A DNA stretch of 64,000 bases from NCBI GenBank assembly GCA_963931925.1, contig OZ007579.1:34310118-34374117 (forward strand). The letters are read 5' to 3'. Below, piece after piece: positions 1 to 64,000 of the stretch. The notes under the pieces were generated by a model. That model made no database searches. It worked only from the letters and a program-made list of their open reading frames with translations, and was not told where the DNA came from. The number at the start of each line of letters is the position of its first letter. The first letter of the stretch is position 1. The stretch comes from Onchidella celtica. Lineage: Eukaryota > Mollusca > Gastropoda > Systellommatophora > Onchidiidae. The position numbers and the translations under genes were made by a program.

Positions 1-5
1 ATAGA

Positions 6-40
<35 letters not shown>

Positions 41-68
41 TCAGACTGGCAGACAGATAGACAGACAG
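1..68. repeat. (GATA)n/(GACA)n microsatellite
   Basis: The window opens inside a GATA tract that turns into GACA units with a few interruptions. The same compound microsatellite occurs at 5088-5366. No gene is seen from here to 537. Confidence 0.95.
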
Positions 69-537
69 AAATGCTAACCGTAAGAAAATGTAAGGAAATC
101 CCCAAATGTTTTCGCAGTGGAACAGAGTTGAAAAACAAATATTCTAAATAAAATTCTTGACTTTTTTCTTTTTTTTTAGAAATCTGTCTTACGTTGATCT
201 GTGACAGGATACTGGCCATGTTCTAAGTCCCATGTGCCGCTGATGAGGACAAAGAACTTACAACTCCTACACTGAGAGTGCAAGACGTTGTTTGTCAAGC
301 CAGTAAACCACACAACTACTCAGTCAGATTAATCCGCGAAAATGTAATCCTATTTCAAAGGCAGGGCATAAATCTGCAGTGAGGAAAAAAAAAAGAGTAC
401 CGGAGAGGTAGGTCGAGGAAGGTATGGTATAGGGTATTAATCAGTTTAAAAGGAAAGAAGTGTGCATAGTAAGAGACTAGAGAGTAAGGAATGGCTGAAG
501 AACAAAGAAGAAAGAAAGAGTGAATGGAGAAACTCTC

Positions 538-566
538 TGTCTGTTTCTTTGTTTGCCCGTCTGTCC

Positions 567-602
<36 letters not shown>

Positions 603-868
603 TTCTTCCTCACTGTCTCCTCCCGTCCCTCTCTCTTCCTCTCTCTCAGACTCTCTTCGTGTCCCCACCTCCTCTGTCCCTCTCTCCCTCTCCCTGCGCT
701 CTTCTGTCTCTCTCAAGCTATCTCCCTATCAATCCTTCTCTCTTATCCTCTCCCCCCTCTATCTCTCCTCTTCTCTCATTCTTCCCCCTTCTCCCTCCCT
801 CCACCTCTCTCTCCTCTCACTCTCTTTCTCAGTCTCTCTCTCTCTCTCTTCCCCCCCCCCCCCCACCT
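538..868. repeat. CT-rich low-complexity tract
   Basis: Polypyrimidine tract with pure CT runs, ending in a C homopolymer. The overlapping open frames in all three forward frames encode only Ser/Leu/Pro/Phe-rich artefacts and are not genes. Confidence 0.93.
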
Positions 869-1423
869 CTGTCATTTTTGTCTATGAAAAAAGAATTGTA
901 CAAGTATTACACGACAAAATCCTGCGTTAGGAGTCAATAACCAGAAAATCATACTAAGAAATAAACTGCAATTTTTTAAGGCTCTATTTGGCCAGATTTC
1001 TGCTTTTTGCCAAGCCTAAGGTTAGTAGTTCACTTTTCAACTCCATTTTGGCTCATTGCGCGAAGGCTGTCTCTCCGATAGCTGACTCAAGAGAGTATTG
1101 ACGAGCCCAAAGACAGACTTGTTTCAGGCTTGCCATTTTACGAGAAAAATTCTGTTTAACCCCACAAGTTACACCACACACGAAAACGGAAACAAAACAA
1201 ATCTTGGTTCAGTGTACCAGCTGCCTCATTGCGACCCTTTATTTTTACTTTAAATGTAAAGGGAACTAGACAAAATGGAATATGCCTGTGCCCGATACTA
1301 CTGATTAATTTGGAAATCAAAAGTAACGAAGGGCAGCAACGTTTCGCTTTGGTATTTACAGTAATAATCACCAAATGTCAGAAAGGTATTGAGGGAGCTA
1401 GCAAGTAAAAATTCGTTAGTAAA
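869..1423. other. Noncoding interval, nothing recognised
   Basis: AT-rich sequence without a convincing reading frame. The 72-codon minus-strand frame at 1156-1374 has no recognisable motif. Confidence 0.5.
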
Positions 1424-1862
1424 TCTTATAAAAAAAAATTAGTGGTGGGAGTAATTCATTTTAGTGCAATTTTGCCCCTTTTTTTGCTCGACTCTACAGC
1501 CTAAATGACAGTTTCAAAAATTATAAAATTAATTTTCTTAAGTGTCAACTAATCCAGTCCAATCGCTTTTGTATCGACCGATTGTTTCGGGTATTTTTAA
1601 ATAAAAAGTAGTAAAAATGTAAAAGCACAATGATCTTTGTTTTGGCTCCCTGTAGTTAGCCCATCGCACCGGAAAGGGTAGATTAATACGCGTTCAATTC
1701 CGTGCGCACAGTTTCCCTATCAGTAATGAGTGCGCTCTGGTGTGCATGAAATCTGTAGTAAGGCTGTAGAATAATGGGAAGCTTTCTAGACCAAAAAGAG
1801 AGAGAGAGGGGGGAACGGTGGGTTCACAGGTTTATCCCGGTAATGCCGGGAACTTCATCTAG
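1424..1862 (+). mobile_element. Helitron-like non-autonomous element
   Basis: The 3' end has the Helitron signature: a short hairpin (CCCGG, five-base loop, CCGGG), about eight bases, then CTAG followed by host T. A candidate 5' end is TC preceded by A at 1424. The 3' 150 bases match the 3' end of the element ending at 21127, including a GA run just before the hairpin. The 3' end is well supported and the 5' end is a guess. Confidence 0.55.
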
Positions 1863-2308
1863 TTTTTGTAATAATCTCAGAGTTATGAAGGTGTCAAGTA
1901 ACGTTACTTGAACACAACGTCAATCCCAATCTACATTTTAACCAAATGCAGAGAATTAATAATTCCAAACAATTTTCAAATCTGATACCAACAAATCAGA
2001 ATGAACGCTTACAATCTTGAAGTGAAATGATGGACATAATTTGTTATCAGAAAACTGAAAATGATTTTGATAAATCCTGACATAATTGTCCAGAAACGTT
2101 CAATTTTTATTTCGTGTTGGGTAAATGAAATGGTGAATTTACAGAAATTTAAGTGTTCATTTCATTTTTTAAATAAAAAAAAAAATATTATTGATGTCAT
2201 TGATGTTGTTGTTGTTTATGAGACGTTAATAGATAAATTTGGCGAGAAATCATCTAAGTCAGGAATATTAGTTTTTCAATTCAATCAGTGTCATGATCAG
2301 TAATGATC
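1863..2308. other. Noncoding interval, nothing recognised
   Basis: AT-rich DNA. The 80-codon forward frame at 2061-2303 has no domain or signal that I recognise and is probably chance. Confidence 0.45.
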
Positions 2309-2730
2309 AAGGGGACGAGGTGGTTTAGAGGCAAGGTGCTCGCCTCTCATGTCAACTGGCCGGTGCAGGCATGTAGGAGGTTTGGGATTTTTATCATATT
2401 TTCGTGTCCCTGATCCTATTGGGGGGAAGGATCCAGTACCTAGTCTTCTCGGATAAGGACAAAAAAATTCGGAGGGCCCGTGTGCACGTTGCGCACGTTA
2501 AAGATAGCTTGGCAGTTGGAAATCGTAAAGAGCGGGCCGAACAGGCCGCTGCCCGGGCAAAATTAAATAAAATTCACCCCTACCATTCCCTCCCTCTCCC
2601 CCCTCACCCCCCTTCAAAAAAAAAAACAAACCTGCCGACCGGCGCTGCACTGTGGTGACGACGTGCCTGCTCCAGTTATAACTGGGCTACAGTGGCACAA
2701 AGGCAAATTTCCCAACTGGGATTAAAGAGT
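2309..2730 (+). mobile_element. tRNA-derived SINE, long copy
   Basis: The head at about 2310-2395 resembles a degenerate RNA polymerase III promoter (an A-box-like GAGGTGGTTTAGAGG and a B-box-like block near 2380). The body follows, then a C-rich stretch, then a conserved tail (CCGACCGGCGCTGCACTGTG) at about 2636-2730. The tail recurs at 63175-63281, so this is a dispersed family. The 3' end runs into the ACAAATACAAA microsatellite. The SINE call is inferred from the tRNA-like head and the second copy. Confidence 0.6.
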
Positions 2731-3108
2731 TATACAAATACAAAATACAAATACAAAATACAAATACAAAATACAAATACAAAATACAAAATACAAATAC
2801 AAAAATACAAAATACAAATACAAAATACAAATACAAAATACAAATACAAAATACAAATACAAAATACAAAATACAAATACAAAATACAAATACAAAAATA
2901 CAAAAATACAAAATACAAATACAAAATACAAATACAAATACAAAATACAAAATACAAAATACAAAATACAAATACAAAATACAAATACAAATACAAAATA
3001 CAAATACAAAATACAAATACAAAATACAAATACAAAATACAAATACAAAATACAAAATACAAAATACAAATACAAAATACAAAATACAAATACAAAATAC
3101 AAGTACAA
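2731..3108. repeat. ACAAAATACAAAT microsatellite
   Basis: About 375 bases of alternating ACAAAT and ACAAAAT units directly at the 3' end of the SINE. Both strands stay open for about 140 codons because the repeat contains no stop codon. Those frames (Tyr/Lys/Asn/Thr-rich and Phe/Val/Leu/Tyr-rich) are artefacts. Confidence 0.95.
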
Positions 3109-3598
3109 GTAATGCACTTGCCATTCCGAGTTAAGTCCCATGTTTTCATATTACTTCAGTGATAAATAATTTGATGGTTTAATTAACGTTGCATTTTGCA
3201 TTGATCTATCCGCTGTCAGAATCAGCATGGTATAACTAAGTGAATGAGTTGTTGAGGAGTTGTGTAGAGATGTCAGCAAAAATAGGATCATAGTTTGTGT
3301 GAAGCATTGGACTTTAATGTAGATAATACCCAGGGGTGCCTGCGCAACATCGTAACTCCAAAATTTTCTATTTTTGATTTTTTCATAGCCTATTCTGTTT
3401 CGCCTTGGTTAGTACTTCATTTTAACATGATGCGAATTCCATTATCGAATTAGTTTACCTAATTATTGATGAGGATTTAAAGATCGTAACAGACATTGAT
3501 TTTGATACTTCATGTCAAACTTTCAAATCGGTCTCCAGTAAAGTTACAAAACTGACCATACGGTCTGTGTGCAGGCACCTCACGAATATAATATATTA
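3109..3598. other. Noncoding interval, nothing recognised
   Basis: AT-rich sequence without a credible open frame or RNA gene. Confidence 0.5.
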
Positions 3599-4071
3599 CT
3601 AGCTGAGTACCTGTTCGTTAACAGGTTTGTGTATTTTTTAATTTTTTTTTGGGTAAAACTTAAGACGCCTGTGAACTAAGAAAGGCATTAATGCTGTATA
3701 GATAGCTTATAAGAGAGATGCAACAACAAAGGACACCACTTCAGACCGAAAGGAATAAGAACAAAAGCCGAGATGCGTAGGGTCACCCCCAAACCTCAGC
3801 GATAGGACAGTACACAGTGTGCAGTGGTGCGCACCGAAAGTTTTCAGGAAGTGATGATGTCATAAAAACCTACAGAATGTCAATGAGCCTAGTGAAAATT
3901 GGGGAAACAATAAATTTCCCAAAAAAAAAACTACACTGATTTGAGACTTCTATTAGAATCTTTGCACCCTTACATCCATTCTGATGCACCATACAAAATT
4001 TGAAGTGTTGAGCGGTTCAGAAGCCTTTTGCAACGAAAAATCTCGTCCACAAATATATATAGTATAGAAGA
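3599..4071 (-). mobile_element. Non-autonomous Helitron, both ends visible
   Basis: On the minus strand it starts TC after a host A (4072) and ends CTAG before a host T (3598), the A/T target preference of Helitrons. A six-base-stem hairpin (CCTGTT/AACAGG) lies about seven bases before the CTAG end. It has no transposase (Rep/helicase) frame. The ends resemble those of the Helitron at 39259-39987. Confidence 0.65.
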
Positions 4072-4154
4072 TGTATCCGACTTGTGCCCTGAGACTGTGA
4101 AGATCCCTATGTTGTGTTCTTGTCTTCCCAACGTGTACAAATGTATCTTAGAAA

Positions 4155-4490
4155 TGTATTGAAATATAATTTATTTGTAACGCACAAAAACGTTTCTTTG
4201 TGAAGTACAGGACTGTCTCTTTGCAAGGAACAGAAGTGTCCCTTTGTAACGCATGAGAATGTCTCTTTGCAACATATAAAAATGTCCTTCGGTAAACATA
4301 GGTGTGTCTTTTGCAATGCATAGGAATGTTCCTTGGAACGGAATGCTGTAAAATTGTCTCTCTGCAAAAAAAAAAATAATAAAATAAAATTGTAAAAAAT
4401 ATCTCCTAGTAACACATAGAAACAGTCTCTTGTGCAAGATACAGAAATGTCTCTTTCCAAAGTATGAAATGTCTCTTTGCAAACGTGCTG
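4155..4490. repeat. Imperfect tandem repeat, about 30 bp unit
   Basis: About ten diverged copies of a unit containing GTCTCTTTGCAA, interrupted by an A-rich stretch. The minus-strand frames of 134 and 103 codons over this region repeat similar words (for example KGHFCSLQRDS and KETFSCVT). That follows from the repeat, not from a known protein. Confidence 0.75.
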
Positions 4491-4636
4491 TGTCCTAAAG
4501 AGAAAAACCACCCACAGGTTCTGAACCAGTCAAAAAATAAAAAAAACAAAAAAAAAATTTCATGTCACGTGTAATTAGAAAATCTAATGATGGGATAAAA
4601 AACAGCAACAACAAATAATAATGATAATAACAACAC

Positions 4637-4710
4637 TCAGACGGGATTCGAACTGGCGACTTTTTGCTCTTTCAAGCTGGACACTCTCACCAGCTGAACT
4701 AACTACTATA
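4637..4710 (-). mobile_element. tRNA-like SINE head fragment
   Basis: On the minus strand this shows an A-box-like block (TAGTTCAGCTGGTGAGAG) and a perfect-looking B box (AGTTCGAATCC) spaced as in a tRNA. The anticodon arm does not pair properly, so a functional tRNA gene is unlikely. Probably a SINE head. Confidence 0.5.
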
Positions 4711-5087
4711 TTAAAATGGAGAACCAATGATTCAGTATTATTGTAATAATGGTCGTTCTTGGCAAAGACCAAATAAGTCACCTTTACAGAGCGTTCAGGC
4801 AACATGACTGTGACAAAGGTACACAAAATGTGTACTGGACACTAATGAGACAGATCTGCCCCCCACAGAGACCCAGTGATTCAGTATGTCATTGGAGAGG
4901 CTCAGAGAGTGTTCAGCTGGTGCAAGCTGGACCAATGTTGTCTTTGCCCCCACTGATCTCTCAGTCCTGACATGCTTATCTGTCCGTTGATTTGTTTTTC
5001 TTTCATTCTGTCCTTCGCTCAATTTGTTCTCTGCACCCGGCTTTACCCGGGGCTGTCTCCCAGACACGCCGTATTCATGTGAAACAT
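4711..5087. other. Noncoding interval, nothing recognised
   Basis: No supported gene. Short overlapping frames on both strands carry no motif. Confidence 0.45.
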
Positions 5088-5114
5088 AGATAGATGGATA
5101 GACAGATAGATAGC

Positions 5115-5170
<56 letters not shown>

Positions 5171-5227
5171 GACAGAGAGACAGACAGACAGATCGATCGA
5201 TCGATCGATAGATAGAGAGACAGACAG

Positions 5228-5268
<41 letters not shown>

Positions 5269-5277
5269 TAGACAGAC

Positions 5278-5366
<89 letters not shown>
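5088..5366. repeat. Compound (GACA)n(GATC)n(GATA)n microsatellite
   Basis: GATA, GACA and a short GATC/CGAT stretch, then about 85 bases of pure GATA. The minus-strand frames made only of Tyr/Leu/Ser/Ile/Cys are artefacts. Confidence 0.96.
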
Positions 5367-5369
<3 letters not shown>

Positions 5370-6299
5370 CAAGATGTCTCCAAAAATATACACAAATAAT
5401 GCTTCATGGTGCTGACAACTCTGTTGAACTACTTTGACATCAGTGGCTGGCCCAGCACAGCCATCATTATGAACGCATGCGATAACTCAAAAAAATTACA
5501 TATATATATGTGTCCCCTTTATGTCATGAACTCGATGTGCCGGGGTTCTAGGTGATGTCAGGAAGTTAAAGGCCGAAACATAATGATAAAATCCACTCTT
5601 CCTCTGAAGATCTCCACCTGAGGAGTTTCTTCCCACTGATTTACAAATCTTGGATTTAACATAACTGACACTAAAACAACAAAACAAAAACAAACAGAAC
5701 AGTTGACATGCACACGCACCAATCGACACACAGAAAAACAGCGCTCGCCTTATAATTTTCAACATCTCTGTGACCCACGCACAGAATCAAAAGACGTCCG
5801 GTTGATGCCAAGTCCTAATAAAGATTTGTCACAAGGGGAAAAAAACGTCATAATTGGTGCTAAAGAACCATTTTTAATCCCCCCAGATCCAGTATGAATG
5901 TAGCCATATTCTGTCACAATGTACCTACAAATCTGTAGCGTTAGCCGCAACAAAACACGCGTATTACTGCCATTTCCACGGCGTGGACAGAAATCTCACG
6001 CGTGAATCACGCCAAGGGAAAACATGGATGACCCCACAACAATCTACTTTATGAGCGCTTAATCTGCTTTTACCCGCCTTAGCCCGGTACCGTGTGGGTA
6101 AAAAACCTGGAGTATCAGATTTCCATTAATCCGTTACGTCATAATCTGTGTGGCATTGATCCAAATCATGTCAGACCTCCGTAGTCACCAGCGCTGGTGG
6201 AATTAAACAAACTCCCTGTCAGTTATGGCGTTAGGAATGAAGGTTCAGGGTTTATGCTGTAAGAGTAAAATAATACTTTCATTTTTTCTTTGTTAATCG
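5367..6299. other. Noncoding interval, nothing recognised
   Basis: Unique-looking sequence without a supported gene. Small frames at 5496-5765 (minus) and 5703-5897 (plus) have no recognisable features. Confidence 0.45.
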
Positions 6300-6334
<35 letters not shown>

Positions 6335-6780
6335 TTCTCTCTCTCTCTCTCTCTCTTTCCCTCTCTCTTTGTCTCTCTCTTCTTCTCTCTCTCTCTATCT
6401 CTTTGTCTCTCTCTCCCTTTTCTTTCTTACCGTTTTTGTCTATTTCGCTCTGTGTCTCCCTCTCCGTCTCTCTCCTTCTCTATTTCAGTCTCTATCTGTC
6501 TGTCTCTGTCTCCTTCATTCTCTCCCCGTCTTTTTCTTTCTCTCTCTCTCTTTCCTTCTCCACTTCGCGCTCTCTTCCTCACTCTGTCTCGGTCATACTT
6601 CTCTTTCTTTCCTTTTCATTCCCCATCTTCATGCGTTCCCCGTCCTCACCCTCCTCACTCTGTCTCGGCCATACTTCTCTTTCTTTCCTTTTCATTCCCC
6701 ATCTTCATGCGTTCCCCGTCCTCACCCTCCTCCTGCAACTGCTTCACCTCCTCCTTTCTTGCTTTCTCCTTCAACATTTT
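6300..6780. repeat. CT-rich low-complexity tract
   Basis: Long polypyrimidine tract open in three forward frames. The frames encode Ser/Leu/Phe-rich artefacts. It contains the 76-bp tandem duplication listed separately. Confidence 0.93.
6581..6732. repeat. 76-bp tandem duplication
   Basis: Two head-to-tail copies, 6581-6656 and 6657-6732, that differ at about one base. This is a recent duplication inside the CT-rich tract. Confidence 0.9.
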
Positions 6781-6997
6781 CTCTTCACATCTGAAGCTTT
6801 TCACAGGTTACGCAGTTCACATCCTCAATATTATCGTCATTAGTGAAATTAGAAGAGAACGTGTTTTTTTTTTTGCCATTGTTGTTCTGATTAAATGTCG
6901 GAAATACACAAAGAGAAAAGGGAGGAAGGAAAAGGGGCGTTTCATATGGGTGGGGGTGTCAGAGCTCTGCACTGAGTTAATCCAACCGTTGTTAATA

Positions 6998-7142
6998 GGC
7001 AGTGGCTACGTTTACGGCAGATTACGATCATACCCCAATAGAAAAAAACAAGGAAAGGAAGCGCTGCTGTAGGAACGAGAGTAAAACCGAACAAAGAAAA
7101 TGGTGAACTGTGTTAACCGGCTGCCGTAAACGTAGCCACTAT
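6998..7142. mobile_element. MITE with 10-bp target duplication
   Basis: About 145 bp with inverted ends (AGTGGCTACGTTTACGGCAG and its reverse complement), flanked by GTTGTTAATA at 6988-6997 and 7143-7152. A target duplication of 9-10 bp suggests a MULE-type element (inference). Confidence 0.78.
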
Positions 7143-7429
7143 GTTGTTAATAACTCATGCGCTTTTTTGTAGACACGAAACATTGTGGACATTTTCAAAC
7201 CAGTTGACCAGACCTTGAAGTCTATGAAGTCTGAAATTTCTTATAGCTGATGGCAATGAATCAGTGATTTGACGGCAGCAGAATGAATAAGCTCTAGTAG
7301 AGATGTGAGTGCAAACAACTGCAGAAGAACCCATGACGTGGGTGTAGACTGGTCTCACGAAAAACGAGGGCCAAAAACACTTGTTCGACGGGGATTCTCT
7401 TCTCCTGAACATCTCTCCATAGTATTACA

Positions 7430-7790
7430 AATTTGTCTGTCTGTCTTTTCTTGTTTTTTCTTTCTTTCTGTGTCTTGTCTGCTTTCTTTCTGTCTTTCTT
7501 TCTGCCTTTTTTCTTTCTTCCTATTTTTTTTTTCATTTCTTTCTAGTTCTTTCTTGTATTCTTTCTCCCTTTGTTTCTACTTCTTCCTTCTGTTCTTTCC
7601 CCCTTTCTTTCTAGTTCTTTCTTCTTTTTTTCTACTTCTTTCTTTCTTTCTAGTTCTTTCTTCCTTTCTTTCTGGCTCTCTCTGTGTTTCTTTCTTTCCT
7701 GATTTCTTTCTTTCTTTCTTTTGTATTTGTTTGTTTCTCCATTCTTTCTTTCACTTTTCTACACTACTTTATTTATTTACTTATTTACGT
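7430..7790. repeat. TTTC-rich low-complexity tract
   Basis: CTTT/TTTC-rich pyrimidine tract. The 167-codon forward frame across it is almost entirely Phe/Ser/Leu/Cys and is an artefact. Confidence 0.9.
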
Positions 7791-8617
7791 ATTCTTTTGT
7801 TTTCATGAACGTGTTGCAGTGTAAAGGGTGTGCTGTAGTGTTGAAATTAGCCTTTAAGAAGAGATCGTTCTCACCTGAACAGTCAGTGATGTATATTCTT
7901 TTTTTTTTTTTTTTCATCTTTTCATATGAAAATACCGTCCTCTAGCGTCCTCCGTGACGTAACATGTCAATGTCTGTGTAGATCTCTTGAACAAATTGCA
8001 ATGACGTGTTACCTACGTTAACCTCTGAAAGACTCAATTCCAGATCCCAAAATCCGCGTCTTTGTTTCTCCTCCTTCTTCGTCTACGTTCTCCTTCTGAA
8101 AACAAGTTCTAGGTCTGGTTCGGGCAAGGATTTGGCCCCCGGCCTGAAACCTCTGCCCACAGACTGCCTACAGATGCTGCCCTCGCTGGAAGTTTCGGGA
8201 AGCTGAGGAAACAATGCCCAGGATGAGCTAGATCAAAGACCTCGCTTCCCCTTCGCGCGATGCCACCTCGAGACGTGAGCCAGCCGATGCCTGAGAAAAT
8301 ATTTAGATCATAACATTTTTAGCGACGTTTCGCGGACATTTTTTATGTGTTACATAAAGTCGCGAGCTCTCTGCCCCCCCCCCCCCCACGCTGTCCGGAG
8401 TTGCGAGATGGTGGAAGTAGGGGCAGGTAATCAACTTCACCTGGATTGTATTTATAAACAGAGTACTTGGATTGCCCTTCATTACAGTAATCATTTCGAT
8501 CTTTATGTCTGAATTTTCTATTATTATTTTTTTCCATTGTTATAAACTTCTCAAAATCTCGCAGAATAGTATACAAAGTGTAGGTTTTCTTGAACAAATC
8601 TTTCATTACTCTGGAGT
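7791..8617. other. Noncoding interval, nothing recognised
   Basis: No supported gene. Contains a C homopolymer near 8375 and short unassignable frames. Confidence 0.45.
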
Positions 8618-8625
8618 TTCTAAAT

Positions 8626-8928
8626 CAGGGGTTCCCAACCAGTGGTCTATTTCTTCTAACTTGGGGGTAAATTTCGCTTAGAGTAAAGTTTGACTTTGAG
8701 TCTGAGTTTGACTTTGACTTTGACTTTGACTTTGACTTGAGTGTGATTTTGAATTTGACGCCAAGCTGAGTTTAACTCTGAGTTTGGGTTTGACTTTGAC
8801 GTACCTTGAGTTTGACTCTGAGACTGACTTTGCCTTTGAGTTTGAGTTTGCCTTTGAGTTTGAGTTTGTTGAGTTTTTTCGAAAAGTTGTCAGGAGGATA
8901 TGGGCAAGGAAAACGTTGAGAACCTCTG
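8626..8928. mobile_element. hAT-type MITE containing a hexamer repeat
   Basis: The left end is CAGGGGTTCCCAAC and the right end reads CAGAGGTTCTCAACG on the other strand. It is flanked by the 8-bp near-duplication TTCTAAAT/TTCTAATT (8618-8625 and 8929-8936). Ends and 8-bp duplication are typical of hAT elements. The interior is a degenerate TTTGAC/TTTGAG hexamer array with no transposase. Confidence 0.8.
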
Positions 8929-9097
8929 TTCTAATTCTCTTGATGACTTGAACCTGAGATCCACGGACTTTCTGACATAAACCATTATTCTGCCACTTAT
9001 TGAAGATATGAATTGCTCTGGCAGTTATTAATCTCCTTACCCACATGGACGCTTTGCATAATTATACTTGCCTTCCCCGATCCGTTTAACCCGCCTT

Positions 9098-9300
9098 CAG
9101 CTGGGTTTTCATTTATACAGACACGGAAAAACCAATGGAAACATCAGTAATTCACAAAGTATTAAACAGAGAGAGTGTTTCCACGTGTACGGAAACGGCG
9201 TTCCCGCACATGCTACACCAGTCTCTCAATTTCGCTACTTGAAGGTTTTTTGACGTTTCCGTTTGCCTTTTCCGTTTCGGCACACATGTAAACCCAGCTC
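9098..9300. mobile_element. MITE with about 22-bp inverted ends
   Basis: The ends read AGCTGGGTTTTCATTTATAC and, on the other strand, AGCTGGGTTTACATGTGTGC. Both continue into CGGAAA-type sequence. No clear target duplication. The interior resembles elements at 38337-38475 and 59899-60060. Confidence 0.65.
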
Positions 9301-9450
9301 TACCCTTGTACGGGCATGCAATTAAAATGTTGAATGTCGGTGGTAAGGCCTTCGTGTCTGAACACTTTAGGTGACATTTTGCATTAGAAACAAGATTTTT
9401 GTTGGGTCAAATAATTTAATGTGTTGGAAAAAAGTAAATACAACTCTCCT

Positions 9451-9572
9451 CTCTCTCTCTCTCTTTCTCTCTTTCTTTCTCTCTCTTTCTTTCTCATTCT
9501 CTCTACCTCTCTCTTTCTTTCTTCCCCTTTCTCTCTCTTTTTCTCCTCTCTCTCTCTGCCTCCTTCCCCCCG
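9451..9572. repeat. CT-rich microsatellite
   Basis: CTCTCTTTCT-type tract. The frame through it is an artefact. Confidence 0.9.
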
Positions 9573-12500
9573 TCTCTCACGAACCTAATTACCTAGGCGT
9601 ACTCACCTACAGAAAACAACCCATCACGGGGGAGGTGAGACCCCTCCAGACCCCCAGACCTGAAGCTTGAAACAACACAATGATCCAACTCTCGAGCCGC
9701 TCATCTCCCTGGGGGCTTCTTGACTCTGGCATTTTCCAGCGAGTATCAAAACTGACTGGGAGTTGCTGAGGGCCCAAAGACATCCTTCTCCACCTTTTCT
9801 TTCCTTTCCACCTCCAAACAGACGCGTGCAAAGTTGGTAATAGGCCTAGGCTAGAGATGGGAAATGTAGGCCTTCTTTCAAAGCGCCCTTGTAACAAATA
9901 TTTTTTAATTAGTGCTACATACGTTTATTTATAGATACTTTACCAGTGCTAGTGAAAGTGCCGTTCTTAAAGCGGTGGTCACGTAGTCACAATGAAATTT
10001 CCAGGTCCTACTTTTCCATTCTACTCCATAAAAATGCCTTTTTTTTTTTTTTGCGGCTCAAATATAAAAAAAAAATGAAAGTAAATAATGTTTAAAGACT
10101 ACGATTTGTCCAAAATGGCTTGTCCTCTTTAACTTATCATTAAAAATATAGATAGCCCACTAAGTTTCACAATTTTTGGTTGCATATTCACAAAATTTTA
10201 GGTGCTTCCTCTGGGTCCATTATAATAATAATTAATCTTTTCTGGATCTTGTTTAAAATAGTAATATTTTGTGCTTTCGTCTTTCGTGCTACAGGCCTCA
10301 CTGACTCTCTTTCACCTTCCACCTAGGCGTTGTCCACCCACTGCAGGATGAAGCCCCCCCCCCCCTCCGACAATGCTTTCCTTTCTCTTCTGTTTGTTGT
10401 TTTCCTCATCCATGTTGTTCCTCCTCTCTTCTTAATGTCGTCCTTCCATCTTCTTCCTGGTCATCCTCTTGTTCCTTTTCCTGTCCTTGGCTGCCATTCA
10501 GTGCAGCGTTTTGTCCACCTATTGTCATTCATCCTTCCCATATGTCCAGCCCAATTCCACTTTTGTTGTACTGTAGCATGAAAATTCCACAACGACTTTT
10601 AGTTTTTTGTTTGTTTGAGTATGTCAGCGTGGGGGATTCTATCTTGCAGTCTGATGTCAAGCATTTTCCTTTCCATTGCCCTCTGGGTAGTTCTTAGTTT
10701 ATTCGTGAACTGTTTTGTGATCGACTCTTTTTACGACGTAAGTATTCTTTACTTTCATTTAATACTAAAAATGCAAATGCACAATAAAACCATACGTTTA
10801 CTTGTTGCCTGTTATCTTCTGAAGTAAGCTCTAGTACTCTTCTTGTCCACCTGCAAGACCAGGTTGCAGTGCTCTGTGACTTTGGCATTGTCTCCCAGTT
10901 TTAATTAATTCCCAGCTTTAATTCATTTTGTCTGCTGGCAGTTTCTCCTTCTGTTTTCTGACCCTCTCCCAAACTTGCCTAAACAAGGGAGAATACCCCC
11001 CCCCCTTCAAAGAAGTAAGCCCATGCCAACTGTCCTCTCCTCCCCTCCCCCCCCCCCCACTCACCACGGTCCTGACCTGCCTCCAACGGTTTTGTCAGGG
11101 AATAACCAACCTTACGATACTCTCTGCCATTTCATTCTCACCGTCTGACCAGTTTACCTGAATGGATTTAGTAGCACCAAAAACTGTTCTCTCAGTAAAC
11201 AGAAGATTAAATGAACAGTACTGGCGGCCAAACATCGGTGAATCTCCCCAGATGGAATTTCCAAGAAAGTTAACAGTTTATAGAGAAGGTCATTTCCTAC
11301 GTGATAAATTATGATGTTACTGTGTATGTGAGTGAATCTGCCGAAATCAGGCTTAAGGTGAAAGACCAAATGCCAGAGAAAATCCAAGCCAACCAAAGGG
11401 GAAACAAAAACACTGAAAGATTAAACATTTTTTTGTCTGAATTCAGTTCCCCATCGAGGTCACTCCTTGCCGCCGGTGATGGGGCTTTAGTAACACCACC
11501 AGGGGGTGCGAAACCAATGTGACCGAGCCATCTCGCCGAGCATGAGCAAATTCTACTCTAGCAAAATAAGCTGAAGTCGGAGGTATCTGGCCAGAATAGG
11601 GCACCTAACCTAGATACTATGCATCCTTTACATCATTATGTCTTCCGAATTCAGTTAAAATACTTTGCTTGAAATCATCCAAGAAATATTTTATTTTGAT
11701 TTTTTAAAGATACATAAAAACTTCACCGTAGGCCTGATATATATATGTTTCGTTTCGTTTCTAATTCTTGAATAATTTGTTTTATAATTTTTATATTATT
11801 TGCTTCTAAAGCGGGGTTCTCCAACATACAACCTCATACTTTATATATATTATTATAATATTTAAAAGGTGAATAAAGCCAAATGGCTAAGAAGCAGTGT
11901 GAGATTGCCTGTGTGAGAGGATCCTTTGTGTTACTTACTAGCTAATCACTGACATTAGTTTGTTTAGAATACACGAAATTGTAATGATTTTAACCATTTT
12001 CAAAATGTGGCAAAAACAAAACAGTGAATGTTGCAAAACCTCGCATAAGAAAAAATATAAAAAAAAGATGGAATTAAAACGCCAAGGACGAGGAAAGACA
12101 AAACGGGCTTTATGTCAAAAAGATCTTCTTCAGGTAAAAAAAACTGAAAAAGTATAAAAAAAAAAATTACAAAGTGAAGAATGTCTAAAATTCACAGAAG
12201 TGCGAACAGTTATCTTATGCGAGTTCCACACATGAAAACAACCTGTGTTGGTTCGGCAGCTTTTCTGCAGTCCTTTAATCTGTTTTGTCATCTTTTAAGC
12301 ATTCAGTTTCTCCGCACATAATAAACCAAAAAGCACTGAAAACCAGTCTCATACTAGAGACAATTTACATGTACAGATGAGAAAAACAGCATCGCAAGGG
12401 GAAAAAAAAAGAAACCCAAAGAAAGAAAAGAGAAATAAACAAGTTCAGAACACCCAGCACTGCAACTTCCCACTGACCCTTCATCAAGGCCGCAAAACAA

Positions 12501-12600
12501 AGATCTAGTGGAGCCTATACATCACACAACAACACCTACATAAAGACGCCATCTTACCACCCCTGGAAGTCCAGTTCACTTAGCGAATCTGCCTACTTGG
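9573..12600. other. Noncoding interval, nothing recognised
   Basis: Three kilobases without a supported gene. It holds homopolymer runs (T near 10038, C near 10357, 10998 and 11050). Small frames at 10330-10581, 10615-10827 and 10928-11161 have hydrophobic stretches, but start codon context and composition give no support. Confidence 0.45.
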
Positions 12601-12790
12601 TAGGATTGTATTTAGTAGGATTGTATTTAGTAGGATTGTATTTAGTAGGATTGTATTTAGTAGGATTGTATTTAGTAGGATTGTATTAGTAGGATTGTAT
12701 TTAGTAGGATTGTATTTAGTAGGATTGTATTTAGTAGGATTGTATTAGTAGGATTGTATTTAGTAGGATTGTATTTAGTAGGATTGTATT
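12601..12790. repeat. 15-bp minisatellite (AGGATTGTATTTAGT)
   Basis: About 13 nearly perfect copies of a 15-bp unit, with two 14-bp variants lacking one T. The array is strikingly homogeneous, which points to recent expansion. Confidence 0.93.
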
Positions 12791-13320
12791 TCTCTTGCTC
12801 CTTCTCTCCTCGCTACCCCCCTCCCTCCTTTCGTAGTTTCATTTTCTCCTCCTATTATCCTTTCCCTCCTCTTCTGAGTTGTTTCATCTTTTTCTCTCCT
12901 CATTCTCAGTTTCCTCGCCCACCCCATTCATAGCTTTATTTCCCTCACTCCTTCTCCCTTTCCTCCCCATATCCTCTCGTAGTTTTATTTATCCCTCTTT
13001 CTCCCAACTCATGTTTATAGTTTTATCTAGCCTTCTTCTCCCCCCCCCCTCACTCTTCGTGGATTCAATTTCCGCTCTCCTTATCCCCCCCCCCCTTCAA
13101 TAAGTTCATTTCTCCCCTCTTTCTCTCTGTCCTCGCTCCTTCGTAATTTTATGTAACCTCTCCTTCACCCTATCATCCCCCCATCCCTCAACTTTCATAG
13201 TTTCAATTCTCCCTTTATCTTTCTCCCTCTCCACCCCGATCCCTTTTTTAGTTTCAGCCCCCCCCCCCCATTCTCACTTTTCTGCCTCCACCCCCACACT
13301 CCCACCCCCTCTCAGCCTTC
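12791..13320. repeat. CT-rich imperfect repeat
   Basis: Pyrimidine-rich DNA with loosely repeated phrases such as CTCCTTCTCCC..TAGTTTTAT. Diverged relics of a CT-rich tandem repeat, with no gene. Confidence 0.65.
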
Positions 13321-13629
13321 TTTGTTGCCGTTTTCCCCAAAGTTTTATATTTCCTCAGTTAACCAGGGAAAGGCGATGTTTCGGTATGGGAAATAAATCT
13401 TTTGTCTTATATTGCGGGAGGTGTCGAGTGAGCAGTGGCGGCACCGTGAAACAGACTGTGTAGTTAGAGGGGTGAGCATGGACTGGTGAATAAAACCGTA
13501 GGCAGTACGGTGAATTATTGGGGTTGGACCGGACCGGAGCGAGGGAGGTCAGATACAGAAAGAAAAGTGCAAAACCGTACAATATACTGGCCCCTGGAAG
13601 GACAGCTGGAACAACGTGTATATACCCTT
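13321..13629. other. Noncoding interval, nothing recognised
   Basis: No supported gene. Overlapping 66-96 codon frames on both strands lack motifs. Confidence 0.4.
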
Positions 13630-13797
13630 AACCCTCTCAGGGCCGTCTTACTACCATTATTGGTCCCTGGACAGATTCTTTTGTAATGCACGAGATTTGC
13701 ATCCCCTTTAAAAAACCAATATAAATTTGCATGCATGGGGCCCCATAAACCCCCGGGGTCCTTGGGTAACTGCTCAGTGTGCCCACGTAAATGTAAA
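13630..13797. mobile_element. Dispersed repeat, MITE-like copy
   Basis: Shares CAGGGCCGTCTTA at the left and the internal block around GTAAATTTGCATGCAT...GGGGCCCC with the copy at 40973-41148. The right inverted end is missing here. Probably a hAT-type MITE family. Confidence 0.55.
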
Positions 13798-14639
13798 ACT
13801 CTCATATTAAAAATCTTTACAATGTTTCTTGCCGATCGTCTTCACGACGCTGTCGTTTGAAATGTGTACAAATAATTATTAGAAATCGTAAAGGTTTTGT
13901 TTTAGTGCTGTTGTTATTATCTCCCTTTCAGAAGTGACACAGACTATAACATGGTATACTTGATATTATCGACTATACAGTTTTCAACAAAGCGTGTATG
14001 TGTTTCACTAGACAAATTAGCTGATGCTCACATTGCTGCATAGCCTCGCCACTCCCCCCCCCCCCTTTTTCTTCCATGAGATCGCAGGTGAGAGGTGGTG
14101 TAGGATCGTCATCATAACGGGGACTGAGATGAACTTTGAACTTAGTAGGCAGATCGATTGATTGCTTCAAGATGCCCTTGCAGATAGTGGCTACTGTCGA
14201 AATGCGTGTAGAAAAGTAGTGGAGACGTGAAGGAAAGCTGAGTTACTTATCCAAGTTAATATACATGTAATCTGTATGATGTAAAAGTGAGAAATCTCGT
14301 AGACGATCGATTGATCGATTCAAAGATTGAAAAAAAAAAACTGTTGCCGGTGTTAGGTATAATTACAGATTGATTATTACGCACGAGGCATATTCAGTCG
14401 AGATAATAAAATTGCGCTACCTTTCTTGGTAATGCAGTCACCTTAATTTTTTTTTTAAATAACACACAAGTGAACATTTTTGTTACCAGTAGACTCGAAG
14501 GCGACTGAATACATCTTTCTTAAATTTTGGCATAAAAAAATGAAACAGAGTTGCAGATCAAATAAGTTACGTAAAAATATATACTAAGGAGCAACTGTGG
14601 AAATTTGTAATCTGCAAAATGTACAGATATTGACTTTAC
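13798..14639. other. Noncoding interval, nothing recognised
   Basis: AT-rich DNA with no supported gene or RNA. Confidence 0.45.
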
Positions 14640-15200
14640 AGCTCTTGAGAGGGTTTGGGTGAGCTGTTACGAACGGGATACCACGTCGTGTACGTACAGT
14701 GTGCAAAATTCTCGGTGCGCACTGAATCTTGCCATGTAGCTGTTGGAACTGTCGTCTTTGCCCTCTGCTCTGCTTTGTAAAACCAAAGATACCAGATACA
14801 GTAAGATGAGACACTCCTTTCTTGGGGCCTCTTAAAAACATCATGCACACAGTCCGCGCTGATCGAGTGCTGGGCTCATAGCGTATTGCATAAAAATAAT
14901 GTTTGATAATTAATAAATTAATGATGCGGATTTGCTACAAAGTTACTGCGAGTAAAAAAGTGAAAAACAAAAATTGCCAGTTTTCTTACAGCGATTGAAG
15001 TTATAATTACAAAATAAGCGACGTCAATCAAGTTTTACAGCGATAGCTGAATTGTAAACAAAATTCGGAATTTTCCTTATACATGTATTGGCTTTGTGAA
15101 ATACGGCATTGTTCATGGCTTCCGAACATTCGCCTCTAAGCGGCGGTTCGAAATCTGTGCACTCTAAAAGGATTAGCAGTCTCATGTTATTGTATCAATT
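14640..15200. repeat. Dispersed repeat of about 560 bp
   Basis: Matches 58430-58990 through several blocks (for example AGCGACGTCAATCAAG, a GGCTTTGT.AAATACGGCA block and GTGCAC.CTAAAAG). Unclassified old interspersed repeat, interrupted at its right end by the Helitron that starts at 15202. Confidence 0.65.
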
Positions 15201-15201
15201 A

Positions 15202-15767
15202 TCTATATTAATAAAAGTGAAACCTTACGACAATTGCAGCGCGCCTTTCGCTACTCCTCTGTTAATGCTGATTCGGTGGCCCTCAGATTTTATACAACGC
15301 TTAGTTTTGACTGTCGTCGTGTCCCCGGCACAGAAAATAAAAAAAATAATTAATAACTCGCAGAACGTTTGTATTAGTTTGTAGGTTGCGACACGTTGGC
15401 GTTCGGTCTATTTTTTTGGCAAATTAATGTAACTAAGATTGGTTCCGGTATAGACTGTATCACACTCACAAAACAACTTCCGGTTAGGACTGGTTTGAAT
15501 GATGAGATTGAGTTCTAATACTATCAAGTATGAAACTTCGTGTGTTCTCAATGTGCCTTGACTAGGAAAAAGAAAGGGTCTGGAATTGGGAGATTGACGC
15601 TGCAGGGCCAAAAGTGCAGGTTTGTGTTTTCAATATGCCTAGGAAAATATTATAATATTTCTTTTTCATTAACACATGATGTTATCACTTCCTGCGATGT
15701 GCAAACAAACTAACCCGTGCGCAAATCATAGCCATTTGACGGATGCTGGCGGGACGCGAAGGACGTC
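15202..15767 (+). mobile_element. Helitron, 5' part (split by gypsy)
   Basis: Starts TCTATATTAATAAAAG after host A (15201). It is the reverse complement of the uninterrupted copy at 39259-39987. The sequence breaks off at ACGTC (15763-15767), the target duplication of the gypsy element, and resumes at 20563. It has no Rep/helicase frame. Confidence 0.8.
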
Positions 15768-15949
15768 TGACGTTGTATTAACATTAGACATGGACAGGCT
15801 TGCAATAACGGACTCAGGAGGCAGCCATAGCAGATTTCGTAGTCCTTTCTTTATTTATAGAAACTCCCGTTGTGGTAACCATAACAATAATAACATGCCA
15901 GGTAAGCGAGTATGCCAGAGTGGCTTTGGCAAGTTGAATGGACATTACA
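15768..15949 (-). repeat. 3' LTR of gypsy element
   Basis: 182 bp, beginning TG and ending CA on the plus strand. Identical to the other LTR except that the outer terminus lacks six bases (TCTAAG after the TG on the plus strand). Confidence 0.93.
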
Positions 15950-15959
15950 CCCCTCTCCA
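15950..15959 (-). other. Polypurine tract of gypsy element
   Basis: Reads TGGAGAGGGG on the minus strand directly before the 3' LTR, where plus-strand DNA synthesis is primed. Confidence 0.8.
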
Positions 15960-16106
15960 ACTTAGATAAATAATTTCAATTAAATTTTAAAATAGGGAAG
16001 GGTTCATATTTATCCATCCAACCCGTCCTGTCATCTAGGCTTGAGGCATGGAGATAATTCTTAAATGCTAGGACGATGGTAAGAATCCTCAGTATAATAA
16101 TCGTTC

Positions 16107-19100
16107 CTAAGTGGTGTATCTGGCGGGCAGTTTAACAATACGACCGCTTCTAGTTACAGTGTCGGGGTGATTTATCTGTGTTTTTAAACGAGGAGATGGT
16201 GGAGAGGATGGGACCTCGTCCACATCTAGTAAGCCTGGTTGCTCGACCTGCAACCCCGTTGGATAGAGAGGTTGGGTTGGCTTTTGCAGATCGTGTGACC
16301 GTGATGGTTGGTCTTCTTCAGGTTTTCCAGGGAGACTATCAATGTCATCTTCCCGCATGTCATGTACCAAAGGTTCTGGTTCTTGAACTGAGACAGTTTT
16401 GAAGAACGAGGAGTTTCTGGTAACTGAATGTTGATTATTAGCTGCTGTCACCATGCTCCCCTTTATATCTTTGATAATGTAGGGTGCTGGATTGTAGGGA
16501 GGTGAGAGCTTGTTTTGTCTCGGCTGACGTACCAGTACAGCATCTCCTAGGTGTAGTTTATGTTGCTGAGTGTTTCGCTTGGTGTCAGCGTATCCTTTCT
16601 GTCGCATCTTCGCCGACAAATCGTTGTCCGCGATGTTCTCAGTCAGTTTCGTCTGGTCGGTAATGACCTCAGGTAGAGTAGTTCTCATCTTTCTGCCTGT
16701 GAGTGCTTCATGAGGTGAGACTTTGGTGGAGCTGTGCGGAGTGGCTCGGTACTGGCGGAGGAAGTTTGGTAGTTCCTGTTTCCAGTTAGACCCCTCTGCT
16801 TCACAGGTATGAACGAATTTGTTCAAAGATCTAACAAATCGTTCTGCCTCTCCATTTGCTTCTGGCCACAAAGGCGAAACCTTGCGATGGTGGAAGCCCA
16901 GCTTCCTAGCAAAAGATGAAAAGTCTTCTCCATTAAATGGAGCACCGTTGTCTGACTTCAAGACACTGGGAGTTCCGAATCTTGCGAATATCTGGTTAAG
17001 TTTCGGTGTCACCACACGTGCTGATGTTGAACTGATGATTTCCACCTCAGGAAAACGGCTGTAGTCATCAATGACGATGAGGAGATATTCTCCCGTAGGG
17101 AATGGGCCTGCAAAGTCAATGGATAACTCGTCCCATGGACGCTTGGGTAGTGGTGTCATCTGAAGTGGGTCACGTTGTTTGGGACTGGTGGTGGATGATT
17201 GACAGGGAATGCATCCTTTTAGATGGTCCTCAACCATCTTGTCAATGCGCGGGAACCAGACCTTCTCACGAATGAGTTGTTTCGTTTTTACAACCCCTTG
17301 ATGAGATGCATGTGCTAGCTTGATGACTTGCTTCTGTAAACTTGCTGGGACGACAACTCGGCTCTGCCTAAGGACAACTCCATCATGGACCGAGAGTTCA
17401 TCCTTCAACTGCTTGAAGGGCGCCACAGATTTGGCGTTCCATTTTCCAGACATGATGGCGGTCATGACGTTTTGTAGCTGTTCATCATGGCTTGTAGCTT
17501 CTTTGACCTTGTTGAGTGTGAGGGCATGAGGAATCGATGCGTTTGTCACGTAACGAATGAAGTTCTCCCCGTCGTTGTCTCTGCTTGGTTTCGTGGATGG
17601 GTGACGAGAGAGGTAATCTGCTGGGTTAGCCTCATCTCGGCCTGGGCTGTACTTAAGGGTGAACTCATACGGCATGAGGCGTAATCTCCAGCGATCCATC
17701 CGTGCTGAACACGGTTTGCTGCTGCGGATGATGCCCAAAAGAGGCTTGTGGTCTGTGGTGACGGTGAAAGTAGAACCATACAGGTAGATGTGGAACTTCA
17801 CAACGCCGTATACCACAGCCAGCATCTCTCCCTCTGTTTGGCTGTAGCGACTCTCAACATCTGTTAGAGCACGGCTGGCATAGCAAATGACTCTGCCCTG
17901 TTGAGTCAACATGGCACCAAGACCGCACGGAGATGCGTCGACTATGATCTCCGTGTGTTTCTGGGGGTCAAAATATGCCATTACTCCGACCTTGGTGAGT
18001 GCTTCCTTCAGAGTGTTGAAGGCTTTTTCTTGAGCTTTTCCCCATGTCCACGCCTGTGACTTCCTGGTGAGTCTCCTGAGGGGTTCAGTGATGGTAGCAT
18101 ACCCGTCTATGTACCTCGACACAAACTGGGTCATACCAAGAAACGATCGTAGCTCTGACACTGAAGCTGGAGGCGCTGCGTTGGTGACAGCTTTGACCTT
18201 TTGAGGCTCTGGTGACATGCCGTCTTGTCCAAATATGTGCCCCAGGAACGATAGTTGATGGGCACCAAACAAACATTTTTTTTTGTTCAGCTTTGCCCCT
18301 CTTTGTCGGAGCCGGGCGAGTGTTTCTCTGAGGCTTTCATCGTGTTCTGCTTTGTTCTTGCCATGGACAATTATATCGTCTATGAAGTGTGTGACGCCTG
18401 GGATGTCATGAAGAATGCCACTGAGAGCTTGTTGGAACATTTCTGGAGCAGCGTTCACTCCAAACATGAGTCTCTTAAAGCGTCTTAGTCCGACATGGGT
18501 GGAAAAAGTTGTGATGAACCTGCTTTCCTTGTCCAGCTCTAATTGGTGAAAAGCTTGTTTCAAGTCAATGCGGCTGAAGACGGTTGATCCGTTTAGATCA
18601 TTTATCATGTCCTCAATCGTTGGCATGGGATGTCGCTCTCGCTTGATTGCCTTGTTAGCTTCTCGCATGTCAATGCAAAGTCTAACTCCGCCAGACTTTT
18701 TGGGAACAACGACGATGGGACTAACCCATGGTGTGGGTCCATCAACAGCTTCGATGATGTCCTCTCGTTCAAGACGGTGAAGTTCCTTTTCAACGTCCCT
18801 CCGCACATGATATGGGGTTCTGCGGTATGTCTGAGCTTTTGGGGGCACTTGGTTGTCAATGTGCAGCTTGACATTGATGCCTTTGATCTTTCCAAATCTT
18901 TCATACAGGTCCTCTGGTATATGAAGGTTGAGGGCAAACGAAATTATGCCAAGATCCTCAGACGTTGCGCCAGAGAGAAGGTTTCGACATGATCGGTCCA
19001 AAGTTTCAACCACGTAAAACTTTGCATCTGTTCGTCGCTGTTTCTGCTTGTGAAATACCTTGGAGGTAAAGAAACCCATCACAGGAAGCCTGTCTGTAGT

Positions 19101-20105
19101 GTTGTACCCATAAATGGGTGTAGAGCTGGGCTCGAGTTTTGGCTTTGGTCTCAGTTTCTCGTATGTTTTCTTTGTGAGGACATTCACTGACGCTCCTGTA
19201 TCCACGATGACATCAATATCCTGGTCGTACAGCGATACTACTGTCCGGGGTAGTTTTTTTGATGTTTTTATGGTGAACACACCGTCGCTGTCGCTGTCAT
19301 CTGCCACGTGATTTACTGGTGCGTAAGCTTTCTTTGAGGAACGGCATACCTTAGCAAAATGGTTTGTTTTGTTGCATGCAATGCACGTCTTACCTTTGGC
19401 AGGGCATGGTTTGGATGGTGGGTGTGGGAATATTCCTCCACAATTTCTGCATCTCTGATGTTTAGCAGCAGGTGCTTTGTTAATGTTGTTGCAGTTGAAT
19501 TTCCATTTCTCCTTGGGCGGCCCTTTCTTTGTGTGTGCACCTTTCCCACCCACAGCACACGCTGAGTCAGCTGCAGACTCAATTTGTCGTGTCTGTTGTT
19601 CTGTTAACTCATCGTTTCTTGCTTCTGCAATCAGCTGATTGAGTGTTAGCCGATCGCGCAGGGCTTTTTTTCGCAGTTTCGATGAGATGATGCCTTCGAT
19701 TAGCTGCGCTAAAATCTCTCTGTCCACATCTGTGAAGGAACAGAGTGCTGCCTGGGTTCTCAGCCTGACATGAAACTGGTCTACGTTTTCTGAAGGCAGT
19801 TGTTTCATTTTCCTCAGTTTGAATGCTTCAAACATGGTGTTGACTCTTGGTGTGAAGTATGTTTCCGGCTCCTTTTTCAACGAAGTGTATGACTCTTTGC
19901 TTTCTGGCGTGAAGGTTTCTACTAGGTCAAATACCTCATCAACGCCATAGTGCATCAAAAGGGCTTGTTTACGCTCTTCGGATGAAATGTCCATAGCTAC
20001 GATTAGGTTCTCAAATTTGGAGAGCCACTTCTTCCACCGGGTTCCAGCTGATAGTTCATCTTCCCTAACTTTAAAAGGAGGGAAATGCGGCAGTGCATTA
20101 GCCAT
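16107..20105 (-). CDS. Gag-Pol polyprotein of Ty3/gypsy element
   Basis: An uninterrupted 1332-residue frame. Residues 1-200 are Gag-like. Two zinc knuckles lie near 219-254 (CX2CX5HX5C, then CX2CX4HX4C). The aspartic protease motif DTGA is near 302. Reverse transcriptase spans about 430-640 with FIDD near 574. RNase H starts near 720 (IIVDAS). Integrase has an HHCC zinc site near 931-968 and the catalytic D, D and E near 997, 1052 and 1087. There is no chromodomain, and a Pro-rich tail follows integrase. Domain order PR-RT-RH-IN is that of Ty3/gypsy, and the sequence resembles the K02A2.6-type polyproteins common in invertebrates (from memory of the family). Gag and Pol lie in one frame without a frameshift. 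The start ATG lies about 270 bases inside the 5' LTR. Confidence 0.96.
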   Translation of the reverse strand: MANALPHFPPFKVREDELSAGTRWKKWLSKFENLIVAMDISSEERKQALLMHYGVDEVFDLVETFTPESKESYTSLKKEPETYFTPRVNTMFEAFKLRKMKQLPSENVDQFHVRLRTQAALCSFTDVDREILAQLIEGIISSKLRKKALRDRLTLNQLIAEARNDELTEQQTRQIESAADSACAVGGKGAHTKKGPPKEKWKFNCNNINKAPAAKHQRCRNCGGIFPHPPSKPCPAKGKTCIACNKTNHFAKVCRSSKKAYAPVNHVADDSDSDGVFTIKTSKKLPRTVVSLYDQDIDVIVDTGASVNVLTKKTYEKLRPKPKLEPSSTPIYGYNTTDRLPVMGFFTSKVFHKQKQRRTDAKFYVVETLDRSCRNLLSGATSEDLGIISFALNLHIPEDLYERFGKIKGINVKLHIDNQVPPKAQTYRRTPYHVRRDVEKELHRLEREDIIEAVDGPTPWVSPIVVVPKKSGGVRLCIDMREANKAIKRERHPMPTIEDMINDLNGSTVFSRIDLKQAFHQLELDKESRFITTFSTHVGLRRFKRLMFGVNAAPEMFQQALSGILHDIPGVTHFIDDIIVHGKNKAEHDESLRETLARLRQRGAKLNKKKCLFGAHQLSFLGHIFGQDGMSPEPQKVKAVTNAAPPASVSELRSFLGMTQFVSRYIDGYATITEPLRRLTRKSQAWTWGKAQEKAFNTLKEALTKVGVMAYFDPQKHTEIIVDASPCGLGAMLTQQGRVICYASRALTDVESRYSQTEGEMLAVVYGVVKFHIYLYGSTFTVTTDHKPLLGIIRSSKPCSARMDRWRLRLMPYEFTLKYSPGRDEANPADYLSRHPSTKPSRDNDGENFIRYVTNASIPHALTLNKVKEATSHDEQLQNVMTAIMSGKWNAKSVAPFKQLKDELSVHDGVVLRQSRVVVPASLQKQVIKLAHASHQGVVKTKQLIREKVWFPRIDKMVEDHLKGCIPCQSSTTSPKQRDPLQMTPLPKRPWDELSIDFAGPFPTGEYLLIVIDDYSRFPEVEIISSTSARVVTPKLNQIFARFGTPSVLKSDNGAPFNGEDFSSFARKLGFHHRKVSPLWPEANGEAERFVRSLNKFVHTCEAEGSNWKQELPNFLRQYRATPHSSTKVSPHEALTGRKMRTTLPEVITDQTKLTENIADNDLSAKMRQKGYADTKRNTQQHKLHLGDAVLVRQPRQNKLSPPYNPAPYIIKDIKGSMVTAANNQHSVTRNSSFFKTVSVQEPEPLVHDMREDDIDSLPGKPEEDQPSRSHDLQKPTQPLYPTGLQVEQPGLLDVDEVPSSPPSPRLKTQINHPDTVTRSGRIVKLPARYTT

Positions 20106-20354
20106 ACTTTGTTTTTAGTCTGAGGACAGATGTCACTGTAGATCTATGGATACCTTCTTCTTTTGTTGACCTAAAAACGTAGGCGTAGGAAAGGCTGTCC
20201 GTAGTCGTTTTAACCACGTATAGAGGCCTACCCAGCGCTTTGTGGATAGCTCGACACACTCGTCTCTAGATCTACATCTAGTTCAATTACGGTACTTTAA
20301 ACAGCTAGAAACGTTGAAAGAAAGATTCTACCACTTTATTTTGTGAGATTCGGG

Positions 20355-20368
20355 CATCCTCGTCGCCA
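20355..20368 (-). other. Candidate primer-binding site
   Basis: Reads TGGCGACGAGGATG on the minus strand, six bases inside the 5' LTR. The leading TGG matches a tRNA CCA end. The primer tRNA may be an arginine tRNA, by likeness to other gypsy elements, but this is not certain. Confidence 0.6.
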
Positions 20369-20374
20369 ATATAA

Positions 20375-20562
20375 TGTCTAAGACGTTGTATTAACATTAG
20401 ACATGGACAGGCTTGCAATAACGGACTCAGGAGGCAGCCATAGCAGATTTCGTAGTCCTTTCTTTATTTATAGAAACTCCCGTTGTGGTAACCATAACAA
20501 TAATAACATGCCAGGTAAGCGAGTATGCCAGAGTGGCTTTGGCAAGTTGAATGGACATTACA
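20375..20562 (-). repeat. 5' LTR of gypsy element
   Basis: 188 bp, TG...CA, identical to 15768-15949 apart from the six-base gap. It should carry the promoter. No obvious TATA box was found. Confidence 0.93.
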
Positions 20563-20729
20563 ACGTCAACGCGCAAAGGGAGGGCAGTAAAACGTATCTA
20601 AAAATAAACAAACAAATAAAAATAAAATAAAGCTAAAGGAACAGGCAAAATGAAGCAGGTCCATAATAATCACCCAGAACTGAAACTAATAAATCTATAT
20701 GTCCCGGACAGGGCCGGGAACTCAGCTAG
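20563..20729 (+). mobile_element. Helitron, 3' part (split by gypsy)
   Basis: Resumes with the target duplication ACGTC. It ends with hairpin CCCGG...CCGGG, seven bases, and CTAG at 20726-20729. Joined in thought to 15202-15767, it equals the 729-bp copy at 39259-39987 in length and order. Confidence 0.8.
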
Positions 20730-21127
20730 TCTATTATATATTTCAGTAACTTGCAACCTTTGGCATGACTAACTGACCAAACTATACACTCTTCGGGCCT
20801 TAAATTTGGCAGGAAGGTGGCAATTGAGATAAGGAAGATGATGGCTATAATTAAAAGTTGTTTACTCCAAGCATGTATTTTAAAAAAATAACAATGTTTA
20901 TTGCTATGTAACATCTGTATTTTTAGCATGTTTGTTTCGTAATATATAGTACCGTGCATGTCATAAAAAGTAACCGTATCAAGTGTTCTGTTTGGTGCGT
21001 AGTGTTCTGGTGCGCATGAGTTTTGAAGCAAGACTGTAGTTTATTACTTTTATTATGAGAGAGAGAGAGAGAGAGAGGGGGGGGGCATGATTGTTTATTC
21101 CGGGCAAATGCCCGGTAGGTCATCTAG
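20730..21127 (+). mobile_element. Second Helitron, head-to-tail
   Basis: Begins TCTATTATATA directly after the CTAG of the previous Helitron. It ends with a hairpin (CCGGGCAAATGCCCGG), eight bases and CTAG (21124-21127) followed by T. A GA run precedes the hairpin as in the element ending at 1862. It contains no transposase. Confidence 0.62.
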
Positions 21128-23055
21128 TATTTAATAAAACTCCATGTTTCTCACCACTAAACCATTCAACTCTGATTCATATTATGAATGGCTTTCATTC
21201 ATACACCTGTCATATTTCTGCGTCTGTAAACTGTTTTCTATGTCACCCAGTTCTAATCGGTTAAGTTACAGTTTAAAATTGAACAACTTTAAATAATCAA
21301 GAAATCAATTCTAGACAAGATGTTTTCACGTTTTAACCTCTTCGCTATCGTGAGCATTTCAAACCTGGATTTTCCATCTTCTTGCCAAGAGCTCCAAAAC
21401 ATCCAGCTTCTCCCTTTCCAATTTGAAACTGAGATAACCCGAAATTACTTGGAGTTCCTCACCGTTGAAACCTCTAATAAATTGTGTTACAGCCTTCTTG
21501 AATAACGCGTTGACGGCGAAGTGTGGTAACAATCCTGCATTATCCAGTGTTAAATTAATTAAAGTACTCAACAGAGAGTGTTCTGTTCGGTGTAAATAAT
21601 TCATTAAGTGGTTCAGAATCACATTAAAATGTATGGAAAACTTAACTCTCATTTCTACAAAATATTTCTGAAAACCACAGTAATTGTTTAGGCTTGTAAT
21701 GGGACTTGGAACAAAATTAAAATTTGAAGAGAAAAAGAGACTTTATTTTTTACTTGTTGAAGGACTTCTTTTCAAGATCTTAGGAGATTATCATAGCCTG
21801 GAACGTCAGATGCTGCCAGCAAAATGTACACCAAAGAAATAATGTCAGAAGTTGACTGTCTGACCGGGCTTAGTACGATAGGACCTTCCAGGATTTACTA
21901 AGAATATGATTATAGGAAATTATGCCGCGCACGTTTTGTCTGACATTAGATAACGCTGCCGCTCCGGGCTTAATTAGATACCTCTCTAAAGAAGGACTTG
22001 AGGTCCCAAATACATCCAACTTCTCCCCCGCCTCTTTTCTTCTTTTTTGCCACATTTTAACTTTCTTGTTTCTACACAGATTTCCATCACTATTACAACT
22101 CGTCGGAAGTGTCGCTTTCAAGGCTGTTCAGCTGAGTCGACGTTTTGTGCAAAGTTCATAATAATTATCTGAATGACAAGGTTGTAACTCCCTTCCATCC
22201 ACGTTTGAGAAATGGATGATTGAAGTTTCTTGGGCTTATGGCTTTTAGAGATACGACGTTTTTTTTTTTTTTTTTTTAGTTTTTTTTTTTTTTTTTTAGT
22301 AATACTTACAAATTACGCACCACATCTGCTTGATACTTTTGATACACAATGGAGAACTCCTGTGGATGTAGTGTGTAGTGTATAAGTCAGTTCAGCCCAC
22401 AGTATATTATTTATCTATGGTTCAGCCAGGACGTGGAGACAGAACGCTGTCTTTAAAGGGGAAGATTTATAAAGTTTTTTTCTTGGAGGGTGGGGCGGGG
22501 GGGGGCGTTCAAAAGTCTGAGTTTGGAGTAGGAAGAGGAGGGATGGGGGTGACAGAAGTGGTTCTTTTTGGGGGGGGGGGGGAGGGCGGAGAGTAACAAA
22601 GACATTCTGTGTGCACATGTGTGTGTATGTATATGACTTTTCTTCTAACTGTATGAATGCGGGTGCACTTTGGCAAAGATGGAAAGAATATAATATCAGG
22701 CACATTCATGTGGAGTTCCTAGTGAAGGAATTGTTTATTTTGACAATTCTCTGATCAAGGCAGTGACCTTGTTTGTATGTTTGTGGAAAGGTACGTGAGA
22801 GAGTACGCATTTACGTTTTCAGCCGGAATGCTGAAACAAAAAGCCAGAAAGAAAGAAAGTTCGACAGAAAGAAAGAAACCTCTTTCTCAGACAGCAAAAC
22901 CACGTGAGCACGTGAGTGTCACCATCACAAGACTAGCAACTCATGACGATAACTCTGGAATTATCGCTCACCTAAGTTCTTGTTTGTTCGAACTCCACTT
23001 TTTGCACTACAGAGATTGGACGGATTTAACGTCTGAGGCTTTAGTACATGTATTA
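21128..23055. other. Noncoding interval, two weak frames
   Basis: No gene is supported. A minus-strand frame at 21359-21652 (97 codons) and another at 21870-22121 (83 codons) look somewhat protein-like and share the word EKLDV, but match no family I know. T runs at 22260-22300 and G runs at 22497 and 22572 break the region. Confidence 0.35.
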
Positions 23056-23252
23056 GGGCTAAACCAGACCAAGGCTGGCTCAGGCCCTTGCTTGGTGGCT
23101 CGCCGCCTAATTATTATTCCTGACACTAAAACTCTACTCACAGCTCACACTACCGTGGTATGGGCAGTGAGTAGTATTTTAGTGTGATGCATAATAATCA
23201 GGTGGCGAGCCACCCACCTCTGGCTTTCGCCAGGCTTGGTCTGGCTTACCCC
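23056..23252. mobile_element. Long-hairpin MITE with TTA duplication
   Basis: Nearly 200 bp that folds back on itself. The arms include GGGCTAAACCAGACC, GGTGGCTCGCC and ACTAAAA, with their reverse complements in mirror order, around a loop near 23150. Both flanks are TTA, which suggests a PIF/Harbinger-type target duplication (inference). Confidence 0.72.
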
Positions 23253-23259
23253 TTACGGC

Positions 23260-23345
23260 GGTTGCTAGGGAACCATTGTAGTTTCACAGTGAGCTATAGA
23301 TGCGCAGAGAACACAATTCAGTATTTTCTTTGTTCGGCTTTGTAT
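23260..23345. mobile_element. Fragment of GTTGCTAGGG MITE family
   Basis: Starts GTTGCTAGGGAACC and ends with a block around CAGTATTTTCTTTGTTCGGC. Related sequence lies at 40021-40090 (reverse) and 63009-63115. Confidence 0.5.
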
Positions 23346-23566
23346 TTAGTTTATGGTCTTTAATAACAACCATTATGGTGAGAAGTTTGAATAAATCTGA
23401 AGTGTCAAACAGCTGGGTAAGTGCCACAAAGCATTTTAAACAAGTGCTAAAGTGAGCATGTGTTATACGTCTTCTACATACAAAAAGATCTCCAGCTGTT
23501 TTTTTTTTTTTTCAGAAAATGGAGATAGATAGAACAAACAAGAACTAAGGTTACCTTATATTAAAA
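23346..23566. other. Short noncoding interval
   Basis: AT-rich, with a T run near 23500. Nothing recognised. Confidence 0.4.
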
Positions 23567-23690
23567 CTAGTTGAGGCTCCCGGTGTTGTTCGGGATAAAC
23601 CTTCTTCCGCCCTCCACACCTCTCCGTGGGTACATTTTTTCTTTCTCTCCCAATTCCTCCTCTTCCTTCCCCCACTCTCGTTCTCTTTAA
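23567..23690 (-). mobile_element. Helitron 3' terminus fragment
   Basis: In reverse orientation it shows CTAG at the outer end, then a CCCGG...CGGG hairpin and a pyrimidine-rich stretch, as in the elements ending at 1862 and 21127. The 5' end was not found. Confidence 0.5.
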
Positions 23691-23862
23691 AAGTCGAAAG
23701 TGGGCACCACGATAAGTCAAAAGGAATAGGGAAAAAAAAAAGTCATATTTTTGTTTATAAAAAGAGGCCTCAGTATCGGCAGTATCAATGGCAGCGCTAT
23801 GATCTGATTATCAGCTGTAACCTCTATTAAGTTGCAAATGGTATAGTGAGTGGAGGGGCGTT

Positions 23863-23863
<1 letters not shown>

Positions 23864-23897
<34 letters not shown>

Positions 23898-23930
23898 TGC
23901 CTGTGTGTGTGTGTGTATGTGTCTGTGTTG
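23864..23930. repeat. (GT)n microsatellite
   Basis: About 65 bases of GT with a few CT and AT interruptions. Confidence 0.95.
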
Positions 23931-25799
23931 TTGTTGATGTCTTTGTCGTTGTTTTTCAAAAAGAAGAAATAGAAAATACACAAAAGCCCGAAAAATCCCA
24001 TGATCTTAAAAAAAAATGCCAAGATTCCAAGAAGACAGGGATCACGGACATATTAAAGTATGTAGACTGCTCAAACAGAAATGGAAATGGGCAGAGTCTA
24101 GTTGAAAAGACAATAGATGGACAAAGAGGTATCGTAGGCTGATTGGCAGCCAAGAACTGGGAAGAAATCCAAAGGAAGGCCAACAAGAAGATGGCAGGAT
24201 GACATCAGAAAACACGAGGGCACAACGTGGCAGAGACAGGCAGAGGACAGTACAAGATGAAGGAAGTCTGCGGAGGGCTACACCCTGTAGTGGAGGTACA
24301 ACGGCTTAAACTAAAAGAAGAAAAAGAAGAAGAAATTATAGGTCTGGTGTAGCAGCACTACTGTTCCCCTTCATCCTCAAATAGTTACTAGTAAAGATAT
24401 TTGTTTAATGTGTTGAAATATTTATGAATAACCCTAGATGTATGTGTCATTGAAGGAAAGTTAACAGAGACTCAACATTTTGGAAAGCGTCAAATAATCA
24501 CTGCGCACCATGTAGTTGCACAACTCCTGGAAATCAGTGTTTCTGAACGCACCGACAGGCACCAATGCTTTTTGTGGAGGATGGATCATCTCGGTGACAA
24601 CGTAAGACAAAGAAAGAAGAACACCAACATCCTGCCCAGCGTTTTGCGACCAGCGGGGACTAGATTTTGTTACATCACAGAGCAACATCCAGAATCGCCC
24701 TAGATCCTGTCTCTTGACCTCATCACCACATTAGTGTTTTTGGTGAGTGCAAAGATGTTGGATTTATCTGTAGAAGTCTGTATCCGTCATCTGTCTGACC
24801 CGTCTCTCTATGGCTCGCTCTAGAACTAGAACAGAAGTGGGCAACCGATGGTCCATGAGCTGTTTACAGAAAAAGGCGGAGCAATTTTGGCCAGCTCCCC
24901 GAGGTTGACTGAAAATTATATTACACTCCGGTCCGTGAGCTAAAAATTAAAAATAACACCCATACACATACACCACTCCCCTACCCACTCACACCCATAA
25001 TTATTCAGGGTAAGTTTGGATAATGTGAGTGAACAAATACTGAAGTCTTGAAGATGTAAATTGGGAAATTAAGTACGGCTGACTTCGGCAAAGTGCAGAC
25101 AAATTACCAACATTGTGAGCCCAAGTTGTGAATCAAGCCTGGACAGTTCTGTAGCGTTTTCTGACGTAAGATTTCCGGATTCCACCCCGTGGAAATGTTG
25201 ACATAGATACAGGTAGAATTGTAAGCCTCAGCGTAACTAGTAAACTATTTTTTAAAAACCCGGGAAAATCTGTGAGGACACAGCAGAGCTGGGAACAAAG
25301 TTTTAAAAAATGAAAACAAAAACAACAACGAAGTTTTGTAATATTACAAAGTCCCCATGCAACGATTCTTCATTGTTTCTTATGCAAGTCTTTGTTGTTG
25401 TTGTTGTTTTTGCAACTTCGCCACATAATTGTGAAATTCATCTTGAGGATGGCATTCTGAGGGCCGGGATCTGTTTGAAAATATTTGCGTCCTTTCTTTG
25501 TGTGTGAGTGTGATCTATGTTCCGCCCACTGTCGAAAAACCCAAGACGTAGGTCTACAACTTATTTTGTAGATCAAACTAGACCAAATCTCGGTGACACT
25601 CTCTACATCATTCTCCTTGCAAGTGAGTCCGTAGTTAAAATATGCAAAAAAATGCCCCAAGCGCCAGAGAGAGATAAACATGTATACAACCTCTGCCACT
25701 TCACACGCTCCTGGACTCTCATGGGTTGTCTACAAACTGCTCTTATGTTGTACAAAGTCGAACCCTGGAATCAACAGAGATGGCCTTTTACTGGCACGA
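23931..25799. other. Noncoding interval, nothing recognised
   Basis: No supported gene. A degenerate hAT-like end (GGGCAACCGATGGTCC) is visible near 24838. Confidence 0.4.
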
Positions 25800-26170
25800 A
25801 GATACCAGGACCGAACACCGTATGAACCAATACACTTTTTAAAAAGTCATCTCCTCTGAAAGTAAACGTCGTTTCATTCACAAAAACATCCCATGACCAA
25901 ACACTGTATAAACGAATGCAATTTAAAAAAAAAATCTCAATTGAAAATTGTAAAAAAAACAACTTTTATGGATCACCTGGGATACTGTATCATCTACACG
26001 AACAATCGATGACGAAACACTGCATAAAGCATGCAATATGAAAGTAATGTTCTCAGAAAATTGTAGGAGGGTCATGGAAATATCAGAAATACCTCTTTCA
26101 TTTTACTAACACGGAGATGAAGTGTTTAAGGATTGTATAAACCATACAAGGGGAAAACTTTACTTGTCAT
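25800..26170. repeat. Diverged tandem repeat, about 100 bp unit
   Basis: Three to four decayed units, each with a block like GACCAAACACTGTATAAAC followed by an A-rich stretch. Confidence 0.5.
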
Positions 26171-26244
26171 AACTGTGCGCATGACTAGATGTAGAAACAC
26201 GAATAATTTAAACTGGCTACTCTGTCTCACAAACGTATGTACAA

Positions 26245-26615
26245 AAATGCACCAACTTATCTAACTGATCTTTTGAGTCCCTGTGCACCATCACGGCATT
26301 TTATTTACATCATCTGCTGACGCTAAAAACTTTAAAATTCCTAAGATGTCCTTTAAGACCGTGGGTGAAAAGTCTTTTTCTTTTCAAGGACCTCAGATTT
26401 GGAATTCTCTGCCTCTGTCTTTGAGAGAGACTGAAAATTTTTATGACTTTTAAACATCAGCTGAAGAGTCATCTTTTTACACTCTGAATGCCCATTTTTT
26501 GTTTTTCTCCTGAGTATGTCTGTGTATTGTGTGTGTTCTGATATGATACAAATGTTGTAAAGTGCTTAGAGCCTGGTTGTTAACGGGATGAATTGCTGTA
26601 TAAATTGTGTTTATT
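26245..26615 (+). mobile_element. LINE 3' end fossil (CR1/L2/Rex-like)
   Basis: Interrupted frames still spell the usual C-terminal LINE tail: a block like APTYLTDLLSPC, then FG..IWNSLPLSL-like and FKHQLKSHLF words, with stops and frameshifts between. A 3' untranslated stretch with GTGCTTAGAGCC and a TATAAATT-type end follows. A 5'-truncated, dead copy. Confidence 0.72.
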
Positions 26616-27670
26616 GTTTATATTAGAGGCTTTGCTTTTACACTGCATAAATTACGAGGTATTTTAGTTTAACTTCAACGAAAATTCGACATTAAACCCC
26701 AAGGTGGGTATAGCAAAACAAAAATCTATTTCGTGCTAAAAATGAAGACAAAAAAATGCATTAATGTAATATTAGATACAGTGTTTTGTCGTAAGAGATC
26801 AGAATTAAGGGCAGGCGAGTGCAGAAATCAAGCTATGAGAGTGTGCAGGGGTGGAGATACAGAGGTTGACATGTTGATTCAAATTGAGACAATGGTGCAC
26901 ATGGAGGGTAACTGCGCAGTGAATTTTGTGTTTGTTTACGTATCGTTTGCGCACCTGTGCGTTTGAGGCTGGCTCAAGTGAGTAGCAGGCAACGGGGGCT
27001 AATCCTGTGATGTCAGATAAAAGCATGTTGTCCCCCCACTTGAGAGACAAGGAGACTAGAGACTGACGTCATATTTACGTAAATGACCGCGTTGCTATCT
27101 CTTTCGTCGTCATGACGACGCTAAACATCCAAGACTTGCATGTGTTCCACCTTTGCGGCATCACTTTGTCTTTCCTTGTTAGGCGGATGGTGTATTGAGA
27201 CAAATCTGTTTTGTCTCGCTTTTAAGCGGGTGGTTGGCGAGCCCTTCTGAGAGGCTCTGTCTCCTGTCCTCTGGATCTGGTATTCTAGCTGTTGTTTTGC
27301 TTTCTTCAAACACAAAGTGACCGTTATAGTGCCGACGTGCTTTTTCCAAATTCAAACTCGGACTGGCATTGAGATGTGGGCTGTGGGCTGTGGATGTAGA
27401 GGGTATCTCGCACACCGACGAGACGGAAAGAAATCTGTCTCTCCAGTTCAGGCGGGCCAAAGCTGTCTTGTCCGCTGGCGGAAAGAGAAATGTACCGCAC
27501 TGCGTCAAAAAAAGACGCACACAGACCTGACCCAATGCGCCACCAGCTATAGATATAATGCTATCGACATTTACCACGAGTAGCAAGAGGTCAGGCACTG
27601 ATCTTTGAAAGAAAAAATATCTTTAATGTTAAGTCTGTAATTTTGCATTTTACCAGTTACAGTCTAGAGG
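26616..27670. other. Noncoding interval, nothing recognised
   Basis: The minus-strand frame at 27179-27598 (139 codons) begins at a non-ATG codon and has no known domain. No gene is called. Confidence 0.4.
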
Positions 27671-27823
27671 AGTGTTTCTCAAGGTGGAGCGCGGGACTTC
27701 AAAATGGGGCGTATAACGTTTTTTAAAAATCTTTCTTGCATAACGTTGTCTGATAGTGGTGGGGCGCACGTTTTTTTAAAAACTGAAGTTGGGGGGGGGG
27801 GCAAAAAAGTTTGAGAAACACTG
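27671..27823. mobile_element. hAT-like MITE
   Basis: Ends AGTGTTTCTCAAGG and, on the other strand, CAGTGTTTCTCAAAC, the classic hAT-type terminus. Flanks share CTAGAG, so the 8-bp duplication is probably eroded. Confidence 0.65.
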
Positions 27824-28711
27824 ACCTAGAGTATCCATTTCATTGGTCACGTTCATCATACCAACATAATAATTGTTCTCTCAATATTAGCTTCTCCATC
27901 AAACCATTCATATTAACAATGCATTATCTCTTACTGCTTGAACGTTAAGAAGTCTGTCTGCATCTTCCTCTCCAGGCCAGGCCGATACTGGTAAGGCAAC
28001 ACCCAAACCCTCTAGACACACACTATGGACCTTCCGTAGCCGATAGCCCCGTGCTGAACTGGGACACGACGTCGTGTCCACACTGAAGTGTCCCTCTCAT
28101 CCCGCCATCGACTCAAAATCCTCGTCATTGGAAATTTGGCCCAGGCAAACTCGCAACCAAATGACAGAGTTGATTCAGACTATTGAATCGTTTTCTGAAC
28201 TTGACATCTTCTGTAGGATTTCCTGCTGTTCTTGACAATAGATAGAGCTCTAAAGATTGGCAGAAACGATCTTACATGTATTTGCACCGGTGGGGTCGAA
28301 TCGGGAAATCTTGCGTCAGAAACTCTTCACAAACTGTCAAGGCTTGATTGAAACCTTGGGCTCACACTGCTGGTAGCTAGTCTGCACTTTGCTGAGCTTA
28401 GCCGTACATAATCTCTTAATTTACGTCTTCACTACTTCAAATTTCCACTCCAGGGACACAGTTTTGATTTGGCCTGTTAACGGGTGACTCGTTTTTGGGG
28501 GGTCCACGTGCTGCTCAACGCCAGTCGCTTTCCAACGTACCTTAGGAAATAACAATCAATTTAATAAACTGATTTTTTTTTGCTGTGGAAACTTTAGACA
28601 TTCTGGTCCGAGGTCCTACATACACAAACTCTCCAGCAAGCTCAGGGTACCGAGATGTTCAGACGAGATGTTCAGACTACATGATCTGCTCTACCACTGA
28701 GCCTGTCGGCG
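27824..28711. other. Upstream flank of micropeptide cluster
   Basis: No repeat and no convincing gene. Only very short ATG frames such as 28161-28235 (24 residues, not hydrophobic). It may hold a promoter for the cluster, but no motif stands out. Confidence 0.35.
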
Positions 28712-28891
28712 ATGCTCATTAGTGCTATAGCATTCTGGATATTCGTCTTTATCATCCTGATATTTATTTTCTTTGATAAACTTCCAGATCTCCGCCCTTG
28801 CGGGTTCTCAGGACGCTGTCCTCGATGTCCAGGCTATCGTCCCTTGAAGCAATCACCCGTTCTGAAAGCAAAGTCGAGACGCAGATGCTGA
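28712..28891 (+). CDS. 59-aa single-TM micropeptide, basic Cys tail
   Basis: ATG-to-TGA frame of 59 residues. Residues 2-21 are strongly hydrophobic (Leu/Ile/Phe/Trp/Val), forming one membrane helix that could also act as a signal anchor. The rest is hydrophilic and basic with four Cys, including a GRCPRCPGYRP word, and ends KSRRRC. The ATG has G at -3. First member of the plus-strand cluster, and similar in plan to the protein at 30606 (helix first, then basic Cys-rich tail). I know no family for it. Function unknown. The basic tail is presumably cytosolic by the positive-inside rule. Confidence 0.68.
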   Translation: MLISAIAFWIFVFIILIFIFFDKLPDLRPCGFSGRCPRCPGYRPLKQSPVLKAKSRRRC

Positions 28892-29308
28892 CTTACTGAA
28901 ACAGAAACTTAATGGAATGTCAAGTACTATCACGTCTCTTTTCTAATTTGAGCTTTTCATTGCATTTCCCCCTGCTGGATGGTGACATTGTCAGCCTCTA
29001 ACATCGCAACCGATTGTGGCCAAGAATCTTTTCCACATTTATAGAGGAAAACATCTCTTAGGTTTCTAGGATTTGTTAACTTCGCTATCCTCGACACCAG
29101 TGTACAAAATAACGAACTTCGTACTGCATAATACAGCCGTTATCCTGCTGACGAGCAGTTAAACCCAAACCCAAGCTGAAACTCGATTGTGTAAGAGTGG
29201 ATCTACATAGAGATAGCTATTTCCATTGTCTCACACTCTCCGAGCGCTGACAGTCATCGGTGTTCACTGAACTCAACCCCAATCTGAGAAACGCCGGTCA
29301 CCAATTGG

Positions 29309-29446
29309 ATGTTTTTGATAATTGACATCTGGGCGATCCTTCTGATTTGGCTGATATTCTACATGGCTGGTGTCTGGTGTGTGGACTGTGCTTCTCGCAA
29401 CAACCGGCCAAGGAACAACAACGCCAGTAGTGGTCGCAAAGAGTGA
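29309..29446 (+). CDS. 45-aa single-TM micropeptide
   Basis: ATG-to-TGA frame of 45 residues. Residues 2-23 are hydrophobic with several Trp (DIWAILLIWLIFYMAG), followed by VWCVDC and a short polar tail rich in Asn and Arg. The start context is weak (T at -3). Same strand and same design as its neighbours: N-terminal helix with a short basic tail. No family recognised. Could also be a remnant of a longer gene, but no upstream frame supports that. Confidence 0.6.
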   Translation: MFLIIDIWAILLIWLIFYMAGVWCVDCASRNNRPRNNNASSGRKE

Positions 29447-29603
29447 CTGATCTCAACAGAAGTGAAACTCCGAGTGTATTGGGTTAGCTATAAGTTCTGA
29501 CCCAAAAAAGCATCAGTCCTAGACACCGAAAGGTATAACGCCCAATTAGTCGGACAACAACATCATTTATAGCCACCGGTAATTGGCTCGTGTGAACTGC
29601 TAA

Positions 29604-29610
29604 TATATAA
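29604..29610 (+). promoter_or_regulatory. Candidate TATA box
   Basis: TATATAA lies about 95 bases before the ATG at 29703, a plausible distance for a TATA element plus a short leader. Such motifs are common in AT-rich DNA. Confidence 0.25.
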
Positions 29611-29702
29611 ATTGTCGATAAAATCGTCGCCAAAACCCCAACACTCATAGCCTGAAACATTGCCTGCCTTGGCTTCGGCATTGTCATACGCAATGTGCTA
29701 CA

Positions 29703-29894
29703 ATGATGCTGTTAGGTCTCTTGGCGCTCGTACGATACGGATTTGAACACATGACTGAACACATGCCCCCCATCACCCAAAAGAGGTCACAGGAATCGGA
29801 AGTTTTCAAGTGCATGTTCAGTTTTTATTTACTGGTTTATCTTTTCTTCATCACAGTTACCTTCCCTTGTGCCCTTATCTACCTGATATTCTAA
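29703..29894 (+). CDS. 63-aa small membrane protein
   Basis: ATG-to-TAA frame of 63 residues with a weakly hydrophobic N-terminus, a polar middle (EHMPPITQKRSQESE) and a strong C-terminal helix (FYLLVYLFFITVTFPCALIYLIF region) that ends the protein. Several in-frame Met codons (residues 1, 2, 17, 21 and 38) leave the true start open. The tail-anchored form differs from the first two members. AATAAA follows at 30182. Unknown family. Confidence 0.55.
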   Translation: MMLLGLLALVRYGFEHMTEHMPPITQKRSQESEVFKCMFSFYLLVYLFFITVTFPCALIYLIF

Positions 29895-30605
29895 GGCCAC
29901 CTGAAAGTCTAGACCTACCTAGAGACGATCCGAGTAGGGCGTAAAAGTAATATACTCATTGTGCATCTCGCGATTAACACAGGAATCCTTATAAAGGTCA
30001 CTGGACATCCACAGTCCGGTCACCTCAGGATATTGTATGCTGATTAAAGTCAGGTGGCCTCTCTTATAAAAATGTCTCACCTGCCGAAAGCGACCACCTG
30101 ATACTGTGGTCATCCTGTCGACATTCAGCCAAGGGCCCATTCTCAATGGTCTTTCGACAGAAAGAAATACTATGTCCTTACAATAAATAATACATTGATC
30201 ACGTTTATCATTGTATTTCTTGTAGCTGTTGCCTGGTAAACATAAGTTTGTACTCTGTACGTACAATTTATTAGCAATTGTGGAACACTTGCGTTTGTTC
30301 TGACTTTGAGAGAAGAGTGACCAAACACTGTGTGGTTCTAGGCCTTCGCAGTCAAGAAGCAAAATCCACTCACGACATACGACATTTTACACGGAATGTC
30401 TAACTTAACCTTGAGGTAAACTTCACCCCATTACGATCTCCAACTATCTATGCTTGATGTGTGCATAGCATGGTGGGGAAAACTGCCTAGATTGGTTGAA
30501 TCTTCGCACTGAATCTTTCCGACAATTCTACTGAAGCCACTTTTAGCATTTCGGCCGAATGATTTCTCCACGCCACCCCCGTCACCTTGACGTACGCAGA
30601 GAGCA
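29895..30605. other. Intergenic interval in the cluster
   Basis: No plus-strand ATG frame with a helix. A frame without ATG (30102-30239) ends in a hydrophobic stretch (see findings). A 147-codon minus-strand frame at 29919-30362 starts at TTG and lacks motifs. Confidence 0.35.
30182..30187 (+). terminator. Candidate poly(A) signal AATAAA
   Basis: AATAAA about 290 bases after the stop of the 63-aa frame at 29703-29894. Confidence 0.3.
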
Positions 30606-30812
30606 ATGCCACACGAGGAGGTCCTACCTACCGATATCCTAGTGTACGCTCTGGTCTTATACGCCATTTATTACTTCTTCATCAAGAGACACGAACCTTA
30701 CACGTTTGTATCGCCGGCTTGCCTGTGCACCTGCAAAAGGTGCGCCAGAAAACCGTGCTGCGCTAGAAAATCCAATTGCCGAGCACCCACCTGCAGCACC
30801 TGCGGGAAGTGA
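30606..30812 (+). CDS. 68-aa TM protein with Cys-rich basic tail
   Basis: ATG-to-TGA frame of 68 residues with G at -3. A short acidic N-terminus (MPHEEVLPTD) leads into one helix of about 16-17 residues (ILVYALVLYAIYYFFI). After KRHEPY, the C-terminal 31 residues contain nine Cys among Lys/Arg (for example CTCKRCARKPCC). The tail could bind metal or form disulfides; neither is shown. Same plan as the protein at 28712. An overlapping 85-codon frame at 30706-30963 is rejected as a shadow. Confidence 0.75.
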   Translation: MPHEEVLPTDILVYALVLYAIYYFFIKRHEPYTFVSPACLCTCKRCARKPCCARKSNCRAPTCSTCGK

Positions 30813-31237
30813 GTACCAATATCAACACAAAGCAGCTCATCGTTTCACAGCTACCAAGCCATCTACACCAGGAGAACCATCTCACTGTGTTCAGCAACCT
30901 GGCTGCCAAATCTTTGCCTTTGCTGCCTTTGCTGCCCTCAGCGAAGTAGCCCGTTGGCGGTAAGCTACGTAACGAACAACTACAACGGCATCATTGCCAC
31001 CGTTATCAAGAACTAAGACGCACAAAAAAAAAACGTAGACTCCATCTTAAAGGCGAGAGTTTATTCCGATAGGGAGATATTTATGTACATGTAAATACTT
31101 GTTGCGGATTCTACAAGTCTTGATGACTTTATCTATAGGCAGTGTTGCATAGTTTACTGGTGCTTTTTACCAATCCTATATCAGTGCAACTGTGAATAAC
31201 GTGGCGGTTCGTAGTTCAGAGGAAAGTTATACGTTGT
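30813..31237. other. Intergenic interval before tandem array
   Basis: No supported gene. An A run lies near 31026 and the sequence is AT-rich towards the array. Confidence 0.4.
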
Positions 31238-31330
31238 ATGACAAAACGTGCCAAGTGCCTGTTTGTGAGTATTTTCCACTACATCGAACTTTCGTTATAC
31301 AAGTGCACGTATTACGTACGTGTATTATGA
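31238..31330 (+). CDS. Possible 30-aa leader peptide
   Basis: ATG frame of 30 residues (starts MTKRAKCLFVSIF, moderately hydrophobic) whose stop overlaps the start of the next micropeptide as ATGA at 31327-31330. It may be a diverged array unit, or chance. Confidence 0.25.
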   Translation: MTKRAKCLFVSIFHYIELSLYKCTYYVRVL

Positions 31331-31392
31331 CACATGATACGTTTGTTCTAGTATTAGTTATCCTGTTTTTAATTGCGGTTTCCTATCTCTAA
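31327..31392 (+). CDS. Array unit 1, 21-aa TM micropeptide
   Basis: Short ATG frame starting MTHDTF and ending AVSYL, with about 15 hydrophobic residues between. A at -3. First intact member of a tandem family with a shared leader block (AAGTGCAC.TATTAC) upstream. The family pattern is M, three polar residues, a Leu/Val/Ile helix with LGLV near the middle, then a terminal Tyr plus Arg or Asn. Unknown family. Confidence 0.7.
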   Translation: MTHDTFVLVLVILFLIAVSYL

Positions 31393-31423
31393 CTTTGAAT
31401 TGACAAGTGCACAGATTACATAC

Positions 31424-31486
31424 TTGCAAAATACCGTTGTATTGGGATTAGTGATCCTGTTTTTAATTCTGGTATTCTACAATTGA
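31424..31486 (+). pseudogene. Array unit 2, ATG replaced by TTG
   Basis: Keeps the complete helix frame (TVVLGLVILFLILVFYN then stop) and the leader, but has TTG where the other copies have ATG. Either a start-lost copy or one using a non-ATG start. Confidence 0.6.
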
Positions 31487-31527
31487 ATATATATCCACGA
31501 GTGAATATATTACATACCGTCTCAACA

Positions 31528-31590
31528 ATGCACGACGCGCTTATATTAGGATTAGTTATCTTGTTGATAATTCTGATCATATACAACTAA
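31528..31590 (+). CDS. Array unit 3, 20-aa TM micropeptide
   Basis: Starts MHDALILGLV and ends ILIIYN, then TAA. A at -3. One residue shorter than the 21-aa form. The helix is almost pure Leu/Ile/Val. Codon for codon it aligns with the ATG-less unit 4. Confidence 0.72.
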   Translation: MHDALILGLVILLIILIIYN

Positions 31591-31621
31591 CTGTACAGTG
31601 GCAAGTGCACATATTACATAT

Positions 31622-31684
31622 TTGCATTACAGACTTATATTGGGATTAGTGATCCGGTTTCTTACTGTAGTTTTCTATAACTAA
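31622..31684 (+). pseudogene. Array unit 4, start lost, Arg in helix
   Basis: TTG at the ATG position and an Arg in the middle of the helix (GLVIRFLTVVFYN). Leader and stop are conserved. Probably a decayed copy. Confidence 0.6.
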
Positions 31685-31722
31685 CTTTAAAGTGACAAGT
31701 GCCCTTATTACCATTTATCGCT

Positions 31723-31788
31723 ATGGCGCACGATGCGGTTGTATTGGCAGTAATTATCTTGTTGATAATTTTTATCATTGACAGCTAA
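31723..31788 (+). CDS. Array unit 5, 21-aa TM micropeptide
   Basis: Starts MAHDAVVLAV and ends IFIIDS, then TAA, with ATG in strong context (G at -3, G at +4). The usual terminal Tyr-Asn/Arg is replaced by Asp-Ser, so the C-terminal end is not under absolute constraint. Confidence 0.68.
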   Translation: MAHDAVVLAVIILLIIFIIDS

Positions 31789-31833
31789 CCTTAATTAAGT
31801 ACCATATTAAGTACCATATTATATACTTACGTA

Positions 31834-31899
31834 ATGAGACATAATATACTTGTGCTGGGACTAGCTGCCCTGTTTATAATTGCTGCTCTTTATCGCTAA
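31834..31899 (+). CDS. Array unit 6, 21-aa TM micropeptide
   Basis: Starts MRHNILVLGL and ends IIAALYR, then TAA. G at -3. Contains an Ala-rich helix end and the terminal Leu-Tyr-Arg. Confidence 0.7.
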   Translation: MRHNILVLGLAALFIIAALYR

Positions 31900-31938
31900 C
31901 TTTAAGTACACAAGTTGTGCCTATCACATACTTGCATA

Positions 31939-32004
31939 ATGATACGGGAGAGGATGATACTGGGAGTTATAGCCCTGTGTCTACTTGCGGCTTATTATCG
32001 CTAA
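31939..32004 (+). CDS. Array unit 7, 21-aa TM micropeptide
   Basis: Starts MIRERMILGV and ends LLAAYYR, then TAA. A at -3. A second Met at residue 6 could give a 16-residue form. The charged N-terminus is more basic and acidic than in other units. Confidence 0.65.
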   Translation: MIRERMILGVIALCLLAAYYR

Positions 32005-32042
32005 CATTAGTCAGAGAAGCAAAAATTCTACAATCTATCAGA

Positions 32043-32108
32043 ATGGAACAGCCTCTTCTTGGAATAGGACTAGTTCTCTTTGTTATAATTCTGATTTTTT
32101 ATCGTTAA
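32043..32108 (+). CDS. Array unit 8, MEQ-type TM micropeptide
   Basis: First of five nearly identical copies. Starts MEQPLLGIGL and ends ILIFYR, then TAA. Strong ATG context (A at -3, G at +4). The leader and spacer of 38 bases repeat with the coding part, giving a 104-bp unit. Confidence 0.78.
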   Translation: MEQPLLGIGLVLFVIILIFYR

Positions 32109-32146
32109 CTTAAGACAGAGAAGCAAAAATTCTACAGTCTATCAGA

Positions 32147-32212
32147 ATGGAACAACCTCTTCTTGGAATAGGGCCAGTTCTCTTTGTTATAATTCTGATT
32201 TTTTATCGTTAA
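32147..32212 (+). CDS. Array unit 9, MEQ-type with Pro at 10
   Basis: As unit 8, but residue 10 is Pro instead of Leu (CTA to CCA), which would kink the helix. Exactly 104 bp after unit 8. Confidence 0.75.
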   Translation: MEQPLLGIGPVLFVIILIFYR

Positions 32213-32250
32213 CTTAAGACAGAGAAGCAAAAATTCTACAGTCTATCAGA

Positions 32251-32316
32251 ATGGAACAACCTCTTCTTGGCATAGGGCTAGTTCTCTTTGTTATAATTCT
32301 GATTTTTTATCGTTAA
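32251..32316 (+). CDS. Array unit 10, MEQ-type TM micropeptide
   Basis: Protein identical to unit 8 with silent changes (GGC and GGG glycine codons). Exactly 104 bp after unit 9. Confidence 0.77.
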   Translation: MEQPLLGIGLVLFVIILIFYR

Positions 32317-32354
32317 CTTAAGACAGAGAAGCAAAAATTCTACAGTCTATCGGA

Positions 32355-32420
32355 ATGGAACAACCTCTTCTTGGAATAGGACTAGTTCTCTTTGTTATAA
32401 TTCTGATTTATTATCGTTAA
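32355..32420 (+). CDS. Array unit 11, MEQ-type, Tyr at 19
   Basis: As unit 8, but residue 19 is Tyr, so the end reads LIYYR. Exactly 104 bp after unit 10. Confidence 0.77.
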   Translation: MEQPLLGIGLVLFVIILIYYR

Positions 32421-32458
32421 CTTAAGACAGAGAAGCAAAAATTCTACAGTCTATCAGA

Positions 32459-32524
32459 ATGGAACAACCTCTTCTTGGAATAGGGCCAGTTCTCTTTGTT
32501 ATAATTCTGATCTTTTATCGTTAA
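32459..32524 (+). CDS. Array unit 12, MEQ-type with Pro at 10
   Basis: Protein identical to unit 9 (Pro at residue 10), with one silent change near the end. Exactly 104 bp after unit 11. Confidence 0.75.
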   Translation: MEQPLLGIGPVLFVIILIFYR

Positions 32525-32562
32525 CTTAAGACAGAGAAGTAAAAATGTTACAATCTATCAGA

Positions 32563-32628
32563 ATGAAACAACGTTTTCTTACAGCAGGACTAGTTGTCCT
32601 TTTTATAATTCTGATTTTCTATCGTTAA
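32563..32628 (+). CDS. Array unit 13, basic 21-aa TM micropeptide
   Basis: Starts MKQRFLTAGL and ends ILIFYR, then TAA. Same 104-bp spacing, but the N-terminus has become basic and the leader has diverged slightly. Last intact unit. Confidence 0.72.
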   Translation: MKQRFLTAGLVVLFIILIFYR

Positions 32629-32658
32629 TTTTAGATAAGCCAATTCCATTCTTGCCCA

Positions 32659-32700
32659 ATGGAATGTTGGGTATTAGGAATTGGACGTTTTGTCTTGTGA
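32659..32700 (+). pseudogene. Array unit 14, truncated copy
   Basis: ATG frame of 13 residues (MECWVLGIGRFVL) that resembles the first half of the family helix and then stops. It lies 96 bp after unit 13. Probably a dead terminal copy. Confidence 0.5.
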
Positions 32701-33257
32701 AGAATAACTATGAAATATCTCGATTTGGGGAAATTGAGTAAAGGGATACCTTTTTGGGATCTCGCTGGAGAGATTCACTATCTAACGTCTTGAATTTTGC
32801 AAGGCTATGTAAAGTTTTCCATACTTTTCAAAGCGTTGCTGTATTTCTTCCCGAAGAAATGTAAAACTGTGTAGAAAAATCGGCACCCGACAGCTTTCTC
32901 TGACTTCCTAAAACTACAATTGTCAACTAGTGACAAATAAGGAACTGGGAAATGCCAGGCACCATTTCTAAAACTTGTACTGAGACTTTGTCAACCTGCA
33001 TAAACAGCTAAATGACCTGTAATTTCTGAGGGTAAGAAAAGAACACATTTTTCTTGAATACCGCGAGACAGGTCTACACTGTAGTTCTCCTCTGTGTGAA
33101 GGTTGTGGCCAGCGAGTGATTACAAACTACTCAGTGATGTATTTTGTTTTTATAACTCACTGAGATTTTATATGCCCAGATTTATTATTAGTTTCGTATA
33201 AGCTCTTGGTGAGAAAAGAGCGAAACAGATGTGGTAACTTGTGTTTTGTAGAATGAC
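32701..33257. other. Intergenic interval after the array
   Basis: Only short ATG frames without a helix (for example 27 residues from 32711). No repeats. Confidence 0.4.
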
Positions 33258-33428
33258 ATGTTCACACATCGCGACGGCATCGTCAATCGCTTGGGCACTG
33301 ATAGATCTGAGATAAAACGAGAAAACATGCAGTCCAAGCGTGTATTCTTTCGCAGCCTAAGAAAAAAGTTCAGATCGCTGAGACGACGTTTTGTGTATAG
33401 ACAAAATAGATATAAGCCTCTAAAATAG
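33258..33428 (+). CDS. Possible 56-aa very basic peptide
   Basis: ATG-to-TAG frame of 56 residues. The second half is very rich in Arg and Lys (FFRSLRKKFRSLRRRFVYRQ) and has no membrane helix. Two short repeats of FRSLR are visible. It lies inside the cluster on the same strand. Composition suggests nucleic-acid or membrane-surface binding, but it may be chance. Confidence 0.3.
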   Translation: MFTHRDGIVNRLGTDRSEIKRENMQSKRVFFRSLRKKFRSLRRRFVYRQNRYKPLK

Positions 33429-34019
33429 TGGACTGCGAAACGACAAAAATTCTGGGCAGTATATCTCAGAATGGATCAATTATTGTTGAGCCTGAGTTGA
33501 ATATCCAGAAAAAAATTCTGAGGTGCAGTTTTATAACCCAACAAGAAATTATCTCAGAAAGGATTAACCGGTGCCAATCGGTAACCAAACATCATATGAG
33601 CTAAGAAGTACCGCATAACTGAAAAGCAATCCAATTATTTCAAAATTAATATGTGAAGTACCCCAGAAATTCTGCGGTCCGACTGCATCGTTATTTCGAC
33701 TTTCGCATTACGTAAACGAAAAAAGGCTCTGTGGACAGTGCCGACGGGTACAATCGAAACAGGCACCATCAAGGACTCAACGAGATCTGCTTTCAGAAAC
33801 TGTGGCCTTTTGCACTCAGAAAATTAAAAGTGCGGCCGCATCTACATTGACTGGCGACTCTGTCAGGCCAAAAGGACAAAACAAAACAAAACCAAACGGA
33901 TTGTCGTCAATGACATACTGCAGCATTGCTGGCAGTAGTAGGGGTCATGGTGGATTAAGGTCAGCTGCCAGGTCAAGATGCGGGAAGGGGAAGGGGAAGA
34001 GTTGCCGGACGTTGCAAGG
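33429..34019. other. Intergenic interval in the cluster
   Basis: No supported gene. The forward frame 33802-34053 starts at GTG and has no helix. Confidence 0.4.
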
Positions 34020-34103
34020 ATGGAAGATTGCGTTCTGGCCCTGGTCATCCTGACTTCTTTCTACATCTTTCACAATATTATACGCGCTGATTTCCTGAAC
34101 TGA
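34020..34103 (+). CDS. 27-aa single-TM micropeptide
   Basis: ATG-to-TGA frame of 27 residues: a short acidic start (MEDC), a helix of about 14-15 residues (VLALVILTSFYIFHNII), and a polar end (RADFLN). Strong ATG context (A at -3, G at +4). Not similar in sequence to the array units but the same size class. Confidence 0.62.
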   Translation: MEDCVLALVILTSFYIFHNIIRADFLN

Positions 34104-34384
34104 GCGATGACTCCGTAACGACCTCATCATTTCTGTCACACTGATCATTCTGTTCAGTCAGCCAATTTCAGCAATGTTTTCTGACGGTGTGCTGGACAGT
34201 TTCAAAGACATGGTAACATATCCAGCCTTGCTATTGACGTAGTGAGCACAGTTCAGAATAGAGTCTCATGAGCTACTTTGTGACTGAATTTGTGTATAGT
34301 AACTGATCAGTGAACCATGCTCACGGTAAGTTAAGTATGCAAAATGGGAAATCATGGCGGCCATTGTTATGCTGATCTCCGGCC

Positions 34385-34849
34385 ATGGAAACGGGAGACA
34401 AACATGTTGGCCAGTTAGGAGCAACAGTTATCGCTCTTAAACATCGCTTCTTTGTCGCCTTGTCCACTCTGAAGCAGGACCTTGAGAAATTCAAACCAGA
34501 AGTGCTAGACTTTCTAGCCCTGCCACTCTCGGAGTTGCGGGACTTTCTGGTTTTCTGGGGACTGGACATTGCGGTACTAATTTTAGGTTTCGTCGTTTTG
34601 TACAACCTGTTCGCCTCGGCTGATGAGCAGGAAGATAAACGTAACCCCAGGGAAAATCTGGGCCGTTCCAGGCGACAGGAGCTCAAAAAACAGCAGGCAA
34701 AATACAAAAAAGCCAACAAAGTAAATGGTGACCAAAGCTGTAATTGCACGCCTGCTCTGCCGTGTTTGATACTCAAACATCACAGAGGCTCGGGTAAAGT
34801 CAAACATTTTATCAAGAAACGTTACATTCGTAAATTTGAAAATTATTGA
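34385..34849 (+). CDS. 154-aa single-TM protein, largest in cluster
   Basis: ATG-to-TGA frame of 154 residues in strong context (G at -3, G at +4). Residues 1-55 look amphipathic and helical (KQDLEKFKPEVLDFLALP). One helix lies near 58-79 (FLVFWGLDIAVLILGFVVLYN). A charged stretch (ADEQEDKRNPREN) and a long Lys/Arg-rich region follow, with a small Cys cluster (CNCTPALPC) and a basic end (KKRYIRKFENY). The opposite-strand frame of 151 codons is its shadow. I recognise no domain. The size and balanced composition make this the best candidate for a conserved gene by itself. AATAAA lies at 35148, about 300 bases downstream. Confidence 0.75.
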   Translation: METGDKHVGQLGATVIALKHRFFVALSTLKQDLEKFKPEVLDFLALPLSELRDFLVFWGLDIAVLILGFVVLYNLFASADEQEDKRNPRENLGRSRRQELKKQQAKYKKANKVNGDQSCNCTPALPCLILKHHRGSGKVKHFIKKRYIRKFENY

Positions 34850-35261
34850 CTTTGTCGATCTGAGTGACTCCTCTACAAAACCTAGGCGACAGTCTTTAGC
34901 TGGCCAGTGGAAATATAACTAAGAACAAAAACACTTGAGCCTTGAGCACCAACTGAAAAGGGAAATCACCTTAAAGGCACTCATCTTAGACCCCCTAAAG
35001 TTTAAGCCACTCAAATGAAAAGCGTTGATACCTTGAAGAACTATTGCCGTCTGCCGTGTGTTTCATGGAGTTAAACGTTTATTTTGATTGGTTCTAACGT
35101 GCTATTACTCTTTTGATGACCACGGTCTATTTTTGGAGTGTATTTGTAATAAAAACATCGTGTAAAGCGGATTACGTAGTAACCGGGAATAGTTTCCTGT
35201 ATTGTAATATGAGCGGAAAGATCTTGATGGATCGACCAGAAATGCCACTGGTTAGTTTGAC
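34850..35261. other. Intergenic interval with poly(A) signal
   Basis: No further frame. Probable 3' untranslated region of the 154-aa gene. Confidence 0.4.
35148..35153 (+). terminator. Candidate poly(A) signal AATAAA
   Basis: AATAAA followed by a few bases and GTGTAAAG. Fits the 3' end of a transcript carrying the 154-aa frame. Confidence 0.4.
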
Positions 35262-35441
35262 ATGGTGATTTATTTCTATTTCAGTGATTTTATATTCGCT
35301 GGAGTTGCCACAATCCTCGTGCTCTACTTTGTAACTAAGATCATGCTTTGTTTCTGCCAGTACAGACTCCTGAAAGAGAGGCGCGAAGGTAATTATCAAC
35401 CTCAGCGGAAACAGCGAAGAAGAAAGAAGGCTATGATATAA
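35262..35441 (+). CDS. 59-aa single-TM micropeptide, basic tail
   Basis: ATG-to-TAA frame of 59 residues in strong context (G at -3, G at +4). The N-terminus MVIYFYFSD leads into a helix at about 10-31 (FIFAGVATILVLYFVTKIML) with CFC after it. The tail is strongly basic (LLKERREG, then QRKQRRRKKAMI). Length and plan match the protein at 28712. The opposite-strand 75-codon frame is a shadow. AATAAA at 35691. Confidence 0.7.
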   Translation: MVIYFYFSDFIFAGVATILVLYFVTKIMLCFCQYRLLKERREGNYQPQRKQRRRKKAMI

Positions 35442-35861
35442 GAATCTGTCAGATGTTGAACTTTTGACTATCGAAAGAAGACATTTGGTTTACCAGCTCT
35501 TTGCAACTTGCTACAGGCCGGTTTGTTTGTCTGGCAATCGTGAAACTTTGGCCGACAGAAGTGGGAAATGACGTCCACTGGTAAATGGAAGCAAGATGCC
35601 AGTTGGTCTGTTTCTTCTTTTGATCGATTTGTTGACAAACTTTCCTAGTCGAAATACAATTGGTAAAGATAATTCAGTGAACTCTGAAACAATAAAGACA
35701 TTCAACTTTAGAAGAAACCTACGAAATTCTGAAACATTTTAGAACTAGTTGAATAATCTTGTATGCTTGAGAAACAATAACGAATAAAACGTAAAGGCAG
35801 TTCAAAACAATCGTCTTTTCTTTGACACCTTTGGGTTGTAAATACTTCCTAGCGTAGGCCA
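35442..35861. other. Intergenic interval with poly(A) signals
   Basis: A short non-hydrophobic ATG frame at 35568-35648 is not called. Two AATAAA motifs lie here. Confidence 0.4.
35691..35696 (+). terminator. Candidate poly(A) signal AATAAA
   Basis: About 250 bases after the stop of the 59-aa frame at 35262-35441. A second AATAAA is at 35783-35788. Confidence 0.4.
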
Positions 35862-36059
35862 ATGGAAGGTGGGCGAGGCGATTATCAGGGCGAACGGCGT
35901 CAGCAGATGATCAATGAGAGAATTAACGACGCAGGTTACCAGGATGATGAATCATGTTTGCTGATCTACCCTTGTTACGTCATCATTGGGCTGTACGTGG
36001 CCTTTATTGCGTATTTTACGTCCATGGTGATCACCTGCGCGCTGACGCAATGCATGTAA
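35862..36059 (+). CDS. 65-aa single-TM protein, C-terminal helix
   Basis: ATG-to-TAA frame of 65 residues with G at +4. The first 30 residues are polar (GGRGDYQGERRQQMINERI). A Cys-flanked helix follows at about 32-61 (CLLIYPCYVIIGLYVAFIAYF, then TSMVITCAL), ending TQCM. Gly/Arg/Gln-rich at the N-terminus, the reverse layout of the basic-tailed members. The overlapping 66-codon frame is a shadow. Confidence 0.7.
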   Translation: MEGGRGDYQGERRQQMINERINDAGYQDDESCLLIYPCYVIIGLYVAFIAYFTSMVITCALTQCM

Positions 36060-36417
36060 ATGTGATGCCATCGAGGATTTCCCAAATGATTAAAAACGAG
36101 AAAATAATGACGAAAAATATTTCTCTTTCAGTCTCTTTGGATAGAGTCGGCTAGATACAATACAATACTGAACGAATCGTTTGTTCACGACTTCTATAGT
36201 CAACCCAACCAACGAGAACAATAATTACAATTTCATTTATAGATAACCAACAGTTGTTGAGACAAAGGCTTTACGGGTCAGTGAATCTTGAATTCCCGGC
36301 ACTCACTATTTAGACCCATTAAGAAAAAAGAAGTCTCTGGCAGTTGGCAAAAGGTGCCCGGCTATCAACATCCGCAGTAAGCAGAGAGCTTGCAAATCAG
36401 TGCTGGGTTCAGAGGCG
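36060..36417. other. Intergenic interval in the cluster
   Basis: No frame with a membrane segment was found. No repeats. Confidence 0.4.
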
Positions 36418-36501
36418 ATGGTTGTAGTGTGGGTCATGTTGACCACAGCCTTTCTCTATAGTCTTCTAGTCATTGTAGACTGGCTGCTTTTTGAAACCTG
36501 A
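36418..36501 (+). CDS. 27-aa single-TM micropeptide
   Basis: ATG-to-TGA frame of 27 residues, almost all hydrophobic (VVVWVMLTTAFLYSLLVIVD, then WLLFET). Strong ATG context (G at -3, G at +4). Same length as the micropeptide at 34020. Confidence 0.62.
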   Translation: MVVVWVMLTTAFLYSLLVIVDWLLFET

Positions 36502-36514
36502 CATTGCGAGGTGT

Positions 36515-36607
36515 ATGAGAACGCCCAAAACAACAATTGGGAAACGAAGACAGATTTACGAACTTGTGAATCGTACACAACCTCCATCCTCGGGTGAACT
36601 TGTGTGA
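36515..36607 (+). CDS. Possible 30-aa basic peptide
   Basis: ATG frame of 30 residues starting 13 bases after the previous stop (MRTPKTTIGKRRQIYELVN start). Ends SSGELV with the stop inside a GTGAGT splice-donor-like word. May be the second frame of a two-frame message, or chance. Confidence 0.25.
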   Translation: MRTPKTTIGKRRQIYELVNRTQPPSSGELV

Positions 36608-37050
36608 GTAAAATTACTTTCTGAAACCGGATGGTTTAATTATTCTAGCGAAGAAATTTTAATTTTCTTTTTTCATTCGTGGATAGATAACATAACGTCT
36701 TTAGAAATCATCTGAGACGTAATACTGTGAGTCTTCAGTACAAAGAAGCCAAGACTCAGGAAAAGTGTAGAAAAATCAGAAAAAATCAAATACTCAGATT
36801 CGAGACAACACACATTATGATAAAGCGGAAGTACTAAGTATATACTAAAATCAGTAATCAGAATATATTTGAGTGCAACGCTCAGAAAAGGTCCAGGAAA
36901 ATCAAATGCACAAAATTGAGATATGAGATATTATTATTATCAAGAAAAATTAATAACATCCATTATTAGAATATATATTTGGAATGGTCTCAAGAAGAGA
37001 TTCGTATTTTGCAAGTAGAGATCCTTGCTGGTGATTGGACACGCTGAGTC
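36608..37050. other. Intergenic interval in the cluster
   Basis: AT-rich with repeated AGAAAAATCA-like words. An ATATATATTT stretch near 36970 lies about 75 bases before the next ATG and could be a TATA element. Confidence 0.35.
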
Positions 37051-37248
37051 ATGGAATCTTATTTGTACCCAGCATTGGTCTTTTCCTATTTCCTGTTCTG
37101 TTTGGTGTTTATTATGTTCGCCATAGCTAGAATTTTACTAATCATTACGGAGCCAGAGAGGCAAGTGGACGCTAGTTTGCTTAGCATGGATCCGGAAGTT
37201 CGTTTTTGGGATGGCCAATTCACAGAGTCCGATTCCAAAACAGCCTGA
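37051..37248 (+). CDS. 65-aa single-TM protein
   Basis: ATG-to-TGA frame of 65 residues in strong context (G at -3, G at +4). The helix spans about 7-33 (ALVFSYFLFCLVFIMFAIAR, then ILLIITE). A polar, acidic tail (PERQVDASLLSMDPEVRFWDG) follows. Its last 38 bases overlap the next frame (+1). The two may be separate proteins, or one protein interrupted by a one-base shift. Confidence 0.7.
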   Translation: MESYLYPALVFSYFLFCLVFIMFAIARILLIITEPERQVDASLLSMDPEVRFWDGQFTESDSKTA

Positions 37249-37468
37249 TGTGAGAGAGGAGCCGATACCATTGTTGCTCCGTCCTGCAGATTTCAGGCCA
37301 GAAAACACACCGGAAGGAGAAACTGGTTTGCGTTACCACGGACACAACTTGCAGTTTACACACAATGAGCCAAAATCTCAGCCAGTACCCATTTACTGCT
37401 CAGATACTTGCGGGGATCATCTCCATCAGTTCATAACAGTTTGTTGTATATTCCCAAGTATAGAATGA
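37211..37468 (+). CDS. 85-aa Pro-rich protein overlapping the previous
   Basis: ATG-to-TGA frame of 85 residues, soluble and Pro-rich (PIPKQPDVREEPIPLLL, RPADFRPENTPEGE), with four Cys near the end. The ATG has G at -3 and G at +4. It overlaps the 65-aa frame by 38 bases in the +1 frame. Composition is protein-like. AATAAA at 37521. Confidence 0.5.
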   Translation: MANSQSPIPKQPDVREEPIPLLLRPADFRPENTPEGETGLRYHGHNLQFTHNEPKSQPVPIYCSDTCGDHLHQFITVCCIFPSIE

Positions 37469-37520
37469 ACACAACTGTAAGATCAATCTTGGCAACTGAA
37501 ATTTAACCTGGCTAAGAGAA

Positions 37521-37526
37521 AATAAA
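37521..37526 (+). terminator. Candidate poly(A) signal AATAAA
   Basis: About 55 bases after the stop of the 85-aa frame, a good distance for its 3' end. Confidence 0.4.
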
Positions 37527-37553
37527 ACGAATAGAGGAATGAAAGAAAGGAGA

Positions 37554-37784
37554 GCCGGATAGGAGAACGAGATCTTGGCAAATACAATAACTATATTATG
37601 TTTTCATTTTACATCCATAATCTTGAGATACACAACGGCATGGACAATTTTACTTTGGCTTTTTCTTGTCACAGAAAAAGTAGGAATCTCAGAGAGTCAG
37701 AGAGCCAGAGATATCCAAAAATTTAGTAGAACATGCAACATACTTGGATTATTTCCACATAATGACAGGAGATCCAAAATGTGA
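37554..37784 (+). pseudogene. TM frame without ATG
   Basis: Open frame with a hydrophobic stretch (TAWTILLWLFLVTE) and a polar tail, but no in-frame ATG. Layout and +1 overlap with the next frame mirror the pair at 37051/37211, so this may be a decayed paralogue or may use an upstream exon. Confidence 0.35.
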
Positions 37785-38013
37785 GTCTGAACACAATAAG
37801 TGGGACACTATTGATATGGTGGAACAATCTATCTTTACACCGCATGGCAATCAACCGCGTCCTCACACAAAAACGATAGAAGGTCCTGAAAATTTGAGGA
37901 AAGAAAAAAACAACAACAATTTAACATTTATGTCCTTTTCACCGGATGCGGTATTTGCACTTTGCCAATGCCTGTACGTCGGAAAACAGGGAAGTTTAAT
38001 TATAATGCTTTAG
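37762..38013 (+). CDS. 83-aa soluble frame after TM frame
   Basis: ATG-to-TAG frame of 83 residues (MTGDPKCESEHNKWDTID start), polar with a Pro-containing middle (TPHGNQPRPHTKTIEGPEN). It overlaps the preceding TM frame by 23 bases in the +1 frame, like the 37051/37211 pair. No family recognised. Confidence 0.4.
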   Translation: MTGDPKCESEHNKWDTIDMVEQSIFTPHGNQPRPHTKTIEGPENLRKEKNNNNLTFMSFSPDAVFALCQCLYVGKQGSLIIML

Positions 38014-38020
38014 ATTGAGA

Positions 38021-38152
38021 ATGGAAATTATGGAGGATTTTTTCGACTACGCTTATGTCTTTTTATGTCTCATTCTGTGGTTTCTGGGCCTTTGCCATTT
38101 ATTGATCTGGTTTATCAACAACGAACAAGTTCGGCTGGAAGATTTTGAATGA
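38021..38152 (+). CDS. 43-aa single-TM micropeptide
   Basis: ATG-to-TGA frame of 43 residues in strong context (A at -3, G at +4), eight bases after the previous stop. The acidic N-terminus (MEIMEDFFDY) leads into a helix (AYVFLCLILWFLGLCHLLIW), then FINNEQVRLEDFE, an acidic tail. It carries negative charge at both ends, unlike the basic-tailed members. AATAAA lies 18 bases after the stop. Last member of the cluster. Confidence 0.72.
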   Translation: MEIMEDFFDYAYVFLCLILWFLGLCHLLIWFINNEQVRLEDFE

Positions 38153-38169
38153 TGTACAAACTGTGATGT

Positions 38170-38175
38170 AATAAA
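38170..38175 (+). terminator. Candidate poly(A) signal AATAAA
   Basis: AATAAA 18 bases after the last stop of the cluster, followed by a GT-rich stretch (TTTGTGATG) about 30 bases on. Likely 3' end of the last transcript. Confidence 0.5.
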
Positions 38176-38336
38176 AAAGCAAACTGAACAAAAACAAAAC
38201 AATCTTTGTGATGATTTATAGCAAATGTGGTGTTTCATTTCCCTGAGTTATGACAACATTTAAATTTGCATGTCCAGAAAAGAAGACAAAGAAATTTTTA
38301 TTTCATTCTGCTTGAACGACCAAAGCTGTATTTCAT

Positions 38337-38475
38337 AGTGTAAGGTAACGGAAACGTTAAACACATTTCAGGTAATGAAACAGAAGGCGGGTGTTTTTTT
38401 ATGTAGGGGAACCCTTTCTTTTTACTTCTTGATGGTTTGGCTTTGCCGTTGCCATTTCCGTTTCCTTACACATGA
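38337..38475. mobile_element. MITE-like element
   Basis: Ends TGTAAGGTAACGGAAACG and, on the other strand, TGTGTAAGGAAACGG. Related in sequence to elements at 9098-9300 and 59899-60060. First repeat after the micropeptide cluster. Confidence 0.45.
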
Positions 38476-39258
38476 AGCCACGGTTTAAAGGGGGGGGGGG
38501 GCACCATTATTTCCTATATTATCTGGGTAAATCCGGGAAGACCCTTTCATGCATACGAAGCCCGGTCAGACATAGTCAGCTTCTGGCATTATTTGGGAGA
38601 TAGGATTTGTATTTGGCTGGCATCAACTGGCTATGACGTTCCGGGCTTAGTATGAATAGTATAATACCCTCCCTCCCCCTCCCCCCTGAAGATCAAATGG
38701 TTCGAATGCAACGGGCAGAAAGTGAGTCTTCAAACTCCGCTACCTATCCTGATCAATACTTGATCAAGACGCATTTAGTGCAAAATTCATAACTTTGAGA
38801 AAAAGAGATTTCTTTGCTGTGTTTAGGCTATTGCAACGTTCACTTTCATAACTCTGCATTTACTCTTCAACAGTTAGGCTAAACGCACACATGCGACTTC
38901 GGTGTCTTGCAGTGGGGTCGTATTTTTTGTTTTGTTTCAATCCAGGCGAATGAATGGAGGTGTGGTACACATACGTGACACGGGCACATTACAGAATCAA
39001 CGGGAACATGATTGAAAATAAGACACGAGTGCAACACTACAGCAAGGGCAAAAAGAAATAATTGTATGGTGCAAATTCCTTTTCTTTTGCGTTTCATTGT
39101 TTCATTTATGTATTATTTCTTTCGTGATTATTTGCTAAATACAGCTTTTTCTTTTGCCACATTTTGGCTTTGCGTCAATCCTTGCTGCGACCCCACAGTG
39201 GCTTTGCGTCAATCCTTGCTGCGACCCCACAGATTTCCTGCATTTCTTTTATATAATA
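38476..39258. other. Noncoding interval
   Basis: No supported gene. Contains a 33-34 bp tandem duplication (two copies of a GGCTTTGCGTCAATCC block, 39167-39232). The 84-codon frame at 39012-39266 runs through it. Confidence 0.4.
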
Positions 39259-39987
39259 CTAGCTGAGTTCCCGGCCCTGCCCGGGACATATAGATTTATT
39301 AGTTTCAGTTATGGGTGATTATTATGGACCTGCTTCATTTTCCCTGTTCCTTTAGCTTTATTTTATTTTATTTTATTTTTATTTGTTTGTTTGTTTGTAG
39401 ATACGTTTTACTGCTCTCCCTTTGCGCGTTGACGTCCTGCGCGTCCCGCCAGCATCCGTCAAATGGCTATGATTTGCGCACGGGTTAGTTTGTTTGCACA
39501 TCGCAGGAAGTGATAATGTCATGTATTAATGGAAAAGAAATATTATAAAAATTTATATTGAGAACACAAACCTGTAATTTTGGCCCTGCAGCGCCAATCT
39601 CCCAATTCCAGACCCATTCTTTTTCCTAGTCTAGACACATTGAGAACACACAAAGTTTCATAGCTGATAGTGTCTTAGAACTCAATCTCATCATTCAAAC
39701 CAGTCCTAACCAGAAGTTGTTTTGTGAGTGTGATGTTGTAACCGGAACCAATCTCAATTACATTAATTTGCCGAAAAAATAGACCGAACGCCAATGTGTC
39801 GCAACCTAGCAACTAATACAAACGTTCTGCGAGTTATTAATTTTTTTGGTATTTTCTGTGCCGGGGACACGACGACAGTCTATACTAAGCGCTGTATAAA
39901 ATCTGAGGGCCACCGAATCAGCATTAACAGAGGAGTAGCGAAAGGCGCGCTGCAATTGTCGTAAGGTTTCACTTTTATTAATATAGA
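39259..39987 (-). mobile_element. Uninterrupted 729-bp Helitron copy
   Basis: On the minus strand it starts TCTATATTAATAAAAG after host A and ends hairpin plus CTAG before host T. It is the intact equivalent of the split element 15202-15767/20563-20729. It contains no Rep/helicase gene, so it depends on a helper element. Confidence 0.82.
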
Positions 39988-40020
39988 TAATATTCTGCCA
40001 GCAAGCCACATTTGCGTACC

Positions 40021-40090
40021 GTTGCTAGGGGACCGTGGTCTGATTACAAAGCCGAATAGAGAAAATCCTGAGTTGTGTTCGCTGCTGATC
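40021..40090 (-). mobile_element. Fragment of GTTGCTAGGG MITE family
   Basis: Starts GTTGCTAGGGGACCGTGG. The following block is the reverse complement of part of 63009-63115. Confidence 0.5.
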
Positions 40091-40972
40091 TTTGGCTTCC
40101 TATGAAAAAAAAAACAAAACACGGCGCCTTAACAGCAAGCACAAAGGCCTTCAATTTCCAAGTACGATCAAGAGGAATGTAGTGTTAATTAAATACCGAC
40201 TTTCTGAACAGTCTCAATTCCCTAATTGGGTCAGGTTCTACAGAGCGTGTTTTAATTCCAATGTCTCATTTATATTCCATTTCAACCGAACAGAGGCCCA
40301 AATTATGGACACATTTTTTGGAAGCTTATTTAAATATAGCACATTCCACTACTAACCACAGGGGGCTGTTTTTGTTGGTGGGCTCTTTTTGGTAGGGTCA
40401 CATTCTGGCCTATAATTCTGCTATTATGCTGTCTTTCGTCTTGCCGTCGATACTGTAAAGCGTTTTAAAAACAATACTATCAGGCTGCAAAATTCATTTT
40501 ATTGTTTCTGAAGAAATGTCACTCTTTTGCTCTTTGAAGATTATTGCTGGGCGTTTCTGGTCTGGTCCCATTCCGTCATTATCGTTCTGTTATACTCTAT
40601 CTATCCTCTTTGCATTTCCCTAGCACAGTTATGACTGTTATCCTGCTGGCATGCCTCCTTCCAAACCCGAACTCAAACCAGCAACAAAACTACAGAGTAA
40701 TGACTAGTTTCTCGAGTAAATCTGCTCAACCGTGACCGTTTTTCTTTCAGGTGCTACCATGCCGTACTTGCTCGCATCATTTCGTGTGAAATATCACTAG
40801 AAACCAGTCAAGGATCCCCCAGGCCAGTTTGTCAGTTTGTACAACCTGACTTTCACCCCCCATAAACATGTGTGGTTTTTACATTGTTCAGGCGGTAAAC
40901 AGAAATATCTTTCCGCCAAACTGTAGTGCAGGGATTCTCACACAGGTACGTGTGGTTGATAGGCGCTTCTGC
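40091..40972. other. Noncoding interval, nothing recognised
   Basis: No supported gene. Confidence 0.4.
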
Positions 40973-41148
40973 TGGAGTCAGGGCTCTTGTAACATCATTA
41001 TGGGCCCACGAGCAAAGCAAAAGGATTTTCTTCCCCGTTTCAAAAAACCAATGTAAATTTGCATGCATTGGGCCCCCTAAACCCTTGGCGTCCCTAGTCA
41101 ACCCCCCCTCCCCCCCAGTGTGCCCATGTGCTAAGACGGCTCTGGGTA
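40973..41148. mobile_element. MITE-like copy of the 13630 repeat
   Basis: Left end GTCAGGGCTCTTGTAAC and right end CAGAGCCGTCTTAGC on the other strand, with a shared interior (GTAAATTTGCATGCAT...GGCCCC). Confidence 0.55.
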
Positions 41149-41149
41149 T

Positions 41150-41248
41150 GCTTTCTGGTTATCCTGTCCACGTGCTCCCTCTCTCCCCCCTCTCTCTCTC
41201 CCTCTCTCTCCCTCCCTCTCCCTAACTCCCTTTCTCTCCTCCCTCTCC

Positions 41249-41282
<34 letters not shown>
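41150..41282. repeat. CT-rich microsatellite
   Basis: CTCTCTCC-type tract ending in 38 bases of pure CT. Frames on both strands are artefacts. Confidence 0.9.
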
Positions 41283-41937
41283 CAAGCTTGTGGTGGGCGG
41301 GCGCTTCTGGTAGGGCCTCTTCCTGCCCTATCACCCTCCTTTATTCTATCTATCGTCTTTCCCCACACTTGCTGCCATTTCTCGTGTCCACGTGCGTTTT
41401 CCAAACCCATACTCCAAATTCTTACTCTCAATCGGGAGGCAACTGGCTCTCAAGGGAGGAATTTTGGCAAGGGTAGGAATTGTGGAAGAATTTCAGTCAG
41501 AAGAGGAACTCTTGAGTGGGGAAGAATGGACTCTGTGCTCTGTGTCTATAGTAGTTTTATGATCCATTAAGAACATTGTCGAGGTTGGTTGATGAGCGTT
41601 TCTGGTAAGGTCTCCTTCTTTCTTACCATTCTGCTACATTCTGTCTATGGTCTTGTTGTTCCTTAAGACAATGCCGACTTGCTCTGTGCAAACCCAGATT
41701 CAAACTCTAACTCTAACACTGTCTTTTTATACTTCAGTGTGATCAATGGGAAATTTAGCTTCATAATTTATTTTTTTGTTTACACAATGACAACTCTAAA
41801 AGTATAATGGTGGGAACGTTATTACACGGCAATTTGATCCCAAGGGGAGGACTGTGTCCTGGGACTCTGAGAACCATTGCTGTAGGGGAAATCAAGGGGA
41901 GGAAAGACATTATTTTCTCTCATTACCTGGTCTTTCA
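41283..41937. other. Noncoding interval, nothing recognised
   Basis: No supported gene. Loose repeats of a phrase like GGGCGCTTCTGGTAGGGCCT/GAGCGTTTCTGGTAAGGTCT are seen near 41296 and 41597. Confidence 0.4.
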
Positions 41938-44900
41938 TAATAATAATAATAATATATACATTTATATAGCGCCAGGACTAAAGCATTAAAAGCTCTAGGC
42001 GCTGTACACAGTAAAAAATCATAAAAGCACATTCAAATAAACTTACACACACACAGACAAACTAGTTTTATACATCCATAGCAAGCTATAAAATTCAGTT
42101 TTTAAAAAGAAATGTTTTTAACCTGTTTTTAAATATGTTTAGAGAGGCAGAATTTCGAACCTCTTGTGGTAAAGAATTCCACACACAGGGACCAAAACAA
42201 CTAAAAGCTCTATCTCCATAATTTAATGTTTTACACCTGGGAACAACCAGTTTGTTTTCTGTAGTAGATCTTAAAAATCTATCAGACTCATGTTTTTTCA
42301 AAAGTTCCGAAAGATAGGAGGGAGCTGAACCTTCAAGACATTTGTAAACAAAAACTGCAGCTTTAAATTTTATTCTGTTTTCAACAGTAAGCCAGTGAAG
42401 TTGGTCAATAAGGCTTGAGGCAGATTCTCTTTTTGATTTTCTCAAAATCAGTCTAGCTGCATTATTCTGAATTATCTGAAGGCGTTTTATTTTGTTGCTC
42501 GGAATTCCAAAGAGCAGAGAGTTACAATAATCAAGCTTTGAAAACATAAGTGAAGTGATAAGTATTCGAGTTGCCTCTTGGGATATGAATGGACGAATAG
42601 AGCTGATGTTTTTTAATTGAAACATTAATGATCGACATAATGAACTTATTTGATTTTCCATGCTGAGATCTGATTCTAAAATTGTGCCTAAGTTTTTAAC
42701 TTTATTCACGTTTGCTACAGTGCTTTCACCAATATTTAATTTTACATTTTTAATTGCAGTAATTTGTCTTTTCTTTCCAATAATCATAACTTCTGTTTTG
42801 TCTTCATTTAGCTTTAGTTTGTTTTGGTTCATCCATTCTTTTGTGTCCATAATACACTTTTCACTATCTTTTATAACATTGTCAACATGACCTAAAGTCG
42901 TACCAGGGTGATATAGTTGGACATCATCAGCATACTGATGGTAATAAAAACCATGATCTTTAAAAATATTAGACAGGGGCCCAATGTACATAATAAAGAG
43001 AGTGGGACCTAAAACTGAGCCTTGTGGAACACCATATGGCAGTATGCATTCTTTTGATTTTATGTTATCTGTTACAACAATTTGTTTTCGGTCACATAGA
43101 TAGGACCTGAACCATTTCAGAGCTATACCAGAGATCCCATAGGTTGCTTCTAATCTGCAAAGAATAATTTCAGGATCTATAGTGTCGAAGGCAGCTGATA
43201 GATCAAGAATGTTTAAACACGAAACCAAGCCCTTGTCCAGTAATCCAAACAAATCATTAACAATCCTCAATAAAGCAGTTTCAGTGCTACAATTTGCACG
43301 ATATGCTGACTGGAATGATTCACAGAGAGCGTTATTGTTTAGATGACCAAGTAGTTGTTTTAAAATTACTTTCTCTAAAATCTTTGATAAAAATTGAAGA
43401 TTAGATACTGGTCTATAGTTTTTCAAGTTTTCAGAGTCAAGATTAACTTTCTTAAGCAAAGGTTTAACGAGTGCAACTTTATAGGTCTCTGGCACAGCAC
43501 CTGTACATAAAGAAGTGTTAATAATTTTTGTGATGGATGGTAAAAGATCAGGTAAGCATTTTTTTAACAAGTCTGTGGGCATGGGATCTAGTTCACATTG
43601 CTTAGTAGCAGCAGAACAAATTATGCCATTGATTTCATCACTGGTAACTTCACTGAAACAAGAAAGATTATTCCCAACAAATACAGAATTTTCACTAGTT
43701 ATATCACAACTACTTAAATTGTCTCTAATTTTTTCTATTTTGTCCATGAAGAAGTCCCCAAATGCATTAGGCAGATGTTCCTTTTCTATTGAAGTTGGCA
43801 GGTTGATCCTTTTCTGTTTGCCCAACAAATCATTGGACAAATTGAAAAATTGTTTTGAATTTTGAATTTCACAAAACCTTGAGTTGTAATAGTCACATTT
43901 AGCTTTTCGAATGGTGTCATTCACAAGTTTCTTATGGTGAATGTATATTTCTTTGTCAATTTGTAACTTTGTTTTCTTCCATTTCCTTTCTGCTCGTCGC
44001 CTGGCCTGTTTTGCTGCTTTTGTTTCCAACGTGAACCATGGTGATGGTGTCCTGTCGGTCACAGTCCTTGATGTTTCCGGAGCATGACTGTTTAAGACGC
44101 TTTGGATTTTTTCTGTCAGAACTTCAGCATTGATGTCTTCTGAGTCAGCCAACGTTGTTCTCAAATCTAATTTGAAATTTTCTAAGTTAATTTTCTTCAC
44201 GTCTCTGCATTTTACATTCTTTTTCTTTGGCAAGGGTTTCTTGTAAGGAATGTCGAAATATAGAAAATGGTGGTCAGATATTAGTTTGTTGGTATTTACC
44301 ACCGCTGATGCAAAAGTAAATTTGGACGAAGTAACAATCCAATCAAGAATATGGCCAAATTTGTGTGTGCTGGATTCAACATGTTGTGTCATTTGATGTT
44401 CATGAAATAAACGTTTCATAAAATTTACATCAGCAGATGTTTTGGAGTCGTAATGCAAGTTAAAATCACCCATGAAGACAAGTTCCTGCTTTTCGATGTT
44501 GTTTAAAATCAAAATTTCTTCAAATTGTGTCAAAAAATCTGATGTTTTGAGATTGTTTTTCTTGTTAGGTGGTGGTCTATATAGCAGGACAAATTTGATT
44601 TTCTTGTGAGGTAATGACAAAGTCATAATCGCAGACTCAAATGAAGTAACAGTATCAGGATTCTCACCAAAGTTCAAGGCCGAAGAGAGAGTATTTTTGT
44701 AGACAATACCAATGCCACCTCCATTTTTGTTCTTTCTAGGAAATGATTTATAAGAATAACTCGGTGGAGTGAGTTTAGAAATTACATGCTCATGACCGTG
44801 TTCATGGATCCAGGTTTCTGTGATAATCATAATGTCAATGTCATAGTCACCAATGATGCCACACAAGTCTGTTGTCTTATTACATGCTGACTGTGCATTA

Positions 44901-45160
44901 GTATACCCAATACGAATGTTTTTTCCACAGGTCACATCTCTAAATTTGTTTCTTGTGTCAATTGGAATCAAGTTGTTTTTATTTATTCAACTTTGATGGA
45001 AGCCTTTAACTGTATTGTTTATTTTTCTCTCACTCAGTACAGATTTTATTCTTCTTCTGGTCCCACCTCTTGCTCCCCTCTTTCTGTGTTTCTGTTTACA
45101 GATGTGTAGATTTTTCAGTAGTTGGAAAACCTGCTTGGGCAGTTTGTTGATGTTGTTATT
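41938..45160 (-). mobile_element. LINE of the CR1/L2 group
   Basis: Non-LTR retrotransposon read on the minus strand. It ends with GGCGCTATATAAATG... and a TTATTATTATTAT tail (41938-41955), the microsatellite-type 3' end usual in CR1/L2-like LINEs. ORF2 is almost complete. Sequence upstream of ORF2 (to about 45160) keeps a related frame with one stop. ORF1 is not seen, so the copy is probably 5'-truncated. Confidence 0.88.
42095..44971 (-). CDS. LINE ORF2: endonuclease and reverse transcriptase
   Basis: Open for 958 codons. Apurinic-like endonuclease at about 20-240 with TETW near 51, GDFN near 168 and SDHH near 232. Reverse transcriptase at about 500-760 with LDLSAAFD near 590, PQGSVLGP near 649 and YADD near 680. 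The C-terminus has FGPCVWNSLPQEVRNS and FKNRLKTFLFK, typical of CR1/L2-group LINEs. All catalytic motifs seem intact. The frame begins at TTG, because a TGA at 44987-44989 cuts it off from an upstream in-frame stretch of about 58 codons that includes a basic RGARGGTRRR word, a feature often found ahead of the endonuclease. So the copy is intact in its enzyme part but broken near its start. Confidence 0.93.
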   Translation of the reverse strand: MIPIDTRNKFRDVTCGKNIRIGYTNAQSACNKTTDLCGIIGDYDIDIMIITETWIHEHGHEHVISKLTPPSYSYKSFPRKNKNGGGIGIVYKNTLSSALNFGENPDTVTSFESAIMTLSLPHKKIKFVLLYRPPPNKKNNLKTSDFLTQFEEILILNNIEKQELVFMGDFNLHYDSKTSADVNFMKRLFHEHQMTQHVESSTHKFGHILDWIVTSSKFTFASAVVNTNKLISDHHFLYFDIPYKKPLPKKKNVKCRDVKKINLENFKLDLRTTLADSEDINAEVLTEKIQSVLNSHAPETSRTVTDRTPSPWFTLETKAAKQARRRAERKWKKTKLQIDKEIYIHHKKLVNDTIRKAKCDYYNSRFCEIQNSKQFFNLSNDLLGKQKRINLPTSIEKEHLPNAFGDFFMDKIEKIRDNLSSCDITSENSVFVGNNLSCFSEVTSDEINGIICSAATKQCELDPMPTDLLKKCLPDLLPSITKIINTSLCTGAVPETYKVALVKPLLKKVNLDSENLKNYRPVSNLQFLSKILEKVILKQLLGHLNNNALCESFQSAYRANCSTETALLRIVNDLFGLLDKGLVSCLNILDLSAAFDTIDPEIILCRLEATYGISGIALKWFRSYLCDRKQIVVTDNIKSKECILPYGVPQGSVLGPTLFIMYIGPLSNIFKDHGFYYHQYADDVQLYHPGTTLGHVDNVIKDSEKCIMDTKEWMNQNKLKLNEDKTEVMIIGKKRQITAIKNVKLNIGESTVANVNKVKNLGTILESDLSMENQISSLCRSLMFQLKNISSIRPFISQEATRILITSLMFSKLDYCNSLLFGIPSNKIKRLQIIQNNAARLILRKSKRESASSLIDQLHWLTVENRIKFKAAVFVYKCLEGSAPSYLSELLKKHESDRFLRSTTENKLVVPRCKTLNYGDRAFSCFGPCVWNSLPQEVRNSASLNIFKNRLKTFLFKN

Positions 45161-46620
45161 TCTACACTAAAGCAATTGTTCTCTTGTGTAAACAAAGCTG
45201 GTCATATTTACACTAGTGTGTTCACAATAGTCTGACTCTCTACTGTCAGTAACTGGGTCACTCATGTTGTTATGCTGAGTGTTGGTGTTAAAATCAGCAC
45301 AGTGAAGCCTAAAAATGGCCACAAGATAAGATAAAACATAGAATAAAATCACTTCATGTTGAAACATCTTGAAATAAATTAGATCCTCAGAATCACTGAA
45401 ACAAGAGGCCTCATACACACGGCCTCCGGAGAGGGGGACGATCGAGGGGGAGGGTGTAATGTAGTTGGTCACGGTCAGACAGCAGTACAGATCAAATATC
45501 TCCCCCCCCCCTCCCCTCCCCCAGACTTAATTCAAAGACCTGCCCGAGTTGGCACGAGCATGCCAAGTTCTGGCGCCACAGGTCGGTTCTACACCAGATC
45601 CTTTTGATGCCTGAGCGGCGCTCTACAGTTACTGTGCTGGCCGTGTTTGTTTCTAACTCACTGTTTCCGGTTGTTCTTGGCGAAAGACAAACTTCTTTAA
45701 TTTACTATCGATTTTTTTTTTCTTTACTGGTTTCGGATCATAACGCCTATTGGTTCTATCTATCAACTTGGCTGAGTTCTCGCGCTTAAAGCAATTCGAT
45801 CATAATATTCCCGTAACAACAAAAATTTTTAATGTCTGGCTATTCAGTTAACCCATTGACAGCTAAAGCCTGGAAAATTAGATTGTCTGACATCTACAAC
45901 TTGATTCAAAACCTTTTCTACACATTTACAAAGTTATTATCAGATCTATACAAAATAAGTTTTGAAAAGTTTTACCAGTGGAATGGAGTTTGTACGGGAA
46001 ATTTTTAATTCTATTTTATTTGTGAAATTTAAATTGATAAAGCTCAAAATAGCAAATATAAATAAAGTACCCCCAAAAGACCGCGGAAGGCGCAAAGTGG
46101 CAGTTTTTGTGCCGACGAGCAGTGAAATTCTAACTCAAACTCAAACTTATTCATAATAAGATTCAGTTATTTCAGATGGCAAATTTGAAACTATGTTATG
46201 AAATTACCTTATAACTCCAACTTACTGACGGAGATATGTATATTACAAATGATAGAGATTTTTGCAATGATTCTGTGTGTTGGTACTGAAAGGGTTAAGA
46301 TGTTGTTATATCTCTGTCGGCTATATTTTATGATTTACCATAAACAATTGTAATATCAATCATTAAAACTTCCTTTGCTAAGAAGAACACCAATTTTTGC
46401 CTCCTGTACATTAAACACAGATGGTTCAACCATCCACAACAATCAAAAAACAAAAACAATAAACAAACCAAATATTTGTGTTGCCAGGTGTTCGTCAAAC
46501 ACAAGAGATTCAAAGAACGAACAAACCAATTAACAAAACACAAACCAAATAAGTTTTGAGGTGTGCAGCGATCACAGATGGTTCAACAAGTTTAAGTTTA
46601 TTGTAGACATAACGGCTTAA
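45161..46620. other. Noncoding interval, nothing recognised
   Basis: A 101-codon minus-strand frame (45167-45472) has a hydrophobic stretch but no known domain. C-rich runs near 45505. No gene called. Confidence 0.4.
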
Positions 46621-46918
46621 CGAACCAATCAACCGCCCACCCACCCACCAAACCGACCAACCAACCAACTGATCAACCAACCAAGCAAGCAAGCAACCAA
46701 CCAATCAAACCAACCAAACCAACTAATCAACCAACCAACCAATCAAACCAACCAAACCAACTAATCAACCAACCAACCCATCAAACCAACCAAACCAACT
46801 AATCAACCAACCAACCAGCCAGCCAACCCACCTACCCACCAACCAACCAACCAATCAACCTACCAACCAACCAACCAACCAACCAACCAACCAACCAACC
46901 AACCAACCAACCAATCAA
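46621..46918. repeat. (CCAA)n-type microsatellite
   Basis: About 300 bases of CCAA units with a higher-order phrase (CAACCAATCAAACCAACC) repeated three times in the middle, ending in pure CCAA. Confidence 0.95.
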
Positions 46919-49900
46919 CAAACAAAAAACAATAAAGAAACAAAATCACGTTTGTGTGAGATGAAATATTATTTTAATTGGACGATCTTATAAAGGTGAT
47001 TTTTTTTCTTCTTTTTTTCCACATGAAGTTATGAGATGACGTAATGATAATATAATATTCATGAAAATAAAATGTCCAAATGATAACACAACAATAATAA
47101 TAAATGTCATTTTCAGAAAATCAAAGATAATTCAAAAAAGTATTGAATGAACGTAAAGGCGTGTCCATTTAACTTAAGTCTATCTGCCTATAGAAATCTA
47201 TAGTTGTTTGATTGTGAGACTAACCTGTTTGTGAAATGGTTTGCCTTTGATGTAAATGTAAAATTTGACAGGTATATCGACCTGGTCGATGTATAGGGAA
47301 ACGCCAATGTATCCCTGCTTTTAAGAAAAAGAGGCCCCGTTCAGCTGAGAATTAAAACTCAGCCTGCCAAAGATTAGAAGTTTGAACTTAAGGCAACTTC
47401 TAAGGAAATGTTCGTGGTCGGTTACCGGAACTTGTGTGTTTATGACCTTAGCAGCTGGTTCTGACAAATGGGCATCGCTACAATTAAAGGCATCACACCT
47501 ATATCATATCTAAGTCGATCTGGACTCGCTGTATGAAAATAGTGACAAGCGAAAATACTGTATTCTGTGCGAAACACGTTAACCCGGGACTGTCTTCATA
47601 TAAGTGAGGCACTTTGACGAAAGAGCTGAAGTTCCCAGAGTCAAAGAGTGCACAAAAAACGCAATTTTGCCCCATATATGAGCTCCAGTTTAATGTGACT
47701 TTCCTTACGATCTAGAACTATGCCCTTTAATTCAAATTTTCAATAAAACGAAACATTATTTTATCACAATGCCTTCTAGGAGAACAGTTTTTCAGCATTT
47801 AAAATACGTTCTGCACAAATTGTGAGTAAATTTTATTCTTTTCTCTTCACAGAGCACAGGTGAGTGATTATTTTAAGAGGCAGGTGAGATGTTTAAATAG
47901 AAGTCTTTTTGTCCGGCAATACGGGAAGTCTCACGTTTTGATGGTATAGCAGAATCTGAACATTTTTTGAACAAGAGTGGTTGTAATAACATTATGACGG
48001 GGAAAATGTATTGTCTATGAGTGTATTTGGGAGTGTGTGCAGATTTCTTTTTTGTTTTGTTTTTTTATTGCTTTTTTTTTTTTTAAAGATTTTATTTCTC
48101 CCTCTATGTAAATGTGTTTCTTCCGCAACATCGCTGATAAAAATGATGGACTAAGAGGAACATTACAGAAATGATATAATAATAATAAGATTTAAAAAAA
48201 ATTGATAACGATATAAATATGATAATATTATATGTCATTATGCATTGATGATGACGGGCATTGGTGGATATGATCTATGAGATACATGTATAACAATGAT
48301 AATGAACAGTTTTGTTTTTACCAGTTAAATAATAATATGAACAGCAATGGATTCAGGTCAATAAGATGATGTCAGGTATAATTATCTAGATACCTTAGAC
48401 AATGATGAAATACATTCTAAAGGTGGAGATCACACAAGGGCAGCACTTTTCTCAGCATACACCACTATAAATTGAGGTCCCACATTACCAGGGATGTTTT
48501 TCCGCCTATATATCCCGTGTCATGACAATTCGAGTCCATATACTCGTACCAAATTCGTATTAAAAGTCGTCCAGTCTTGAATGTCATAATATACATACGC
48601 CCAGCGATTTTGAATTAAATAGGTCGTTTAAACTAGATTAATATGGCGCATTAAAAAGCATGGTACAATTTGAAAAAAACAAAAAAACAAAGCATGTCAG
48701 CGTTCCAAAGTGGTTTTTCCAGGATAATAGCTTTGCTTTGTGATAAGTGGGATTTGTCGTCCGTATTAATATTATAATAATAACACTTACAATCGTGCTG
48801 TCCTAATAGAGTTAACCTAGTCCGAGTTCTTGTGTGACACTGTCATTAGTTTAACCCTAACTTTGCCAAAATAGCTATGTTTTTTTTTTTTCAGTTCTTA
48901 ATACCCCTCTCAGAATTGAAAAGTCTGAATGTCTTCGTTTGATTTTTCTCTTCCGGAGTCGACATGTCATACCTTTGAATCCAACGATTTATTAATTGTT
49001 CCTGCAAGGACCCTTGGCTACCCCGGTGTGAAAACCACCGACATGGAGGCGACACATTGAACTGGCTCTGACCATATCAATGTTTACAACTGATGCAAAT
49101 ATTTACAACATCAATGGGAATATTGTTTTGCTTTTAAAAAAAAAAAAAAATGAGACATATTCATAAAATAAGGTCTATAGTATTAACGTGTACAAGTATT
49201 AGATTTAAAAGAGACATGTTGACAATAAATACATAGGGACAAAGCGGACGGTACATCATGTAGGTATCATAATTGATTATGTATTCAGTTTGTTTCATTT
49301 ACTGAGTGATTGACTGTCTTAACTCACGACAGTTTCAGGAAAAAAAAAAAAAAAAAGACGAGAGTACTTATAAAACTGCGGTCCACAAACACGAGGAATC
49401 GCCATCGCTACTTGTCATTCAACTAGAAAATTCCATCAGCTTTTTAAACACACACGTTTTGATACAAACTGCCTATAAAATCAAGGATATTATAATCTTC
49501 TCTTTTTTTCCCCCCCTTTCTTCAATTCTTAAACTGGTTCAATAACGGTGCATTGTGAAAGAATGCATATTATGGCAAAATATTACAAAATATCTTAACA
49601 GCGAAAATTGTATATTTTATAAACATAATGAAATGCTAGTGACATGAAATGTTTGTAAAAAACAAATGCAAAAGCCCTATACTTTCAAAGTGTGTACGTG
49701 GACTGCCAAAGAGATATCCCCCACTGTTCCTTCTAGAAAACGTGTTAATTGTTAAGCTATTCCGCCCCACCTGAGAATATTTCATGCCACTATTACAACA
49801 TATACATATTAATAATTGTGTGCAATTTGTTTGGGCACCACTGCTCGTTGTTACCCAACCCTCAAGTCCATTGGAAACCGAGAGTCTATTCTATATTGTA

Positions 49901-61713: not shown

Positions 61714-63008
61714 TTGTGTGCGACACACCCGGACTCTGAATTATTATAATTTCTACCATTTTAAATTGTTTCCTTTTTCACCGACTCGCATTTTATTCTG
61801 AATAATAATTATGCCAAGAAAGTCGCGCCTAGGCGGGAGAGACAACACAACGGTAAAAACACAAATTGAAACTGACCCAATCATTGAAATACTATGGTCC
61901 GTTGAAAGACAGAACGGTCGGAGAAGGGAGTTTGAGCTCGAGTTTGATGAAAGTACGTGGACACGATAATTATCTGACATGGCTTCAGGAAGAACCAAGA
62001 CGATAGACAGAATGCAACAGAATGATAGAACAGAAAGGAAAAAGGTGTCGTAGATAATTATGGAAGAGAGAGAAGTTAAACTCCACGACGACAGCTGTTA
62101 CAGTAACGATGTTGGATACAATGATGATTATGAACATGACGCTAGTGGGGAATCTTGAATCAATGTGATTCTAAAAGTTGGTCGGCTGTATCTCATGTCG
62201 TTACACCGAACTGGAATTTCACGCCTTGACTTGACAAGGCTTCTAAAGTCTGTTTTAGAAAGTGAATTGTATCAAATCTAATACCAGTGGACAATTCTTA
62301 TCCCCTTGGGAGATTGTTTTGCACCATTGTCATCGTTATATTCATCATCATCATAAAAATACGAAATTGTCGATGGTGATGATGATGATGATGATAAGGA
62401 AGGCGAAATTAAAAACAACAGAAGAAAGACAGAACTACTAAATGTTAAAAGCGCTGTAAGACAAAACCTTATCTTCAGCATGGGATCTCTGCCAACTACA
62501 ACAGCTCTTTACCTCCCCATCCCACCCCCTGTCTTCTCTCTCTCTCTCTCTCTCTCTTTACCCCCCCCCCCCCACCCCTCGCCCCGTCCTCCTTTCCTGC
62601 TTGTTACTTTAGGCATAATCTGTGCTCATGACTAGTGCCTTACACCCGCCCCCCCCCCTCTCTACCATTTCACCCTATCCCTCACCCACATCCACTCTCG
62701 CTACCTGGCTCAGAACAACTCGAAGTTCCACCACCATCTGTCACGAGCACACCGACCTGTCAAACACCACACATGACAGGTCGAGAGTGACCTGCCCCTA
62801 GCCCCGCCCCACAAGCCACCTGGTCGGGTCTGGGCTCTCCGCACTGACCTAGATGGACATCGATCGAGGAGATCGATAGGTAATCAGCTTCGATCTACTG
62901 ACCAGTGCCCGGAGAGCTGTTTATGAAAACAAAATTCGACATTATGTCCTAGAGATTTCAGTGCATACCAGAATAAATTGCTGCCGTCGGGCTGGATAGT
63001 ATGGCAAA
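61714..63008. other. Noncoding interval, nothing recognised
   Basis: Short GAT and CT repeats near 62378 and 62537, C runs near 62562 and 62649. No supported gene. Confidence 0.4.
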
Positions 63009-63115
63009 TTGTTAGGGGACCGCAGTACTTTACATTGAAAGGTATAGCTGAACAGTAAACACAGCCCAGTATTTTCTTTATTCAGCTTTGTAATTACACT
63101 ACGGTCCCTTAACAA
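63009..63115. mobile_element. Short MITE, GTTAGGGGACC family
   Basis: 107 bp with inverted ends TTGTTAGGGGACCGCAGTA and TTGTTAAGGGACCGTAGTG. The interior CAGTATTTTCTTTATTCAGC matches the fragments at 23260 and 40021. Confidence 0.68.
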
Positions 63116-63119
63116 CAGC

Positions 63120-63281
63120 TACCACTCCCTCCCCTCCCCCTCATCTGCCCCCCCCCCACCACCAACCAAAAAGCCGACCGGCGCTGCACTGTGGCGACGA
63201 CGTCCCTGCTCCAGTTGTAATTGGCTGCAATTACACAAAGGCAAATTTCCCAAACGGGATTAAAGAAGTATACAAATACAA
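63120..63281 (+). mobile_element. SINE 3' part, second copy
   Basis: C-rich stretch, then the conserved tail CCGACCGGCGCTGCACTGTG and the GGATTAAAGA end, as at 2580-2730, but without the long microsatellite at the 3' end. 5'-truncated copy. Confidence 0.68.
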
Positions 63282-63526
63282 ATGATGTTTGTGCTGGGCA
63301 GAATTTAGGCTGGAGGGCCCACGGAATCAAGTCCGGTTTGTGGTCCGCTTTGACTCAATGCTCGAGGTCTCTCGATTCAAGACGGCTGATTCAATCCAGA
63401 CAGTTTTGACCGGCCCCAACTGGTGAGACAGTACACTGTACTTGTTTCAGAATGATTTCAGTACTATAAAAATCACAGAAAATCTGTGGGGGGTAGAGGC
63501 AAGACTTGAAACAAAGACAAAAAAAT

Positions 63527-63721
63527 ATGGTCAAAAAGAAAAGAAAGTTAAAGGTAGCAAATCCTCCCGTAAGAAAGTTAAAGGTAGCAAATCCTCCCGT
63601 AAGAAAGTTAAAGGTAGCAAATCCTCCCGTAAGAAATAGGACCAAAACCCTAGAAAAAAACGCAAAGGCAAACAGAAAACAAGTCAAGCTTTCGCTGTTT
63701 GAAACTTTCGTCAGGAAATAA
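63527..63721 (+). CDS. Possible 64-aa Lys-rich repeat peptide
   Basis: ATG frame of 64 residues starting MVKKKRK with three exact copies of KLKVANPPVR, made by a 30-bp tandem repeat, followed by a Lys/Arg-rich part (KTLEKNAKANRKQ). No family known. May be chance, because another frame is also open through the repeat. Confidence 0.2.
   Translation: MVKKKRKLKVANPPVRKLKVANPPVRKLKVANPPVRNRTKTLEKNAKANRKQVKLSLFETFVRK
63541..63636. repeat. 30-bp tandem repeat, three copies
   Basis: Three identical copies of a 30-bp unit starting AAGAAAGTTAAAGGTAGC, plus six bases of a fourth. Confidence 0.95.
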
Positions 63722-64000
63722 TAGACTAAACTAAACTAACAGTTTGGAAAATTGAACTAATAATAACAAATACACAATTTAAAAAATGTAGAATCATCAT
63801 TATATTAATCAATGCAGACCAAATACGTTAGGTTCCCGTTTAACTACATAATTCACGTCTCACTCTAAAACCGTGAAAAAAAAAAAGAAAAAAAGAAGCA
63901 GACTTGACTCGGTGTATCTGTAATCCTACCTACCCTACAGAAATCTTATGCAAATTGACGTCGGATTGACGTACACTGGCCTGCTAGTCTGGGGACTGTT
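63722..64000. other. Noncoding end of window
   Basis: AT-rich with A runs; nothing recognised. Confidence 0.4.

Follow-up and report, generated by a model that had tools for sequence, protein, structure and literature searches.

A plus-strand locus for predicted one-helix membrane micropeptides in the mollusc Onchidella celtica, in part most likely a single polycistronic message

Positions 28712-38152 of the window, i.e. of the whole 64,000-nucleotide stretch of Onchidella celtica DNA analysed here, appear to constitute a mollusc plus-strand locus for one-helix membrane micropeptides. On balance, a single polycistronic message is the most likely reading for the segment between 28.7 and 32.6 kb at least; for the rest of the cluster, beyond 32.6 kb, we hold it less surely. 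An initial sequence-only reading had offered a choice between many tiny genes and one polycistronic message; the latter is favoured, at least for 28.7-32.6 kb, because ATG is depleted between the frames and because the spacers of a tandem array measure only 38-45 bp. The tandem array, the retention of frames and hydropathy in its copies, the ATG depletion and a gradient of start contexts were computed from the DNA. From these we infer a message that is transcribed, left unspliced and translated into functional, membrane-inserted peptides.

The initial reading had proposed at least 22 short plus-strand frames, each encoding a single hydrophobic helix. This was borne out. Twenty-two ATG-to-stop frames of 20-154 codons lie at 28712-38152, and 21 of them attain a mean Kyte-Doolittle hydropathy of 1.8 over 17 residues, the exception being array copy c5 (31939) with 1.76. 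Dinucleotide shuffles of the region (n = 200) yielded a mean of 1.84 such frames and at most 6, compared to the 21 observed. In real DNA of the same genome the background of such frames is higher than in shuffles. With the array left out, the region holds 11 plus-strand membrane-type frames where 3.94 were expected from genomic controls (P = 0.0026); by a stricter rule (hydropathy ≥2.2, length ≥40 aa) it holds 8 where 1.31 were expected (P = 7e-5). Some of these 11 frames may be of chance origin; elsewhere in the window, 9.7-kb stretches carry up to 9 such frames at the lower threshold. A recently duplicated 104-bp unit accounts for five of the 22, which brings the number of independent frames to about 18. 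The claim that none is on the minus strand was inexact: three minus-strand frames of the region reach 1.8 and one reaches 2.2, and outside the array the strand ratio is 11 plus to 3 minus.

Four frames precede the array on the plus strand. The frame at 28712..28891 encodes 59 aa with an N-terminal helix and a Cys-bearing basic C-tail (+9). At 29309..29446 follows a 45-aa frame with an N-terminal helix, a basic C-tail (+3) and the weakest start context in the set, at 29703..29894 a 63-aa frame with a C-terminal helix, and at 30606..30812 a 68-aa frame in which the helix precedes a Cys-rich basic tail (9 Cys, +9) and the stop is overlapped by a donor-like site (30809). Downstream, also on the plus strand, two 27-aa one-helix frames are located at 34020..34103 (41 aa if started at 33978) and 36418..36501. 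The longest frame (34385..34849, 154 aa) has one helix and a basic C-tail (+13), and the 59-aa frame at 35262..35441 is built likewise (C-tail +9). Acidic segments distinguish the frames at 35862..36059 (65 aa, acidic N-part, C-terminal helix), 37051..37248 (65 aa, helix, acidic C-tail) and 38021..38152 (43 aa, helix, both ends acidic; AATAAA at 38170). The charged tail which had been ascribed to almost every frame is thus present at 28712, 29309, 30606, 34385 and 35262 (C-tails of +3 to +13), and it does not hold as a general rule: the array peptides have a net charge of 0-1 C-terminal to the helix, and the C-ends of 37051 and 38021 are acidic.

The array core at 31327-32628 consists of 11 intact plus-strand frames of 20-21 codons, each predicted to encode one hydrophobic helix, and two ATG-less units. 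Copies of 21 aa are c1 (31327..31392), c3 (31723..31788), c4 (31834..31899), c5 (31939..32004, the lowest hydropathy), c6 (32043..32108), c7 (32147..32212), c8 (32251..32316), c9 (32355..32420), c10 (32459..32524) and c11 (32563..32628; 27 aa if an in-frame upstream ATG at 32545 is used); c2 (31528..31590) has 20 aa. Unit A (31393..31487) lacks the ATG, its frame being otherwise open. Unit B (31591..31686) lacks the ATG and has an arginine within the helix. The copies c6-c10 are five near-identical, recent copies of the 104-bp unit. Wherever no ATG-less unit intervenes, the gap between neighbouring units is 38-45 bp, which would leave too little room for separate promoters. Predicted hydropathy of the array peptides ranges from 1.76 to 3.12 over 17 residues, in peptides of only 20-21 aa. 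Intact copies differ in length within the frame by a single codon, and c1 and c3 each carry one out-of-frame ATG inside the frame. The seven diverged copies have retained ATG, stop, open frame and hydropathy; by neutral simulation the joint probability of this is about 10^-7.65. Codon likelihood gave an omega of 0.93 (kappa 3.5), or 0.87 with another codon model, and pairwise Nei-Gojobori dN/dS values were mixed, with several pairs >1. Therefore, the residues as such carry no sign of conservation in the array. In codon usage the array does not resemble the GPCR exons of this genome (z -1.9).

Next to the frames themselves, the DNA between them is conspicuous. In all ten array spacers together there is a single plus-strand ATG (32545, in frame with c11) compared to a shuffle mean of 7.5, and one or none was reached in 2 of 2000 shuffles. 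The 389 bp of the five spacers ahead of c6 contain none at all; the shuffle mean was 7.2 and zero was reached in none of 2000. Upstream, the four spacers in 28892..31326 (1898 bp, frames left out) have 17 plus-strand ATGs with 32.5 expected (z -3.6). The minus strand behaved differently, with 41 ATGs against 36.2 expected in the upstream spacers (z +1.07), and for the array spacers the z values were -3.7 on plus and -0.07 on minus. Because the array spacers are mutual copies, they do not count as fully separate observations of ATG loss. Pooling the upstream and the five array spacers resulted in a z of -4.94, which was unmatched in 276 overlapping control windows. In all three blocks (upstream, array, downstream) none of the 64 triplets was depleted as strongly as ATG, a rank that ATG attained in just 1 of 88 control windows. 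Depletion was computed over entire spacers, beyond the pre-start segments alone, and this test as well as that for the start gradient was devised only after inspection of the sequence. Downstream of the array the pattern is weaker: 63 plus-strand ATGs were found with 83 expected, and the minus strand shows a weak trend. The segment 32629-33258 is not visibly poor in ATG (12 ATGs), and five ATGs lie within 70 bp upstream of 34385. Outside the cluster, at 39.1-40.3 kb, a mild dip is seen as well (z -2.0 on plus, -1.8 on minus).

A good start context had been claimed (at least 16 starts with a purine at -3, many with G at +4), and the counts agree. With 33978 taken as one start, 20 of the 22 have a purine at -3 and 12 have G at +4; when the five near-identical copies are counted once and 34020 is the start, the numbers are 16/18 and 9/18. 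Among ATGs remaining in the upstream spacers a purine at -3 occurs in 6 of 17, compared to the 16 of 18 main starts. Start strength increases from 5' to 3' (rho 0.70, permutation P = 0.0014): G at +4 is found in one of the first nine starts and in eight of the last nine, and from 34020 on a purine at -3 is combined with G at +4 in 6 of 7. Such a rise fits the need of leaky scanning.

Within the searches run, neither a known family nor a solved structure or a paralogue was found for the predicted peptides. Among ten proteins scanned none exceeded the Pfam cut-off, and c6 was without match at E up to 5. The array profile, with 21 columns and little power, met no PDB chain at E up to 10, nor did the 154-aa frame match one. 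The roles suggested initially (pump or channel regulation, germ cells, secretion) thus gain no direct support from these searches. The PDB includes phospholamban and sarcolipin chains; for kinship with sarcolamban, phospholamban or sarcolipin there were no PDB and no Pfam matches, the array queries being too short to exclude it. Rfam and tRNA searches returned nothing at the locus, and an egg lysin search, which has little weight, no match. Protein searches of the own genome with 34385, 37051, 30606 and 35862 gave only self-matches below E 0.02 for these four frames. The array consensus matched only c1 (E 1.6) and copy c6 only c6-c10. No match to the array was seen elsewhere in the genome in searches that skip simple repeats and score best candidates only. 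At the DNA level the whole region found itself and 18 places of a 49-bp repeat (29136-29184). Weak paralogue candidates (L066, L022, L064) were rejected since by eye they lie in repeat-rich or unrelated frames. In a literature search, with most subscription papers and preprints outside it, no such locus was described.

How might a polycistronic message operate? Ribosomes would load at the 5' end, and weak-context starts would be bypassed by leaky scanning. Past each short frame scanning would resume, via spacers largely free of stray ATGs. One message could yield four different peptides plus the bare helix of 20-21 residues in as many as eleven copies. The array would act as a dose setter, tandem duplication adding copies and ATG loss removing them. 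After synthesis the peptides may insert into the membrane, where their helices would pair with one another or with those of a larger membrane protein, possibly a pump or channel. The frames at 34.0-38.2 kb would either continue this message at its 3' end or be small genes in their own right; re-initiation would be hindered after a frame as long as 154 codons. A bolder version, possible if doubtful, is an operon-like animal locus in which scanning and re-initiation produce about 20 membrane micropeptides from one plus-strand message that may reach 10 kb, selection keeps the spacers ATG-poor and the amplified 21-residue helix is the main product.

Other explanations have to be weighed. The array may be one polycistronic gene and the frames on both sides of it separate small genes of one exon, every one equipped with a promoter and a poly(A) site. 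We consider this unlikely, albeit the most serious competitor. A poly(A) hexamer (AATAAA or ATTAAA) is present after several frames (30182, 35148, 35691, 35783, 36089, 37521, 38170), starts from 34020 on are mostly strong, 32629-33258 is not visibly ATG-poor, and the 5' leaders of single genes are likewise poor in ATG. However, AATAAA is no commoner than in shuffles (upstream 1 vs 1.1, downstream 4 vs 4.0), whole spacers are depleted, and the upstream z closely resembles that of the array. It is more improbable that only the array is a genuine gene, with most of the remaining 11 frames being open by chance in DNA free of constraint. The genomic background of about 4 in this length, stretches with up to 9, the missing second own-genome match for the four frames searched and the lack of Pfam hits over cut-off would agree with this. 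So would codon usage. With a model built from 30 GPCR loci in this genome (15,094 codons), 12 non-array frames (33258 included) scored z 7.2 against general background and the 11 membrane-type frames 6.8-7.7. Because two minus-strand readings scored equally high (6.6 and 7.6), this is not frame-specific; held-out GPCRs separate the frames better (+0 4.35, best minus frame 2.60). Against chance stand the excess of frames by both rules, the strand ratio, the better context of main starts compared to spacer ATGs and a depletion which also flanks the array. The proposal of a dedicated plus-strand locus for small membrane peptides is supported at the array, with weaker support at the frames around it.

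It is very unlikely that the array represents merely a tandem satellite whose frames are open by accident. The five near-identical units, an omega close to one and the missing ATG in 2 of 13 units are what a satellite might present, yet diverged copies have kept frame, hydropathy and stop, the length changes by one codon only, no other genome match emerged among the best candidates scored, and the spacers are ATG-poor on one strand only. Least probable of these four, and hardly to be expected, is that the hydrophobic frames are one-helix exons of a multi-pass membrane protein gene. They do share one strand at 0.3-1 kb spacing, and donor-like (30809, 30960, 34326) and acceptor-like sites (30941, 37289, 37674) are present. 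Yet an ATG, in most cases in good context, and a stop delimit every single frame, the array would remain unexplained, Pfam gave nothing over cut-off, and splice sites barely exceed shuffles (donors 10 vs 7.0, sd 2.8; acceptors 9 vs 6.1, sd 2.2). A scan with consensus splice-site weights yielded no gene model. A viral origin was likewise ranked below the main reading; none of ten proteins matched PHROGs at E up to 0.01, a library that does not cover animal viruses.

If the polycistronic reading is true, one mRNA giving many tiny proteins would be very unusual for an animal, and a message with eleven helices would widen the view of how animal ribosomes use one mRNA. With its eleven copies, the array would allow re-initiation to be tested along a natural series of copy numbers. 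Counting ATGs in spacers offers an inexpensive screen for more polycistronic micropeptide genes in unannotated genomes. To our knowledge, helix peptides of 20-21 residues would be among the shortest animal membrane proteins.

Known systems offer partial parallels. Sarcolamban (Scl) comprises ER-localised Drosophila smORF peptides, grouped with phospholamban as SERCA regulators, in which redundant peptides derive from one bi/polycistronic gene (PMC11475943); the peptide has 28 aa and is a helix (PMC4359375). One-helix transmembrane micropeptides, predicted here, and redundancy are common to both, whereas the present locus has eleven copies of 20-21 aa plus unrelated tailed peptides. In tarsal-less / polished rice / mille-pattes, four frames of 11-32 aa are located on a 1.5 kb message, the peptides being described as sharing LDPTGQY and as being without predicted structure (PMC11475943). 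Similarly, frames that are very short and encode a single peptide family are arranged here in tandem, seen in DNA as frames with short, ATG-poor spacers; in contrast, LDPTG is absent from all 22 translations by eye, and the peptides are predicted hydrophobic helices. The paralogues sloth1 and sloth2 are membrane micropeptides from one transcript with a weak, then a strong start context and leaky scanning, which was tested on the bicistronic message; there are two frames, Sloth1 has 79 aa, the peptides are mitochondrial and orthologues extend out to choanoflagellates (PMC9681215). Compared to these, the frames reported here are more numerous, shorter and without relatives in the searches run. 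'Dwarf' smORFs of 5' leaders and non-coding RNAs are characterised as about 20 aa long, less conserved and without indicators of peptide function (PMC4359375), and smORFs of this kind as polycistronic, with a codon use different from canonical genes (PMC10036370). The array frames share the size of about 20 aa with the dwarf smORFs, but differ from them in being a duplicated and uniformly hydrophobic family.

The short plus-strand frames that the sequence-only reading had reported at 28712-38152 are present. A frame was taken as membrane-type when its mean Kyte-Doolittle hydropathy was ≥1.8 over 17 residues. By this rule 28.5-38.2 kb contained 21 frames on the plus and 3 on the minus strand. 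In 200 block-wise dinucleotide shuffles the plus strand had 1.84 frames on average (s.d. 1.3, maximum 6); with the recent array copies reduced to one, 17 frames compared with 1.96 in shuffles. Shuffles are too low as a background because real DNA yielded 5.8 frames per 10 kb and strand in 43 kb of other loci of the genome and 4.7 in the rest of the window. The control for the non-array frames was 117.5 kb of real DNA (16 loci plus the rest of the window). With the array left out, 11 frames were counted versus 3.94 expected (P = 0.0026), and 8 versus 1.31 at hydropathy 2.2 and 40 amino acids (P = 7e-5). Outside the array there is, therefore, a genuine but moderate excess of such frames, and some of the 11 may have arisen by chance. 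Codon usage left the status of the frames unsettled.

The array (31327-32628) consists of thirteen units of about 100 bp each, 11 of which carry an intact 20- or 21-codon frame (c1-c11, 5' to 3'). The other two, between c1/c2 and c2/c3, have lost the ATG; their frames are otherwise open. c6-c10 are near-identical 104-bp copies with six variable coding sites, four synonymous and two not. The seven copies c1-c6 and c11 diverge by 17-37% from their consensus, and all retain ATG, stop and hydrophobic core. The only length change within the array frames is one codon in c2. In a neutral simulation the consensus was mutated at the observed rates and retention of frame and hydropathy was scored. The least diverged copy retained both in 26% of trials and the most diverged one in 2%; over the seven copies the joint neutral probability was 10^-7.65. 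Differences were fewest at the second codon position (139/414, versus 216 and 163 at the others), the pattern expected where hydrophobicity, and not residue identity, is what matters. An omega (dN/dS) of 0.93 (kappa 3.5; 0.87 under the MG model) is in line with this. With kappa, the transition/transversion parameter, set to 2, the best grid omega was 0.8, with a fit just 0.24 log units better than that of omega 1. The omega result speaks against conservation of the peptide sequence but fits with selection that acts solely on helix character.

Next to the frames, ATGs are scarce. On the plus strand the ten array spacers (579 bp) contain a single ATG (position 32545, in the reading frame of c11) versus a mean of 7.5 in shuffles (≤1 in 2/2000); as these spacers are related to each other, the near-zero count is not fully independent. 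A narrower set, the five spacers that precede c6 (389 bp), drops the spacer before c11 and the repeated copies of one recent spacer; it has no plus-strand ATG versus 7.2 in shuffles (zero in 0/2000) and 11 on the minus strand. Spacers of the upstream block (28892-31326) hold 17 versus 32.5 expected from dinucleotides (z -3.6; minus strand 41 versus 36.2), and downstream spacers 63 versus 83 (z -3.0; minus strand z -1.2). ATG was the most depleted of the 64 triplets in all three blocks (five spacers for the array), versus 1/88 control windows of 2287 bp. Upstream block and array together reached z -4.94 versus -4.23 in the lowest control, which, judged by position, probably holds a simple repeat. 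The test was devised after the sequence was read; its internal replication comes from the use of three blocks and from the contrast between strands. In sliding windows the loss extended from about 27.7 to about 32.5 kb and was weaker near 33.1-34.3 and 36.1-37.3 kb. It was absent at 37.3-39.1 kb, and a mild dip at 39.1-40.3 kb affected both strands. A purine at -3 precedes 6/17 of the remaining upstream-spacer ATGs versus 16/18 of the main starts (five near-identical copies counted once); elsewhere in the window the value is 55.8% of 984 plus-strand ATGs.

At the Pfam cut-off no family was found for any of ten cluster proteins, PHROGs matched 0/10, and neither the array profile nor the 154-residue frame matched a PDB chain. 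Searched as DNA against its own genome, the cluster region had no second copy, a 49-bp dispersed repeat aside. This stretch (29136-29184) recurs with 85-92% identity at at least 18 other places and may belong to a short interspersed element. The assembly comprises 1.14 Gb in 43 contigs, the window lying on contig C13. The genome is that of a mollusc: the molluscan hemocyanin beta-sandwich family has 33 matches in it, and one exon matches solved hemocyanins, KLH1 included. About 2.7 Mb from the window (C13:31386681-31591689), GPCR genes are densely clustered; their open frames are long and single. On the minus strand of the window are an LTR-type retroelement at 16107-20114 (1335-codon open frame; matches to reverse transcriptase, RNase H and integrase, and a weak one to aspartyl protease) and a LINE-type element at 42095-44986 (963 codons; endonuclease and reverse transcriptase matches). 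Ala/Tyr-rich stretches in minus-strand open frames at 57492-57818 and 59432-59794 we take, by eye, to be like the C-part of RBM24/RBM38; Pfam gave no match for these frames.

If expressed, the array would yield a single message with many starts because the 38-45 bp between neighbouring units appear too short for promoters. The likely unit would be 28.7-32.6 kb, upstream frames included, because these share ATG-poor spacers and weak starts. The downstream part (34.0-38.2 kb) may be separate because its starts are strong, its spacers hold more ATGs and re-initiation would hardly pass the 154-codon frame at 34385..34849. Two short plus-strand frames (31238-31330 and 35116-35268) have stops overlapping the next membrane-frame starts (31327 and 35262), which would suit coupled re-initiation. 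At 34317-34326 on the plus strand, the region's top-scoring donor-like site comes nine bases after an ATG whose -3 base is a purine; the pair might bound a short initial coding exon.

The tandem micropeptide locus is real and unusual, and its upstream half is likely polycistronic. For peptides this short, membrane insertion after ribosome release is likely, and the micropeptides would insert in this way. By computed charge five have basic C-tails, which should face the cytosol according to the positive-inside rule. By analogy with sarcolamban, such putative membrane peptides might regulate a membrane protein by helix packing. Judged from sequence, the locus would be a polycistronic smORF gene, a known kind in a new form; if the whole 10 kb were one message, it would be something new in animals. 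Leaky scanning requires weak starts ahead of strong ones. Along the cluster the start-context score rises 5' to 3' over 18 starts (rho 0.70, permutation P = 0.0014), with G at +4 in one of the nine 5'-most starts and eight of the nine 3'-most. The same weak-before-strong order characterizes the bicistronic sloth1/2 message of Drosophila, which, according to PMC9681215, works by leaky scanning with the weak start first.
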